The translations under genes were made by a program, and so were the position numbers. DNA of 64,000 bases, from the NCBI RefSeq assembly GCF_018866305.1, contig NZ_CP076456.1:620001-684000 (forward strand), in the 5' to 3' direction. Of the stretch, positions 1 through 64,000 are shown in pieces. The notes below the pieces were generated by a model, which made no database searches, was not told the origin of the DNA, and was given only the letters and a program-made list of their open reading frames with translations. The first letter of the stretch is position 1. Every line of letters begins with the position of its first letter. Source of the stretch: Arthrobacter sunyaminii (GTDB taxonomy: Bacteria > Actinomycetota > Actinomycetes > Actinomycetales > Micrococcaceae).

Positions 1-1
1 A

Positions 2-1416
<1,415 letters not shown>

Positions 1417-1420
<4 letters not shown>

Positions 1421-1677
1421 CCGTCAGAGGACTCCGGGTCGGCCAGGGCTTCCTCCGGCGCAATGCCGCGGTCAGCGGCAGGATCCTCCGGAGCCTTGCC
1501 GGAATGGCCGGCGGGAACCGTGCCGCCGGGCGAGGTGCCCTGTGCCTGACGGATATTGTCGGCGGGGTGCTCCGCCTGTCCGGGGCGGCGCGGGTCGCCC
1601 GAGGGCTCGGGCGCAGGGGCGCTCGGTCCCAGGGGATCGTCCTCGGTATTGGCAGGGCCGGTGGGTTCGGTGGTCAT
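1417..1677 (-). CDS. Small acidic Pro/Glu-rich hypothetical protein
   Basis: An 86-residue protein, rich in Pro, Gly, Ala, Glu and Asp, with no hydrophobic segment and no recognised domain; it is predicted to be disordered. An AAAGGA motif lies about 7 bases before the ATG, supporting real translation. The stop codon overlaps the tex stop on the other strand. The 49-residue protein at 4506-4655 has similar composition. Function unknown. Low complexity means a spurious frame cannot be excluded. Confidence 0.55.
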
Positions 1678-1749
1678 GCGGACATCCTTTCGAGCGGTAA
1701 TTCGGCCGTGTTTGCGGGGGAGAGGGAAAGGAGAGCCGTCAGGCGGCAG

Positions 1750-2439
1750 TCAGCGCGCCGCCAGCTTCCCGAGCAGCGAGCGCTCCAGGTTTTCCAGCAG
1801 CTCGCGCGGGTTCTCCCAGATCTCGGTGGCGCCGGCGTCGCGCAGTTCCGCTTCACTGGTGCCGCCGCAGAGCAGCCCAATCGTCGGGATCTTCAGCTCT
1901 GCCGCAGCTTTGACGTCCCACACCGAGTCACCGACGAAGATCGTGTCTTCAGCGGTCAGGGACGAGCTGTCCAAAGCTGACTGCAGGATGTCGGGGGAGG
2001 GCTTGGATTCCTCGGCGTCGGCGGAGGAAGTGGCCGCGGTAATCGCGGAATCGGCGTCGATGACGGTGCGCAGGACTTCCAGTTCCGGTCCTGATGCTGA
2101 TGAGGCCAGCACAATGGTCAAGTCCTTGTCCGCACAGGCCAGCAGCAGCTCCCGGGCGCCGTCGAAGGAGCGGAGCGCCGGCCACCAGGTGGAGAAAATT
2201 GCTCCGTGGGTCGCGTCCAACTTTTCGTCTTGATCTTTATCCCGCTCCTCGCCCAGGAGATGCTCCACCAGCTTGTCGCCGCCCATCCCGATCGCCCGGT
2301 GCACGGCGGACATCGGAACGTCCAGGTCCATCCGCCGGAAGGCCTGCCACCAGGCAACGGTGTGCAGATAGTTCGAATCAACCAGGGTTCCGTCGACGTC
2401 GAAAAGAACGCCGCGCTTGGCGGTGCTGTTGTGGGCCAT
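1750..2439 (-). CDS. HAD-superfamily hydrolase (phosphoglycolate phosphatase / beta-phosphoglucomutase-like)
   Basis: A 229-residue cytoplasmic HAD phosphatase. Motif I is LFDVDGTLVDS with nucleophile Asp14 and Asp16. Motif II is in VLASSAS, the motif III Lys in ESKPSPDIL, and motif IV is VGDSVWDVKAA. The long helical insert between motifs I and II is a C1 cap, as in phosphoglycolate phosphatase and beta-phosphoglucomutase. An AGGA motif precedes the ATG by 6 bases. The substrate cannot be told from sequence. It stands alone on the minus strand, with the Vsr-like gene upstream. Confidence 0.88.
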   Translation of the reverse strand: MAHNSTAKRGVLFDVDGTLVDSNYLHTVAWWQAFRRMDLDVPMSAVHRAIGMGGDKLVEHLLGEERDKDQDEKLDATHGAIFSTWWPALRSFDGARELLLACADKDLTIVLASSASGPELEVLRTVIDADSAITAATSSADAEESKPSPDILQSALDSSSLTAEDTIFVGDSVWDVKAAAELKIPTIGLLCGGTSEAELRDAGATEIWENPRELLENLERSLLGKLAAR

Positions 2440-2504
2440 GTCTGTCCTGCCTTCGGGGGGATGCGGATGAACTGGGGATTGTTCGGGGCGGTGAGGTTTT
2501 GAGT

Positions 2505-2945
2505 CTAGCGACCAGCCGTGCCGCGCGGGCCGAGAAATGTGACGAGTTGCTCCTCCAGGGCACTGCGGTCCTTCAACTCACACTCCCACACGGTCAGCGA
2601 CTCCCATCCTGCCGCCGCCAGGGACTCCAGTGCTGCTGCGTCACGCATCGCCGTTCTGCGCCGCTTTTCGGTCCAGAACTCGGTGTTGCTCTGCGGTGCA
2701 TGCCGGCCCGCCGCACAACTGTGCAGGTGCCAGAAACAGCCGTTAACAAAGATGACCTTGCGCCGGGCGGCGAACACCAAATCGGGTTTACCCGGCAGCA
2801 GCTTCCCTCCTGCTGCGCCGTGCAGGCGGAAGCGGTAACCGGCAGCTTGGAGAAGGCGTCGAACCAAAAGCTCGGGTTTGGTGTTCTTGCTTCGGATCCG
2901 GGACATGTTCGCGCTGCGCTGCTCAACAGTGACGGTATCGGCCAT
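2505..2945 (-). CDS. vsr: Very-short-patch-repair (Vsr) type DNA mismatch endonuclease
   Basis: A 146-residue Vsr-like nuclease. The family nicks 5' of the T in T:G mismatches left by deamination of 5-methylcytosine. The N-terminus RSANMSRIRSKNTKPELLVR is typical. GKPDLVF carries the catalytic Asp, and NGCFWHLHSC plus WECEL carry the zinc-ligand Cys/His pattern known from E. coli Vsr. The His that precedes GCFWH in E. coli is Asn here. Vsr is normally paired with a cytosine-5 methyltransferase, but none lies in this window. The ribosome-binding site is weak (CTTGAACC before the ATG). Confidence 0.88.
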   Translation of the reverse strand: MADTVTVEQRSANMSRIRSKNTKPELLVRRLLQAAGYRFRLHGAAGGKLLPGKPDLVFAARRKVIFVNGCFWHLHSCAAGRHAPQSNTEFWTEKRRRTAMRDAAALESLAAAGWESLTVWECELKDRSALEEQLVTFLGPRGTAGR

Positions 2946-3087
2946 GGTTCAAGTCTAGGCAGCCGCCCGGCTGCAGCATCCTCCCGGAATCCGGCGTCCG
3001 GCAGCAGGTACGGCGCAGTGCCCTAGCCACCGCCTGCCGGGTCGGCCTACGTTGGCTGGTAGATGAGATCACGCGAAGGGTTGGCCT

Positions 3088-4080
3088 ATGGCTTCGATTC
3101 GAATTCTTGGTACGGGCGGCACGATCGCGTCGCGGAGCACAGGTCCGGGCGGTTTGATCGCCAAGGACCATGCGGAGGACCTGATTCAGACGCTGTCCCG
3201 CCGTCACACCGTTTCCGTGCGGAACGTGATGGTCAGCGGAAGTTATCAGCTGCAGTTCTCCGATCTGCGGCTCATTGCCCAAGCGGCACGCAACGCCGTG
3301 ATGGACTCCACCGTGGACGGCGTTGTCATCACACATGGGACCGACACCATGGAAGAGACGGCGTTCCTGCTGGATCTGGTGCACAGCTCACCCAAGCCGG
3401 TGGTGTTTACCGGTGCCAGCCGTCCTGCCGACAGCACTGCTCCTGACGGTCCGGACAATCTGGAGCAGGCCGTGGAAGCCGCAGCTTCCCCGGAACTGCG
3501 CGGCACGGGCGTGCTGGTTTCGTTCGCAGGAAAGATCCGTTCAGCCCGGGGACTCTTTCTTGCCAGTACTACGGCAGCGGACCCGTACGCCGGAGGCACC
3601 GAGGTGGCACATTTCATCGGGGACAGCCTGCACGTCACTGCCAGGCCGCTCCGGCCTTCTCCGCTGCGCATGCCCAGTGAGGAATTCGACCGTACCCGCG
3701 TCACCATCGTGGACTGTGCGCTTGGCGCGGACCCGGATCTGTTTTCCCATGCGGTCCACGCCGGCGCGGCCGCTGTCGTTTTGGCGGGTACCGGGACGGG
3801 GAACGCCGGTCCCGGGTTCGTGGAAGCGGTTCAGGACGCAGTACGCGGGGGATGCTTTGTGGTTCTGAGCTCACGGGTTCCCTACGGTCCCGTCATCCCG
3901 ACGTACGGTGACGGCGGCGGGGTGGACCTGGTGCGGGCCGGAGCGATTCCCTCAGGCGACCTCAAGCCTCCGCAGGCTCGCATCCTTGCGGCACTGCTGA
4001 CGTCCCAGCCGGCAACCCCCGAGCAGATTCACCGTGTTCTGACTGCTGCTCCCGGCAGGCAGGGCGGGCAGTCAGGATAA
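3088..4080 (+). CDS. L-asparaginase (asparaginase/glutaminase family)
   Basis: A 330-residue enzyme hydrolysing L-asparagine to aspartate and ammonia. The N-terminal motif ILGTGGTIAS holds the nucleophilic Thr12, and VITHGTDTMEETAFLL holds the second active-site pair Thr85-Asp86. Length matches the bacterial type I/II family. No signal peptide is seen, so it is probably cytoplasmic. A GAAGGG motif lies about 9 bases before the ATG. No transporter or regulator is adjacent; the gene appears monocistronic. Confidence 0.93.
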   Translation: MASIRILGTGGTIASRSTGPGGLIAKDHAEDLIQTLSRRHTVSVRNVMVSGSYQLQFSDLRLIAQAARNAVMDSTVDGVVITHGTDTMEETAFLLDLVHSSPKPVVFTGASRPADSTAPDGPDNLEQAVEAAASPELRGTGVLVSFAGKIRSARGLFLASTTAADPYAGGTEVAHFIGDSLHVTARPLRPSPLRMPSEEFDRTRVTIVDCALGADPDLFSHAVHAGAAAVVLAGTGTGNAGPGFVEAVQDAVRGGCFVVLSSRVPYGPVIPTYGDGGGVDLVRAGAIPSGDLKPPQARILAALLTSQPATPEQIHRVLTAAPGRQGGQSG

Positions 4081-4184
4081 CGAAAGGGTTGCGGCCTTGC
4101 GCGTATGACCGGCAGATGGTTCCAGAGTTCATAAGTTGGCTTATTATTAGTGGCACAGATATGCCCCTTACAAGGAGGTAAGAG

Positions 4185-4421
4185 ATGTCGGGCTACTTCA
4201 AGCTTGTAGACGCCCACGACGGCGCTTTTCGGATCAAACTCATTTCCGGTGACGGCGCGCTCATGGCGGTATCAGCCATGTTTCCCACCAAGCAGGCAGC
4301 CGTCGCGGGAATCGAGCTCCTGCGCGAGATTGCCGGCACCGGCCCGGTTGTAGATCAAAGCCACGACGCAGACATGCTCGGCGACGCCAGCCGCGAGAAC
4401 GGCCGAGCCAAAGCATCCTGA
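4185..4421 (+). CDS. YegP-like DUF1508 domain protein
   Basis: A 78-residue protein resembling the YegP/DUF1508 family: GYFKLVDAHDGAFRIKLISG followed by MFPTKQAAVAGIELLRE, the beta-beta-beta-alpha pattern of that domain. The family function is not established. Most members carry two repeats; this one has a single repeat. A very strong ribosome-binding site (AAGGAGG, 7 bases before the ATG) suggests high expression, and a strong terminator follows. Confidence 0.75.
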   Translation: MSGYFKLVDAHDGAFRIKLISGDGALMAVSAMFPTKQAAVAGIELLREIAGTGPVVDQSHDADMLGDASRENGRAKAS

Positions 4422-4450
4422 CACTTTGGTTCTGATCGGCAGTCCTGATC

Positions 4451-4491
4451 AAAAGGCCCGGAGTTCCGTTGTCGGAACTCCGGGCCTTTTT
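4451..4491. terminator. Bidirectional intrinsic terminator
   Basis: A perfect inverted repeat: AAAAGGCCCGGAGTTCCG, loop TTGT, then CGGAACTCCGGGCCTTTT with one more T. The outer A/T bases give a U-tract in both directions. It sits between the converging YegP-like gene (+) and the 49-residue gene (-), so it can serve both. Confidence 0.93.
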
Positions 4492-4505
4492 GGCTGCAGC
4501 CGCTT

Positions 4506-4655
4506 TTACTTGTTGTCATCATCTCCTTCGGCTGCCTCTTGGCTGTGCTGACGCGGTTCATTGGGTCCAGCGGCTGACGAGTCTCCCTCGGACGGAGCTT
4601 CGTTGTGGGTACGGTCCTGGTCATTGCCGGATGTGGGATGTTCCTTCTCAGCCAT
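4506..4655 (-). CDS. Small acidic hydrophilic hypothetical protein (49 aa)
   Basis: A short gene easily missed because of its length. It begins MAEKEHPTSGNDQDR and ends EGDDDNK. It is highly hydrophilic, with no Cys, Trp or Phe and no membrane segment, so it is likely disordered. GGAGA lies 4-5 bases before the ATG, and the frame ends just before the bidirectional terminator, both of which support a real gene. Composition resembles the 86-residue protein at 1417-1677. Function unknown. Confidence 0.6.
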   Translation of the reverse strand: MAEKEHPTSGNDQDRTHNEAPSEGDSSAAGPNEPRQHSQEAAEGDDDNK

Positions 4656-4853
4656 GGTTATCTCCAGTCAGGTTGGGTGCGCGCAGGCTCCGGAGAAGAG
4701 CCGCCCGTATGTTCAGTCTAGGAAGCGGTGTTCCGGGCAGTAAGGGCCAACCGCCAAGTCGCCGTCCCGGCGTCCGGGAGCGCTCCGGCCTGTTATCAAA
4801 CCTGCCGATATCAGTCCTAGCCAGAGGCCTGATCTGCCGGTACCGTGAACCGG

Positions 4854-6524
4854 ATGCAGCCAACTGAAGAGGCAGACGTCATTGTTGTCGGTGCCGGACT
4901 GGCGGGCCTCACAGCAACCGCCGAGTTGATTGAGGCCGGCCGCTCCGTCATCCTCGTGGAACAGGAAGGCGAAGCGAGCCTGGGCGGGCAGGCCTGGTGG
5001 TCCTTCGGCGGACTCTTCATGGTGAATACGCCCGAACAGCGGCGGCTGCGGGTTCGCGATTCCGTGGAACTGGCGTGGCAGGACTGGCTCGGAACGGCAG
5101 GCTTTGACCGGCCGGAAGATTACTGGCCGCGCCGTTGGGCTGAGTCCTACGTCCACTTCGCGGCGGGGGAGAAACGTGCGTGGCTGCATCAGATGGGGCA
5201 CCGTGTCTTTCCGGTGGTTGGGTGGGCGGAACGCGGCGGTTACGGGGCCACCGGGCCGGGCAACTCGGTACCCCGGTTCCACATCACCTGGGGTACCGGC
5301 CCGGGCATCACCGCACCCTTTGAAGCGAAAGTGCGCGACGGCGTCGCCCGCGGGCTGGTGCGGCTGGCATTCCGCCACCGGATGGAGGAACTGACGGTAA
5401 GCAACGGCGTCGTCACCGGGGTGCGCGGCAGTGTGCTGGAGCCGACGACGGCAGTTCGCGGCGCTGTGACCAGCCGCGTCCCGCTGGCGGAGTTCGAGTT
5501 CACTGCCGGCGCCGTCGTCGTCACGACCGGCGGAATCGGCGGGGACCATGCTTTGGTGCGGGCGGCCTGGCCGAAGCGTCTGGGAACTCCGCCTGAAACG
5601 ATGCTCAGCGGGGTGCCTGAACACGTGGACGGCCGCGGCATCACCGCCAGTGCCGCGGCCGGGGGCCGGGTCATCAATCCGGACCGGATGTGGCACTACG
5701 TGGAGGGCATTCGGAATTGGAACCCGGTGTGGGCCAACCACGGGATCCGGATTCTGCCCGGTCCGTCCTCGCTCTGGCTGGACGCCGCCGGCAACCGGCT
5801 CCCGGTGCCCCTGTTTCCCGGCTTCGATACCCTCGGCACGCTGGAACATCTGCGCGGCACCGGCCAGGACTACAGCTGGTTCATCCTCAACAAGGCGATC
5901 ATCCGCAAGGAGTTTGCACTGTCCGGGTCCGAGCAGAATCCGGATCTGACGGGTAAATCCGTGCGTGACGTGCTGGGCCGTGCCACCGCCGGGGTGCCCG
6001 GGCCGGTGCAAAAGTTCCTGGACCACGGTGAGGACTTCATTACCGCCGGCTCGGTGGAGGAACTGGTGGCGCGAATGAACGCGCTGGCGAAGGACTCCAC
6101 CAACGGCGCTGCTCCGGTCCTGTCCGCCGAGGCAATCCGGGCCGAGCTGGAAGCCCGGGACCGGGAGATCGCTAATCCGTTCAGCAAGGACAGCCAGGTT
6201 ACCGCCATCCGCGGAGCCCGGAGCTATCTGGGGGACCGGCTCATTCGGACGGCGTCCCCGCATCCGATTCTGGATCCTCAAGATGGTCCGCTCATTGCGG
6301 TGCGGCTGTCGGTGCTGACCCGCAAAACCCTCGGCGGTCTGGAAACGGACATGGACTCACGCGTGCTGGGGCTGGACGGAAATCCCGTTCCCGGCCTCTT
6401 TGCCGCGGGTGAGGCGGCGGGTTTTGGCGGCGGCGGCATGCACGGCTACCGGTCCCTGGAAGGAACCTTCCTGGGCGGTTGCCTGTTCAGCGGCCGGGCG
6501 GCCGGCAGGGCAGCCGCCCGGTAG
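4854..6524 (+). CDS. FAD-binding dehydrogenase (flavoprotein oxidoreductase, succinate-dehydrogenase/KstD-like fold)
   Basis: A 556-residue flavoprotein. The N-terminal Rossmann dinucleotide-binding motif VIVVGAGLAGLTATAELIEAG is at about residues 9-29, followed by a Glu (VEQEG) that would bind the FAD ribose. The C-terminus has GLFAAGEAAGFGGGGMHGYR and EGTFLGGCLFSGRAAG, the FAD-closing segment of the fumarate-reductase/ketosteroid-dehydrogenase group. It resembles the predicted-oxidoreductase family often annotated FAD-binding dehydrogenase; the substrate is unknown. Neither the ATG used here nor the in-frame GTG nine bases upstream has a clear ribosome-binding site. It converges with the AAA+ gene, leaving only 3 bases. 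Confidence 0.85.
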   Translation: MQPTEEADVIVVGAGLAGLTATAELIEAGRSVILVEQEGEASLGGQAWWSFGGLFMVNTPEQRRLRVRDSVELAWQDWLGTAGFDRPEDYWPRRWAESYVHFAAGEKRAWLHQMGHRVFPVVGWAERGGYGATGPGNSVPRFHITWGTGPGITAPFEAKVRDGVARGLVRLAFRHRMEELTVSNGVVTGVRGSVLEPTTAVRGAVTSRVPLAEFEFTAGAVVVTTGGIGGDHALVRAAWPKRLGTPPETMLSGVPEHVDGRGITASAAAGGRVINPDRMWHYVEGIRNWNPVWANHGIRILPGPSSLWLDAAGNRLPVPLFPGFDTLGTLEHLRGTGQDYSWFILNKAIIRKEFALSGSEQNPDLTGKSVRDVLGRATAGVPGPVQKFLDHGEDFITAGSVEELVARMNALAKDSTNGAAPVLSAEAIRAELEARDREIANPFSKDSQVTAIRGARSYLGDRLIRTASPHPILDPQDGPLIAVRLSVLTRKTLGGLETDMDSRVLGLDGNPVPGLFAAGEAAGFGGGGMHGYRSLEGTFLGGCLFSGRAAGRAAAR

Positions 6525-6527
6525 CCA

Positions 6528-8063
6528 TCATGTGGCCCGCGGCAGCGGGACATATCTGGCCCCGCCCTGGCCGACCCGGCCAAAGCTGTAACCTACGCTG
6601 ACCCCGGGGTGAGGTTCCTGCCCGTCCGGCAGCAGCCCGGCGCCGTCAGAAACCCCGCCGTCAGAAACCCCGGCAGAATCCGGGCCGGCAGAAGCGCCTC
6701 CGGCGCCCAGCAGGCTCCGCGTCAATGTCTCGCCCTGGCCCAGGAGTTCCCGAACGGCGGCGGCCAAGTGCTTGTCACCGGGCTGCTCGCCGGCATCCAC
6801 GGCAACCAGTACTGCCCGCCGGATCAGCTCCCGTGCGAAGGACGCGGTGGCGCCCTCGGACTGGTCCGCGGCAGCCTGCAGCGCAGCTTCGGAAAACACT
6901 CCGGCCGGGGCGTAGAGTTCCAGCAGCCGCACCCGGTTTCCGGCATCGGGCAGCGGAATTTCGACGGCGAGGTCCACCCGCCCGGGCCGCTGCACGAGCG
7001 CCCGTTCCAGGGCTTCCGCCCGGTTGGTGGTCATGAGGAAGACGACATCGGCGTCGGCATCCAGCCCGTCCAGGGCGTCGAGGACTTCAAAGAGCAGGGG
7101 CTGGGGGCCGTTGCCCATGTCCCGGTCCTCGGCCACCAGATCAATATCCTCAAGGATCACCATGGACGGCGCCATGGCACGGGCCAGTCGGGCCGCTTCT
7201 CCCACCGCGTGCAGCGAACTCCCGGCGAGCAGCACCGCCGTCGTGCCCTCGCTGGCGCTGAGCAGGTGGCGGACGGTATGGGTTTTCCCGGTGCCGGGCG
7301 GGCCGTACAGCAGGACGCCGCGCTTGAGATGCTGCCCGTGTTCGCGGAGCACCTCCCGGTTGGCAGCGATGCCCAGGACATGCCGGCCCACCCGGTCCAG
7401 CACGCCGTCGGGCAGGATGACTTCGTCTGCGGGAAGCGAGGGACGGGGCAGGAACGTGACGCCGGCGCCCTGCTGGCCGTAGGGGTCAAAGGCGAAGGAC
7501 ACGACCTGTCCACGCAGAATGCTGTTGGTCCGCAGATCCTCCTGGACCGCCGTCAGGAAGCGGGCCGCGGCTTCCCGCTCCGGGGCCAGCACGGCAATGT
7601 CGGTCCCGTTGCGTCCATACTGCGGGTTGGCTGCGCGCTGCAGCACCGCCAGCGGAACCCCTTCGTAGACAAAAAGCCGCAGTCCCAGTGCCAGCACCTC
7701 GCGGGTGCTGTCCGGACCGACGGCGAGATTGACGAAATCAGGTTGGCCCACGGTCACGGGACCGTACTCCTGCTGCACAAGGTCCGAGAGGGATAGGTGG
7801 TGACGCTGCTGCCCGCCGCCCACGCCGATCAGCCGTGCCATCGGATCCTGCCCGGAGACCTTCTCGACGGCGATGTCCAGGTCCGCGAAACGATGGACCG
7901 GAAAGTCCTGGGCCAGGATGGGAAGGTCAGAGGCGGACATGCCCAGATGTGAGGTCAGGACGTCCAAGAGGCGGACACGTCCCGGAGTTTCGTCCCGGTG
8001 CGCCTGTGCCAACTCGACGGCACGGGTGAAGTTGCGAAGGAATTCCCCCAGTTTTTCATCCAT
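6528..8063 (-). CDS. AAA+ ATPase (FtsH/CDC48-like single ATPase module)
   Basis: A 511-residue protein with an N-terminal region of about 220 residues that I do not recognise, then one AAA+ module. Walker A is GPPGTGKT (Lys260) and Walker B is MVILEDIDLV. A sensor segment VFLMTTNRAEALERALVQRPGRVD contains the arginine-finger type Arg pair. No protease domain or membrane segment is visible, so it is probably a cytosolic remodelling ATPase with unknown clients. The ATG used here is preferred over an upstream TTG that lacks a ribosome-binding site. It lies 84 bases downstream of the LAL regulator on the same strand and may be co-transcribed. Confidence 0.85.
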   Translation of the reverse strand: MDEKLGEFLRNFTRAVELAQAHRDETPGRVRLLDVLTSHLGMSASDLPILAQDFPVHRFADLDIAVEKVSGQDPMARLIGVGGGQQRHHLSLSDLVQQEYGPVTVGQPDFVNLAVGPDSTREVLALGLRLFVYEGVPLAVLQRAANPQYGRNGTDIAVLAPEREAAARFLTAVQEDLRTNSILRGQVVSFAFDPYGQQGAGVTFLPRPSLPADEVILPDGVLDRVGRHVLGIAANREVLREHGQHLKRGVLLYGPPGTGKTHTVRHLLSASEGTTAVLLAGSSLHAVGEAARLARAMAPSMVILEDIDLVAEDRDMGNGPQPLLFEVLDALDGLDADADVVFLMTTNRAEALERALVQRPGRVDLAVEIPLPDAGNRVRLLELYAPAGVFSEAALQAAADQSEGATASFARELIRRAVLVAVDAGEQPGDKHLAAAVRELLGQGETLTRSLLGAGGASAGPDSAGVSDGGVSDGAGLLPDGQEPHPGVSVGYSFGRVGQGGARYVPLPRAT

Positions 8064-8147
8064 GCGGCCAGAGCCTAACAGCCGGGTCAAGAGGCAGGAG
8101 CAACCGGCGCAGAGGCGGGCGCTGCAGAGCCGGCCGCAGCACCCGTA

Positions 8148-10514
8148 TCAATAACCCCAGTGTTTAGCCTTGCGCAGTGCTTCGTTTCGGGTGGTGGCTC
8201 CAAGTTTCCGGTACAGCGAGCTGGTCTGGGCTTTGACCGTGTTCACGGAGACATGCCGTTCACGGGCCATATCCGCACGGGTCCTGCCCAACCGCAGGCC
8301 GGCAAGGACCTGGATCTCCCGCTCCGTCAGCGTGACCCTGCCTTCGGCGCGTCCCCTGCGGGGAGCCTCGAAGGATGCCAGCCGGCCGATTTCCTCATCG
8401 GTGAGGCCCAGGACTGCGCTCAGTCCGTCCTGGTTCTGCGGATCCTGCCACAGCCACAGCAGATCGATCAGCTCCCCGCCCGCAGAGTAGTTCTCACGGA
8501 CAGTTTCCAGGGCATCGGATCCCAGCGGGCCGGGGAAAGCGCTCGCCAGCAGCTGCAGGTTCCGTGCCAAGCTGCGGGTCCGCCATCCCCCGTCACTGGA
8601 GGAGAGGGTCCGGTGCAGGATGACCAGCGCAGCGTCGACGTTTCCACTTTGCAGGGACAGGTAAGCCTGCACGTTGCGTAGCTCGAGGGAGCCGGCGGCC
8701 GGTTTCCGAGGCACATCCAGGGCATCAAGTGCCACCCGGGCCACTACTTCGGAGTGCTGCAGTGCCCTGACTGCCATGGGCGAATGGGCAGCGTATGTTC
8801 GAGTGCTGCGCAGGTTGTTGATCCGGTGCATCCCCGCATCAGCTGAGCCGAAGAACCTTTCGCGCATAGTCAGCAATTCGGCATGGAGCGGCCAGAACTC
8901 GTCGTTGTCCGGTTCCGGGGGCAACAGGGCCAGCCCGGCATCCATCTTCTGCCGGTCCAGTTCATGCCAGGCGATGTAAACGCGGGCCAGATGTGCGCCT
9001 CTGGCCACCATCTTTGTCCCCCACGCGGTCCGGGCAAGAAAACTGTCCGCCCGGTCAGCCCAATTACGGGCCAGCTGCGTGTTTCCGCTCTGCGCGTGCA
9101 CAAGCGCGAGATTTGCTGCGGCATTGGCCTGAATAAAAGCGTTGTCAACGCTGGCAGCCCAGAGCATAGCTGATTCGTAGGCGTTGGCCGCCTCGATTAG
9201 GCGGTCGGCAACATGCAGTGACAGGCCGCTGTGCAGCTCGGCCATACCGGCCAGCACAGGACGTACCCGGTTGGCGGCTGCAGCCTGGGACACGACTCTG
9301 CGCAGCCGTGCGCCGCAACGCCCGGACTCTTCGTAGTGGCCCTGGAGCCGCAGGAAGCTGAGTTCCACCAGTCCCGCGGTCACTGCAAAGGAACTGGGGC
9401 GGCGGGAATACTGCTGTGTCAGCTTCCGAAGATTCTGCGCCGTCCGGTCGTCCGCATAGTTGGGCTCAATGGTTGGAAGCGGCAGGTTCATCCGGTCTTC
9501 ATCGACGGAGGCCAGGATCTTCAGTGTGGCGGTGAATAACTCGCCCCGGGCAATCCGGGCAGGCATCTTTTGAGCGGCATAACGCAGCATCCGCGGGTTG
9601 GTCATGAAGAGGTCAACCCAGTGTTCTGAAAGCACAGCCCACAAGCCCCGCCAACTGCGCCGCTCGATGGCCGCCATAACAGCGGCGCCCGGTTCACTGA
9701 CTCGGGCGAGTGCTGCCACCGCCAACTCATCCAGCTGCTCAGCGCGTTCCGGGCTGCGCCGCTGCAGGGACGCCCGCAGTTCCCTGCGCGCCAGATCCGG
9801 CATGATCCACTCGCCGTTTGCCGCAGGGACGATCAGGCAGGCTTCGGCCAACTGGGCGGTCCCGGGAACCCGGTCTGCCCGGTGAGCATAAAAGGCCTGG
9901 AGCATTGAATCCGTGAAGAACGGCAAAAAGGCGGCTTCAGACAGGAAACCGGTTGGGTCCAGGCGGGAGACCCAAGGTGCGATGGCCCGGCCGAGAGAGC
10001 TCGCCACCTGCGTTTCTGCGGCGGGATTAGACAAGAGCGTTTCCACTCCGTACAGCCAACCGCCGGTCAGGCGCCACAGCTGCTCCGGCGACCGCTCGGG
10101 AACCGTGCCCGCTTCATAAGGAACGGTTGCGGCTGTCGGGCGACATCTGAACTGCGCGCTGACGAGCTCCACTTCGGACACCGTCAGAAAGAGGTCGGAC
10201 GCGCCCACCATCTGCGCATCCGGTCTCTGAGCCAACCCGTAGGCCTCAGGTGATGGCGGAAGCACAGCGGCAACCCGGATATCCGGATGCTTCTGGTGCT
10301 CCGCGAGAACCTCGGCAACGGCCCTAGCCGGTGTGGTGCCTGTCGGCATCCCGCTGTAATCCACCACCCGTCCCTCGGTGCCCACCCAGGAACGAGCAAG
10401 ACGCAGTCTGCCTGAACCCCGGGGAGCGATGACCACCAACAGGGAGGAACCCGGATCAAGGCTCGCCAAGATCCGCTCCCATACGGGGCTGGCAGGTGTT
10501 GGTTCAACGGTCAT
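8148..10514 (-). CDS. LuxR-family (LAL-like) transcriptional regulator
   Basis: A 788-residue regulator with a C-terminal LuxR-type helix-turn-helix (about 726-788: LTEREIQVLAGLRLGRTRAD, then HVSVNTVKAQTSSLYRKLGA). The long N-terminal and central region has the NTPase-plus-helical-repeat layout of LAL/MalT-type activators. At the P-loop position it reads APRGSGRLRLA (residues 30-40). The Walker A Lys is Arg36 and the following Thr/Ser is Leu, so ATP binding may be lost or altered. It is divergent from the pilus operon and is its most likely regulator (inference). A good sigma-70-type promoter lies just upstream. Confidence 0.87.
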   Translation of the reverse strand: MTVEPTPASPVWERILASLDPGSSLLVVIAPRGSGRLRLARSWVGTEGRVVDYSGMPTGTTPARAVAEVLAEHQKHPDIRVAAVLPPSPEAYGLAQRPDAQMVGASDLFLTVSEVELVSAQFRCRPTAATVPYEAGTVPERSPEQLWRLTGGWLYGVETLLSNPAAETQVASSLGRAIAPWVSRLDPTGFLSEAAFLPFFTDSMLQAFYAHRADRVPGTAQLAEACLIVPAANGEWIMPDLARRELRASLQRRSPERAEQLDELAVAALARVSEPGAAVMAAIERRSWRGLWAVLSEHWVDLFMTNPRMLRYAAQKMPARIARGELFTATLKILASVDEDRMNLPLPTIEPNYADDRTAQNLRKLTQQYSRRPSSFAVTAGLVELSFLRLQGHYEESGRCGARLRRVVSQAAAANRVRPVLAGMAELHSGLSLHVADRLIEAANAYESAMLWAASVDNAFIQANAAANLALVHAQSGNTQLARNWADRADSFLARTAWGTKMVARGAHLARVYIAWHELDRQKMDAGLALLPPEPDNDEFWPLHAELLTMRERFFGSADAGMHRINNLRSTRTYAAHSPMAVRALQHSEVVARVALDALDVPRKPAAGSLELRNVQAYLSLQSGNVDAALVILHRTLSSSDGGWRTRSLARNLQLLASAFPGPLGSDALETVRENYSAGGELIDLLWLWQDPQNQDGLSAVLGLTDEEIGRLASFEAPRRGRAEGRVTLTEREIQVLAGLRLGRTRADMARERHVSVNTVKAQTSSLYRKLGATTRNEALRKAKHWGY

Positions 10515-10553
10515 TTCCTGCCAGCTTATGACTCAAGCTCAAGAAAGACGCAA

Positions 10554-10582
10554 ACTATCCCATTCAATAAGTCTGCTGTCAA
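10554..10582 (-). promoter_or_regulatory. Promoter of the LAL regulator gene
   Basis: On the minus strand, TTGACA (10582-10577), a 17-base spacer, then GATAGT (10559-10554). The -35 matches consensus and the -10 has 4 of 6 bases. The predicted start is about 30 bases before the ATG. The surrounding divergent region is unusually AT-rich for this genome. Confidence 0.7.
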
Positions 10583-10752
10583 TATATTAAGGGTTAAAAA
10601 TCGGGTGAATCGGTTGGAGTTCTGCCTCATCCCCGCCTTCCCCGACGGTTCCTCCGCGTTGAATGGAGGCAGATCTCCCTGCCGTCAATGACCACGCCGC
10701 GCCGCTCCGGCCCGTGCTGTCCGCAGGACCCTTCAAAGAATGAGGAATCCCT

Positions 10753-13464
10753 TTGTCGCGCATACCCAGCCGGCTCCACGCCGCCATTGCCGGTGTCCTG
10801 GTGCTTCTGTGTTTCGCTGCGTTGCCGCTTGTTTCCCCGGGCGAGGCCAGCGCCGCTACGGCGGCCGGCAACGGACGCTCTGCCAGTTCGGTCTACTGGC
10901 TCGACTGGTCCAAGGCGACAAACACGGCTGGGTCCGGCGTGTTCCGCAACCGCCCATATTTCAAGGTGCAGCCGGGAACCAAGCTTGTTGAAACACCGGC
11001 CCGGGACTTCGAAATCTCGGCAACCTTCGGACAAGTTTCCGCGGCACCGCGTGCCGGAGGAACGGGAACCCGCGCCGTCCACGTCACCCGCCAGGACCCG
11101 GACTGGTCTGAACTCAAGCTCAACGGGTACGACACCGGAAACCAGTACTCCGTGATCACTCCCAGCGATGACCGGAGCACAGTGTCCTTCACTCTGCAGT
11201 TGACCGCCACCTTCCGCGGGCAGCCTGTCGCCGTAGACGTGGTGGCCACGGACGGCGAAAGCGCCGGACCCTGGGCAAACGAAAGCAACGTTATTACCAC
11301 CAACGGTGCTCCCTGGCAGAACATCGACAACAGCAGCCGTCCCGGAGCCGGAATGTGGACCTCGTCTCTGGCGAACGGTGGATTCGGAACACGGACCATG
11401 GGTCCCTGGCTCACCGAAGGGAAGTCAGGCAAGGGGACCGCTCCCATCGGCGTTTCCAGGGGTGCCACGGAAATCCGTGCGGATATCACGGCCACCGGCA
11501 TGCAGAACGTGATGATCGGCGTCATGCTTCCCATGGATTTCGGTGACGCACCGGCGTCCTACGGTCCCGCTGTCCACCTCACCGATTGGACTGCTGTCGG
11601 CACCAATCCACAGGCTTTCACCGGGACGCCCGGCGCACCCGGAGTGGCTTTCAACACCGCCCTGGGCAATCCCTTCCTCGGCTGTGTTCCGGGCGACCCG
11701 GACCATGACCCCCTCTACGGACGTGACAACGCTGTCCCCTGGACCGGAGATGACGATACGGGGGCAGGAAACACGGAGAGCACCGGCCCGTGCGGCCTCG
11801 ACGCATCCGGTATAAAGACGGGGGATGAGAACTGGTCTCAGCTCACGGGGACTTCTGCCCCGCCGCCGATCCCCAGCCGCACACAGGACTATTCCGTCAC
11901 TTTGAACGCCGGCAAAGCTGACGGCATGACCGTCGCCGGTTGGATCGATTGGAACAACAACGGAACCTTCGACGCCGTGGAACGCGCCCAGGCGACGGTC
12001 GCCGGAGGCAAAGCGACCCTGACCTGGACCGGTGTAACCCCCGCTGCGGGAGTCACCGCCGTCGGCTCCCGATTCCGCATTGCCGCAAGAAGCAGCGAAA
12101 CCACCCTCCCGACCGGAGCTGCAGCTACCGGCGAGGTGGAAGACCACCTGCTGCCGGTCACGCCGGACGCCGTCCTAACCAAGAGCTCCAATCCGGCTAG
12201 CGGCACCACCGTGCTTCCCGGCAGCCTCGTAACCTACCGCCTGCTTTTGTCCAACAGCACTAACGTCGCAGCCGCCGTGGACTTCACCGATCATCTGGGT
12301 TCCGTATTGGATGACGCTGTTCTGGACACCACCTCCATCTCGGTACCCGCCGGCATTTATGCGGAATTCGATCCGGATGCCCGTACATTGCGGATTACCG
12401 GATCCCTGGCGGCGAACTCCGAGGCAGAGGTTACGTACCGGGTTCGGGTAGCGCAGACCGGATTCGGGGATTCCCTGCTGGAAAACGCCGTGGTGCATCG
12501 GGATAGCCTGCCGCCCGCGGAATGCCTGCCCGCGAACTCCATGTGCACCTCCCACTCCGTAACGGATGTTCTGCTGTCCAAGGGAGCGGTACCCGTCACC
12601 GGCAGCACGGTATCCCCGGGGGACACCGTCAGCTACACCGTGTCTGCTCAAAGCCTGGCCGGACCGGCAGACGGCCTGATGATCACGGACAACCTCAGCG
12701 ACGTCCTCGACGACGCTGTGTTCGTCCCGGGATCGGCCCGCCTGTCCGTCGTCGGTTCCCCGGCGCTAGCGGTGGCCGATCCCGGTGCCAACGGCATCCT
12801 GGCCGCCGGCCCCGTCACACTGCCCGCCGGAACCACTGCCGAGCTCACCTACTCAGTGCGGATCCGGGACGATGCCTGGGCAACCACCCTGCGCAACGTC
12901 GCCACCGGTGCCAGCAGCACCGAAGGCGCAGTGCGGTGTGACTTCTGTACCACCACGCACAGCACCAATGCCGTGGTCCTGATTCAAAAAATAGGCGAAT
13001 CAGCCGATGCCGGCTGGGTTCCGATGGACGGTTCCGCGTGGAGCATCCGTCAGGACAACGCAGGCGCCCCCGGGCCTGAACCCGCCGGTGCTGCTGTGAA
13101 CGCCGTTACCGGGAAAACGGGTGCGTTCCGTGCTGAGAACCTCCCTGCGGGGACCTACTGGCTTGAGGAAACCCAGGCACCTGCAGGCTTCAACCTGCTG
13201 GCTGAACCGGTGAAGTTTTCCGTCACGGCTGACGGGACCGCAGCCATCCTGGGCGGGGCCGGGAACGGCGTCGTCTCCGTTGCCAGGGAACCCGCGTCCG
13301 GCATCTATCAGATCACTGTTCGAGATGTACCGGCGCTGCAACTGCCTGAGTCAGGCGGGCGCGGAACCACCACTTTCCTGATTGCCGGCGGACTGCTTCT
13401 GGCAGCAGCCGCGCTTGCTCTTCTGATGCCGCGGTCTGCGCCGCGCCGCTCGAAGAGCACCTAA
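10753..13464 (+). CDS. LPXTG-type surface protein, probable tip/minor pilin (CshA-like, GEVED, DUF11-like and SpaA-like domains)
   Basis: A 903-residue exported cell-wall protein. The TTG start (GAGG motif upstream) gives a signal peptide ending near ASA-AT (residues 32-36). After it comes a CshA-like segment to about 250. A GEVED-type region runs from DFGDAPASYG (about 262) to GEVEDHLLP (about 460). Two DUF11-like beta domains follow (about 475-740, LTKSSNPASGTTVLPG and LLSKGAVPVTGSTVSPG). A SpaA/Cna-B-like domain has an E-box-like YWLEETQAPAGF. The C-terminus is a sorting signal LPESG (864-868), a hydrophobic helix and a basic tail. As first gene of the pilus locus it is probably the tip adhesin; its ligand is unknown. 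Confidence 0.88.
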   Translation: MSRIPSRLHAAIAGVLVLLCFAALPLVSPGEASAATAAGNGRSASSVYWLDWSKATNTAGSGVFRNRPYFKVQPGTKLVETPARDFEISATFGQVSAAPRAGGTGTRAVHVTRQDPDWSELKLNGYDTGNQYSVITPSDDRSTVSFTLQLTATFRGQPVAVDVVATDGESAGPWANESNVITTNGAPWQNIDNSSRPGAGMWTSSLANGGFGTRTMGPWLTEGKSGKGTAPIGVSRGATEIRADITATGMQNVMIGVMLPMDFGDAPASYGPAVHLTDWTAVGTNPQAFTGTPGAPGVAFNTALGNPFLGCVPGDPDHDPLYGRDNAVPWTGDDDTGAGNTESTGPCGLDASGIKTGDENWSQLTGTSAPPPIPSRTQDYSVTLNAGKADGMTVAGWIDWNNNGTFDAVERAQATVAGGKATLTWTGVTPAAGVTAVGSRFRIAARSSETTLPTGAAATGEVEDHLLPVTPDAVLTKSSNPASGTTVLPGSLVTYRLLLSNSTNVAAAVDFTDHLGSVLDDAVLDTTSISVPAGIYAEFDPDARTLRITGSLAANSEAEVTYRVRVAQTGFGDSLLENAVVHRDSLPPAECLPANSMCTSHSVTDVLLSKGAVPVTGSTVSPGDTVSYTVSAQSLAGPADGLMITDNLSDVLDDAVFVPGSARLSVVGSPALAVADPGANGILAAGPVTLPAGTTAELTYSVRIRDDAWATTLRNVATGASSTEGAVRCDFCTTTHSTNAVVLIQKIGESADAGWVPMDGSAWSIRQDNAGAPGPEPAGAAVNAVTGKTGAFRAENLPAGTYWLEETQAPAGFNLLAEPVKFSVTADGTAAILGGAGNGVVSVAREPASGIYQITVRDVPALQLPESGGRGTTTFLIAGGLLLAAAALALLMPRSAPRRSKST

Positions 13465-13518
13465 GACCGCACCACCTAAACCGCACCACCAAGCCTCACC
13501 ACCTAAGAGGCAACCACT
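13465..13518 (+). repeat. Imperfect short direct repeats between the two pilin genes
   Basis: The short gap holds three imperfect copies of a 14-base unit: CCGCACCACCTAA, CCGCACCACCAAG and CCTCACCACCTAAG. The last runs into the AGAGG ribosome-binding site of the major pilin gene. Likely a small duplication scar; no function is evident. Confidence 0.45.
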
Positions 13519-15018
13519 ATGAGGAGCACTACATTGGAATCAAAGCAGAGGGGACTCCGCTGGCGCAGCGCGTCGGCACTGGTCGCCGGAGCGCTGGTAG
13601 CCCTGCTCGGCGTCTCGGCACCGGCCCACGCATCGCCCGTCGTCGACGCGGCCCAAAAGGGTTCGCTGACGGTCCACAAGTTCCACAAGCCCGATGCAGC
13701 AACAGGCCTGCCCGCCAACGGAGCAGCTGTTACCAGCGGATTGGACGGACTCACCCCACTGGCGGGCGTCGAGTTCACCATCGAACAGGTGAATCCCGTG
13801 GACCTGGCGGCGAACAGCGGATGGCAGGCTGCCGAGGACATCAGCAGGGTGTTTGACCCCGCCAACCCCGCCGGTTCCATCACCTCTGCCTCCGCCGTGC
13901 TCGGCGCAGCCAAAAGGGCGCTCACGGACAGCACGGGCTCGGCCGCCTTCAGCAACCTGGACCTGGGGCTTTACCTGGTCACGGAGACTTCCTACCCGGC
14001 CGGTGTTACCCCGGCGGCGCCGTTCCTGGTCACCGTTCCCCTCACGGACCCCAACCAGCGGGACGGGTGGCTCTATGACGTGCACGTCTACCCGAAGAAC
14101 TCCGTCTCCACTCTGTCCAAGACCGTCACCGACAACGCCGACACCCGGGTTGGGGATGAAATCGACTTCACCATCACCGGCGATATCCCCAACGAAACAG
14201 TCATCGACGGCTACAAGTTCGTGGACGAACTGGATTCCAAGCTGAAGTATGTCCGTGCGGAGGTCGCCCTGACCAACGGCACAGCCATCGTCGAGGGAAC
14301 GCACTACACGGTTGCCCATGAGACTGCCTCCAACCGGGTAACCGTCGAATTCACCGCAGACGGACGCGGGGTGCTGGCCGCGAACCACACCTCGGAAGTC
14401 CAGGTAATCCTCACCGCCGAGGTCACTGCCGCAGGCGAAATTGAGAACCAGGCTCTGCTGTACCCCAGCGCGCCCAGCTTCAGCGTCACCCCCGGTGATC
14501 CGAACGGACCTACGCCGTCTCCCACGGTCATCACCAAGTGGGGCGGGCTGACAGTGCAGAAGACCAACGAGGCCGGTGCAGCGCTCGCCGGAGCGAAATT
14601 CTCAGTCTTTACGAGCCAAGCCGACGCCGTCTCCGGCACCAACGCCGTGTCCCTGGAGGGCAGCACCGTCTTCACCACGGCCGCCGACGGCACCCTGACA
14701 CTGTCCGGGCTCCGCTACTCGAACTGGGCAGACGGCCGGGAGATCACTGACGCCGCCGCGTTCCAGAAGTACTACCTGGTGGAAGTTGAGGCACCGGCCG
14801 GATACGAACTGCTCGCCCAGCCCATCGAATTCACCGTCACCGCAGCGACCACCGCTGCCGGCGTCGACCTGCAGGTCGAAAACGTTCCGTCCAACGGCGG
14901 TTTCAAACTGCCGCTGACCGGTGGCAGCGGCACCGCGCTGCTCTACGCAGCGGGTGTCCTGCTGGTGGGAGGAGCGGCCGCCCTGCTCCTGAACTCCCGC
15001 CGCCGCGCCGGGGAATAA
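13519..15018 (+). CDS. Major pilin subunit, SpaH/EbpB-type, LPXTG anchored
   Basis: A 499-residue pilin backbone protein. A signal peptide ends around AHA-SP (residue 35). The pilin motif is WLYDVHVYPKN, with Lys193 expected to attack the sortase intermediate of the next subunit. The E-box is YYLVEVEAPAGY, with Glu422 predicted to help form an intramolecular isopeptide bond in the C-terminal Cna-B domain. The sorting signal LPLTG (464-468) is followed by a hydrophobic helix and RRRAG tail. These elements define a sortase-polymerised backbone pilin. It lies between the tip/minor pilin and the class C sortase; a strong hairpin follows it. Confidence 0.95.
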   Translation: MRSTTLESKQRGLRWRSASALVAGALVALLGVSAPAHASPVVDAAQKGSLTVHKFHKPDAATGLPANGAAVTSGLDGLTPLAGVEFTIEQVNPVDLAANSGWQAAEDISRVFDPANPAGSITSASAVLGAAKRALTDSTGSAAFSNLDLGLYLVTETSYPAGVTPAAPFLVTVPLTDPNQRDGWLYDVHVYPKNSVSTLSKTVTDNADTRVGDEIDFTITGDIPNETVIDGYKFVDELDSKLKYVRAEVALTNGTAIVEGTHYTVAHETASNRVTVEFTADGRGVLAANHTSEVQVILTAEVTAAGEIENQALLYPSAPSFSVTPGDPNGPTPSPTVITKWGGLTVQKTNEAGAALAGAKFSVFTSQADAVSGTNAVSLEGSTVFTTAADGTLTLSGLRYSNWADGREITDAAAFQKYYLVEVEAPAGYELLAQPIEFTVTAATTAAGVDLQVENVPSNGGFKLPLTGGSGTALLYAAGVLLVGGAAALLLNSRRRAGE

Positions 15019-15026
15019 CCCGCAAC

Positions 15027-15061
15027 AGGCCGGGGAGGACGCCGCGCGTCCTCTCCGGCCT
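15027..15061 (+). terminator. Strong hairpin between pilin and sortase genes (probable attenuator)
   Basis: A 16-bp stem (AGGCCGGGGAGGACGC paired with GCGTCCTCTCCGGCCT, one G-U pair) and a 3-base loop, followed by TCGTTCTT, a weak U-tract. It lies 9 bases after the major pilin stop and 42 before the sortase start. It probably ends part of the transcripts or stabilises the pilin message, keeping sortase level lower than pilin. Confidence 0.8.
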
Positions 15062-15103
15062 AGTCGTTCTTAACAAACGCCCCAGACGGATCCGAAGGAA
15101 GCA

Positions 15104-16003
15104 ATGGGAAGAAGGAAGCGCCAAGCGGCCCGGCACCGGAGCCGCAGTTGGGATCTCCGGCGGCTGCTGACTGTGCTGGCGGCCGCGGCCGGCGTGGCAG
15201 TACTGCTGTATCCGAGCGCCGCGGACTGGTTTTCCGACCGCGGCCACGCCGAACAAATCAATGCCTATGTGCACCAGTCCCAGGGCCTTCCGGAAGATAC
15301 CCGCCAGGCGATGCTGGCCGAGGCGCGCCTCTACAACGCCAACTCGCCCGGAGGTCCGCTGCGGGACCCCTACACGCTGGAAGCCGACGGCAGCCCAAGC
15401 GAGGTCGGTGGCGGGGCCCAGACCTATCGTGAGGTACTGGGCGGGCTTCCCGGGGGGATGATGGCGCGGGTGCAGATACCTGCCGTGGGGGTGGACCTCC
15501 CCGTCTTCCATGGAACCGACGAAGATACCCTGGCCCGCGGCGTCGGGCACCTCTTCGGCTCCTCGCTTCCGGTGGGCGGGGCCGGCACCCACAGCGTCCT
15601 CACGGCACACTCCGGGCTGATGGATGCCACCCTGTTCACCGACCTGAACAAACTCGAAAAGGGCGACACTTTCTCGGTCACAGTGTTGGAGGAGCAGCTT
15701 CATTACCGGGTCGACCAGATCACTGTGGTGGAGCCGGGAGACACTCAGGCCCTGCGCCCTGACCCGGGCAGGGACCGTCTGACACTCATCACCTGCACTC
15801 CCACCGGCGTCAACTCGCACCGCCTGCTGGTCCGCGGCGAACGCACAGAGTCTCCTGTTGTCGCAGAAAAAGACGACGTCGAGTTGGAGTCAGGCGTGCG
15901 GATGCCCGGTTTCCCCTGGTGGTCTCTGGGGGTTCCGGCCGCCACCGCCGCTGCAGTTCTGCTGACCCGGCCGCGGCGCCGCGTCGTTGCCGAGGCTAAC
16001 TAA
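15104..16003 (+). CDS. srtC: Class C sortase (pilus-polymerising transpeptidase)
   Basis: A 299-residue membrane-anchored cysteine transpeptidase that cleaves LPXTG-type signals and joins pilin subunits through the pilin-motif Lys. The catalytic triad is visible: His169 in LTAHSG, Cys231 in TLITCTP and Arg240 in NSHRLLVRG. The His-Cys spacing of 62 and Cys-Arg spacing of 9 match pneumococcal SrtC. LRDPYT (about residues 86-91) fits the DPF/W-type lid that covers the class C active site. There is an N-terminal membrane helix (about 18-36) and a C-terminal hydrophobic segment ending RPRRR. It should act on the two upstream pilins. Confidence 0.95.
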   Translation: MGRRKRQAARHRSRSWDLRRLLTVLAAAAGVAVLLYPSAADWFSDRGHAEQINAYVHQSQGLPEDTRQAMLAEARLYNANSPGGPLRDPYTLEADGSPSEVGGGAQTYREVLGGLPGGMMARVQIPAVGVDLPVFHGTDEDTLARGVGHLFGSSLPVGGAGTHSVLTAHSGLMDATLFTDLNKLEKGDTFSVTVLEEQLHYRVDQITVVEPGDTQALRPDPGRDRLTLITCTPTGVNSHRLLVRGERTESPVVAEKDDVELESGVRMPGFPWWSLGVPAATAAAVLLTRPRRRVVAEAN

Positions 16004-16036
16004 CTGCCATGCCCAGTGGAAGACATGCCAACGGCA

Positions 16037-16067
16037 GAGGCCCCGCACCATGTGGGTGCGGGGCCTC
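16037..16067 (+). terminator. Terminator at the end of the pilus operon
   Basis: A 13-bp perfect stem (GAGGCCCCGCACC / GGTGCGGGGCCTC), 5-base loop, followed by TTGTT. It lies between the converging sortase and ribokinase genes. The T-rich side favours termination of plus-strand transcripts. Confidence 0.82.
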
Positions 16068-16091
16068 TTGTTCCAACCGGAGAAGCGGGTA

Positions 16092-17006
16092 TTAGCCCGC
16101 CAGCTCAGCCAGTGCCGAGTAGGAGGACTGCGCACCCTCGCGGGTGGCGGCCAATGCACCGGCCCGAGCTGCGAAAGTCGCAGCCTCCACCAGCGAATCC
16201 CCGGCGGCAAGCCGCGCTGCGGTAGCCGCGGTGAAAGCATCGCCGCAGCCGGTGGTGTCCACTGCGGTGACACGGGTGGGTGCCACGGAGACCACTCGAT
16301 CCGCTCCCTGGGCTGTGCCGTCCAGCACGACGGCGCCGTCCCCGCCGAGCGTGATGATGGTGCGCCGCACGCCGAGCTGTCCCAGGACAGCGATGACCGC
16401 TTCCCAGTCGGCGGCCGGATCAGTAAGACCGGTGACCAGCGCCGCTTCGTGGGTGTTGAGCAGCAGGACATCGGTGAGTGCGAGCAGCTCGGCCGGAACC
16501 TCCCGGTACGGGGAGAGGTTCAGCAGGACCTGCGCGCCGGCGTCGTGCCCCGCGCATGCCGCGGCAGTGACCGCGTCAAGCGGAACCTCCAGGCTCAGCG
16601 TAAGGACTGCGGCGTCGTCGAACAGGTTCTCCGGCAGCTCAGCGCCGGTGACGGTGCCGTTGGCGCCCGGGGAAACGATGATGGTGTTTTCCCCGGCTGC
16701 ATCCACCACAATCATGGCCGTCCCGGTTGCCGTGTCCGTGCGGCGCAGGACGCGGGAGGCGTCAACACCGGCAGCAGCCGCGGCCTTCAGCAGCAGATCC
16801 CCGTGTCCGTCGGCTCCCACGGCGCCGAACAGTCGAACGTCGGCACCCAGGATGGCCGCTGCAGCAGCCTGGTTGGCGCTCTTTCCGCCTGGAACAATGA
16901 CCAGTTCCGAGCCGTTGAGGGTTTCCCCGGGCTGCGGGAAGCGGTCGGTGCGGACGGTTAGGTCGGCGTTGAGCGACCCTACAACTACAACTTTTCCGGC
17001 GGACAT
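16092..17006 (-). CDS. rbsK: Ribokinase (PfkB family)
   Basis: A 304-residue cytoplasmic sugar kinase that phosphorylates ribose to ribose-5-phosphate. The PfkB N-terminal signature region is ELVIVPGGKSANQAAAAAIL. The C-terminal signature DTTGCGDAFTAATAARLAAG holds the catalytic Asp; the usual GAGD is GCGD here. It lies downstream of an MFS transporter and a nucleoside hydrolase on the same strand. It would consume the ribose released from imported nucleosides. AAGGAG lies about 10 bases before the ATG. Confidence 0.92.
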   Translation of the reverse strand: MSAGKVVVVGSLNADLTVRTDRFPQPGETLNGSELVIVPGGKSANQAAAAAILGADVRLFGAVGADGHGDLLLKAAAAAGVDASRVLRRTDTATGTAMIVVDAAGENTIIVSPGANGTVTGAELPENLFDDAAVLTLSLEVPLDAVTAAACAGHDAGAQVLLNLSPYREVPAELLALTDVLLLNTHEAALVTGLTDPAADWEAVIAVLGQLGVRRTIITLGGDGAVVLDGTAQGADRVVSVAPTRVTAVDTTGCGDAFTAATAARLAAGDSLVEAATFAARAGALAATREGAQSSYSALAELAG

Positions 17007-17055
17007 GCGGGACGTTCTCCTTTGGGGCGGATCAGGCGGGTGAGGCGGACTGTGC

Positions 17056-18486
17056 TTACCGGACGGCTTTCTCAGCAGTGGTTTCCACTTCGGCGTTGGC
17101 CGGCTTCGGGATCAGGAAGGACGTGGCCAATGCCAGCACCAAAATGACCAGACCGGCGATGAGACCGCCGTAGTAGCCCTCAGTTCCGGATCCGTCCGCA
17201 GCCGTGGTGGCAGTCTTTACAGCGTAGATCACGGCGAAGCTGAGCCCGGCGCCCAGGTTGAACGCACCGGCGTTCAAACCCGGCAGGAAGCCGGGGTTCT
17301 CCTTGGGGGAAAGCACAATGCCCAGGCCGTTGAGCATGATGTTGCCGATGCCGGCGTAGGTGATGCCGATCAGCACCGAGACGCCCAACAGGCCCAGTTT
17401 GGAATCGCTGCCGACGACCAGGAGCATCAGGGCCAGCGCAATCACTGAGCCGATCATGCCGGTCCGCAGCATCTTGCCGTAACCCCAGGTGGCGGCAAGG
17501 CGGCCGGCGATCGGGCCCATGACCAGCCCGGCGATGGCGTACGGGGTGAGCGTCCACCAGGCTGACTCTTCGGCGCCCATGCCGAACCCGACGACGCCGT
17601 CCTGCGCCAGGGCGGGAATGATGCCGTTCATGACGGCGAAGACACCGGTCATGGTCAGCAGCGTGGTCAGCAGCAGCGCCCAGGTGGAACGCTGCTTCAG
17701 CAGATAGGTGGCCACCAGCGGCTCTTCCGTGCGGTTTTCAACCTTCCAGAACACCGCGAAGGCAATGGCGGCGATGACCATGAGGCCGATGACCAGCGGC
17801 CAGTTGGCGTCCGCCAGCTTGCCGGCCTCGTTGAAGGCGGTCAGCAGGGTGCCCACCGAGATGACCAGGGGAACCACGCCCACCCAGTCCATCTTTTCCT
17901 TCTTCTCGGCCCGGGATTCCGGCGCCAGGAACAGCAGGAGCGCGGTCGCCACGGCGCCCACGGCGGCCATTGCCCAGAACACCGACGCGAAGCCGTGGTT
18001 TTCAGCCAGATAGCCGCCGGCAATGGCGTCAACGCCGGCGATGCCGCCGTTGACAGCCGTGATGACACCCATCAGGGTGCCGTAGAGCTTGGCGTCACGA
18101 ATTTCCACGCGCAGCATGATCAGGGTCAGGGGCACCACAGGTCCGGAGACGCCCTGGATCAGGCGGGCGATGAACAGGACCTCGATGCTGGGTGCCAGTG
18201 CGGCCACCACGGAACCGATGGTGAGGACCACCAGCATGCCGCCCAGGACCTTCTTGCGGCCGATGATGTCGCCCAGGCGGGGAAGGAACAGGGAGAAGAG
18301 GGCAGCGGCGGTGAAGAACGCCGTCTGGGTCAGACCCACGGCAGCGGAGGTGGTGTTGAGTTCCTCCTCGATCTTCACGAGAGCGGGGGAGAGCATGGAG
18401 GCGTTGAGCTGGAAGGCCACACAGGCAGCCAGCAGGGCCGTCATCAGGGCGGCCACATTGACGCGGCGCTGGGTTGTTTCGCTCAC
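17056..18486 (-). CDS. MFS transporter, probable nucleoside/ribose-related importer (copy 1)
   Basis: A 476-residue major facilitator protein with about 12-14 hydrophobic helices. LPRLGDIIGRKKVLGG is the classic motif between helices 2 and 3. The GTG start overlaps the nucleoside hydrolase stop (GTGA), indicating translational coupling to that gene. It is a close paralogue of the 491-residue transporter at 19752-21227; long stretches are identical, including helices 2-3 and GSGTEGYYGG near the C-terminus. Context points to nucleoside or ribose uptake, but drug-efflux members of the same superfamily look similar, so the substrate is inference. Confidence 0.85.
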   Translation of the reverse strand: MSETTQRRVNVAALMTALLAACVAFQLNASMLSPALVKIEEELNTTSAAVGLTQTAFFTAAALFSLFLPRLGDIIGRKKVLGGMLVVLTIGSVVAALAPSIEVLFIARLIQGVSGPVVPLTLIMLRVEIRDAKLYGTLMGVITAVNGGIAGVDAIAGGYLAENHGFASVFWAMAAVGAVATALLLFLAPESRAEKKEKMDWVGVVPLVISVGTLLTAFNEAGKLADANWPLVIGLMVIAAIAFAVFWKVENRTEEPLVATYLLKQRSTWALLLTTLLTMTGVFAVMNGIIPALAQDGVVGFGMGAEESAWWTLTPYAIAGLVMGPIAGRLAATWGYGKMLRTGMIGSVIALALMLLVVGSDSKLGLLGVSVLIGITYAGIGNIMLNGLGIVLSPKENPGFLPGLNAGAFNLGAGLSFAVIYAVKTATTAADGSGTEGYYGGLIAGLVILVLALATSFLIPKPANAEVETTAEKAVR

Positions 18487-19430
18487 AGGTCTACCTCACC
18501 AATTCGCTCCAGAGCGTCGACAACCAGGTCCCAGAATTTCTGGTGATCCAGGTCAACAGCCACGGAGGTGTTGCAGTCAGCGGGCGCCGGTGCACGGAAA
18601 TCCGCCACCGTCATGCCCAGGGTCAGGGTGCCGGTCAGTTCGACATCCAGCGGAACACGCCGGGTGGTCATGACCGAGGGGTCGATGACGTAGGCGACGG
18701 CGCACGGGTCATGGACAGGCGGGAAATCAAAACCCTGATTGTCCTTATAGGCCTGACCGAAGAATTCGAGGAGTTCCCCGACGAACTTGGCGGGCTTGGT
18801 GCCCACCGCGGCGATGCGGTTGGCAACCTCGTCCGTGGCCAGGGCCTGATGCGTGAGGTCCAGGCCGACCATGGTCAGCGGCCACTTTTCGTTGAAGACG
18901 ATATGCGCGGCTTCGGGATCAATCTTGATGTTGAATTCGGCCACCGCAGACCAGTTGCCCACGTGGTAGCCGCCGCCCATGAGGACAACTTCCTTCACGC
19001 GCTCGGCAATGCGCGGTTCCTTGCGCACTGCCAGCGCAATGTTGGTCAGTCCGCCGGTGGGCACCAGGGTGACGGTGCCGGGGGCATGGGACATGACCGT
19101 GTCGATGATGAGGTCCACGGCGTGCCGCGGATCCAGGTCGATGGCAGGCTCGGGGAGCTCAGGGCCGTCCATGCCGGACTCGCCGTGGATGTCCGGTGCG
19201 TTTTCGATGGTGCGGACCAGGGGCCGCGGGCTGCCCGCAGCGAAGGGAACACCTGTGATATTTGCAACACGGGCAATCGCCAGCGCGTTGCGCGTCACCT
19301 TCTCTAAAGTCTGGTTTCCGACGACGGTGGTCACCGCCAGAAGCTCGATCTCCGGGCTGCCGTGTGCCAGCAGCAGGGCGACCGCATCATCATGGCCGGG
19401 ATCGCAGTCCAGGATGATTTTGTGGGGCAT
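18483..19430 (-). CDS. Inosine-uridine type nucleoside hydrolase
   Basis: A 315-residue N-ribohydrolase splitting ribonucleosides into base and ribose. The N-terminal calcium-binding signature is ILDCDPGHDDAVALLLAHG, and the C-terminal HDPCAVAYVIDP holds the second metal and ribose-binding Asp. The ATG (GGAG 5 bases upstream) gives a normal family N-terminus; a longer open frame upstream has no homologous look. It is the first gene of hydrolase-MFS-ribokinase, coupled by a GTGA overlap to the transporter. With ribokinase it forms a complete ribose salvage route. Confidence 0.93.
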   Translation of the reverse strand: MPHKIILDCDPGHDDAVALLLAHGSPEIELLAVTTVVGNQTLEKVTRNALAIARVANITGVPFAAGSPRPLVRTIENAPDIHGESGMDGPELPEPAIDLDPRHAVDLIIDTVMSHAPGTVTLVPTGGLTNIALAVRKEPRIAERVKEVVLMGGGYHVGNWSAVAEFNIKIDPEAAHIVFNEKWPLTMVGLDLTHQALATDEVANRIAAVGTKPAKFVGELLEFFGQAYKDNQGFDFPPVHDPCAVAYVIDPSVMTTRRVPLDVELTGTLTLGMTVADFRAPAPADCNTSVAVDLDHQKFWDLVVDALERIGEVDL

Positions 19431-19751
19431 TGCATCTCCGCTTCGTTGAGGTTCTCGCTGGGGGACCGGAGTCCCCGTGGTGCAGTGCCCCGCCTGGGCG
19501 ATCCGTTCAGCAGGCGCAACAATGCGGTGCGGGAGGAGGCCACGGCGGAGTGCGGCGCGCTGCGGAACGGGTTCAGGCGTTGACCGGGAAACCGTTCGAA
19601 GGGCAGCACTTTCCCTTGACGGGAGGGGGCACTGCATTAAAGATAGCGGCGTTTTTAGGCCTCTATTTCCTGATGTTGCTGTCCCATCCCGCCGGACCCG
19701 CGGCCAATTTGCCTGTGTTCGGGGCAGGCCCTAACCTTTGCGCTGCAGCAG
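19431..19751. other. 321-base non-coding gap between second MFS gene and nucleoside hydrolase
   Basis: It should contain the promoter of the hydrolase operon and the end of the second transporter's transcript. I find no convincing minus-strand promoter or terminator hairpin. A plus-strand pair TTGACG and TAAAGA (about 19615-19642) exists but drives no visible gene. Bases 19636-19690 are relatively AT-rich. Confidence 0.5.
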
Positions 19752-21227
19752 TCAGCGAAGGGCAGGTTCGGCAGGTTCGGCGTTGGCGAGCCGATCTGTT
19801 TCTGCGGCTGCTTCAGGGCTGGCGCCGGCTTCCGGCGTTGCCGGTTTGGGGATCAGGAAGGAGGCGGCCAGGGCCAGCACCAGGATGACCAGGCCGGCAA
19901 TGATGCCGCCGTAGTAGCCCTCGGTGCCCGACCCGTCCGCTGCTGTAGTGGCCGTTTTGGCCGCGTAGATCACGGCGAAGCTGAGCCCGGCGCCCAGGTT
20001 GAACGCACCGGCGTTCAGCCCCGGCAGGAAGCCGGGGTTCTCCTTGGGGGACAGCAACACGCCCAGGCCGCTGAGCATGACGTTGCCGATGCCGGCGTAG
20101 GTGATGCCGATCAGCACCGAGACGCCCAGCAGGCCCAGCTGGGAATCGCTGCCGACGATCAGGAGCATCAGGGCCAGCGCAATGACGGAGCCGATGGTGC
20201 CGATCCGCAGCACCTTTGCGTAGCCCCAGCTGCCCGCGAGGCGTCCGGCGAAGGGTCCGATCACCAGTCCGGCGAGGGCATAAGGGGTAATGGTCCACCA
20301 GGCAGAATCCTCGGCGCCCATGCCGAACCCGACGACGCCGTCCTGCGCCAGAGCGGGAATGATGCCGTTCATGACGGCAAAGACGCCGGTCATGGTCAGT
20401 ACGGTGGTCAGCAGCAGCGCCCAGGTGGAACGCTGCTTCAGCAGACGGGTGGCTATCAACGGCTGTTCGGTGCGGTTTTCAACCTTCCAGAACACGGTGA
20501 AGGCAATGGCGGCGATGACCATGAGGCCGATGACCAGCGGCCAGTTGGCGTCCGCCAGCTTGCCGGCCTCGTTGAAGGCGGTGAGCAGGGTGCCCACGGA
20601 GATGACCAGGGGAACCACGCCCACCCAGTCCATCTTGGCCTTTACTGCCGCGGAGGATTCCGGAACGACCACAATCACCAGAGCAGCGGCAAGGACCCCC
20701 ACGGCGGCCATGGTCCAGAAAACGGAGGCGAAGCCGTGATTCTGCGCCAGGTAACCGCCGGCAATGGCGTCGACGCCGGCAATGCCTCCGTTGACCGCGG
20801 CGATGACACCCATCAGGGTGCCGTAGAGCTTTGGTTCACGGATTTCCACCCGCAGCATGATCATGGACAGCGCCACCGTGGGCCCGGAGACGCCCTGGAT
20901 CAGCCGGGCGAGGAACAGCACTTCGATGCTGGGGGCGAGGGCGGCCACCACGGAGCCGATGGTCAGAACCACCAGCATGCCGCCCAGGACCTTCTTGCGG
21001 CCGATGATGTCACCGAGCCGGGGAAGGAACAGGGAGAAGAGAGCGGCAGCGGTGAAGAACGCCGTCTGGGTCAGGGCGACGGCCGCAGAAGTGGTGTTCA
21101 GCTCTTCTTCAATGGTCAACAGTGCGGGGGAAAGCATGGAGGCGTTCAGCTGGAACGCCATGCAGGCGGCCAGCAGCGCCGTCATCAGCGCTGCAACGTT
21201 GACGCGGCGTTTGGTTGTTTCACTCAC
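19752..21227 (-). CDS. MFS transporter (copy 2, paralogue of 17056-18486)
   Basis: A 491-residue transporter with the same GTG start, opening MSETTKRRVNVAALMTALLA, and the same helix order as copy 1. By eye about nine in ten residues agree. Differences cluster around residues 116-125 (after IQGVSGP), 175-200 (end of helix 6 and the central loop) and the extended Ala/Glu-rich C-terminus. The clustering suggests divergence in substrate-contacting or loop regions after a recent duplication. It lies upstream of the nucleoside hydrolase on the same strand, separated by 321 bases. Probable substrate: a nucleoside related to that of copy 1. Confidence 0.85.
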   Translation of the reverse strand: MSETTKRRVNVAALMTALLAACMAFQLNASMLSPALLTIEEELNTTSAAVALTQTAFFTAAALFSLFLPRLGDIIGRKKVLGGMLVVLTIGSVVAALAPSIEVLFLARLIQGVSGPTVALSMIMLRVEIREPKLYGTLMGVIAAVNGGIAGVDAIAGGYLAQNHGFASVFWTMAAVGVLAAALVIVVVPESSAAVKAKMDWVGVVPLVISVGTLLTAFNEAGKLADANWPLVIGLMVIAAIAFTVFWKVENRTEQPLIATRLLKQRSTWALLLTTVLTMTGVFAVMNGIIPALAQDGVVGFGMGAEDSAWWTITPYALAGLVIGPFAGRLAGSWGYAKVLRIGTIGSVIALALMLLIVGSDSQLGLLGVSVLIGITYAGIGNVMLSGLGVLLSPKENPGFLPGLNAGAFNLGAGLSFAVIYAAKTATTAADGSGTEGYYGGIIAGLVILVLALAASFLIPKPATPEAGASPEAAAETDRLANAEPAEPALR

Positions 21228-21441
21228 AGGTGTAGTACGTCAATTCATTTCGGGGATCTTCATCGGGTCCAGGAGCTTTTGCGGGCCCGGCACTGCGTTA
21301 ACGATATCTGCTTTCGGGTACGGGTTTACCGCCTTGCCGGGCAGGCGAGGGGCCGGCAAGGAATAACTGCCGACCCGCAAAGGTTGGATCAGGCAGGATA
21401 AAAAATAGATGCATATGCATGAAGTAGCGGAGGTTGCCGAG

Positions 21442-22110
21442 ATGGCAGATCGCAGAATAGTAGTTGTAACGGCAGGATTGGGCGTTCCCTCGTCCAGCCG
21501 GATGCTTGCCGACCAGTTGGGGCAGGCCGCCCGCCGGGCACTCGAGACCTCCGGCGGCTCCGCCTCGGTGAGCACCTTCGAACTCCGCGAGTACGCCGTG
21601 GATATCGCCAACAACATGGTGACCGGTTATGCGCCGCCGAAGTTGGAGACGCTCATCAATGAAGTAGTGGCCGCAGACGCGCTGGTGGCCGTAACCCCCG
21701 TTTTCACTGCCTCCATGAGCGGCCTCTTCAAATCGTTCTTCGACGTTATCGACAACACCGCCCTGGATGGAAAGCCCGTGATCCTGGGAGCGACCGGCGG
21801 CAGTTCGCGGCATTCCCTGGTGCTGGACTTCGCAATGCGGCCCATGTTCAGCTATCTGCGGGCCAAAGCCACGCCGACGGCGGTCTATGCGGCACCGGAG
21901 GACTGGGGCTCAGCCGGCGACGCCGGATCCGCTCCCTCCGGCACAAGCGCATTGGATGCCCGGGTGCGCCGTGCGGCCTCCGAGCTCGCTGCACTCTTGG
22001 GAACCCAGGGAGCCCAAGGACCGCAGGGAACCCAGGAGCCTGCAAAGCGTCCGGATCCCATGGTTTCGCTGCCTTTTGAACAGTTGCTGGCCCAAACCCG
22101 CCGGGGATAG
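21442..22110 (+). CDS. NAD(P)H-dependent FMN reductase (flavodoxin fold, CE1759-like)
   Basis: A 222-residue flavodoxin-like oxidoreductase. VVVTAGLGVPSSSRMLADQL is the FMN-phosphate loop at the N-terminus. VAVTPVFTASMSGLFKSFFD is the second FMN-binding region, with ILGATGGSSRH the third. Such proteins supply reduced FMN to two-component monooxygenases. The ATG chosen has GGAGG 8 bases upstream; an in-frame ATG 33 bases earlier lacks one. The C-terminus has a short GAQGPQGTQ collagen-like stretch that is probably unstructured. Divergent from MFS copy 2. Confidence 0.85.
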   Translation: MADRRIVVVTAGLGVPSSSRMLADQLGQAARRALETSGGSASVSTFELREYAVDIANNMVTGYAPPKLETLINEVVAADALVAVTPVFTASMSGLFKSFFDVIDNTALDGKPVILGATGGSSRHSLVLDFAMRPMFSYLRAKATPTAVYAAPEDWGSAGDAGSAPSGTSALDARVRRAASELAALLGTQGAQGPQGTQEPAKRPDPMVSLPFEQLLAQTRRG

Positions 22111-22226
22111 GGAGCCTCTTCTAACGCTGCCCGGCCGGAACTAAACTCGACAGGATCCGTCTCGGCCGGGCCCGGCCTTCAGGCCGGCTCGTAGGCCGGG
22201 AACCTCACCAGCGGCAGGAGCCGTGT

Positions 22227-23252
22227 ATGGCCAAGCATGCCGATTCCGAATCCTCTTTCGCCGGTTCATCTTCCGGACCGTCCGTTGCCGGGAGTAACAC
22301 GGTGCCCTCCGTTGATCCGTTCACACCCACTGCGCCCGCACCCTCCATTGCCATTCTTCCGGCGTCCACCTCGGAACTGGTGGCTGCCGTGGCCGAGGGC
22401 GGCGGCATTGTGGAGGCACTGTCGGACAGCACCGCCGGCGTGGTGCTGGCGGACGTCGTCGGTCCCGAAGCGGTGGAACGCGCAGTAAAGGGACGCCCGG
22501 GCATCCGCTGGGTCCAGCTGCCCCTGGCCGGGGTCGACCAGTATGACGATCTCATGCGGGCCCACCGGAATATTTCCTGGACCAGCGGGAAGGGTGCCTT
22601 CCGGCAACCGGTGGGGGAGTTCGCACTGACGCTGACGCTGGCGCTCATGCGCGGCATTCCGGTGTTCGCGCGGGCCGGCACCTGGGGGCCGCCGCAGGGC
22701 ACATCACTGCACAACCGGCACGTGGTCGTGGTGGGAGCAGGCGGGGTTGGACAGGAGATCCTGCGGCTCCTGCGCGCCTTTACCGAGCACATCACGGTGG
22801 TTCGGGCACACGACCACCCGGGGGCGGGCGCCGAACGCACGGTCACCGATGCAGGGCTGGACGACGTGCTGAAAACGGCCGACGTCGTGATCCTTGCTGC
22901 TGCCATGACGGAGGGCACCAGGCACCTGATGGATGCCCGGCGGCTGGCGCGGATGAAGGATCATGCCTTTCTGATCAATGTTGCCCGCGGCCCGCTGGTG
23001 GATACGGATGCCCTGACGCAGGCGCTTGCCGAGGGCAAACTGGCCGGCGCTGCCCTGGACGTCACGGATCCCCAGCCGCTGCCGGACGGGCATCCGCTTT
23101 GGTCCGAACCGCGGGCCCTCATCACGCCCCACACCGCGGAAACTCCGGAGATGGTGGCGCCGCTGCTGGCCGGCCGGGTGCGCGACAACGTTCGCAGGCT
23201 CGCCGCGGGACAACCGTTGGACGGCCTCGTGGACGTTGACGCGGGGTACTGA
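22227..23252 (+). CDS. D-isomer specific 2-hydroxyacid dehydrogenase (phosphoglycerate-dehydrogenase-like)
   Basis: A 341-residue NAD(P)-dependent oxidoreductase. The cofactor motif is VVVVGAGGVGQEILRLLRAF. The catalytic Arg is in NVARGPLVDTDAL and the catalytic His in LITPHTAETPE, in family order. The first 40 residues (Ser/Pro-rich) look like a non-conserved extension, but AGGAG lies 7 bases before this ATG, so I kept it. The substrate is not predictable; glyoxylate/hydroxypyruvate or phosphoglycerate types are alternatives. Confidence 0.88.
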   Translation: MAKHADSESSFAGSSSGPSVAGSNTVPSVDPFTPTAPAPSIAILPASTSELVAAVAEGGGIVEALSDSTAGVVLADVVGPEAVERAVKGRPGIRWVQLPLAGVDQYDDLMRAHRNISWTSGKGAFRQPVGEFALTLTLALMRGIPVFARAGTWGPPQGTSLHNRHVVVVGAGGVGQEILRLLRAFTEHITVVRAHDHPGAGAERTVTDAGLDDVLKTADVVILAAAMTEGTRHLMDARRLARMKDHAFLINVARGPLVDTDALTQALAEGKLAGAALDVTDPQPLPDGHPLWSEPRALITPHTAETPEMVAPLLAGRVRDNVRRLAAGQPLDGLVDVDAGY

Positions 23253-23287
23253 CTGGTTACTGACTCCTCAGCAGCTGCCGCTGTTCC

Positions 23288-24088
23288 CTAACGGCCGTGT
23301 TCCACCAGTGCCAGCACCCGGGCCGGGCTTGCGGTGCCGCCGGTAATTTTCAGGGGCGCCACCACGATCAAAGCGCCGGTGGGCGGAAGCTGGGCCAGGT
23401 TTTGCAGCAGGGTGACGCCGTACTTGTTGTTGCCCAGCAGGTAATAGTGCGCCGGGAAGGGCGGATCGAACGCTCCGGCGTTGCCGGCGTCGATGCCAAC
23501 AGTTTCCACCCCCAGCCCGGCGATCCCCGTCTCCTCACCCAGCCATTTGGCGCACGCGGCCGAGATTCCCGGCGTGTGGGAGCCGCCGTCGTCGATGTTG
23601 AGGAAAGCGTCAGCATCCTCGGCGAACTTGTCCCACCCGGTGCGCAGGAGCAGCCAGCCGCCGTCGGGCAGCGCTCCGTGCTCGGCCTCCCACGTCTTGA
23701 CGTGATCAATCTCGAGCACAAAATCGGGATCCTCTGCTGCCTGGGCGCTGAAGTCCAGGACGACGGCGGGTGCCACCAGGCGTGTCAGCGGAAGCTGTGA
23801 AACGTCGTCGCCGTCTCGCCCGGAAATCCAGTGCGACGGCGCATCCACGTGGGTGCCGATGTGCTCGCCGGTATGAATGTTGTTGTGTTTCCAGAACGGA
23901 CCGGGTTCGTCGAAGGCGCTGACCGCTTCCAGGCTGAAATCGATGAGGTTGACGAACGGTGCGGGCAGCTTCAGGGTGGGGGTGCTGCTGCTCAGCGGAG
24001 CTGTCAGGTCCACTATTTCCAGCGTGCCGCCGGCAACGGCGTCCAGCAGGGTGTTGATCAAACCGGAATCAGTGCGGTTGAGGCTCAT
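23288..24088 (-). CDS. Cyclase family protein (metal-dependent, kynurenine-formamidase-like)
   Basis: A 266-residue putative metal-dependent hydrolase. The family metal motif HTGEHIGTHVDAPSHW is plain, as is VDLTAPLSSSTP near the N-terminus. Relatives include bacterial kynurenine formamidase, isatin hydrolase and polyketide cyclase-like proteins, so the substrate is open. The ATG chosen has AGGA 5 bases upstream; a longer upstream frame is Arg-rich and unlikely. It is divergent from the ThDP enzyme with a 140-base shared gap, suggesting a common pathway. Confidence 0.85.
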   Translation of the reverse strand: MSLNRTDSGLINTLLDAVAGGTLEIVDLTAPLSSSTPTLKLPAPFVNLIDFSLEAVSAFDEPGPFWKHNNIHTGEHIGTHVDAPSHWISGRDGDDVSQLPLTRLVAPAVVLDFSAQAAEDPDFVLEIDHVKTWEAEHGALPDGGWLLLRTGWDKFAEDADAFLNIDDGGSHTPGISAACAKWLGEETGIAGLGVETVGIDAGNAGAFDPPFPAHYYLLGNNKYGVTLLQNLAQLPPTGALIVVAPLKITGGTASPARVLALVEHGR

Positions 24089-24228
24089 ATCGGTTCCTGT
24101 CCAGGCGGGGAGGCTTTGCCTGAGACTACCGGTGCGTCTGCGGCGCCGTGTCACACAGGCGTCACATGGGCCGCAATATGTCGGCAGCGCGGTTGGTGCC
24201 CCTGCGGGCGGGACCTATTGTTCAGGGT

Positions 24229-25920
24229 ATGGATGCTCCGAATATTGCAGCGCTCGTAGGCCGTACCCTGGCCCGGCTCGGGGCGGGACGCGCCTTTGGC
24301 GTGGTGGGCAGCGGCAACTTTCACCTCACCAACGCCCTGCGGGAGAACGGTGTTCCGTTCACGGCGGCGAGGCACGAAGGCGGAGCTGCCACCATGGCGG
24401 ATGCGTACGCCAGGATGTCCGGCCGGGTGGCGGTGCTGACCACGCACCAGGGCTGCGGACTGAGCAACGCGGCCACCGGAATCGGCGAGGCGGCCAAATC
24501 CCGCACTCCTCTGATCGTGCTCACAGCGGATACCGCCTCGTCCGCCGTGCGCTCCAACTTCCGGATCGACCAGGACGGCCTGGCCCGCAGCATGGGCGCG
24601 GTTGCGGAGCGAATCCACTCAGCGGACAGTGCTCTTGCTGACACCGTCAGGGCCTACCGCACAGCTGTCAACGAACGCCGCACCGTGGTCCTGAGCGTCC
24701 CGCTGGACCTCCAGTCCGCTGCGGCCCCGCCGAGCACGCTGCGGCTCACCCGGCCGATGGTGCCGGCCGGCAGGATGCGCCCGGACGCGGTACTGGTACG
24801 GGGCCTGGCCGACCTTCTGGCCTCCGCCCGGCGGCCGGTGTTTGTTGCCGGGCGGGGAGCCCGTTGTGCAGGAGAAGAAATTGCATCGCTTGCGGCCCAC
24901 TCCGGTGCACTGCTGGCGACTTCGGCCGTGGCCAGCGGACTGTTCAACGGGGAAGACTTCAATCTGGGCATCTCCGGCGGCTTTTCCACCCCGGACACCG
25001 CGGACCTGATCCGCGGCGCGGACCTCATCATCGGCTGGGGCTGCACCTTGAACATGTGGACTATGCGGCACGGTTCGCTCATTGGCCCGGATACCGCCGT
25101 CGTTCAAGTGGATGTGGAGGATTCCGCACTGGGCGCCAACCGCGAGATTCATCTGGGCGTGCTGGGTGACTGCGCTGCCACCGCGGCCGATGTGCTGGAG
25201 CAGCTGAAAGCCGGCGTCCCCGAGCCGGCACAAAAATACCGGACAGCGGAAACCCTGCAGCGGATCAAGGCCGGCTCCCGCTGGCAGGACGTGCCGGTGA
25301 CCGATGCGTCCACAGCGGACCGGATAGATCCGCGGGTCCTGAGCCTGGAACTGGACGCCCTGCTGCCGGCTGAGCGGCTGGTATCCGTGGATTCGGGCAA
25401 CTTCATGGGTTACCCGTCCACCCACTTAGCCGTCCCGGACGAGTTTGGTTTCTGCTTTACGCAGGCCTTTCAATCGATTGGCCTTGGTTTGTCCACCGCG
25501 ATTGGCGCCGCTTTGGCCCGCCCGGACCGGCTTCCGGTCCTTGGGGCCGGCGACGGCGGGTTCCTGATGGGAATCTCTGAACTGGAAACCGCGGTGCGGC
25601 TCCAGCTGCCTCTGGTGGCAATTATCTACAACGACGCCGGGTACGGTGCCGAGGTTCACCACTTTGCTGCGGGATCCGGGGTTGGCGGCTCAGACGCGGA
25701 TTCGACGGTGGACCTGGACACCGTAACGTTCCCGGACACGGACATCGCCGCCATTGCCCGCGGCTACGGAGCTGCGGGAATTACGGTGCGACGCCGTGCC
25801 GACTTGGAAGCGGTGAAGGGCTGGCTGGCCGGACCGCGGAACGCCCCCTTGGTGATCGATGCCAAGATTGCGTCCGACGGCGGCGCCTGGTGGCTCGCGG
25901 AGGCGTTCCGCGGGCACTGA
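24229..25920 (+). CDS. Thiamine-diphosphate-dependent enzyme (acetolactate synthase / benzoylformate decarboxylase-like)
   Basis: A 563-residue ThDP enzyme with the three-domain layout of this superfamily. The cofactor-activating Glu is in ARHEGGAATMADAYARMSG (about residue 45). The C-terminal ThDP-Mg motif runs from GAGDGGFLMGISELE to IIYNDAGYG, the GDG...N spacing of the family. It may act on a 2-oxo acid, but reaction and substrate cannot be fixed. The ATG used matches the normal start of relatives; its ribosome-binding site is weak. Divergent from the cyclase gene and convergent with a MarR regulator, 8 bases apart. Confidence 0.86.
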   Translation: MDAPNIAALVGRTLARLGAGRAFGVVGSGNFHLTNALRENGVPFTAARHEGGAATMADAYARMSGRVAVLTTHQGCGLSNAATGIGEAAKSRTPLIVLTADTASSAVRSNFRIDQDGLARSMGAVAERIHSADSALADTVRAYRTAVNERRTVVLSVPLDLQSAAAPPSTLRLTRPMVPAGRMRPDAVLVRGLADLLASARRPVFVAGRGARCAGEEIASLAAHSGALLATSAVASGLFNGEDFNLGISGGFSTPDTADLIRGADLIIGWGCTLNMWTMRHGSLIGPDTAVVQVDVEDSALGANREIHLGVLGDCAATAADVLEQLKAGVPEPAQKYRTAETLQRIKAGSRWQDVPVTDASTADRIDPRVLSLELDALLPAERLVSVDSGNFMGYPSTHLAVPDEFGFCFTQAFQSIGLGLSTAIGAALARPDRLPVLGAGDGGFLMGISELETAVRLQLPLVAIIYNDAGYGAEVHHFAAGSGVGGSDADSTVDLDTVTFPDTDIAAIARGYGAAGITVRRRADLEAVKGWLAGPRNAPLVIDAKIASDGGAWWLAEAFRGH

Positions 25921-25928
25921 TTTGGGGT

Positions 25929-26378
25929 TCACGCTCCGGCAGTGTCCTCCACCGAACCGTCCCAGCCGAGGTTCGTTGCCATCCGCTGCAGTACGGCAAC
26001 CAGGGCGCCGTACTCGTCTTCGGACACGTTTTCCGTGAGCTGCTCGCGGATGCGTTCGACAGCGCCGCGAAGGTTTTCCAAGCTTCGCCGGCCCAAATCG
26101 GTCAGCTGGTACTGGCCGTCGTCCAGGGATACCCAGCCGCTTTCCCGCAGTTCCTCGATCAGCTCCGCTGAGGTGATGCTGCCCTCGACCACCGGGAAAA
26201 ACGGTTTCAATGCGTCGGAGAGCTGCTTTCCTGAGGCAGGGCCGTCCGTCAGGAGGTTCATCATCTGCCATTGCCGCCTGGTGACGCCGTGCTCTTCGAA
26301 ACTGGCGCCAAACTGGTCATCAACCAGCTGGTCCACGAGCTTGAGCCAAAATCCGATGGGGCGTTCGTCAGTAGCCAT
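25929..26378 (-). CDS. MarR-family transcriptional regulator
   Basis: A 149-residue winged-helix regulator. The DNA-binding part is at about residues 30-105: EEHGVTRRQWQMMNLLTDGP, then SGKQLSDALKPF and a wing SGWVSLDDGQYQLTDLGR. The start (GGGGTG just before the ATG) agrees with MarR length; a longer upstream frame lacks support. Such regulators usually respond to small aromatic ligands and control neighbouring genes. The adjacent ThDP enzyme/cyclase pair is the obvious candidate target (inference). Confidence 0.82.
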   Translation of the reverse strand: MATDERPIGFWLKLVDQLVDDQFGASFEEHGVTRRQWQMMNLLTDGPASGKQLSDALKPFFPVVEGSITSAELIEELRESGWVSLDDGQYQLTDLGRRSLENLRGAVERIREQLTENVSEDEYGALVAVLQRMATNLGWDGSVEDTAGA

Positions 26379-26458
26379 CACCCCACTGTACAAACCAATC
26401 AGGATCTGCGGAATGGCAATCAGGGTCCGGGGAAAGGGCGGCCGCGCGAGAGCTGTGT

Positions 26459-26716
26459 TTACAGCTGCGCGCGCATGCCGCACCTTGGACATGGGGCGGA
26501 GCGGGCAAGATCTATGCAGACCAGACAGACAGGAAGGGTGCCGTTGTCGTCACGGAGGGGACGGTTGGGCATGGTCTTGCCGCAATAGGGGACAGGACGC
26601 TGTGCATGGTGCATGGCCCGGCGCTTGCAGGGAGTGCAAAAAACGTGCACGAGTTCATCTTCATCCTTGGCGGTCACGTCCAACGGGCGGATGAGGGTTG
26701 ATGCCTGAGTGCTCAT
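26459..26716 (-). CDS. Small Cys-rich putative zinc-binding protein
   Basis: An 85-residue protein I do not recognise. Cysteines are arranged CTPC, then YCGK, CLVC and CPRC at the C-terminus, giving seven Cys and a pair of His (AMHHAQR) that could hold one or two zinc ions. An AGGAAAGG ribosome-binding site precedes the ATG. It lies downstream of the SNF2 helicase on the same strand after a 237-base gap. Function unknown; a nucleic-acid- or protein-binding zinc ribbon is the natural guess. Confidence 0.65.
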   Translation of the reverse strand: MSTQASTLIRPLDVTAKDEDELVHVFCTPCKRRAMHHAQRPVPYCGKTMPNRPLRDDNGTLPVCLVCIDLARSAPCPRCGMRAQL

Positions 26717-26834
26717 GATCCTTTCCTGACGGCGGCACCGGGTGACCGGTTGGAGTGGTGCTTGTGCCAGCATCATAATTCGCCTGCGGAGTGCCCGAAC
26801 GGCAGGGATGCGGGCCCCCTGTGAGCCGCCGATG

Positions 26835-26869
26835 CCCGTAAATATGCGGTTTCGGCGGGTCTTTACGGG
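26835..26869. repeat. Inverted repeat upstream of the Cys-rich gene
   Basis: CCCGTAAA and TTTACGGG (8 bp, perfect) enclose 19 bases. It lies between the SNF2 stop and the Cys-rich gene start. It may be an operator or a weak terminator; there is no U-tract. Confidence 0.45.
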
Positions 26870-26953
26870 TGGCTGACGGGGACGGCGACGTGCCTAACTT
26901 CATAGTCTCCGGACCGGACATGTACAGGACCGAACAGCGGACGGACCGGACGG

Positions 26954-29900
26954 CTAATCCAAGAGGGAACGGATGTCCTCGGCGGTGAGTGCGGAGCTGA
27001 ACACCGCGTCATCGTCCATCACGGAGGTGAAGAGCTTGGCCTTCTGCTCCTTGAGCGCCATCACCTTTTCCTCGATGGTGCCGCGGGCCACCATCCGGTA
27101 CACCATGACATTGCGGGTCTGCCCGATGCGGTGCGTGCGGTCCACGGCCTGCGACTCCGCTGCCGGGTTCCACCATGGATCCAGGAGGAAGACATAGTCC
27201 GCTTCAGTGAGGTTCAAGCCGAACCCGCCAGCTTTGAGGCTGATGAGGAACACCGGGGCCTGGCCGTCCTTGAAGGAGGCAATGACCTCTCCGCGGTCCC
27301 GGGTGGAGCCGTCCAAATAGGCGTAGGGAATTCCGGCGGCGTCCAGCCGGGCTGCGGCCTTCTTCAGGAACGAGGTGAACTGGCTGAAGATCAGGGCGCG
27401 GTGTCCCTCGGCGGTGACATCTTCGAGCTGTTCAAAGAGGGCATCGAGCTTGGCCGAAGGCACGCCGGCGTAATCGTCATCCACCAGGGACGCATCCAGG
27501 CTCAGCATCCGCAGCAGGGTCAGGGAACGGAAGACGATCATCCGGTTGCGGTCCAGATCCTTGATCAGCCCCATCAGCTTCTGCCGTTCACGCTGCAGGT
27601 GCGTCTCGTAGATCTTGCGGTGCTTGGGACTCAGCTCCACCTCCAGCACCTGTTCCTGCTTCTCCGGCAGATCCTTCGCAACGGCTTCTTTGGTGCGGCG
27701 CATCAGCAGCGGGCGGATCCGGCGGCGCAGCCTGGCCAGAAGCTTGGAGTCCTCACCGCGCTCAATGGGCCGCTGGTATTCCTCAATGAACTTCCGTGCG
27801 GAGGGAAACAGGCCCGGCGCCACAATGGCGAACAGGCTCCACAGCTCCAGCAGGTTGTTCTCCATGGGGGTGCCGGTGATGGCCAGTTTGAACGGAGCGT
27901 TGAGATCCCGGGCGCACTGGTGGGCGCGGGTGGTGCGGTTTTTCACGAACTGCGCCTCATCCAGGATGAGCCCGTCCCACTCCAGGGCACGGTAGGACGC
28001 AAAGTCGAGCCGGAACACGGCATAGGAAGTCACAACGACGTCGGCGTCCGCCGTGAGTTCGGCCAGCGGCACCTTGGACTTGGCGGTGGTGTCCGGAACA
28101 GCGACCGCACGGAGGCCCGGGGTGAAGCGTGCCGCCTCGGAGAGCCAGTTTGGCACCACTGAGGTGGGGGCCACGACCAGGAAGGGCCGGCGGACCTGGG
28201 CGCCGGTGGACATGCCGTCACCGGCGGCCCCCGGCGTCCCGCCGTCGTCGGGCTGGACTCCCTGCTCCCGCGCATGGGCCAGCAGCGCCAGCGTCTGGAG
28301 TGTCTTGCCCAGGCCCATGTCGTCGGCCAGGATGCCGCCGAGTCCGTGCTCCCAGAGGAACGCCAGCCAGTTAAAGCCCTCGGCCTGATAGGGGCGGAGA
28401 TCTGCCTTCAGCCCGGCCGGCAGCGGCACCTGCTCCACTGAATCCAATTCCAGCAGCCCGGTGACTGAAGCACGCCAGGCTGCGGCCTGTTCGGTTTCCT
28501 CTGCCAACTCCTCCAACTCGGACCACAGCCCGGCCTGGTACCGGCTGATGGTCATTTCGCCGGTTTCCCATTCTTGCAGCCCTTCGGCCTCTTCCAGCAG
28601 GGCGTGCAGCTGCGCGAATTCGGGCCGGTCGAGCGAGAGGTAGGTGCGGTCAACAAGCAGGATCTTTGTTTTGCCCTGGGACAGTGCCTTGAAGACATCG
28701 GCAAAGGGCACTAGCCGGCCTTCGACCGTGATCATGATGCCGAGGTCGAACCAGTCCCTGCGCTCGGTTTCCACCGTGGTGATCTTCAGCTCCGGCACGC
28801 TGGTGAGCTCGCGGTAGGCGGGGCGCTCGCCGACGACGTCCACCCGTACGCCGTCGACTTTTTCGATCTTGGGGAGTAGATATTCAGTGAATTCCGCGGT
28901 GTCGATGCCGGAGTAGGAACGGCTGCGCGGCACCGATCCCAGGACTTTGCCGACGGCGGTGAGCAGGTCCGCTTCCGCTGCCACATCACGGTAACCGGAA
29001 GCGGGATCCGCCCGGGTTCCCAGCGGAATGCGCGTGAGGTCATTTCCCTGCCGGTATTCCCATTCCCAGTCGAGGAAGAGGGAATCATCGGGCTGGAAGG
29101 AGGCTGTGAGCACCAGCAGGGGTGGAGAAATCTCCGGGAACTCGACTGACTCATCGCTGCTGGTTACCGGCAGCACCTGGCGAAGCTTGGGGTAGAACTT
29201 CTCCAGAAAGACCGGGGCGTCCTCTTCGGGAATCATTACCGGGGCGCCGTTCAACAGCAGGCCCTTGTCCTGGTCCGTCAACGGGCGCGCGGTTGGCGCC
29301 AGAGTGATGACGTTTTCCGGACTGCGCACGTAAATGCCGTGCCCGGCGATCAGTCCGGCGGCATCGGTGGGGTAGGGCGCGCCGTCGATCTCCAGGACGG
29401 GCTGCAACTGCAGAGGTACGGCGGCGTCCGTTCCCGGGGATTCTTTGGCCGCACGCACATCGAGGGACAGCGCTGCCCGCTTGCCCAGCCGGACACTGGT
29501 GTCTTTCTTGGTACCGACAAACTGCACGCCGATGCGCTGAGCTTCTTCCAGCAGCTGCCACAGCAGGGGGTTGGAGAAATCATCCAGGTAAAGCCAGGAG
29601 TCATTCTGGCCGAAGTAGCTCACGCCGTTGGACCGGTGCAGAGCCGGAAACTGGGAAAACCAGCGGTGCTGTTCTGGATCCAGCTGCAGCCCGTACGTCT
29701 GATAGGCGATGTTGCTCCAGGCCAGATTGTTCTTGACCCAGTTGCCCTTCGTGTTGCGGACCACCGGGCGGACACCGAGCCGGAAAGAGGTCTTGCGGTG
29801 CGCGCTGCGGGGAGCCGGAGCACCCCAGCGGGCACTGATACCTGCGTCCGATGTCCGGATTTCAAACTGGAGCGCCAGGGGAGTGGCCGATGCCTTGGTG

Positions 29901-30319
29901 CTGCCCGTGAGCGCATGAAGGTCGGCGTCAATCAGCGTCTGCAGTGATTCCTGCCAGGCCGGCACCGCTGGTGCGCTGGCGGCGGAGGGCCGGATGAATT
30001 CCTGCCGTGCCACCAAATGATCGGTATTGCTTTGCAGTGCGACGGCGGCCACGTGCTTGCAGTCGAATCCAACGGGACAGCTGCAGTGGTTGTCCAGCAG
30101 GCGGTAGTCGCCCTGCCGCTTTTCCCCCAGCTGCAGCATGGTGCGGTACGGCACGGAAGAATGGCCTCGAACCTTGGCGCGGAGCACTTCGGCCTGCGGT
30201 TCCCACTCCAGTTCCGCTACTGCACCGCCCTTGGCATAGGTTTGGCCACGTTGAAACGCAGCTCCTCCGACAACCCGGATGATGTCCGTGACGTCGATCA
30301 GAGGCGGTGAGGAAGGCAT
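26954..30319 (-). CDS. SNF2-family DEAD/DEAH-box helicase with N-terminal SWIM zinc finger
   Basis: A 1121-residue Swi2/Snf2 ATPase expected to remodel protein-DNA complexes. The N-terminal SWIM finger is Cys79, Cys81, Cys87, His89 (CxC-x5-CxH). The middle 500 residues match the bacterial SNF2-associated region. The helicase core has motif I [11 protein letters not shown] (about 664), motif [11 protein letters not shown] (about 781), [10 protein letters not shown], and the C-terminal motifs [20 protein letters not shown] and [16 protein letters not shown]. Its role in bacteria is unclear; RapA-like or defence-linked roles are possible, but no defence partners sit beside it. The ribosome-binding site is weak. 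Confidence 0.93.
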   Translation of the reverse strand: [1121 protein letters not shown]

Positions 30320-30598
30320 GTTTTTATCGTCTCACGCAGGCCTGACACTTCCGCGATCGGACTCCTTGGGGCCTGATCCTCGGGGTTTGGTTCAGCATCC
30401 TCGGCGGGCCTTCCCTGCAAAGGACATGAAATATAGCTAACATCGTGGGCAACGCAGATCACAATGGCGTGATCTGCGTCTGACCACATTTACTGCACGA
30501 GGCCGACTGCAGTGGGCAATCCTGCCGCCGTCGGCGGATCATGAGACTGGCCGACAGCAGGGCGGCGGTTCGTCCGAACTATCTCGTCCGAACTATCG
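30320..30598. other. 279-base gap with a perfect inverted repeat and a direct repeat
   Basis: Holds the 11-bp inverted repeat ACGCAGATCAC / GTGATCTGCGT around 6 bases (30452-30479) and two adjacent copies of TCGTCCGAACTATC (about 30570-30597). The inverted repeat has no U-tract on either strand, so it could be an operator for the helicase gene or a weak terminator of the HNH gene. No coding potential seen. Confidence 0.55.
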
Positions 30599-32215
30599 TC
30601 AAAAGGGTGGCGGATCGTCGCCGTAGTCTTCCGGAGGTTCTCCCGCAGGGATCCAGCCCGACATCCGGCTTACAGCAGCTTTCGTGGCTTCCACCCTGGG
30701 TCCCGCGCTGGGTCCTGTGTTTGGTGCTGTGGCCAGGGTGAGATGCGGATCGGTCCGGTAGGTCCGACCGCCCGGCGACGTCCACTCAATAATTCCGGGA
30801 CTGTGTTGTTGTGCTTTCCAGAATCCCCGCGACTTGAACATGTGATGCCGCCGGCACAGATGCTCCAGGTTGTCGTGATCGGTGCTCCCGCCGTGGGACC
30901 ACGGTCTGGTGTGGTCAATTTCGGCGATGACGGCGTTGGTCCGGCATCCCGGGAACCGGCAGGTTCCGTCACGGGCCCGCAGCCAGCGTTGCAGCCCGGC
31001 CGGGACTTTCCGCCGCCGCCCGACCCGCAGGATGTCGTCAGTGTCCGGATGTCGTTCCACCGGGGTCCAGTGCGCTGCCTGCCGGGCCAAACGACGGGCA
31101 GATTCCGGGCTGATCGGCCCGTATCCGTGCAGTTCGGCAGGCTGTTCATCAGCACCGAACAGGGTCTCGGCGGTGATCAGGACCAGGATCTCGGTGCGGG
31201 CCCGGGCACGGGACTTCTTGCCAAGGGCTTTGTCATCGCCGGCATCGCTACGGGTCTTGCCCTCACGGCCCGCAGTCCTGTGGTTACCACTGTTGCCTTC
31301 ATGGCCACTGTCTTCGGCATCCCTGTCACCGTCGAGCAGGTCAGCCAGAATGTCCGCCCGCAAGTGATCCACTCCCCGCGGATCCCCCGCTCCCTGTTCA
31401 CCCCGCGCCGCCGTGGTCAGCTGCGTATAAACCAGCTGCGCCCTCGCAGCGGGCAATAACGCCGACAGCCACGACATCCCGTCCTCATCCGGCGCCAAAC
31501 AGACCCGCCGGCGTTCAAAAGCACTCTGGTGCCGGACCGGAATGGTGTCCGGATACCGGCCCTCCCGCAACCTTCTGGCCTTCACCCGGAACTGGGACGA
31601 TGTCTGCCCCGCACCAGCGGCCTCCAGCAACACCGTTTCGAAACCGGCCAGTTCGGAGTCTGGGACGTTTTGGGATTGGTCCAGCACCGTCTGCACATGC
31701 CCGTAACCCAGGCTCCCGTCTTCCAGCCGGGCCAGGGTTGCGGTGTGGGTGGTGCACAACCGTCCCGCCTCACTCATCAGCATCTTCGCGGTGTTCGTGG
31801 GCAGGTGCAGGATGGCTGCGGCTTCCTCCGCGGCCAGGCTGAAGGTCAGGGCCGGATCTTCCCGGCCAACATCTTCGAGCAGGTCGTCACGGAAGAGGGT
31901 TTCCATCCGGTGCAGCACTTTGGCCTGCTGGGCCTGCGCCCACCGCACCAACGCATCCAACCGGGACAACACCGCACTGGTTTCGTCCTGGGTTAGGGCC
32001 TCCGCACCGTGCAGGACCAACGAACCGGTAAGACCCTCAAGGCTCTGGACAGTTCCAGGATCCGCGGTATCGGACTGAACGACCCCGGATTGAACGACCC
32101 CGGATTGAACGACACCGGGCGCGGCATCAAAGACCGACTGGCTGGACACAGCAGCCTGGCCGGCACCGGATGCTTCACCGGTGCCGCCTCGTCGAAAAGA
32201 TCCGTTCTGATCCAT
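30599..32215 (-). CDS. DUF222 (13E12 repeat family) protein with C-terminal HNH endonuclease domain
   Basis: A 538-residue protein of the actinobacterial 13E12/DUF222-HNH family, usually multicopy in these genomes. The helical DUF222 region covers about 60-350, and a central acidic/basic linker about 260-320 is low-complexity. The HNH module runs from GTCRFPGCRTNAVIAEIDHT to HGGSTDHDNLEHLCRRHHMF, with metal/catalytic His in IDHTRPW and CRRHH. The N-terminus contains a short tandem repeat (GVVQS three times). The family is suspected of mobile or selfish behaviour, but its function is not settled. The ribosome-binding site is weak. Confidence 0.9.
   Translation of the reverse strand: MDQNGSFRRGGTGEASGAGQAAVSSQSVFDAAPGVVQSGVVQSGVVQSDTADPGTVQSLEGLTGSLVLHGAEALTQDETSAVLSRLDALVRWAQAQQAKVLHRMETLFRDDLLEDVGREDPALTFSLAAEEAAAILHLPTNTAKMLMSEAGRLCTTHTATLARLEDGSLGYGHVQTVLDQSQNVPDSELAGFETVLLEAAGAGQTSSQFRVKARRLREGRYPDTIPVRHQSAFERRRVCLAPDEDGMSWLSALLPAARAQLVYTQLTTAARGEQGAGDPRGVDHLRADILADLLDGDRDAEDSGHEGNSGNHRTAGREGKTRSDAGDDKALGKKSRARARTEILVLITAETLFGADEQPAELHGYGPISPESARRLARQAAHWTPVERHPDTDDILRVGRRRKVPAGLQRWLRARDGTCRFPGCRTNAVIAEIDHTRPWSHGGSTDHDNLEHLCRRHHMFKSRGFWKAQQHSPGIIEWTSPGGRTYRTDPHLTLATAPNTGPSAGPRVEATKAAVSRMSGWIPAGEPPEDYGDDPPPF
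32076..32118 (-). repeat. 15-base tandem repeat inside the HNH gene
   Basis: On the plus strand TGAACGACCCCGGAT occurs twice in tandem and then partly a third time. In the protein it encodes GVVQS repeats near residues 35-50. The unit is a multiple of three, so copy number can change without a frameshift. Confidence 0.7.
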
Positions 32216-32372
32216 GGCTTCAGGCTTTCACCTGCCACCGACATTTCCGTCCCGAAAACAGCCCCAAAAGCCCCAAAATAGGCCCTCTTGAAGCCCGCCA
32301 AATACTCGACTTTTTTGGGCCACTACCTATCAGAAATGAGGACTACCTGCGTACCGCCAGCAGGGCGGCCAT

Positions 32373-33383
32373 CTACCCCTTCGGTTTAACCACGGGGAAA
32401 CGGCCGCTCGGCTCTTCGTCTTCCTCGAAGTGGCTGGCGGCAGGACCGACAATCAGCGGATCAGGTGCGTGTGCCACAGAAGTGTCCTTGTTCGGATAAT
32501 CCACGCTGTGCAGCACAAACCGCATGGCTTCCAGCCGGGCCCGCTTCTTGTCATTGGATTTCACCACGGTCCACGGGGCGTCACCGGTGTCGGTATAGAA
32601 GAACATTGCTTCTTTGGCTTCGGTGTAGTCGTCCCACTTGTCGAGGCTGGCGAGGTCCGTGGGGGAGAGCTTCCACTGTTTCACCGGGTCGGTTTCCCGG
32701 GCCGCAAACCGTGCCACCTGCTCCGCCCGGCCCACGGAAAACCACAGTTTATTGAGCAGTACCCCGGAGTTCACCAACATGCGTTCCAGTTCCGGCACTT
32801 CCCGCATGAACTCCAGATACTGGGCTGGCGTGCAGTAACCCATCACCCGTTCCACCCCGGCACGGTTGTACCAGGAACGGTCCATCATGACTATTTCGCC
32901 GCCGCTGGGCAGCTTCGCCACGTAGCGCTGGAAGTACCACTGGGTACGTTCGTTATCCGTCGGTTTCTCGAGGGCCACAATCCGGGCGCCGCGCGGATTC
33001 AAGTGTTCATTGAAACGCTTAATCGCCCCGCCCTTGCCTGCGGCGTCACGGCCTTCAAAGATGATGAGCATTTTCTGCCCGGTGTCCTTGACCCAGAGCT
33101 GCATCTTCAAAAGTTCTATCTGCAGCGCACGCTTTTGTTTCTCATAGCTTCGCCGCGTGAGCTTTTTGTCATACGGGTAGTTGTGCCGCCACGCGTCGTC
33201 GTCGGCATTTACTTTGAGTTTTTTGCTCTTGACCTTTAGCTCACGAAGCTCATCGAGTTCGTTGGTGTAGTCCTCCGTCACGGAGATTCGGGTTACCTCG
33301 TCGGAAACCTCACCGTTAGCGGCGGTATCCGGTTCAGCCAACTTTTTGTCATCTTCTTTGACGGTGGTCTTGTTTGTAGCCAT
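32373..33383 (-). CDS. ppk2: Polyphosphate kinase 2
   Basis: A 336-residue PPK2-family enzyme moving phosphate between polyphosphate and nucleotides. The P-loop-like FEGRDAAGKGGAIKRF, the lid segment MDRSWYNRAGVERVMG and PTDNERTQWYFQRYVAKLP are diagnostic. The length and Lys-rich N-terminal extension fit class I PPK2 (ADP/GDP phosphorylation), though class cannot be proven by eye. AGGAGA lies 6 bases before the ATG used, which is why the residues five codons upstream were excluded. Downstream of the subtilase gene on the same strand. Confidence 0.95.
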   Translation of the reverse strand: MATNKTTVKEDDKKLAEPDTAANGEVSDEVTRISVTEDYTNELDELRELKVKSKKLKVNADDDAWRHNYPYDKKLTRRSYEKQKRALQIELLKMQLWVKDTGQKMLIIFEGRDAAGKGGAIKRFNEHLNPRGARIVALEKPTDNERTQWYFQRYVAKLPSGGEIVMMDRSWYNRAGVERVMGYCTPAQYLEFMREVPELERMLVNSGVLLNKLWFSVGRAEQVARFAARETDPVKQWKLSPTDLASLDKWDDYTEAKEAMFFYTDTGDAPWTVVKSNDKKRARLEAMRFVLHSVDYPNKDTSVAHAPDPLIVGPAASHFEEDEEPSGRFPVVKPKG

Positions 33384-33461
33384 GGGTATCTCCTGCACGC
33401 GGACGGTGACTACGAATCTACGTCTCCCCGGCAGGTCAGGGAAGGGGGAGTCCTCGGATCC

Positions 33462-35435
33462 TTAGTTGAACCTGGTGTCGAAACGGTGCATGAATGCTGC
33501 CATCGCGTCACGTTTCACGGAACTCAGCGGGCGGTACGTGCTGGTGCCGTTGCCCCCTGCCCAACCGGTGGAGATGCCTGTGGACGCCAGCCAGGAGATC
33601 TCCTTGTAGAACTGATTGGTTTTTGTGATGTCAGCAAACGGAGATTTCACCGGAACTGTGTAGGCCGGAGAGTCGGCGTAGCGGTACATGAAGGCGGCCA
33701 TGGCATCGCGGTTTACCGGTTGAAGCGGACGGTACGTTTTGGTGCCGTTGCTTTCCAGCCAGCCGGTGGAGATTTCCTCCGCTGCCAGCCAGGAGATCTC
33801 CTTGTAGAACTGGTTCCCGGTCGAGACGTCAGCGAAGGGGGATTTCTGCGGCGGCGTGAAGGCAGGGCTGCCGGCGAGCCGATACATAAAGGCAGCCATC
33901 GCGTCCCGTTTCACGGATTCCAGCGGACGGTATGTGCTGGTGCCGTTTGTTTCGTTCCAGCCGGTAGAGATACCGGCCTCGGCCATCCACCGCATGTCGT
34001 CGTAGAACTGCATTGATTTCGGGACATCGGCGAACGGGGATGCCACGGCGGCCACTGCAGCTGAAATGTTCAACAATTGGGGTCCGCAGTGCGGGGCACA
34101 GCTGCCCGGCAGTTCCCGTGCCGTCTGAAGCAGGGTGGATTCCACTTGCTGGGACGTCAGGCCGGGGTCGGCGGACAGCAGGAGGGCTGCTGCACCGGCG
34201 ACGTGGGGTGCGGCCATGGAGGTTCCCTGATAGTAGGCATAGCCCTCATCCGCGGGAACCGACTTGCCGTTGTTGATCGTCGAAAGGATGCCGCCGCTGG
34301 AATCGCCCATGGTGTTCCCGCCCGGGGCCATGAGGTCCACCAGCGGGCCGAAGTTCGAGTACGGCGCCCGTGACCCGTTTCGGTCGGTGGCGCCCACTAC
34401 TATCACATTGTCGCAGTTGGCAGGCTGGCTCCGGTCAGCGGAAATGCTGTCATTGCCGGCCGCCGCCACAACCACGGCACCCCGCTCCGCAGCGAAGTTC
34501 ACTGCCTGTTGCATGGCCGCGGAGCAGGTGCTTACGCCACCCAGACTCAGGTTGATGACGCGCGCCGGCGTGCGATTGAGGGGAACGCCGGGCAGCTGGC
34601 CGCCGGCAGCCCAAATGATGCCGTCCGAAATGTCGGACATATATCCGCCGCAGGTTCCAAGCGTCCGCACCGGAAGGATTTGGGCGCCGGGCGCCACTCC
34701 GCTGATGCCGGTGCCATTGTTGGCGCTGGCCGCGACGACGCCGGAGACGTGCGTACCGTGCCAGGTGGAGGCGCTGCCCACGGTCCTGCCGCAGGAGCCG
34801 TTCGGGTACCAGTCACCCTCATCACGGGGATCGGCGTCGCGCCCGTTGCCGTCGCCTGCCACGGCCGGGTCTGAAATCAGGTCATAGCCGGGAAGGACCT
34901 GCGCTTGAAGGTCCGTGTGGGCGGTGATGCCGGTATCCACCACGGCCACCACCTGGCCTTTTCCGGTGGATGACGGCCACGCAGGTGCCGCATCAGCCCC
35001 GCCTCCCGCGCCCTGAAGGTTCCACTGCCGGGGATAGAGGGGATCATTGGGGGTGACGGCGGACGGGTACAGGAGAACATCCGGTTCCACGCGTTCGACG
35101 TCGGGATCGGCGGCTAGGGCACTGACGACGGCGGCGGTTTCTTCGACGGTGAGGTCCGGGTCCACCTCCACCACGGTTCCGCCGCTGCCGGTCAGGTGGA
35201 GTTCGGTCACCGCGGCACCGACGGGACTGCCCGCGTCCAGATAGGTCTGCTCACGGGTGATGCTCGAAGCAGCTGCCCGATCGGCGAACGTGACGATGTA
35301 ACGGCTGGGCGGCGCAGTGTCGCTGTTGCTGTCCGCTGAAGCCGGCGCGGCCACCAGCGGGCCGCTGAGCAGGAGCAGAGCGGCCGCACCCGTCACGGCG
35401 CGAAGCAGGAGACGGGAACTGGAAATTTTCACCAA
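33462..35435 (-). CDS. Secreted subtilisin-like serine protease (S8) with C-terminal SLH-like repeats
   Basis: A 657-residue exported protease. The signal peptide ends near APASA-DS (about residue 34), followed by an I9-type propeptide starting RYIVTFADRAAA. The triad is Asp167 (AVVDTGITAH), His229 (WHGTHVSGV) and Ser406 (GTSMAAPHVAG), with the oxyanion Asn in AAAGNDS. The last 190 residues hold three repeats, each opening SPFADV or SPFADI, containing FYKEISWLA-like and STGW segments and ending KRDAMAAFMYR. These resemble S-layer homology units and may bind cell-wall polymers. The TTG start has AGAGG upstream; the next codon, GTG, is an alternative. Confidence 0.93.
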   Translation of the reverse strand: MVKISSSRLLLRAVTGAAALLLLSGPLVAAPASADSNSDTAPPSRYIVTFADRAAASSITREQTYLDAGSPVGAAVTELHLTGSGGTVVEVDPDLTVEETAAVVSALAADPDVERVEPDVLLYPSAVTPNDPLYPRQWNLQGAGGGADAAPAWPSSTGKGQVVAVVDTGITAHTDLQAQVLPGYDLISDPAVAGDGNGRDADPRDEGDWYPNGSCGRTVGSASTWHGTHVSGVVAASANNGTGISGVAPGAQILPVRTLGTCGGYMSDISDGIIWAAGGQLPGVPLNRTPARVINLSLGGVSTCSAAMQQAVNFAAERGAVVVAAAGNDSISADRSQPANCDNVIVVGATDRNGSRAPYSNFGPLVDLMAPGGNTMGDSSGGILSTINNGKSVPADEGYAYYQGTSMAAPHVAGAAALLLSADPGLTSQQVESTLLQTARELPGSCAPHCGPQLLNISAAVAAVASPFADVPKSMQFYDDMRWMAEAGISTGWNETNGTSTYRPLESVKRDAMAAFMYRLAGSPAFTPPQKSPFADVSTGNQFYKEISWLAAEEISTGWLESNGTKTYRPLQPVNRDAMAAFMYRYADSPAYTVPVKSPFADITKTNQFYKEISWLASTGISTGWAGGNGTSTYRPLSSVKRDAMAAFMHRFDTRFN

Positions 35436-35601
35436 GGGTGTACCTCTTCAAACGGGCCCGCAGAGCAGCACATTAAGCGGCAGGCGCATGGCTGACGCGG
35501 GTCAGCCGCGCACCTGAACTCTACCCGCAGGAATTATCGGATGCGCAAAGGGTATGAAGTGCGGAAAATCGAATCCAATCCGTCGTCCATAATTAATAGC
35601 G

Positions 35602-36507
35602 ATGACTTCTCTACGCACCAAAGTTCTGGCCCTTGTCGCATTACCTGCAATTCTGCTTGGTTCCTCAGCCTGCACCCCGCTGGCGGACACCGGGACAGGA
35701 GCAAATGCAGGGTTCGGAGCCGGGGACAGCAGTTCATCGGTGCAGGAGGCAGCGTCCGGATCGGCGCTGGAACAGCTGGACACCCTTCCGATCAAGGGCC
35801 GCGCTCCGAAGACCGGATATGACCGGGACCAGTTTGGTCCATCCTGGGCCGACGTGGACCGCAACGGATGTGACACCAGGAATGACATCCTGGCCCGCGA
35901 TCTCACCGCCGTCGTCTACAAGGACGGAACCAAGGAATGCGTGGTGGCATCCGGAACCTTCGCAGACCCGTATACGGGTACAACCATTAACTTTGTGCGA
36001 GGCAATGAAACAAGCACGGCCGTTCAGATTGACCACATTGTGGCGCTGTCCGATGCCTGGCAGAAGGGCGCCCAGCAGCTGTCCGCCGAAGAACGGCGCC
36101 AGCTTGCGAATGACCCGTTGAACCTCATGGCCGCGGACGGTCCGGCTAACGGATCAAAATCTGATTCCGACGCCGCCACCTGGCTGCCGGCCAACAAGGC
36201 CTTCCGCTGCGAGTACGTGGCCCGCCAGGTTGCGGTCAAAGCCCGGTATGAGCTGTGGGTGACCCAGGCTGAACACAACGCCATTGCCGGTGTCCTCGAG
36301 ACGTGCCCGGACCAGCCCGTTCCCGACGGAAGCCGGAGCGCAGCAGCTGCCGTTGCGGGGCCGCCCGCCGCCGAAGCCGGTAAAGCACCCGTCTACGCCA
36401 ACTGCGCGGCCGTCAAAGCAGCCGGCGCGGCGCCCATCCGCCCCGGCGATGCGGGTTGGGATCCCAAGTTCGACGGCGACGGCGACGGCGAAGGCTGCAC
36501 TTCCTAG
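35602..36507 (+). CDS. Secreted lipoprotein-like HNH nuclease (DUF1524/GmrSD C-terminal domain) with excalibur domain
   Basis: A 301-residue exported protein. The N-terminal hydrophobic segment ends with lipobox-like LGSSAC (Cys24), so membrane anchoring is likely. The DUF1524-type nuclease core includes IDHIVALSDAW (candidate catalytic His), NDPLNLMAADGPANGSKSD and a downstream KAFRCEYVARQ. The C-terminus is an excalibur calcium-binding unit: YANCAAVKAAG, then FDGDGDGEGC. Together this suggests an extracellular, calcium-dependent DNase used for DNA breakdown or nutrient recovery. It is not part of a restriction system here. Divergent from the secreted subtilase. Confidence 0.85.
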   Translation: MTSLRTKVLALVALPAILLGSSACTPLADTGTGANAGFGAGDSSSSVQEAASGSALEQLDTLPIKGRAPKTGYDRDQFGPSWADVDRNGCDTRNDILARDLTAVVYKDGTKECVVASGTFADPYTGTTINFVRGNETSTAVQIDHIVALSDAWQKGAQQLSAEERRQLANDPLNLMAADGPANGSKSDSDAATWLPANKAFRCEYVARQVAVKARYELWVTQAEHNAIAGVLETCPDQPVPDGSRSAAAAVAGPPAAEAGKAPVYANCAAVKAAGAAPIRPGDAGWDPKFDGDGDGEGCTS

Positions 36508-36549
36508 CCTGCACCCCCGGTCGGGTCCGTGCCCCTCAGCCGGGAGTCG

Positions 36550-38355
36550 TCAGTCCGTGCGGCTGTCGTTGACGGTCAGCGCCGCAGTGATCAGCGCTAG
36601 GTGGGAGAGTCCCTGCGGGAAGTTGCCTAGGAAGGCGGAGTCCTCCTCAGCGATCATTTCGGTGTAGAGCCCGACGTCGTTCGCCAGCGGCACCAGCTGG
36701 TCCATGAGCTCCACCGCTTCATCCCGCCGGCCAACGTGGGTCAGTGCGGACACCATCCAGAACGCACACGCCACGAAGGTGCCTTCCTCCTTTTCCGCGC
36801 CGCTGTACCGGTAGAGCAGAGGACCGCGGCCCAGCTCCTCCCGCAGCGCGTCGAGGGTGGAACTCATGCGCTCGCTGCGGTCGAAGCCGCTGATGGCATG
36901 GAGCAGGATGGAGGCGTCCAGCTTGTCGGATCCCGGATACCAGACGTAGCTGCCGCGTTCCTCGGACCAGCAGTTCTCCCGCACCCACGCTTCGATCCGA
37001 TCTTTCTCGGCCCGCCACCGGTCTGAGGGGCCGGGAATCTGCCCCAGATCGGCCAGATGCGAGGCGCAGCTGAGGGCATGCCAGCAGCCCAGCTTGGACG
37101 TGGTGTAGTGCTGCTCGTCGTACAGTTCCCACATCCCGGCATCGCGTTTTTGCCAGGTGTCGCAGGCCAGATCCGCCAGATCAGCCAGCAGCCGCCCGGT
37201 ACCGGTGTCCAGGACGTGGCCGGCATCCACGTAGAGTTGAACGATATTGAACAGATCCCCAAAGACTCCCATTTGGAGCTGGGATGCCGCATTGTTGCCC
37301 CGAACCACCGGTCCAATGCCCCGCCAGCCGGGCAGATCCAGCACCTCGGCGCCGTCCGCCGGTTCTCCGTTCAACGCGGTGAACACCTGCAGATCCTTGC
37401 CCTGGCTGCGGATGCTCTTCAGCATCCCGGCGACGGCGGCATGGACCTCCTCACGCAGGCCGAACCGGGTCAGGGCGTTAAGCGTGTAAGCGGTGTCGCG
37501 GACCCACGCGTACCGGTAGTCCCAGTTCTTGCCGCCGGCCAGGCTCTCGGGCAGCGACGTTGTAGCGGCGGCCGCCACTGCGCCCGAGGGACTGTGGATC
37601 AGCAGTTTCAGCGCCAGTGCGCTGCGCTGCACTGCCTCGGACCACGGTCCGTCGTAGGTGAACTCCTTCATCCAGCTCTGCCAGTTGGCGATGGTACGGT
37701 CGACGCCGGCATCCACGGTCTGCGGGTCCGGCAGCGCCAGCGGCTCGTCATGGGTGGAAACAACGGCCACCAAGTGCCGGGAGCCGGGGGAGGTGGAGAA
37801 GGAGCCGGAAATGCTGCGGTCAGAGACCTGCTGCCCGCCGTGCTGAAAGCCGCGGACCCCGATGGTGGTTTGCTGGGCGTGGAGCACCGGCCCGTGGGCG
37901 CTGTCCTCCACCCAGGGCGAGGCGGTGCCGAAACAATTGCCCGGTGCCACGGACCAGCGCATCCGCACGGTGCCTGCCAGCCCCTCGATCCGGCGTGCCA
38001 GCTCGCCCCAGGGCAACCGTCCGGCCACGCCGGTATTGAGGGAATCCGTGACGCGGACGCTTCCGGAAGCAGTGGTGAAGGTGGTCGCCAGGACATTCGT
38101 TCCGTCCACGTAGGCCCGTTCCACCCTGAAGTCCTCCTCCGGACGCAACTCGATCCGGCCGCCGTCGTCCGCATCCAGCAACGCTGCAAAGGAAGGAACC
38201 GAGTCAAGGTCCGGGGTGGGATACCAGTCCACTGCTCCGTCCCGGGCAACCAGCGCAACGGTGCGTCCGTCCCCAATAGCGGCGTAAGAACGCAGTTCCG
38301 CATAACCGTTGATGCGTTCGTTCGGATGGGGTTGCGTGGAGCTTTCGGCAGTCAT
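36550..38355 (-). CDS. Glycoside hydrolase family 15 protein (glucoamylase/trehalase-like)
   Basis: A 601-residue GH15 enzyme with an (alpha/alpha)6 barrel. WDYRYAWVRDTAYTLNALTR at about residues 275-294 is the family substrate-binding signature. The N-terminal beta-sandwich (RSYAAIGDGRTVALVARDGA onward) matches the cytoplasmic actinobacterial group. Some members of this group are trehalases and others act on malto-oligosaccharides. No signal peptide is present, so an intracellular role is likely. GGAAGG precedes the ATG. Divergent from the F420-enzyme gene. Confidence 0.9.
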   Translation of the reverse strand: MTAESSTQPHPNERINGYAELRSYAAIGDGRTVALVARDGAVDWYPTPDLDSVPSFAALLDADDGGRIELRPEEDFRVERAYVDGTNVLATTFTTASGSVRVTDSLNTGVAGRLPWGELARRIEGLAGTVRMRWSVAPGNCFGTASPWVEDSAHGPVLHAQQTTIGVRGFQHGGQQVSDRSISGSFSTSPGSRHLVAVVSTHDEPLALPDPQTVDAGVDRTIANWQSWMKEFTYDGPWSEAVQRSALALKLLIHSPSGAVAAAATTSLPESLAGGKNWDYRYAWVRDTAYTLNALTRFGLREEVHAAVAGMLKSIRSQGKDLQVFTALNGEPADGAEVLDLPGWRGIGPVVRGNNAASQLQMGVFGDLFNIVQLYVDAGHVLDTGTGRLLADLADLACDTWQKRDAGMWELYDEQHYTTSKLGCWHALSCASHLADLGQIPGPSDRWRAEKDRIEAWVRENCWSEERGSYVWYPGSDKLDASILLHAISGFDRSERMSSTLDALREELGRGPLLYRYSGAEKEEGTFVACAFWMVSALTHVGRRDEAVELMDQLVPLANDVGLYTEMIAEEDSAFLGNFPQGLSHLALITAALTVNDSRTD

Positions 38356-38540
38356 CGGGGCCTTCCGTTGATCAGCGGATCCATTTGTCCATCCTAAAAC
38401 CCGGCTACTGGAGCCGGAACGGCCGTAGGATGGGCCTTCAGCGTTCCGGCGCGTGGAAAAGTGCGCTTTTCCCTAAGTGCTGTATTCCATTGGAAACACC
38501 CGTTCTCCTTTTCGAAATGTCTGGCTGTAAGGATCGGAAT

Positions 38541-39545
38541 ATGACTTCTTCTCTCACTATTGGTTACGCGGCAATGCTGGAACAGTTCCATCCCACTGAA
38601 GCGGTGGCGTTGGCGGAATACGCGGAGAGCAAAGGTTTTTCCGGCGTTATGGCGGCCGATCATTTCCAGCCGTGGGTTCCCGCGCAGGGCCAGTCCGCCT
38701 TTGTCTGGAATGTTCTCTCCGCCCTGGGCGAGCGCACCAAGGGCGATATTGGGCCGGGCGTCACGGCGCCGACCTTCCGCTGGCATCCGGCGATGGTGGC
38801 GCAGGCTTCCGCCACCCTTGCGGCCATGTATCCCGGCAGGCACTGGCTGGGACTGGGGTCCGGTGAGGCGCTGAACGAGCACATTACCGCCCAGTACTGG
38901 CCGGAAGCACCGGAGCGCATCAACCGGATGTTCGAAGCCATCGAAATCATCACCAAGCTCTTTACCAACTCCCTGGCCGGCAAGGACGTGCGCCACAAGG
39001 GCGAGTTCTACAAAATGGAGTCCACCCGCCTGTGGACCATGCCGGAGACGGCCCCGGAAATCCTGGTGGCCACCGCAGGACCGGTCACGGCAAAGCGTGC
39101 CGGCCGGCACGCCGACGGACTGATCACCGTGGGAGCTCCGCTGGAGAAAATCGGGATGCTCTTTGAGAAGTTCGACGCCGGAGCCCGCGAGGCAGGCAAG
39201 AACCCGGACACGATGCCCAAGGTCCTGCAGCTGCACATGAGCTGGGCCGAGACGGACGAGGAAGCCCTCACCAACGCCATGGTGGAATGGCCCAACGGCG
39301 GCATGAAGTTCCCCAAGGGGGACATTCGGTCTCCGTTCGAGCTGGAGCAGATGGCCAAGCTCGTCCGGCCCGAAGATTTCGAGGGCCGGATGGTCATTTC
39401 CAGCGATCCCGATGTCCACCGCGCCTACATCCAGAAATTCGTGGACCTGGGCTTTGACCGCATCTATCTGCATAACGTGGGACGGAACCAGCGCCAGTGG
39501 ATCGATGTGTTCGGCGCCAGCGTCCTGCCGGCACTGCAACGCTGA
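38541..39545 (+). CDS. LLM-class F420-dependent oxidoreductase, glucose-6-phosphate dehydrogenase-like
   Basis: A 334-residue TIM-barrel enzyme of the luciferase-like group. It closely resembles mycobacterial FGD: AADHFQPW gives His41 and Trp45, and GSGEALNE gives Glu109, the same numbers as the catalytic His40/Trp44/Glu109 of FGD1 within one residue. Two of three remembered phosphate-binding residues are kept: Lys in FPKGDIRSPFELE and Arg in EGRMVISSDPD. The one equivalent to Lys198 falls in ITVGAPLEK and appears to be Pro, so the substrate may differ from glucose-6-phosphate. AAGGA precedes the ATG. cofE begins 3 bases after the stop, forming a two-gene operon. Confidence 0.88.
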   Translation: MTSSLTIGYAAMLEQFHPTEAVALAEYAESKGFSGVMAADHFQPWVPAQGQSAFVWNVLSALGERTKGDIGPGVTAPTFRWHPAMVAQASATLAAMYPGRHWLGLGSGEALNEHITAQYWPEAPERINRMFEAIEIITKLFTNSLAGKDVRHKGEFYKMESTRLWTMPETAPEILVATAGPVTAKRAGRHADGLITVGAPLEKIGMLFEKFDAGAREAGKNPDTMPKVLQLHMSWAETDEEALTNAMVEWPNGGMKFPKGDIRSPFELEQMAKLVRPEDFEGRMVISSDPDVHRAYIQKFVDLGFDRIYLHNVGRNQRQWIDVFGASVLPALQR

Positions 39546-39548
39546 CCG

Positions 39549-40355
39549 ATGCGCACCATCACGGTCTTTGTCCTCCCCGGTATCAGCGAAATCACGCCCG
39601 GCGCCGATCTGGTGTCTGTCATCCTGGACGCCGCAGCATCAACTCCGGACGCGGCACTGCGGCCGGGAGACATCCTGGTGGTCACCTCCAAGATTGTGTC
39701 CAAGGCCGAAGGCCGGCAAGTAGCGGCGGAGGACCGGGAACAGTGCATCACCGAGGAAACCGTTCGGGTGGTGGCCAGCAAGGTTCATTCCGGAGGCGTG
39801 ACCCGGATCGTGGAGAACAAGCTGGGGATCGTGGCCGCCGCAGCGGGTGTGGACAACAGCAACACCCCTGCGGGGACGGTCCTGCTTCTTCCCGTGGATC
39901 CGGACGCCTCGGCCCGGGCACTGTGCGCCGGCCTGCGCCGGAAGCTGGGGTTCGACGTCGGGGTTCTCATCACCGACACCCTGGGGCGCGCGTGGCGTGA
40001 CGGGCAGACCGACGCCGCCATCGGAGCCGCCGGCGTGGACGTTCTGCTGGACCTGCGGGGAACCTCCGATGCCTTTGGCCAGGAGATGAAAGCCACCCTG
40101 ACGGCGGTTGCGGACGAGATCGCCGGCGCCGCGGACCTGGTCAAAGGCAAAACCAGCCAATGCCCGGTGGCAGTGCTCAGAGGCCTGCCGGATTTGGTGC
40201 ATCCTGAAGGATATTTCGGCGGCGACCGGGGAGCCCGGGCACTGGTGCGTCCTCCCGCACATGACCTGTTTCGGCTCGGCAGTGCGGAGGCATGGCGCGA
40301 GGGCTACGCAGCGGCCTGCCGGGACGCCGGCCTGCCGGAGCCGCTCTGGGACTAG
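39549..40355 (+). CDS. cofE: Coenzyme F420-0:L-glutamate ligase
   Basis: A 268-residue CofE/FbiB N-domain-type ligase, which adds gamma-linked glutamates to F420-0 using GTP. Family hallmarks are [37 protein letters not shown] and [24 protein letters not shown]. It lacks the C-terminal nitroreductase-like domain of mycobacterial FbiB. No cofC, cofD, cofG or cofH lies in the window. It is linked to an F420 enzyme upstream, and its stop overlaps the stop of the converging F420-0 transporter ATPase gene. This supports a salvage role rather than de novo synthesis (inference). Confidence 0.93.
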
Positions 40356-41200
40356 GCGGAGGCCTCGAGCCGAGGGGCCGCCGCGTTGGCCGGCGAGGGC
40401 AGGGACAGGGCAATCAGCGGACGCCCCGTGGCGGGGTGGACCAGCACATGCGCCTGGACTCCGTACACCTCGCGGATCAGTTCCGCGGTCAGCACCGTCC
40501 GCGGATCACCGGCCGCCACCACGGTGCCGCCGGACAGGACAATCACATGGTCGCAGTGGGCTGCGGCGTGGGTGAGGTCATGAAGGGCGGCGACGACGGC
40601 GATGCCGCTTCCGGCCAGCTCCCGCAGCAGCGCCAGGGTGGTCAGCTGGGCGTGCGGATCGAGGTGGTTGGTGGGCTCGTCCAGGAGCAGCAGCTGCGGG
40701 CGCTGGGCCAGGGCCCGGGCCAGCTGGACCCGCTGCCGCTGTCCGCCGGAGAGTTCGTTGAACAACCGGTCCGCAAGCTCCGGCACCCCGGCGGTCCGCA
40801 GTGCGGCGGTAACTTCGGCGTCGTCGTCACTGGTGCCGAAACCCAGCAGGGACCGGTGCGGCATGGTGCCCAGGGACACGACGTCGCGCACGGTCAGCGG
40901 TGCATCGGTGCCGGATTCCTGCTCGGCCAGTGCCGCAATCCGGGCACGATCCCGGCGCGGACGGCGCAGCAGATCCCTGCCCTCCCACAGCACGGTGCCG
41001 GTGCGCACGGGCACCACGCCGGCCAGCGCCCGCAGCAGCGTGGACTTTCCGGCGCCGTTGGGGCCCACCAGTGCCGAGAGGGCGCCTGCCGGAACCGTGC
41101 AGTCCACCCCGTCCACCACCAGCTTGCCGCCAAGGCGAATCTCAAGGTTCGCGGCATCAAGGGTCTTCACGGGCCGGCCGGCTCCGGGTGCGCCGCTCAT
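40352..41200 (-). CDS. ABC transporter ATP-binding protein, putative F420-0 (FecCD-type) importer
   Basis: A 282-residue ATPase of the iron-siderophore/cobalamin importer type. Walker A is GPNGAGKST, the signature LSGGQRQR and Walker [13 protein letters not shown], followed by [15 protein letters not shown]. The ATG overlaps the permease stop (ATGA), so it is translationally coupled. An open frame continues about 830 bases upstream of this ATG, but it reads out of frame through the permease gene and is not coding. The three-gene cassette beside cofE and F420 enzymes matches the arrangement proposed in actinobacteria for F420-0 uptake. Confidence 0.88.
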
Positions 41201-42279
41201 GCTCCGCCCTTTCGCCGGGCGAGCACATAGGCGAACACCGGGGCCCCGATGACGGCGGTGACCACTCCCACCGGCAGCTCCCGCGGCTCGAAGGCGGCCC
41301 GGGCCGCAGTGTCGGCCCAGACCAGGAACACGGCACCCAGCAGGGCGGACAGCGGCAGCAGGCTGCGGTGGCCGGGGCCCGTGACCAGGCGGACCACATG
41401 TGGAAACACCAGTCCGATAAAACCAATCGAACCGCTGACGGACACCATGGCTCCGGTCAGCAGCGCAGTGGCGGCCAGCATGGACCACCGAACGGCCGGA
41501 ACATTGATGCCCAGGGCGGAGGCGGCGTCGTCCCCGAAGGCGAACCCGTCCAGGAGGCGGGCTGTGCCCAGCAGCGGAAGACCCACCACCAGGAGGGCCC
41601 CGGCGGCAATGCCCGCGCTGGACCACTGCGTGCCGGCCAGGGAACCGAGCAGCCAGCCCAAAATGTTGCGGTAGGAATCTCCGGTGGCGGTCCAGAAGAT
41701 CACCAGGCTGGTGAGGGCGCTGCCCAGGGAGGACACCGCCACTCCGGCCAGGACCGTGCGCGACGGGGTGAGCCCGCCGGCCAGCCGGGCCAGGAGCAGG
41801 GTTGCAGCCAGTGCGGCCAGGGCCCCAATGAACGCTGCCAGCGGCAGCAGCAGCTGAGCACCCAGCAGCACCACGCACACGGCCCCCAGCGATGCACCGG
41901 AGGACAGGCCCAGCAGATACGGGTCGGCAAGGGCGTTGCGGGTCAGCGCCTGCATGACCGCACCGCTGACGGCCAGCCCGGCGCCCACCGCCGCGGCGGT
42001 GAGCACCCGGGGCAGCCGCAGTTCCCAAATGATCCCGTCCTGCAGGGCGGACAGCGGGCTGGCGCCGATGCCCAGACGGGCGAGGATGGAACGGAAGGCG
42101 TCCGGCACGCTGATGTCCGCCGGTCCCACGGTCGAGGCGGCGGCGACGGACAGCACCAACGCCGCAGCCAGCACCGCCGTTGCGGTGCCCGTGGGGAAGC
42201 GGCGCCGGGGTGCCGGCAATGCCTCACCGAGCCCGGGCAGCGAACCGGCGTCTTCCCGGTGCAGGCGGAGGGCCGTCAC
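41197..42279 (-). CDS. ABC transporter permease, FecCD family, putative F420-0 importer
   Basis: A 360-residue inner-membrane permease with about nine to ten hydrophobic helices. LRLPRVLTAAAVGAGLAVSG and LADPYLLGLSSGASLG near the N-terminus and SIGFIGLVFPHVVRLVTGPG later are FecCD/BtuC signatures. The GTG start overlaps the stop of the substrate-binding protein gene (GTGA), and its stop overlaps the ATPase start. Siderophore or cobalamin transport is the alternative reading if genomic context is ignored. Confidence 0.88.
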   Translation of the reverse strand: MTALRLHREDAGSLPGLGEALPAPRRRFPTGTATAVLAAALVLSVAAASTVGPADISVPDAFRSILARLGIGASPLSALQDGIIWELRLPRVLTAAAVGAGLAVSGAVMQALTRNALADPYLLGLSSGASLGAVCVVLLGAQLLLPLAAFIGALAALAATLLLARLAGGLTPSRTVLAGVAVSSLGSALTSLVIFWTATGDSYRNILGWLLGSLAGTQWSSAGIAAGALLVVGLPLLGTARLLDGFAFGDDAASALGINVPAVRWSMLAATALLTGAMVSVSGSIGFIGLVFPHVVRLVTGPGHRSLLPLSALLGAVFLVWADTAARAAFEPRELPVGVVTAVIGAPVFAYVLARRKGGA

Positions 42280-43274
42280 GGCAGCCTTGTGAGCTGATCG
42301 GCGAGGTCTGCCACGGCGTCGGCATTGCGCACCCCGGCCTCGCCCGCAGCGAAGGGAAGGACCAGATACCGCTCATTGATCACCGCGTCCATGCCGGCGG
42401 TGGCAGGGTTGGCGGCCAGCAGCTCCTTCTTTGACTCCGCGGTGTTCCGGTCCGCGTCCACCAGCACAATGACGTCCGGATTGGCATCCACCACGGTCTC
42501 CCAGCTCAGGGACGCCCAGGATTCCTGGACATCCGCGGCGATGTTCTCCAGTCCCAGCTGCTCCATCATCATTTGCGGAGCGCCCAGTCCTGCCCCCGCG
42601 TAGGGAGTGTCCCGGCCGGAGGAGAACCAGAAGGCCGTCATGCCGTCTCCCGCCGGCGATACGCCGGCCAGGATCTCCCGCTGTTCAGCCACCAGGGCAG
42701 CCGCGGCCTCGGGGGCGCCCAACAGGGCGCCGGCTTCCGTGATGTCCTCGAAAACGGATTCAAAGGTCAGCTTGCCGGGAAGTCCCTCTTCCCGGCAGGC
42801 CGCCGGAGAGACATAGGTATTAATCCCGAGCGAGGCCAGGACACCGCGCTCGCCGGCTGCATCGGCACTCAGATTGGACTCCCATCCGGCGTAAATGAAG
42901 TCCGGTTCACGCTCCAGCACCACTTCCTGCGAGGGCGCGGCATCGGACAGCGACGGCAGGGAATCCGCCTCGTCCGCCAGGGATTCCGGCACCGGTCCGT
43001 CCAGGAACGCCGTACCCACTACTTTGCTGCCCAGCCCCAGGGCCAGGACTGTTTCCAGCGAGGTGGATTTGATGGCCACGATGCGTTCGGGGGCGGCAGT
43101 GAGTGTCACCTCCGTGCCGCAGTTGGAAACGGAGACCGGGTACGACGACGACGGCGGTGCTGACGGTCCGGCGTCCGGCTGGGCGGCCGGCGCTTCAGCC
43201 GTGGAACAGCCAACTGTGCCGGCAAGGGCTGCGGCCAGAAGCAGGGAAAGGGCAGACACGCGGGTTCGGTTCAT
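42276..43274 (-). CDS. ABC transporter substrate-binding lipoprotein, putative F420-0 importer
   Basis: A 332-residue lipoprotein: signal peptide with lipobox LAGTVGC (Cys23), then a class III periplasmic-binding-protein fold like BtuF/FepB. Recognisable stretches are ERIVAIKSTSLETVLALGLG near the start and WETVVDANPDVIVLVDAD in the second lobe. AGAGG lies about 5 bases before the ATG. First gene of the transporter operon. No cobalamin riboswitch or iron box is evident upstream, which weakens the vitamin B12 or siderophore alternatives. F420-0 binding is inferred from context and family, not from ligand residues. Confidence 0.85.
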   Translation of the reverse strand: MNRTRVSALSLLLAAALAGTVGCSTAEAPAAQPDAGPSAPPSSSYPVSVSNCGTEVTLTAAPERIVAIKSTSLETVLALGLGSKVVGTAFLDGPVPESLADEADSLPSLSDAAPSQEVVLEREPDFIYAGWESNLSADAAGERGVLASLGINTYVSPAACREEGLPGKLTFESVFEDITEAGALLGAPEAAAALVAEQREILAGVSPAGDGMTAFWFSSGRDTPYAGAGLGAPQMMMEQLGLENIAADVQESWASLSWETVVDANPDVIVLVDADRNTAESKKELLAANPATAGMDAVINERYLVLPFAAGEAGVRNADAVADLADQLTRLP

Positions 43275-43483
43275 AGGTCCTCTTGGTGCGGCGTAGTGCG
43301 GCGGGAAATCGGAGGGGATCTATGGCCCAAGTCCAGACCAGAGTTACCGGCCATACGCGGCCGGTGATCTTCGATGAACGCTAGCACTCCTTTGTTTGCT
43401 GAATTCTTTGTTGCGGCCCGTTACGCACCACGGATAACCGCATCACGGCCCGCACCTCTTTGAGAAAAGCAGCACCAAAACCC

Positions 43484-43512
43484 TTGCGGGTTCCGCAATA
43501 AAGGCGAAGGAT
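43484..43512 (+). promoter_or_regulatory. Candidate promoter of the pyrimidine-degradation operon
   Basis: TTGCGG, 17-base spacer, AAGGAT. The -35 is fair and the -10 weak (3 of 6). The palindrome TGGTGCACCA would lie just downstream of the predicted start site, a usual place for a repressor operator. Confidence 0.35.
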
Positions 43513-43531
43513 GAACCCACCCTGCGACAAA

Positions 43532-43541
43532 TGGTGCACCA
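43532..43541. promoter_or_regulatory. Palindromic TGGTGCACCA, candidate GntR/FCD-type operator
   Basis: A perfect 10-bp palindrome with the TGGT-NN-ACCA core known from FadR/PdhR/LldR-type operators. It lies about 110 bases before the beta-ureidopropionase start. A near copy (TGGTGCACCT) lies upstream of the GntR gene at 59074. Confidence 0.45.
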
Positions 43542-43649
43542 GCTTTTACGCCGCGGAAATGTTAAGGAAACGTTCGGCACAAAGACTGATAAAGGCCCTG
43601 AACCGGCCGATCGACACTGCGGCACAACACGCCGCTACTAGGAGGCACA

Positions 43650-44498
43650 ATGACAATCATCCGCACAGCCCTGACCCAGACAACGTGGACCGGGGATGAA
43701 GAGTCCATGGTTGCCAAGCACGAGGAGTTTGTCCGCAAGGCTGCTGCCGAGGGCGCTCAGATCATTTGCTTCCAGGAGCTTTTCCACGGCCCGTACTTCG
43801 GAATTGTGCAGGACAACAAGTATTACGACTATGCGCAGAAGGTTCCTGGTCCCCTCACCGAGCGGTTCTCTAAACTCGCGGCCGAGCACAACATGGTGAT
43901 CATCCTGCCGATCTATGAAGAGGAGCAGCCCGGAGTCCTCTATAACACTGCGGCGGTGATCGACGCCGACGGAACATATTTGGGCAAATACCGCAAAAAC
44001 CACATTCCCCATGTGGAGAAATTCTGGGAGAAGTTCTACTTCCGGCCGGGAAACATGGGGTGGCCGGTTTTCGACACTGCAGTCGGAACCGTGGGAGTCA
44101 CCATTTGTTATGACCGGCACTTCCCCGAAGGCTGGCGCGTACTTGGCCTGAACGGCGCCCAAATTGTCTTCAACCCCAACGCTTCCAAACCGGGACTCTC
44201 CAACCGGCTTTGGGAACTCGAGCAGCCCACCGCTGCGGCAGCCAACGGGTATTACGTGGTGGTGCCCAACCGGGTGGGCAGCGAGACCAATGAGTTCGGC
44301 GACGAAGCAGTCGATTTTTACGGAACGTCCTATGTTGCCGATCCGCAGGGCAACTACGTGGGGGAGCTGGGGGACCGCCACAACGAAGAACTGTTGATCC
44401 GTGATCTGGACATGGACCTGGTTCGCACGGCGCGCAACAACTGGCAGTTCTACCGGGACCGCCGGCCGGATGCGTACACGCCCATCACCAACCCGTAA
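43650..44498 (+). CDS. Beta-ureidopropionase / N-carbamoyl amino acid amidohydrolase (nitrilase superfamily)
   Basis: A 282-residue nitrilase-family amidase; in reductive pyrimidine breakdown it would hydrolyse N-carbamoyl-beta-alanine to beta-alanine, CO2 and ammonia. The catalytic triad is visible: Glu in CFQELFHGPYF, Lys in YRKNHIPH and Cys in VTICYDRHFPEG. It opens an operon with dihydropyrimidinase, an LLM oxidoreductase and an ABC transporter. A GGAGG site lies 5 bases before the ATG. N-carbamoylputrescine amidase is a close relative, but the neighbour hydantoinase favours the pyrimidine role. Confidence 0.9.
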   Translation: MTIIRTALTQTTWTGDEESMVAKHEEFVRKAAAEGAQIICFQELFHGPYFGIVQDNKYYDYAQKVPGPLTERFSKLAAEHNMVIILPIYEEEQPGVLYNTAAVIDADGTYLGKYRKNHIPHVEKFWEKFYFRPGNMGWPVFDTAVGTVGVTICYDRHFPEGWRVLGLNGAQIVFNPNASKPGLSNRLWELEQPTAAAANGYYVVVPNRVGSETNEFGDEAVDFYGTSYVADPQGNYVGELGDRHNEELLIRDLDMDLVRTARNNWQFYRDRRPDAYTPITNP

Positions 44499-44547
44499 CA
44501 GCCGGTTCATCGGACGAAAGCACCAGAAGGCAGACAAGGGAGTCGTT

Positions 44548-45969
44548 TTGAGTACAACACTGATCACCGGAGGAACGGTTGTTACCTCCACCGGCCGCAG
44601 CGAAGCGGACGTTCTCATTGACGGGGAGAAGATCGCGGCGGTACTCGCACCCGGTTCCACCCTGCTGGGGCATGACCTGGCCGGTTCCGTAGACACGGTC
44701 CTGGATGCCCGCGGCAAATATGTGATTCCCGGCGGCATCGATGCGCACACCCACATGCAGATGCCCTTCGGCGGCACCGAAGCCTCCGACACCTTTGAAA
44801 CCGGCACCCGCGCCGCGGCCTGGGGAGGTACGACGACGATCGTGGACTTCGCGATCCAGCGGTACGGCGAGCGGGTGATGGACGGTTTGGGCGCGTGGCA
44901 TGAGAAGGCTGCGGGGGAATGTGCCGTCGACTATGGCTTTCACCAGATTGTGGGGGACGTCAATGATGATTCCCTCAAGGCGATGGCGGGGCTCATCGAT
45001 GAGGGGGTGTCCAGCTACAAGCTGTTCATGGCCTACCCGGGGGTTTTCTACAGCGACGACGCGCAGATCTACAAGGCTATGCGGGTGGGAGCCGAAACCG
45101 GACTGATGACCATGATGCATGCCGAGAACGGTCCGGCCATTGATGCCATGGTCAGTGAACTGCTGGCCCAGGGCAAAACCGATCCCTACTACCACGGGGT
45201 GGCGCGGGCCTGGCAGATGGAGGAGGAGGCCACCCACCGGGCCATCATGCTGGCCAACCTCACCGGTGCGCCCCTGTATGTGGTCCATGTGTCCGCGAAG
45301 CAGGCGGTGGAGCAGCTGGCCGCAGCCCGGGACAACGGGCAGAACGTCTTCGGCGAAACCTGTCCGCAGTACCTGTACCTGAGCCTGGAAGACCAGCTCG
45401 GCGCTGACGGCTTCGAGGGTGCGAAGTGGGTTTGTTCCACGCCCCTGCGTTCCAAGCACGAGCACCATCAGGACCACATGTGGCAGTCGCTGCGCACCAA
45501 TGACATCCAGATGGTGGCCACGGACCACTGCCCGTTCTGCATGAAGGGGCAAAAGGACCTGGGCCAGGGGGACTTCTCCAAGATCCCCAACGGCATCGGG
45601 TCGGTGGAGCACCGTATGGACCTGATGTACCAGGGCGTGGTGGACGGCAAGATCTCGCTCGAGCGCTGGGTGGAAATCACCAGTACGACGCCGGCGCGCA
45701 TGTTTGGCATGTACGGGGCCAAGGGCGTGATCGCCCCGGGTGCCGATGCCGACGTCGTTATCTACGATCCCAACGGCCACACCTCGATCGGATTGGAGAA
45801 AACCCATCATATGAACATGGATTACTCCGCTTGGGAGGGCTACGAGATCAACGGGCACGTGGACACGGTGCTGTCCCGGGGACGGATCCTCATCAATGAC
45901 AACGAGTACCTCGGGTCCAAGGGCCACGGCCGGTACGTCCGCCGGGGACCCAGCCAGTACCTGATCTAA
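44548..45969 (+). CDS. hydA: Dihydropyrimidinase (D-hydantoinase)
   Basis: A 473-residue amidohydrolase opening the ring of dihydrouracil/dihydrothymine or hydantoins. The metal motif GGIDAHTHMQMPFGG is near residues 60-75. SSYKLFMAYPG holds the carboxylated Lys, YVVHVSAK and GETCPQYLYL further metal/substrate residues, and MVATDHCPF the last metal Asp-containing strand. The start is TTG with AAGGGAG upstream; the longer open frame before it overlaps the previous gene and lacks family features. The stop region is duplicated (see repeat). Confidence 0.93.
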   Translation: MSTTLITGGTVVTSTGRSEADVLIDGEKIAAVLAPGSTLLGHDLAGSVDTVLDARGKYVIPGGIDAHTHMQMPFGGTEASDTFETGTRAAAWGGTTTIVDFAIQRYGERVMDGLGAWHEKAAGECAVDYGFHQIVGDVNDDSLKAMAGLIDEGVSSYKLFMAYPGVFYSDDAQIYKAMRVGAETGLMTMMHAENGPAIDAMVSELLAQGKTDPYYHGVARAWQMEEEATHRAIMLANLTGAPLYVVHVSAKQAVEQLAAARDNGQNVFGETCPQYLYLSLEDQLGADGFEGAKWVCSTPLRSKHEHHQDHMWQSLRTNDIQMVATDHCPFCMKGQKDLGQGDFSKIPNGIGSVEHRMDLMYQGVVDGKISLERWVEITSTTPARMFGMYGAKGVIAPGADADVVIYDPNGHTSIGLEKTHHMNMDYSAWEGYEINGHVDTVLSRGRILINDNEYLGSKGHGRYVRRGPSQYLI

Positions 45970-46001
45970 GCCAGTACCTGATCCAAGTCAGTACCTACAA
46001 G
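45953..46001 (+). repeat. 17-base tandem repeat spanning the dihydropyrimidinase stop codon
   Basis: GCCAGTACCTGATCTAA is followed directly by GCCAGTACCTGATCCAA and a truncated third copy GTCAGTACCTACAAG. The first copy encodes the last residues (QYLI) and stop; the next copies are untranslated and run into the AAGGAG site of the LLM gene. It looks like replication-slippage duplication of the gene end. Confidence 0.85.
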
Positions 46002-46013
46002 GAGCGGAACAGC

Positions 46014-47030
46014 ATGGAATTTGGCGCAGTACTGCAATGCAATCCGCCCGCAGCCCGAACGGTGGCGCTCGCGAAGCGGGCCGAGGAATTCGGGTTCGAC
46101 TACGTGTGGACGTTTGACTCTCACATCCTGTGGCAGGAACCCTATGTGATTTACAGCCAGATCCTGGCCGAAACACAGAACATCAAGGTGGGGCCCATGG
46201 TCACCAACCCGGCCACCCGGGACTGGACCGTCACGGCTTCCACCTATGCCACGCTGAACTCGATGTACGGCAACCGTACGGTGTGCGGCATTGGCCGCGG
46301 GGACTCCGCGCTGCGGGTCAGCGGGGGATCGCCCACCACCCTGAAGACGCTGCGCGAATCGATCCATGTGATCCGCGAGCTGGCGAACTCGCGGGCGGTG
46401 GAATACAACGGGCGGACCATCCAGTTTCCGTGGAGCACCGGTTCGGAACTGGAAATGTGGGTGGCTGCCTACGGGCCGCTGGCATTGAAACTCACCGGCG
46501 AAGTGGGAGACGGGTTCATTCTGCAGCTGGCCGATCTGGACATAGCGGAATGGATGATCGCCACCGTGCGGAGCGCCGCGGCAGCGGCGGGACGCGATCC
46601 AATGGCGATCAAATTCTGCGTGGCCGCGCCCATGTACATAGGGGATGACTGGGAGCACATGCGGGACCAGTGCCGTTGGTTTGGCGGGATGGTGGGCAAC
46701 CATGTGGCGGACATCGTGGCCAAGTACGGGGCCGACGCCGCCGTGCCGCAGGCGCTGACGGACTACATCGCCGGTCGGGAAGGCTACGACTACAACGAGC
46801 ACGGACGGGCGGGTAACACCCACACCGCCTTTGTACCGGACGAGATCGTGGACCGGTTTTGCCTCATGGGCACCGTGGAGCAGCACATCGAAAAGCTCGA
46901 AAAGCTGAAGGCGCTGGGCGTGACCCAGTTCGCCGGCTACCTGCAGCATGACAACAAGGAGGAAACCCTGCGGGTCTACGGCGAGAGCATCATTCCGGCA
47001 CTGCGTGAGCACGTGAGCGCAACGGCATGA
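46014..47030 (+). CDS. LLM-class flavin/F420-dependent oxidoreductase of the pyrimidine operon
   Basis: A 338-residue luciferase-like TIM-barrel oxidoreductase resembling the F420-class family that accompanies hydantoinase genes (TIGR03842-like). EFGFDYVWTFDSHILWQEPY, VGPMVTNPATRDWTVTAS and GNRTVCGIGRGDSALRVSGG are the cofactor-site stretches. AAGGAG lies 9 bases before the ATG. No dihydropyrimidine dehydrogenase (PydA) subunit accompanies the operon, so this enzyme could perform the first redox step on the pyrimidine ring (inference). FMN rather than F420 remains possible. Confidence 0.87.
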   Translation: MEFGAVLQCNPPAARTVALAKRAEEFGFDYVWTFDSHILWQEPYVIYSQILAETQNIKVGPMVTNPATRDWTVTASTYATLNSMYGNRTVCGIGRGDSALRVSGGSPTTLKTLRESIHVIRELANSRAVEYNGRTIQFPWSTGSELEMWVAAYGPLALKLTGEVGDGFILQLADLDIAEWMIATVRSAAAAAGRDPMAIKFCVAAPMYIGDDWEHMRDQCRWFGGMVGNHVADIVAKYGADAAVPQALTDYIAGREGYDYNEHGRAGNTHTAFVPDEIVDRFCLMGTVEQHIEKLEKLKALGVTQFAGYLQHDNKEETLRVYGESIIPALREHVSATA

Positions 47031-47037
47031 GCAGGGC

Positions 47038-47915
47038 ATGAAAACGACGGCGGGGCCGGCGGCCCGGATTGGATGGGCCGCCGGCGGAGTCCTTGCCCCG
47101 GTGCTGCTGTGGGAAGGGTACAAACTTGCCGGTCCGGTCAACGGACTGAATGTCGCGGGGATACCGCTGCTGCCGCGGAACTCCGACCTCGCCATGCCGC
47201 ACATCTGGACCATGCTCGGGAGGCTGGCCGAGCCGGCCACCTCGGCAGCAGGGGCCTCGCCGCTGTGGATGGCCGTGCTGCAGGCTGCCGCCTTCACCCT
47301 CGGGATCGCGGCACTGGGCTGGCTGATCGGGGTCACGGTGGGCGTGGGCCTGGCCATGCTGATGCAGCGCTTCCGGTCCGCGGGCTCCGCACTGCTGCCC
47401 TGGATCATCCTCAGCCAGACCGTCCCGCTGATCGCCATTGCGCCGCTGGTGCGGCGGTGGGGTTCCCAGCTGGAGATCGGGTCCTTTAGCTGGGAGAACT
47501 GGATGTCCGTGGCGGTCATCGCGTCCTATCTGGCCTTCTTTCCGGTGGCGATCGGTGCCCTGCGCGGATTCTCCGCTCCGGAGAACAATCATGTGGACCT
47601 GATGCACACCTACTCCGTGGGCTGGTGGCGCAGCTTCCTGTTCCTGCGGCTTCCGGCCAGCGTTCCCTTCCTGCTGCCGGCCCTGCGCCTGGGCGCCGCC
47701 AACGCGGTCATCGGGGCCGTGGTGGCTGAGGTGTCCATCGGCCTGAAGGGCGGGATCGGCCGGATGATCGTGGAGTACGCCGCCGCGGCCGGCGGTGACC
47801 CGGGCAAACCCTGGGCTCCCATTTTCGGGGCCGTCCTGCTGGGACTGGCAGCTGTCGCTGCCACCACGGTGTTGGGACTGTTCCTGCACCGCTACCGCAG
47901 AGGAGAACAAGCATC

Positions 47916-47919
<4 letters not shown>
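47038..47919 (+). CDS. ABC transporter permease (pyrimidine operon, NitT/TauT/ThiX-like)
   Basis: A 293-residue permease with about six helices and the cytoplasmic coupling loop (DLMHTYSVGWWRSFLFLRLPAS) typical of NitT/TauT-type permeases. It follows the LLM gene by 7 bases, and its stop overlaps the ATPase start (ATGA). It is one of two different permeases in the transporter, which also has one ATPase and one binding protein. Likely cargo is a pyrimidine or dihydropyrimidine, by context. Confidence 0.88.
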
Positions 47920-48763
<844 letters not shown>

Positions 48764-48767
<4 letters not shown>

Positions 48768-49591
48768 CGGTGCTGAAGCCGGCGGCGCTGAAGACGGCAC
48801 CGGCTGCTGCCGCCGCCACCTCGCCCGCACTGTTGGGCCGGGCGGTCGACGGCGGCCGGAAAGCGGCACTGCCGGTGCTGCTGGGAGTAGCCGCGGTGCT
48901 GATCTGGCAGGGAGTCGTGAGCCTGTTCGCGGTCCCGGCGTTTGTCCTGCCGGGTCCCTTCGCCATCGCGGCGGCCTTCTTCGGGAACGCAGCAAACATC
49001 GCCTCCGCCTCGCTCGTGACGGGAAGCAATGCCCTGGCCGGGCTGGTGATCGGCGGCCTGATTGGAGTGCTGGCCGCCGTCGTGGCCGCCTTCCTGCCAA
49101 TTTTTGACCGCCTCGCCGGCCCCACCGTCACCGCGCTGTCCGTGGTGCCCATCGTGGCGGTGGCTCCTGTGCTGTACACAATGTTCGGCGCCGGCGAAGA
49201 AGCGCCGCGGCAGATCGTGGCCGGAATAGCGGTCTTTGTGCCGGTCTACGTAAATTCGCTGCGCGGGTTTCGGCAGGTGCGCCCGGTGCACCGGGACTTG
49301 ATGCGCTCCTATGCCGCGGGCCGCTGGCAGGCAACGCGTGCGGTGACCCTGCCCAGTGCAGTGCCCTACATGTTTACCGGGCTCCGGATCGCGTCCTCGC
49401 TGGCGGTGATTTCCGCGCTGATTGCCGAGTACTTCGGCGGTCCGGTGGGCGGACTGGGCAAATCCATCACGTCGGCCGCTGCCGGCAGCAACTACACACT
49501 GGCGTGGGCCTACGTGCTGGGCGCCGTCGTCGTCGGCCTTCTTTTCTTCTGCGCAACCGCAGTGCTGGAGAAATACAGTTCCCGGCACTGA
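48764..49591 (+). CDS. ABC transporter permease (second, pyrimidine operon)
   Basis: A 275-residue permease, about six helices, with the loop DLMRSYAAGRWQATRAVTLPSA before a conserved ALIAEYFGGPVGGLG. The GTG start overlaps the ATPase stop (GTGA). It differs clearly from the first permease, so the channel is probably a heterodimer. Followed after 82 bases by the substrate-binding protein gene. Confidence 0.9.
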
Positions 49592-49673
49592 CTCTGCCGG
49601 TCCTCATCTGACCATCCCTTCCGTCCGAAGGGGAGGCCACCTCGACCCATTCACACTCACTGGAGGCAATGAC

Positions 49674-50819
49674 ATGGCAAGTGGAAAACGCATCCGCACG
49701 GCCGCGGCGGCCGGAACCGCCGCAATTCTGTTCCTGGCAGGCTGCGCCTCGGACAGCGGGGCAGAAGCTGACGGCGAATCTGCCGAAGGGCTGACGCCGG
49801 TGACGCTGCAGCTGCAGTGGTTCTCGCAGGCCCAGTTCGCCGGCTATTACGCGGCTCTGGACCAGGGCTTCTTTGAAGACGAAGGCCTGGACGTGGAGAT
49901 TGTTGAAGGCGGCGCGGACATCGTGCCGCAGGACGTGCTTGCCTCGGGAGACGTGGACTACGCGATTTCCTGGGTGCCCAAAGTCCTGGGGTCGATCGAG
50001 CAGGGCGCCAACATCACCAACGTGGCGCAGATCTTCGAACGCAGCGCCACCCTGCAGGTGGCCATGGCTGATTCCGGCATCGACGGACCGGAGGACCTGG
50101 CCGGAAAGAAGGTGGGGTCCTGGGGTTACGGCAATGAATGGGAGCTCTTCGCCGGAATGCAGGACGCAGGCGTGGAACCCGGGGACATTGAGCTGATCCA
50201 GCAGGCGTTCGACATGAACGGGTTCCTGTCCGGGGACATCGACGCAGCGCAGGCCATGACGTACAACGAGTACGCCCAGGTCCTGGAAACCGTCAATCCC
50301 GACACGGGGGAGCTGTACCAGCCCGAGGACCTAACCGTCATCGACTGGAATGAAGAGGGCTCGGCCATGCTGCAGGACGCCATCTGGGCTGACGCGGACC
50401 GGTTGGCCGATGACTCCGAATACCAGGAGACCACCACGGCGTTCATCAAAGCCGCCATCAAGGGCTGGATCTATGCCAAGGACAATCCGGAGGACGCGGC
50501 ACGGATCGTGACTGAATCCGGATCCACCCTGGGCCAGAGCCACCAGCTGTGGATGACCAACGAGACCAACAAGCTGATCTTCCCCTCCACCAACGGTGTC
50601 GGAATGATCGATGAGAGCGCGTGGCAGAAGACGGTGGACATCGCCATGGGCACGCAGAACGAAACCGGAGCCACCATCCTCACCACCGAGCCGCCGGAAA
50701 CCGCCTACACCAACGAGTACGTTCAGAAGGCACTGGCTGAATTGGAAGAGGAGGGCGTGGACACCAAGGCTGCGGATTACCAGCCCGTGGAGGTGACCCT
50801 GGCCGAGGGCGGAAACTAA
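49674..50819 (+). CDS. ABC transporter substrate-binding lipoprotein (NMT1/THI5-like, pyrimidine operon)
   Basis: A 381-residue lipoprotein: signal peptide with lipobox LFLAGC (Cys22). The NMT1/THI5-type fold is evident from LQLQWFSQAQFAGYYAALDQ, IVEGGADIVPQDVL and KKVGSWGYGNEWELF. Such proteins bind hydroxymethylpyrimidine, riboflavin-like compounds or pyrimidines. In this operon a pyrimidine ligand is the best guess. The ATG is preceded by GGAGG 8 bases upstream; an open frame further upstream only overlaps the permease gene. Last gene of the operon. Confidence 0.9.
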   Translation: MASGKRIRTAAAAGTAAILFLAGCASDSGAEADGESAEGLTPVTLQLQWFSQAQFAGYYAALDQGFFEDEGLDVEIVEGGADIVPQDVLASGDVDYAISWVPKVLGSIEQGANITNVAQIFERSATLQVAMADSGIDGPEDLAGKKVGSWGYGNEWELFAGMQDAGVEPGDIELIQQAFDMNGFLSGDIDAAQAMTYNEYAQVLETVNPDTGELYQPEDLTVIDWNEEGSAMLQDAIWADADRLADDSEYQETTTAFIKAAIKGWIYAKDNPEDAARIVTESGSTLGQSHQLWMTNETNKLIFPSTNGVGMIDESAWQKTVDIAMGTQNETGATILTTEPPETAYTNEYVQKALAELEEEGVDTKAADYQPVEVTLAEGGN

Positions 50820-50833
50820 GCAACGCACGACGG

Positions 50834-50858
50834 CGGCCGGCAGCTTTGCTGCCGGCCG
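50834..50858 (+). terminator. Hairpin after the pyrimidine operon
   Basis: An 11-bp perfect stem CGGCCGGCAGC / GCTGCCGGCCG with a TTT loop, 15 bases after the stop. There is no U-tract; it is either a GC-type terminator or a 3'-end stabiliser, separating the operon from the rrn promoters. Confidence 0.7.
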
Positions 50859-50913
50859 TCTGCCATGCGCCTCGCCCCTGGATTGTGCCTGTCGGGGGTC
50901 GAGTTGCGCGGAC

Positions 50914-50942
50914 CTGAAACCTTGTGTAGAGTCTTCTAAGTC
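50914..50942 (+). promoter_or_regulatory. rrn promoter P1
   Basis: TTGCGC, 17-base spacer, TAGAGT, about 435 bases before the 16S 5' end. Good sigma-70-type match in the expected place. Confidence 0.65.
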
Positions 50943-51104
50943 GCCGCGGCCGGGAGTTGGAAAACATCCCGAGCATGGCGGCCAAACCCCACCAAAAACT
51001 TCCTGGTGATCCATCCTGCGCCTTACGGCCCGGGAGCGGAAAGCCGGGGCTTTTGCGCGGGGTCAGCCGGACAAAATGAAGCAGTCTTCGGGAATTACCC
51101 CGAA

Positions 51105-51134
51105 TTGCCAAATACGGTCCGGATGAAATAGAAT
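51105..51134 (+). promoter_or_regulatory. rrn promoter P2
   Basis: TTGCCA, 18-base spacer, TAGAAT, about 243 bases before the 16S 5' end. With P1 it gives tandem promoters, usual for ribosomal operons. Confidence 0.65.
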
Positions 51135-51204
51135 AAAGAAACACTGCAGCGAAGAGAAAAGAAAAACATTCTTTGTTTTTCCGAGTATTTCGGATGCATC
51201 TGTT

Positions 51205-51229
51205 GTTTGAGAACTCAATAGTGTGCCAA
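51205..51229 (+). other. rrn leader: boxA-like sequence and 5' half of the 16S processing stem
   Basis: TTTGAGAACTC is a boxA-like antitermination element repeated before 23S (53282-53290). AACTCAATAGTGTGCCAA (from 51212) pairs, with G-U pairs, with TTGGCACACTGTTGGGT after the 16S (53119-53135), forming the RNase III-type stem around 16S. Confidence 0.7.
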
Positions 51230-51376
51230 GTTTATTGATACCAATTATTTTAATTGGTTGAACTGGTTGTTTCCGCCCACCCCGTGGGTTGGGAGCAGCT
51301 TTTTTAGCTGGTTTCGAATTTAGTGCAGGACTGTGCAGCCAATTTTCCTTGGCTCCGGTCTTGTGTCTGTAACACA

Positions 51377-56571
<5,195 letters not shown>

Positions 56572-56866
56572 ACCACAGTCTGGGCAGGAAACGACTTCAA
56601 ACGTTCCCGCCAAAGAAGGATTGTGTTGATCATGCTGCTTGCGTCCACTATGTGGTTCCCGGATAACAAACCCGTGTGTGGTTTGTCACCGTGGAACCGG
56701 TATTCGATCACCTGTGATGGGTGGTGGGATGCCGTAGAATTAAGGAAGTGTTCATTCTTACGCGTGGATACTTTTTCATGACAGGCACTGTTGTTTGAGT
56801 GTTTGGTTGTGACCCATTGTTTTCCCCTCCACCAGGAGTATTTTGGCTGGTGGTGTGGGTGGTAGG
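56572..56866 (+). other. 23S-5S spacer
   Basis: About 295 bases holding the 3' half of the 23S processing stem (about 56638-56658). GGTTTGTCACCGTGGAACC further on may fold locally. No tRNA or coding sequence is seen. Confidence 0.75.
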
Positions 56867-56985
56867 GTTACGGCGGTCATAGCGTGGGGGAAACGCCCGG
56901 TCCCATTCCGAACCCGGAAGCTAAGACCCACTGCGCCGATGGTACTGCATCCGGGAGGGTGTGGGAGAGTAGGTCACCGCCGGAC
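56867..56985 (+). rRNA. rrf: 5S ribosomal RNA
   Basis: Begins GTTACGGCGGTCATAGCG and contains CCCGGTCCCATTCCGAACCC and GGGAGAGTAGGTCACCGCC; the ends pair with each other as in Micrococcus 5S. About 119 bases; ends approximate. Confidence 0.95.
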
Positions 56986-57000
56986 AATATTTGTTGAGAG

Positions 57001-57034
57001 GTTGAGGCCCGTACCTTTTGGTACGGGCCTCAAC
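57001..57034 (+). terminator. rrn operon terminator 1
   Basis: A perfect 15-bp stem GTTGAGGCCCGTACC / GGTACGGGCCTCAAC with a TTTT loop, followed by TGTTT. It lies 15 bases after 5S. Confidence 0.9.
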
Positions 57035-57040
57035 TGTTTA

Positions 57041-57066
57041 AGGCCCCGCCCTGGTTGGCGGGGCCT
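57041..57066. terminator. Second hairpin between rrn and nagA
   Basis: A 10-bp perfect stem AGGCCCCGCC / GGCGGGGCCT with a 6-base loop, directly after terminator 1 and 18 bases before the converging nagA stop. It may back up rrn termination or serve nagA. Confidence 0.75.
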
Positions 57067-57083
57067 CACTCGTTTAGCCCTGT

Positions 57084-58319
57084 TTACGCCTCAGAGATCC
57101 ATACGCCGCGGCGCAACACTCGGAGCAGGCGCAAATCGGCGTCCAGCAGCAGGATGTCGGCGGCCGCGCCGACGCTGAGGGACCCGATCTGTCCAGCCTT
57201 GCCCAGCACCCGGGCGGGAACCTCGGACGCCGAGCGCAGGGCGGATTCCAGGGGGACGCCGGCAGCAACGGAGTTGCGGACCAGGTCCAGCATGCCGGCA
57301 GTGCCGCCGGCGATGGAACCGGAATCCAGCCGGGCCACGCCGTTCCGGACCTGTACCTCGGCCGGGCCCAGGCGGTACGATCCATCGGCGAGCCCGGCAG
57401 CGGCCATCGCATCCGTCACGAGGACAATGTTCTCGGCACCGAGAAGTTCAAACATCGAGGCCACCACAAACGGATCCAGGTGGGTGTTGTCCGCGATCAG
57501 CTCCACAACGGCGGACCCGGCCCGCGCCGCCCGCAGTGCCGCCGTCACCGCACCCGGAGCACGGTGGTGGATGGGGTCCATACCGTTGAACAGATGCGTG
57601 ACCGTCGGGACACGGCCCGCCTGGGTCGAGAGCCCGGCTGCCGCGCGCGCCAGTGATGCACCGGCGTCGTCCGCGGATGCGGCGGTATGCCCCAGCGACG
57701 GGACCACCGAATGCGAGGTCAGCAGGTCCACCAGTTCATCCGCGCCGGGAAGCTCCGGCGCATACGTCATGGTGCGCAGATATCCTTTGCCGGCGGCGAT
57801 CAACGCGGCGGCAAACTCGCGGTCGGGGGAACGCAGCCAGCGCGGGTCCTGGGCGCCGCAGCGGGCGGCCGCGAGGAACGGCCCTTCCAGATGGATGCCG
57901 GCAATATCGCCGGCCGCAGCCAGCCCGGAGAGCATCTCCAGGCCCGACAGCAAATCCGCAGGCGCAGCGGTGACCAGGCTGGCCAACACGGTGGTGGTTC
58001 CGGCGGCATGCATCCGGTGCAGCGCGGTGCGGGCGGCGGCGACATCCGCAGACGGGAAGTCGACGCCGTAGCCGCCGTGGCAGTGCAGGTCCACCAGCCC
58101 GGGAACGGCCAGCTGGCCCCGGGCAAGCCGGATGTCATTGACGGCGGGCTCAGACGAAAGGTCCGCTGCGGCCAGTGCCGCGTCCAGCCCGTTTTCCGAA
58201 CCGGCGTAAAGGATCTCGGTCCCGGCCACGGCAACCGCACTGTCCTCCGCCAGGCCGTTTTCCAGCAGCACCCGGCCCCGAATCACCGTGACCGGCCGGG
58301 TGTGGCTTACCGGCTTCAT
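57084..58319 (-). CDS. nagA: N-acetylglucosamine-6-phosphate deacetylase
   Basis: A 411-residue amidohydrolase giving glucosamine-6-phosphate and acetate. The metal motif VDLHCHGGYGVDF is at about residues 74-86. The middle has GIHLEGPFLAAARCGAQDP, the substrate-loop signature, and the C-terminal half has VTDAMAAAGLADGSY with the catalytic Asp region. The ATG overlaps the nagB stop (ATGA), so the two are translationally coupled. Last gene of the GntR-nagB-nagA unit. Confidence 0.95.
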   Translation of the reverse strand: MKPVSHTRPVTVIRGRVLLENGLAEDSAVAVAGTEILYAGSENGLDAALAAADLSSEPAVNDIRLARGQLAVPGLVDLHCHGGYGVDFPSADVAAARTALHRMHAAGTTTVLASLVTAAPADLLSGLEMLSGLAAAGDIAGIHLEGPFLAAARCGAQDPRWLRSPDREFAAALIAAGKGYLRTMTYAPELPGADELVDLLTSHSVVPSLGHTAASADDAGASLARAAAGLSTQAGRVPTVTHLFNGMDPIHHRAPGAVTAALRAARAGSAVVELIADNTHLDPFVVASMFELLGAENIVLVTDAMAAAGLADGSYRLGPAEVQVRNGVARLDSGSIAGGTAGMLDLVRNSVAAGVPLESALRSASEVPARVLGKAGQIGSLSVGAAADILLLDADLRLLRVLRRGVWISEA

Positions 58320-59035
58320 CAGCGGAGCCCGGCGGCGGCAGCCTGGTCAAGGATTACCGTGACCCGCGGATGCAGCTGCAAAGCGGATGCCGGGCAATCC
58401 GGGGTGACGGGGCCCTGCAGCGCCCGCGCAATAATGTCGGCTTTATCAGCGCCGTGCGCGATCAGGAGCAGCTGCCGGGCATCCAAAATGGTGCCGATTC
58501 CCTGGGTCATGCAGCGGGTGGGCACCTGGTCGGGGGAGTCGAAGAAGCGGGCATTCGCACGGCGGGTCCGTTCGGCGAGCTGCTCCACCCGGGTGCGGGA
58601 ATCCAGGGCGGCACCGGGCTCGTTGAACGCCAGGTGGCCGTTGTGGCCGATACCCAGAATCTGAAGATCCACGCCGCCGGCCTCGCGGATGGCCTGCTCA
58701 TACTCCCCTGCGGCGGCTTCCAGGTCCGCGGCTGCGACATCGGGTAGGAGCACGGATCCGGGCCGCATGCCCAGCCGCTGCACTACTTCACTGTCGATCA
58801 CGGCACCGTAGCTGCGGGGATCTCCCGGCGGCAGCCCGATGTACTCGTCCAGGGCAAATCCGCGCACACGGGAGAAGTCCAGACCGAAGTCCGCCAGGGC
58901 GTCGTAGAGCGGCAGCGGGGAGGACCCGGTGGCAAACCCCAGCACCGCATCAGGTTTGGCCTGCACGCACTCCCGAACGACGACGGCTCCCGCGGCACCG
59001 GCGTCTCCCCGGTTTTCTCTGGTCAAAACCTTCAT
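58319..59035 (-). CDS. nagB: Glucosamine-6-phosphate deaminase
   Basis: A 238-residue isomerase/deaminase converting glucosamine-6-phosphate to fructose-6-phosphate and ammonia. Motifs are LGFATGSSPLPLYDAL, FALDEYIGLPPGDPRSYGAV (with the proton-transfer Asp/Glu) and ILGIGHNGHLAFNEPG. The ATG used has AAAGGA 8 bases upstream and gives a family-typical N-terminus. An in-frame ATG 42 bases earlier overlaps the regulator stop (ATGA) and is a real alternative. Confidence 0.94.
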   Translation of the reverse strand: MKVLTRENRGDAGAAGAVVVRECVQAKPDAVLGFATGSSPLPLYDALADFGLDFSRVRGFALDEYIGLPPGDPRSYGAVIDSEVVQRLGMRPGSVLLPDVAAADLEAAAGEYEQAIREAGGVDLQILGIGHNGHLAFNEPGAALDSRTRVEQLAERTRRANARFFDSPDQVPTRCMTQGIGTILDARQLLLIAHGADKADIIARALQGPVTPDCPASALQLHPRVTVILDQAAAAGLR

Positions 59036-59073
59036 GGCGTGGTCCTTTGCAGCAGTTCCGGCATACGAGGCGG

Positions 59074-59865
59074 TCATCGGCTGACCAGTTCGGCAATAGC
59101 CTCGCGGATGCCGTCAAAGTGGCTGTTGATCCGTTCGGACGCCAGCGCCTTGTCTCCCACGCGCACCGCTTCGAAGATCTCGCGGTGCATGTGCGCGGTG
59201 GCGTGCAGGCTGGCGGCCTTCATTCCCGCTTCGGCATGGATCCGGCTGTAAACATCCCAAAATACCGACATGAGGTGGGTCAGCAACTCGTTGCCCAGCG
59301 GCTCAAAGAGCTGCCGGTGAAATTCCGAGTCCACTGCAGCCAGGGCCTGGCCTTGATCAGCCAGGGATTCCATCTCCTCGACGGTGGCCTCGATGGCGGC
59401 CAGATGCTCAGGGGTCATGAGTGTCATTGCCTGACCGATCAATCCTGATTCCAGTGTCTGCCGGACGTCCACCAGTTCCAGTGCCTCCTTGCCCTGCTGC
59501 CGCAGTGATAACCGCCCCCGGAAGCTCAGCCCGGCGGTCAGGGCATCGAAGTTGGTGGGCGCGACAAACATGCCGTAACCGTGCCTAATCTCCACGACGC
59601 CCAGGGCCTGGAGGACTTTCAGGGATTCGCGCAGCGTGTTCCGTCCAACGCCCAGTGCCGAGCAGAGTTCAGCCTCAGTGGGCAGCGGACTTCCGGCCTG
59701 CAGCTTGCTGTCCAGAATCAGGTCCATGATGTCGCTCTGCAGGGCAGCAAGCCGCGCCTGGGCGCTGAAGCGCGGCGGCCGGGCCGGCGCGCGGGCCGGG
59801 AGCGCCGGCAGGGGAGCGTCTTCGGTGGAAAGCGGCTGCGTGGTGTCATTCACCAAAATCGGCAC
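59074..59865 (-). CDS. GntR-family regulator (FadR/FCD subfamily), probable regulator of nag genes
   Basis: A 263-residue regulator: winged helix at about residues 40-105 (GSPLPTEAELCSALGVGRNT, then LRESLKVLQALGVVEIRHGYG) and an all-helical FCD ligand domain behind it. In that domain Asp and three His (SEFHRQLF, HATAHMHREIF) fit the usual metal site. AAGGAG lies 6 bases before the ATG. It is first in the nag operon and divergent from the ABC transporter genes. A FadR-type regulator here differs from the HutC-type DasR/NagR usual for GlcNAc genes. Confidence 0.88.
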   Translation of the reverse strand: MPILVNDTTQPLSTEDAPLPALPARAPARPPRFSAQARLAALQSDIMDLILDSKLQAGSPLPTEAELCSALGVGRNTLRESLKVLQALGVVEIRHGYGMFVAPTNFDALTAGLSFRGRLSLRQQGKEALELVDVRQTLESGLIGQAMTLMTPEHLAAIEATVEEMESLADQGQALAAVDSEFHRQLFEPLGNELLTHLMSVFWDVYSRIHAEAGMKAASLHATAHMHREIFEAVRVGDKALASERINSHFDGIREAIAELVSR

Positions 59866-59911
59866 TCCTTGGCAAGGTCATCGAGCAAATCTTCACAGTT
59901 CAGGCAACAGA

Positions 59912-59921
59912 TGGTGCACCT
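59912..59921. promoter_or_regulatory. Candidate operator TGGTGCACCT
   Basis: Nine of ten bases match the palindrome TGGTGCACCA and it is flanked by CAACAG/CTGTTG-like arms (59905-59925). It lies 47 bases upstream of the GntR gene. Plausible autoregulatory site of this FadR-type protein. Confidence 0.4.
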
Positions 59922-60013
59922 GTTGGAGCAGGCCGGCAGCACACTGTTCCTGGTCACAGTGCTGGCCCGGGTGTGGCGGGCCGGAGCTCCACTTAGTCAC
60001 AGAGGCAGTGTGC

Positions 60014-60043
60014 TTGACCGCATCTTGTGATTCAGCTTACAGT
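60014..60043 (+). promoter_or_regulatory. Promoter of the oligopeptide-type ABC transporter operon
   Basis: TTGACC, 18-base spacer, TACAGT; predicted start about 60 bases before the substrate-binding protein gene. Good sigma-70-type match in the divergent region. Confidence 0.6.
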
Positions 60044-60110
60044 CTACTCAACCCGCATGGGATGTCCTACGTCCGATATCCGCATCACACCAGAATGGTG
60101 AGGCACCTTC

Positions 60111-61715
60111 ATGAGTACAACTTCCGAGAGCACCGGCTTCCTCCGGAACGCCAGCCGGCGCGACTTTCTGCGCATTGCCGGTGTCCTGGGCACCGCTTCG
60201 GCATTTGCCGGCTCCCTGGCTGCATGCAGCCCCGGCGGCGCTCCTGCTGCAACCGGCACCGGCGCCGCTGCAGCAGACTCCATTGAGGCAGGCATTTCCT
60301 ATTCCCTCTCCACCGGCTTCGACCCGATGACCGCAACCGGCGCCACCCCGGTGGCCGCCAACCTCCACATTTTCGAAGGCTTGACGGAACTGCACCCGGC
60401 CACCCGGAAGCCGTACCTGGCCCTGGCCGGAGCCGAACCCGAAAAGGTGGACGACACCACGTACCGCGTCACGCTCCGTGACGGGGCCACCTTCCACAAC
60501 GGCGAGCCCGTCACCGTCGACGACGTCGTCTACTCCTTTGAGCGCGTGCTCGACCCGGCCAACGCCTCCCTGTTTGCCGGTTTCATCCCCTTTATCGCAT
60601 CCGTCACCGCCGACGGCGACGCGGTGAAGTTCGCCCTGAAGTACCCCTTCGCCGAATTCGGTCCGCGCATTTCCGTGGTCAAGATCGTTCCCAAAGCCCT
60701 GGCCTCGAACCAGGCGGCCTTCGATCTGGCGCCTGTGGGCAGCGGACCGTACAAGTTTGTCTCAGCGGTCAAGGAAGACCGGATTGTCTTCAAGAAGTTC
60801 GAGGAATACAACGGTTCCTACCCGGCCAAGGTCACCGATATGACCTGGCTGCTGCTGGCTGACCCTGCGGCACGGGTGGCAGCAGTTCCGTCCCGGACCC
60901 AGGCCATTGAGGACATTCCGTACCTGGACGTAGACCAGCTCAAGGCCAAGCTGGATGTGGAGTCCGTGCAGTCCTTCGGCCTGCTGTTCATGATGTTCAA
61001 CTGCGCCTCGGAGAAGTTTGCAGACAAGCGGGTACGGCAGGCACTGCATTACGCCACGAACACCGAGGACATCATTTCCAAGGCACTGCTGGGCAACGCC
61101 GCCGCAGCAACCTCCTACTTCCAGAAGGGCCACCCGTCCTACACGGAGGCCGGCACTGTCTACGGCTATGACCCGGAGAAGGCCAAGGCCCTGCTCAAGG
61201 AAGCCGGGATGGAAAACATGACCGTGACGCTGACTTCCACCGACGCCGGCTGGGTTACCAAGGTGACCCCGCTGATCAAGGAAAGCTGGGACGCGATCGG
61301 TATCACCACCACGCTGGAACCCCTGCAGTCGGCGGCGGTCTACGCTCCGGAGAAGGTGGGCGGCCAGAACTTTGACGTCCTGGTTGCTCCGGGCGATCCC
61401 TCCGTCTTCGGCAACGACGGCGACCTGCTGCTGAGCTGGTTCTACCGCGGCGACACCTGGGCGAAGAACCGCATGGCCTGGTCCGGCACCCCGGAGTACG
61501 CGGAGGTCCAGGCAAAGCTGGACGAAGCAGTCCAAATGGACCCGGCCGAAGCGAAAAAGCTGCACGCCGCCGTCGTCGACATTGTTGCCGAAGAGGTTCC
61601 GCTGTACCCGCTGTTCCACCGGCAGCTTCCCACCGCGTGGGACAGCAGCACACTCGACGGCTTCGCGCCGCTTCCGACCACCGGTCTCTCCTTCGTCGGC
61701 GTCGGACGGAAGTAA
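60111..61715 (+). CDS. ABC transporter substrate-binding lipoprotein (family 5, peptide/oligosaccharide type)
   Basis: A 534-residue family-5 binding protein. The N-terminus has a twin-arginine motif [10 protein letters not shown] (about residues 16-25) plus a lipobox SLAAC, so Tat export followed by lipidation is likely. Core features are [21 protein letters not shown] and a downstream [22 protein letters not shown] precedes the ATG. Divergence from the nag operon suggests the ligand may be an amino-sugar-containing peptide or oligosaccharide (inference). A hairpin separates it from the permease genes. Confidence 0.92.
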
Positions 61716-61718
61716 GAC

Positions 61719-61770
61719 CCGCCCTGCCGGATGAGGGACATCCCCCAGACGCCCTCCTCCGGCAGGGCGG
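61719..61770 (+). terminator. Hairpin between binding-protein and permease genes
   Basis: A 13-bp perfect stem CCGCCCTGCCGGA / TCCGGCAGGGCGG around a 26-base inner region, without U-tract. Typical of ABC operons, where it raises binding-protein mRNA over that of the permeases. Confidence 0.65.
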
Positions 61771-61796
61771 CCCCGCACCACTTGGAGAAATAAAAC

Positions 61797-62756
61797 ATGG
61801 CAACACTTTTGCGCCTGCTGGGCCGCAGGCTGGCAGCTCTGCCGTTCATGCTGCTCGGCGTGACCATCATGGTCTTTATCGTTCTGTCCGTGATCCCGGC
61901 GGACCGCGCCACGGCCGTCCTGGGCGAAAACGCCAGTGAAGAAGCCAAAGACGCCTTCCGCGAGGACCGCGGCCTGAACGACTCCCTGCTGGTGCAGTTC
62001 CTGCGCTATCTGGGCGGCGTGGTGCGGCTGGACTTTGGCTTCACCAACCCGCCCGAGGAATCGGTGGCCTCCAAGATTGCCTCGGCATTCCCGGTCACCC
62101 TGCAGCTGACCCTGCTGGGCATCCTGCTGGCCGTGTTCCTGGCCCTGGTGCTGGGCGTGACCAGCGCCCTGTACCGTGACCGCTGGCCCGACCAGGCCAT
62201 CCGCGTCTTCTCGATTGCGGCCATCGCGACGCCCTCGTTCTGGCTCGCGATCCTGCTCATCCAGTGGTTTGCGCTGCCGGCGGGCTCGATCTTCCCCACC
62301 GGCGGACTGGACTGGGCCGATCAGTACGGCTTTGTCGGCTGGATGTACTCCATGGCCCTGCCCGCGCTGGCCCTGGGCCTGCCGGTTTCCGCATCCCTCA
62401 TCCGGGTGGTGCGGACCTCCATGGTCGAGGAGCTGGACCGCGACTACGTGCGCACGGCCATCGGCAACGGAGTTCCGTACCGGACCGTCGTGGCCCGGAA
62501 CGTGCTGCGCAACGCCCTGGTGACCCCGGTTACCGTCCTGGGCCTGCGCATCGGATACCTGCTCGGCGGCGCGGTGGTGATCGAGAAAATCTTCAACCTC
62601 AACGGCATGGGAGACCTGATTATTGTCGGGCTCAACACCTCCGACACCAACCTCGTCCAAGGTGCGGTGCTGACCATTGCAGTGGCCTTCGTCGTCGTCA
62701 ACATCCTGGTGGATGTCCTCTACGTACTCATCAATCCCCGGATCCGGACGGTATAA
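61797..62756 (+). CDS. ABC transporter permease, DppB/OppB type
   Basis: A 319-residue permease with six helices. The long first periplasmic loop holds EEAKDAFREDRGLNDSLLVQ, the DppB signature region. The coupling loop is DYVRTAIGNGVPYRTVVARN, and GYLLGGAVVIEKIFNLNGMG lies near the C-terminus. GGAG lies before the ATG. The next gene starts 2 bases after the stop. Confidence 0.94.
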   Translation: MATLLRLLGRRLAALPFMLLGVTIMVFIVLSVIPADRATAVLGENASEEAKDAFREDRGLNDSLLVQFLRYLGGVVRLDFGFTNPPEESVASKIASAFPVTLQLTLLGILLAVFLALVLGVTSALYRDRWPDQAIRVFSIAAIATPSFWLAILLIQWFALPAGSIFPTGGLDWADQYGFVGWMYSMALPALALGLPVSASLIRVVRTSMVEELDRDYVRTAIGNGVPYRTVVARNVLRNALVTPVTVLGLRIGYLLGGAVVIEKIFNLNGMGDLIIVGLNTSDTNLVQGAVLTIAVAFVVVNILVDVLYVLINPRIRTV

Positions 62757-62758
62757 CC

Positions 62759-64000
62759 ATGCGCAACGGACTCGCTGAACGGCTCGCCACTTCCGGCGCC
62801 CGCTTCACCTCCCTGAAACTCAGCTCCAAGCTCGCCCTGGGGTTCCTGGTCCTGGTGGCGTTCATCGCCGTCACCGGGCCTATGCTTGCCCCCTTCGGCG
62901 AGAACGAATCCAGTGCCCCGGTGCTTCCTCCCGGCGGAGAGCACCTGATGGGCACCGACGGAAACAGCTACGACGTGTTTTCCCGGCTGCTGTACGGTGC
63001 CCGGGTGTCGGCCGCGATCGGCCTCGGGTCAGTGCTTGTGGCCGTGGTCCTGGGCGCCGTCCTCGGAGCCCTGGCCGCGACCTCCCGGAAAGCGGTCAAC
63101 GAAGGCATCATGCGGGTCCTGGACATCATGATGGCGTTCCCCGGCATCGCTCTGGCCGCCGCACTGCTCTTCGCGCTCAAGGACTATTCGGTCGCCCTCT
63201 TCGGGTCCACCGTTCCGGTGATCATCTTCGCCATCGCCATTGTCTACACGCCGCAGCTGGCCCGGGTGGTCCGTGCCAACGTGCTGGCCCAGTACGGGGA
63301 GGACTATGTCCGCGCCGAACGCGTGATCGGCGCCGGCCGCCTGTTCATCCTGACCAGGCACGTGGTGCGCAACACCGCGGCTCCCGTGCTCGTCTTTGCC
63401 ACGGTGATGGTGGCTGACGCCATCATCCTCGAGGCATCGCTGTCCTTCCTCGGCGCCGGCGTCCAGCCGCCGTCCGCTTCCTGGGGCAACGTGATGGCCG
63501 ACGGCCGCAACGTGGTCTTCAGCGGCGCCTGGTGGCCGACGACGTTTGGCGGCATCGCCATCCTGCTCACCGTCCTGGCCCTGAACATCCTGGCCGAGGG
63601 CCTCACCGACGCCATGGTCAACCCGCGTCCGCGCCGGGCCGCACCGGTGAAGGAAGTCCTGTTGAAGGACAGCACAGCGAAGGACAGCACAGTGAAGGTC
63701 GCCACTGCCGCAGCCGCTGTTCCCTCCGCCGTCGTTCCCGCGCCTGCCGCCGCCGTCGTAACCCCGTCCGCGGATACCGAAGGAACCGTGGTGGAGGAAA
63801 CCACAGCCGGAACCCTCATCAACCAGCCCGGTTCGCTGGCCGCCCTGGCCGAGGAACTGCAGCTGCTCGCCGCCGTGGAGAACCGCCGAACCGACCGGCT
63901 GCCCGCCGTCGGCACCGACGCGCCGGTGATCCTCGAGGTGAAGGACCTGTCCATCCGCTTCCCGGGCCGCTACGGCGACACCGCCATTGTGGACCGGGTC
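62759..64000 (+). CDS. ABC transporter permease-ATPase fusion (DppC-DppD type), 3' end outside the window
   Basis: The frame is open to the last base (414 codons). Residues 1 to about 290 are a DppC-type permease: N-terminal LGFLVLVAFIAVTGPMLAPF, HLMGTDGNSYDVFSRLLYGA, coupling loop EDYVRAERVIGAGRLFILTR and LEASLSFLGAGVQPPSASWG. Then comes an Ala/Pro/Val-rich linker of about 100 residues with KDSTAKDSTVK. It ends with VILEVKDLSIRFPGRYGDTA, the opening strand of an ABC ATPase. No stop separates the two, so this is one fused gene. Similar permease/ATP-binding fusions occur in actinobacterial peptide transporters. Confidence 0.9.
   Translation, partial: MRNGLAERLATSGARFTSLKLSSKLALGFLVLVAFIAVTGPMLAPFGENESSAPVLPPGGEHLMGTDGNSYDVFSRLLYGARVSAAIGLGSVLVAVVLGAVLGALAATSRKAVNEGIMRVLDIMMAFPGIALAAALLFALKDYSVALFGSTVPVIIFAIAIVYTPQLARVVRANVLAQYGEDYVRAERVIGAGRLFILTRHVVRNTAAPVLVFATVMVADAIILEASLSFLGAGVQPPSASWGNVMADGRNVVFSGAWWPTTFGGIAILLTVLALNILAEGLTDAMVNPRPRRAAPVKEVLLKDSTAKDSTVKVATAAAAVPSAVVPAPAAAVVTPSADTEGTVVEETTAGTLINQPGSLAALAEELQLLAAVENRRTDRLPAVGTDAPVILEVKDLSIRFPGRYGDTAIVDRV

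Follow-up and report, generated by a model that had tools for sequence, protein, structure and literature searches.

The operon at positions 43650–50819 of the window (the whole 64,000-nt stretch of the Arthrobacter sunyaminii genome analysed here) very probably encodes reductive pyrimidine (Pyd) degradation, with a luciferase-like (LLM) oxidoreductase of family TIGR03842 as its F420H2-using first enzyme and a non-homologous replacement for PydA/PreTA. Several lines of sequence comparison lead us to this reading: the LLM co-occurs with dihydropyrimidinase, and no LLM genome has a PreA over cut-off; it is linked to F420 salvage in Actinomycetota and belongs to a joint F420–pyrimidine module in Leisingera; and in two relatives this role falls to preA. 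The original prediction had proposed such an F420H2-dependent first ring reduction by the LLM, and it is the proposal that best fits the comparative evidence. More broadly, it is likely that an F420H2-dependent uracil/thymine reductase is the usual first Pyd enzyme in many Actinomycetota and some marine Alphaproteobacteria, with an F420 supply largely dedicated to it in some lineages. If true, this would assign a function to a large family of F420 enzymes that has had none (at least 8000 TIGR03842-type proteins among the matches listed at E 1e-30, which may include neighbouring families) and explain how Actinomycetota degrade pyrimidines when they have few PreA genes or none. It would also account physiologically, in concrete terms, for the import of F420-0 and for the making of F420 by some Alphaproteobacteria, and would be a clean case in which a small deazaflavin enzyme has taken the place of a complex iron-sulfur flavoenzyme to which it is not homologous.

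Gene content of the operon and the adjoining F420 locus

All genes between 43650 and 50819 lie on one strand and form a single operon; neighbouring genes overlap by 4 nt or are separated by no more than about 82 nt (using inferred starts for two genes; Table 1). They encode a hydrolase, a dihydropyrimidinase, the LLM and an ABC importer. Pyd steps two and three, a full importer and the LLM had all been predicted for this operon, and each gene was found in place and matched its family. The chains of solved structure nearest to the hydrolase were CG3027-PA (2vhh), presumably the fly beta-ureidopropionase, N-carbamoylputrescine amidohydrolase (5h8i) and beta-ureidopropionase (8pt4). The AguB model TIGR03381 scored 256 bits against it, less than its cut-off of 410. 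At the family level the product is a candidate for the beta-ureidopropionase of the reductive pathway. The dihydropyrimidinase passes the cut-off of TIGR02033 and matches solved D-hydantoinases and dihydropyrimidinases. The importer's binding protein is 36–37% identical to those of three dihydropyrimidinase clusters, two of which carry preA. No aminotransferase or semialdehyde dehydrogenase is encoded in the operon itself, and a sigma-70 consensus scan of the divergent intergenic region returned zero sites.

Table 1. Features of the pyrimidine operon and the adjoining F420 locus, with positions in the window
Feature	Position	Strand	Basis
LLM of the F420 glucose-6-phosphate-dehydrogenase (FGD) family, proposed to convert F420 to F420H2	38574..39545	+	TIGR03557, 267 bits (cut-off 210)
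CofE, coenzyme F420-0:L-glutamate ligase	39549..40355	+	TIGR01916, 217.7 bits (cut-off 180.65)
ATPase of putative F420-0 ABC importer	40352..41170	-	Best family TIGR03873, 336.6 bits (below cut-off of 372.4)
Permease of putative F420-0 ABC importer	41197..42279	-	TIGR03869, 470 bits (cut-off 437)
Binding protein of putative F420-0 ABC importer	42276..43274	-	TIGR03868, 420 bits (cut-off 392)
Divergent intergenic region, F420 salvage locus/pyrimidine operon	43275..43649		Gene coordinates
PydC-like N-carbamoyl-beta-alanine amidohydrolase (beta-ureidopropionase)	43650..44498	+	CN_hydrolase PF00795, 228 bits
PydB dihydropyrimidinase (D-hydantoinase family)	about 44545..45969	+	TIGR02033, 550 bits (cut-off 393); start codon inferred
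LLM oxidoreductase, proposed F420H2-dependent uracil/thymine reductase	46014..47030	+	TIGR03842, 592 bits (cut-off 295)
ABC importer permease	47038..47919	+	PF00528
ABC importer ATPase	47916..48767	+	PF00005
ABC importer permease	48764..49591	+	PF00528
NMT1/THI5-like binding protein, proposed pyrimidine binder	about 49674..50819	+	PF09084; start codon inferred

The predicted F420 salvage locus does adjoin the operon, with genes for a putative F420-0 importer, CofE and a TIGR03557-family LLM. The latter scored below the cut-offs of both the FGD equivalog TIGR03554 (201 bits, cut-off 420) and TIGR03885, a family named FMN-dependent (298 bits, cut-off 398.7), and we infer its substrate and cofactor from its family. 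CofH (TIGR03551) had zero matches in the genome at E 0.001, and the best match to CofD (TIGR01819) reached 21 bits, with a cut-off of 257. Because neither was found, A. sunyaminii probably scavenges its F420; an importer plus CofE without CofH and CofD is the gene content expected of F420-0 salvage, here at the family level and with the importer ATPase below its cut-off. Nine luciferase-family genes are present in the genome, and the only two that exceed an F420-family cut-off are both at this locus. Two of the nine frames, L212 and L213, were of unusual length, whether long or short, and had no family match at E 1e-30.

Search for a classical dihydropyrimidine dehydrogenase

The original prediction had also remarked on the missing dihydropyrimidine dehydrogenase, and our searches of the one-contig genome bear this out. 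The PreA model NF006183 had no match at E 1e-30. PF01180, the dihydroorotate-dehydrogenase-type FMN domain, picked out a dihydroorotate dehydrogenase of the quinone-dependent type and, with a weak match, one more flavoprotein; neither another good candidate for this domain nor a classical dihydropyrimidine dehydrogenase elsewhere in the genome was found. PF01180 was likewise absent from the LLM of the operon, in which PF00296 was the sole domain detected and no Fe-S or NAD(P)H domain was found.

Co-occurrence of the LLM with dihydropyrimidinase and F420 genes

We surveyed 246 Actinomycetota genomes (phylum sample) and 149 genomes of the order (order sample); kinship among the genomes makes the p-values given here too small. 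The TIGR03842 LLM was present in 53 genomes of the phylum sample, 50 of which had a TIGR02033 dihydropyrimidinase, compared with 25 of the 193 others (Fisher p 1.5e-29). PreA exceeded its cut-off in only two of the 246 genomes and in none of the 53 with the LLM. At E 1e-30, 145 genomes of the sample had a PreA match, and sub-cut-off matches of this kind in some LLM genomes (e.g. G042, G058, G205, G213, G234 and G237) were taken for dihydroorotate dehydrogenases. A weak PreA-like stretch was also seen at the edge of locus L052, 8.9 kb away, in a genome that is not among these 145. In 24 of the 75 dihydropyrimidinase genomes, neither the LLM nor PreA was over cut-off, so that dihydropyrimidinase alone does not demand this LLM; these genomes may encode hydantoinases or use another first step.

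F420 genes showed a similar association. CofH exceeded its cut-off in 43 of the 53 genomes with the LLM vs 81 of the 193 others, and in the order sample CofE was detected at E 1e-20 in 38 of 39 LLM genomes vs 62 of 110 others (p 2.9e-7), or over cut-off in 35 of 39 vs 46 of 110. Where LLM and F420-0 binding protein occurred together (19 order genomes, none with CofH), 16 had both on one contig, 3.7–32.7 kb apart, and in 15 the separation was within 14.4 kb. F420-0 salvage serves other enzymes too, since 17 of the 36 order genomes with the importer have no LLM.

These data bear on the cofactor. Many LLM enzymes use FMN, according to passages of PMC6279831, and the LLM could be a pyrimidine reductase that uses reduced FMN instead of F420H2, next to an F420 locus that is incidental. 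The 12 of 39 order LLM genomes in which neither CofH nor the importer reaches its cut-off would agree with this; 11 of the 12 have CofE, and 9 of these 11 CofE regions also hold an adjacent CofD. We nevertheless consider dependence on FMN very unlikely, given the near-constant presence of CofE in LLM genomes of the order, the repeated close linkage of the LLM to the F420-0 importer, its place at the end of an F420 biosynthesis operon in Leisingera and Paracoccus records, and a sequence nearest to that of Mer, the F420-dependent methylenetetrahydromethanopterin reductase (see below).

Gene neighbourhoods of the LLM

Neighbourhoods were compared in three sets of loci, which are not independent, as some strains occur both among the order genomes and among the named loci. 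The named loci are the best 80 of 590 confirmed stretches from a scan of genome contigs, with organism names that are all Actinomycetota. The phylum set holds 40 loci from the 53 LLM genomes (the other 13 being the window's own and 12 more, many at contig ends), and the order set 37 loci from 36 of the 39 LLM genomes, with the window's own and G225 (L066) seen elsewhere and G273 left out. Dihydropyrimidinase was found near the LLM in all 80 named loci (best 80 of 590), in 36 of 37 order loci and in 33 of 40 phylum loci; six of the seven remaining phylum genomes carry one outside the stretch. PydC was nearby in 79 of the same best 80 named loci, and PydC or an M20 carbamoylase in 37 of the 40 phylum loci. 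Because the arrangement recurs in many genera, it is not due to chance.

Genes that could finish the pathway were frequent as well. Class III aminotransferases occurred in 28/40 phylum, 21/37 order and 59/80 named stretches, and methylmalonate-semialdehyde dehydrogenase (MMSDH)-type enzymes in 12/40, 9/37 and 28/80, respectively, the named stretches again being the best 80 of 590; the F420-0 binding protein was found in 30 of these 80. One actinobacterial MMSDH-type dehydrogenase that we checked was over the cut-off of TIGR01722. A survey of neighbour families covered 87 of 133 frames; those excluded were the frames of locus L174 and some others. Among 25 of its 50 families, aldehyde dehydrogenases were the sole other oxidoreductase family in more than one member, and no racemase was found.

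Plasmid loci outside Actinomycetota

Other phyla were examined through plasmids. On two Leisingera plasmids, cofG-cofH-cofD-cofC-cofE-npdG-LLM is divergent from pntAB-aminotransferase-M20-hydA-NCS1, and in the Leisingera and Paracoccus records examined the LLM is the last gene of the F420 biosynthesis operon. In Leisingera, the aminotransferase is over the cut-off of the omega-aminotransferase AptA, and a RutR-like regulator adjoins the LLM. Related clusters of Qingshengfaniella and Roseinatronobacter, in which PydB is 72–74% and M20 69–74% identical, carry preA in place of the LLM, preceded by a gene for an NAD(P)-dependent oxidoreductase that we regard as preT. The annotation of Paracoccus alcaliphilus shows no dihydropyrimidinase within about 12 kb of its F420-LLM operon. 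Eight further plasmid dihydropyrimidinase regions, those of Qingshengfaniella and Roseinatronobacter included, comprised three with preA and five with neither preA nor this LLM. One plasmid hydA cluster resembled a hydantoin cluster, as it encodes a racemase together with an N-carbamoyl-D-amino-acid hydrolase.

This last cluster illustrates a second alternative, in which the LLM acts on another intermediate or on a cyclic ureide such as hydantoin and its true substrate is neither uracil nor thymine. Dihydropyrimidinases and hydantoinases are one family, which TIGR02033 cannot separate, and NCS1 permeases and M20 carbamoylases are also found in hydantoin clusters. Still, we regard a different substrate as quite unlikely: the AptA-type aminotransferase and the MMSDH, both over cut-offs, fit beta-alanine and beta-aminoisobutyrate, the RutR-like regulator sits beside the LLM, preA has the same role in two relatives, and the neighbour families listed held no racemase.

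Sequence relationships of the LLM

When the TIGR03842 profile was compared with solved sequences, the first eight of 12 matches were F420 enzymes, Mer being the first six. The LLM of the operon is closer in sequence to such F420 reductases than to FMN-dependent LLM enzymes, and in a small tree it grouped with Mer and one Rv2161c-like LLM with a support of 0.997. Two residues are invariant in 61 of 61 TIGR03842 members: the valine that in Mer takes part in a non-prolyl cis-peptide bond, and the Asp matching the one that, in the model of Mer described in passages of PMC11094777, is held against the substrate's pyrimidine ring. Glu6, named there as the catalytic residue of Mer, is replaced in all 61 members (V in 34, C in 17, T in 10). 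The Mer chain we aligned has Asn where that paper names Gln178, and numbering matched only at 6, 61, 62, 96 and 233.

Passages of PMC6279831 also describe FGD-type LLM enzymes that reduce F420, and the LLM could in principle run in the oxidising direction on a pathway intermediate and so generate F420H2, with an unrecognised enzyme reducing uracil. This is extremely unlikely, as TIGR03842 clusters not with FGD but with Mer, which that paper places among the reductases; in Leisingera, reducing power could come from npdG and pntAB, and aldehyde dehydrogenases are the sole other recurrent oxidoreductases among the neighbour families listed.

RutA, a pyrimidine oxygenase, is an LLM-family enzyme that does act on uracil. 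Its oxidative ring opening would make a dihydropyrimidinase unnecessary, and RutA was not among 25 of the 27 families listed for the LLM of the operon.

Proposed pathway and closest known systems

With the LLM as F420H2-dependent reductase, the NMT1-type importer would take in uracil or thymine, while the neighbouring importer would bring in F420-0, to which CofE would add glutamates before the FGD-like enzyme reduces F420. On the LLM, F420H2 would donate the hydride at its C5 to the pyrimidine at C6, and protonation of the pyrimidine at C5 would yield the dihydropyrimidine. As suggested by their families, PydB would open the ring and PydC would release beta-alanine or beta-aminoisobutyrate together with CO2 and ammonia. 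Many relatives, unlike this operon, also encode a class III aminotransferase and a CoA-acylating methylmalonate-semialdehyde dehydrogenase, which would complete the pathway.

The operon thus resembles the known PydA/PreTA-PydB-PydC pathway in its PydB and PydC families and its importer, and many relatives share the aminotransferase and semialdehyde dehydrogenase. It differs in its luciferase-like first enzyme, unrelated to the dihydroorotate-dehydrogenase-type PydA, and in the proposed reductant. Mer, the closest solved relative, shares the cis-peptide valine and the substrate-side Asp, but it lacks this genomic setting and has the catalytic Glu. An open-access literature search found no papers on an F420-dependent pyrimidine reductase or on TIGR03842 with dihydropyrimidinase, and a term search of the F420 review PMC8498797 returned uracil and dihydrouracil zero times each.

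Three partly comparable systems have been described. SSGG-03002/NpsU, a putative F420/FMN oxidoreductase, is genetically required for the C5–C6 reduction of uracil in mureidomycin according to passages of PMC10714638; it showed no activity in vitro there, which counts against our main reading, and it belongs to the biosynthesis of a uridyl peptide antibiotic and is likened here by description. Passages of PMC12507026 predict a putative F420-dependent luciferase-family yanthine reductase in Chloroflexota, again likened by description: an F420 LLM would be swapped for a PydA-like or YgfK reductase, but in a purine pathway and as a prediction only. Finally, PydAc of Clostridium chromiireducens (passages of PMC7332683) is likewise a step-one variant with a different reductant, ferredoxin; it is still homologous to PydA and has FMN as well as Fe-S domains, whereas in A. 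sunyaminii the entire enzyme would be replaced.

Search for the first enzyme and the source of F420

The pyrimidine operon encodes a PydC-like protein (PydC, beta-ureidopropionase), PydB (dihydropyrimidinase), an NMT1-type ABC importer and a TIGR03842 luciferase-like oxidoreductase (hereafter LLM), proposed to be an F420H2-dependent uracil/thymine reductase. The original prediction that dihydropyrimidine dehydrogenase is absent from the operon held, and a search of the whole genome for PreA gave no match at E 1e-30; the PF01180 matches were a quinone-dependent dihydroorotate dehydrogenase and, weakly, another flavoprotein. CofH had no match in this genome and CofD none over the cut-off (best 21 bits against 257), which leaves little room for F420 synthesis by the known route; the cofactor probably enters the cell as F420-0. 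Among the luciferase-family genes of the genome, two of nine passed a curated F420-family cut-off, both within this locus. A trehalase-like protein, scoring below cut-off with both the TreH1 and the TreH2 model, adjoins the F420 locus.

Coordinates of features in the window and at three LLM loci
Sequence	Feature	Position	Strand
Window	CE1759-family FMN reductase	21409-22110	
Window	Trehalase-like protein	36550-38355	
Window	F420 salvage locus	38574-43274	
Window	Pyrimidine operon	43650-50819	
Window	LLM	46014-47030	+
Window	rRNA operon (16S, 23S, 5S)	51377-56985	
L129	MocR-type regulator	5534-6931	
L142	MocR-type regulator	5521-6918	
L162	MocR-type regulator	5731-7182	

Known variants of step one are PydA homologues using NADPH, NADH or ferredoxin (PMC7332683). 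A 2025 study predicts that an F420 luciferase-family enzyme replaces the PydA-like reductase of a purine pathway in Chloroflexota (PMC12507026). For mureidomycin, uracil C5–C6 reduction genetically requires a putative F420/FMN oxidoreductase, for which no activity was found in vitro (PMC10714638). Searches of an open-access library turned up no description of an F420-LLM variant of the pyrimidine pathway.

Co-occurrence and gene neighbourhoods of the LLM

Across 246 genomes drawn from Actinomycetota, the LLM was present in 53, dihydropyrimidinase in 75, CofH in 124 and PreA in only two, never together with the LLM (the last three over cut-off). Dihydropyrimidinase accompanied the LLM in 50/53 genomes versus 25/193 others (p 1.5e-29) and CofH in 43/53 versus 81/193 (p 3.6e-7), p-values that serve only as a guide since the genomes are related. 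Counting against the LLM as first enzyme, 24 of the 75 dihydropyrimidinase genomes had neither LLM nor PreA over cut-off.

Around the LLM, dihydropyrimidinase lay within the stretch at 33/40 phylum, 36/37 order and 80/80 named loci. In the same sets we found PydC or the alternative M20 carbamoylase (37, 35 and 79 loci), a class III aminotransferase (28, 21 and 59), an MMSDH-type dehydrogenase (12, 9 and 28) and an NCS1 permease or NMT1-type importer (32, 28 and 65), and repeatedly PucR or MocR-type regulators. These neighbourhoods amount to the reductive pathway without PydA, and their constant oxidoreductase is the LLM. On a matching Streptomyces plasmid, dihydropyrimidinase immediately precedes the LLM. 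The regulator is PucR-type in clusters like locus L058; at the three tabulated loci, MocR-type (GntR-plus-aminotransferase) regulators are divergent to the operon.

An independent case on alphaproteobacterial plasmids

Searching plasmids with the LLM (tblastn) returned 15 records, including ten from Leisingera and one from Paracoccus alcaliphilus at 43-46% identity. Two Leisingera records were examined, and in both the LLM closes a cofG-cofH-cofD-cofC-cofE-npdG-LLM operon; the genes divergent to this operon are pntAB, an omega-aminotransferase (over the AptA model cut-off), an M20 hydrolase, hydA and an NCS1 symporter. This arrangement suggests that electrons flow from NADH to NADPH (PntAB), F420H2 (NpdG) and finally the pyrimidine. 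The regulator following the LLM shares 47% identity with a protein annotated as RutR, a uracil sensor. The P. alcaliphilus plasmid (L199) carries the same F420 biosynthesis-LLM operon. After it come genes for another type of ABC importer and for formate dehydrogenase, and no dihydropyrimidinase or other pyrimidine genes are annotated nearby. By record names alone, close relatives of the Leisingera LLM occur in Pseudovibrio, Cohaesibacter, Hoeflea, Shimia and others.

Clusters of Qingshengfaniella and Roseinatronobacter match that of Leisingera (PydB 72-74% and M20 69-74% identical, a related TetR regulator) and carry preA together with a gene for an NAD(P)-dependent oxidoreductase that we take to be preT; Azospirillum likewise has a preA-type cluster (PydB 58% identical). 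Altogether, three of the eight plasmid dihydropyrimidinase regions opened contained preA, and five neither preA nor the LLM.

Linkage to F420 salvage within the order

Among 149 genomes of the order, 39 had the LLM, 36 the F420-0 binding protein and 24 CofH (the last two over cut-off), and CofE was found in 100 at E 1e-20 (81 over cut-off), comprising 38/39 LLM genomes versus 62/110 others. LLM and F420-0 importer occurred together in 19 genomes, all lacking CofH; in 16 they shared a contig at distances of 3.7 to 32.7 kb (no more than 14.4 kb in 15 of them), and in a 17th (G384, locus L091) the importer is on another contig but CofE and the FGD-like gene closely precede the pyrimidine operon. 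As 17 of the 36 importer genomes lack the LLM, F420 salvage must serve other enzymes too. Neither CofH nor importer was present in 12 LLM genomes, 11 of which had CofE. In nine of these 11 (L214-L216, L219-L224) CofD adjoins CofE with no CofH match at E 1e-90, which suggests that FO is imported or made by an unrecognised FO synthase.

Sequence relationships and proposed mechanism

TIGR03842 is typed at NCBI as a hypothetical equivalog. At E 1e-10 its family profile found 12 solved sequences, the first eight being F420 enzymes with six Mer sequences on top. Because residue 178 is Asn in our Mer chain but Gln in the paper, we relied only on positions with agreeing residues. All 61 family members share the valine that forms the non-prolyl cis-peptide bond in Mer, the T-N-P following it and the aspartate placed against the substrate's pyrimidine ring in a model of Mer; where Mer has its catalytic Glu6, they have V, C or T. 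A small tree placed the family together with Mer and a single Rv2161c-like protein (support 0.997) and separately from the window's FGD-like protein; its other deep nodes were weak (0.15 to 0.78). Mascotti et al. (PMC6279831) distinguish two groups of F420 LLM enzymes, reductases that include Mer and dehydrogenases that include FGD; on that scheme the window would encode one of each, sufficient for an F420 redox cycle.

From directly observed gene content, families, linkage and missing PreA, CofH and CofD matches, we infer activities and transport: F420-0 would be imported, glutamylated and reduced by the FGD-like enzyme, C6 of uracil or thymine would receive a hydride from F420H2, and PydB, then PydC, would hydrolyse the product.

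The window also holds a CE1759-family FMN reductase, with a CE1758-family luciferase-like protein encoded elsewhere in the genome (L205), and a complete rRNA operon directly downstream of the pyrimidine operon.
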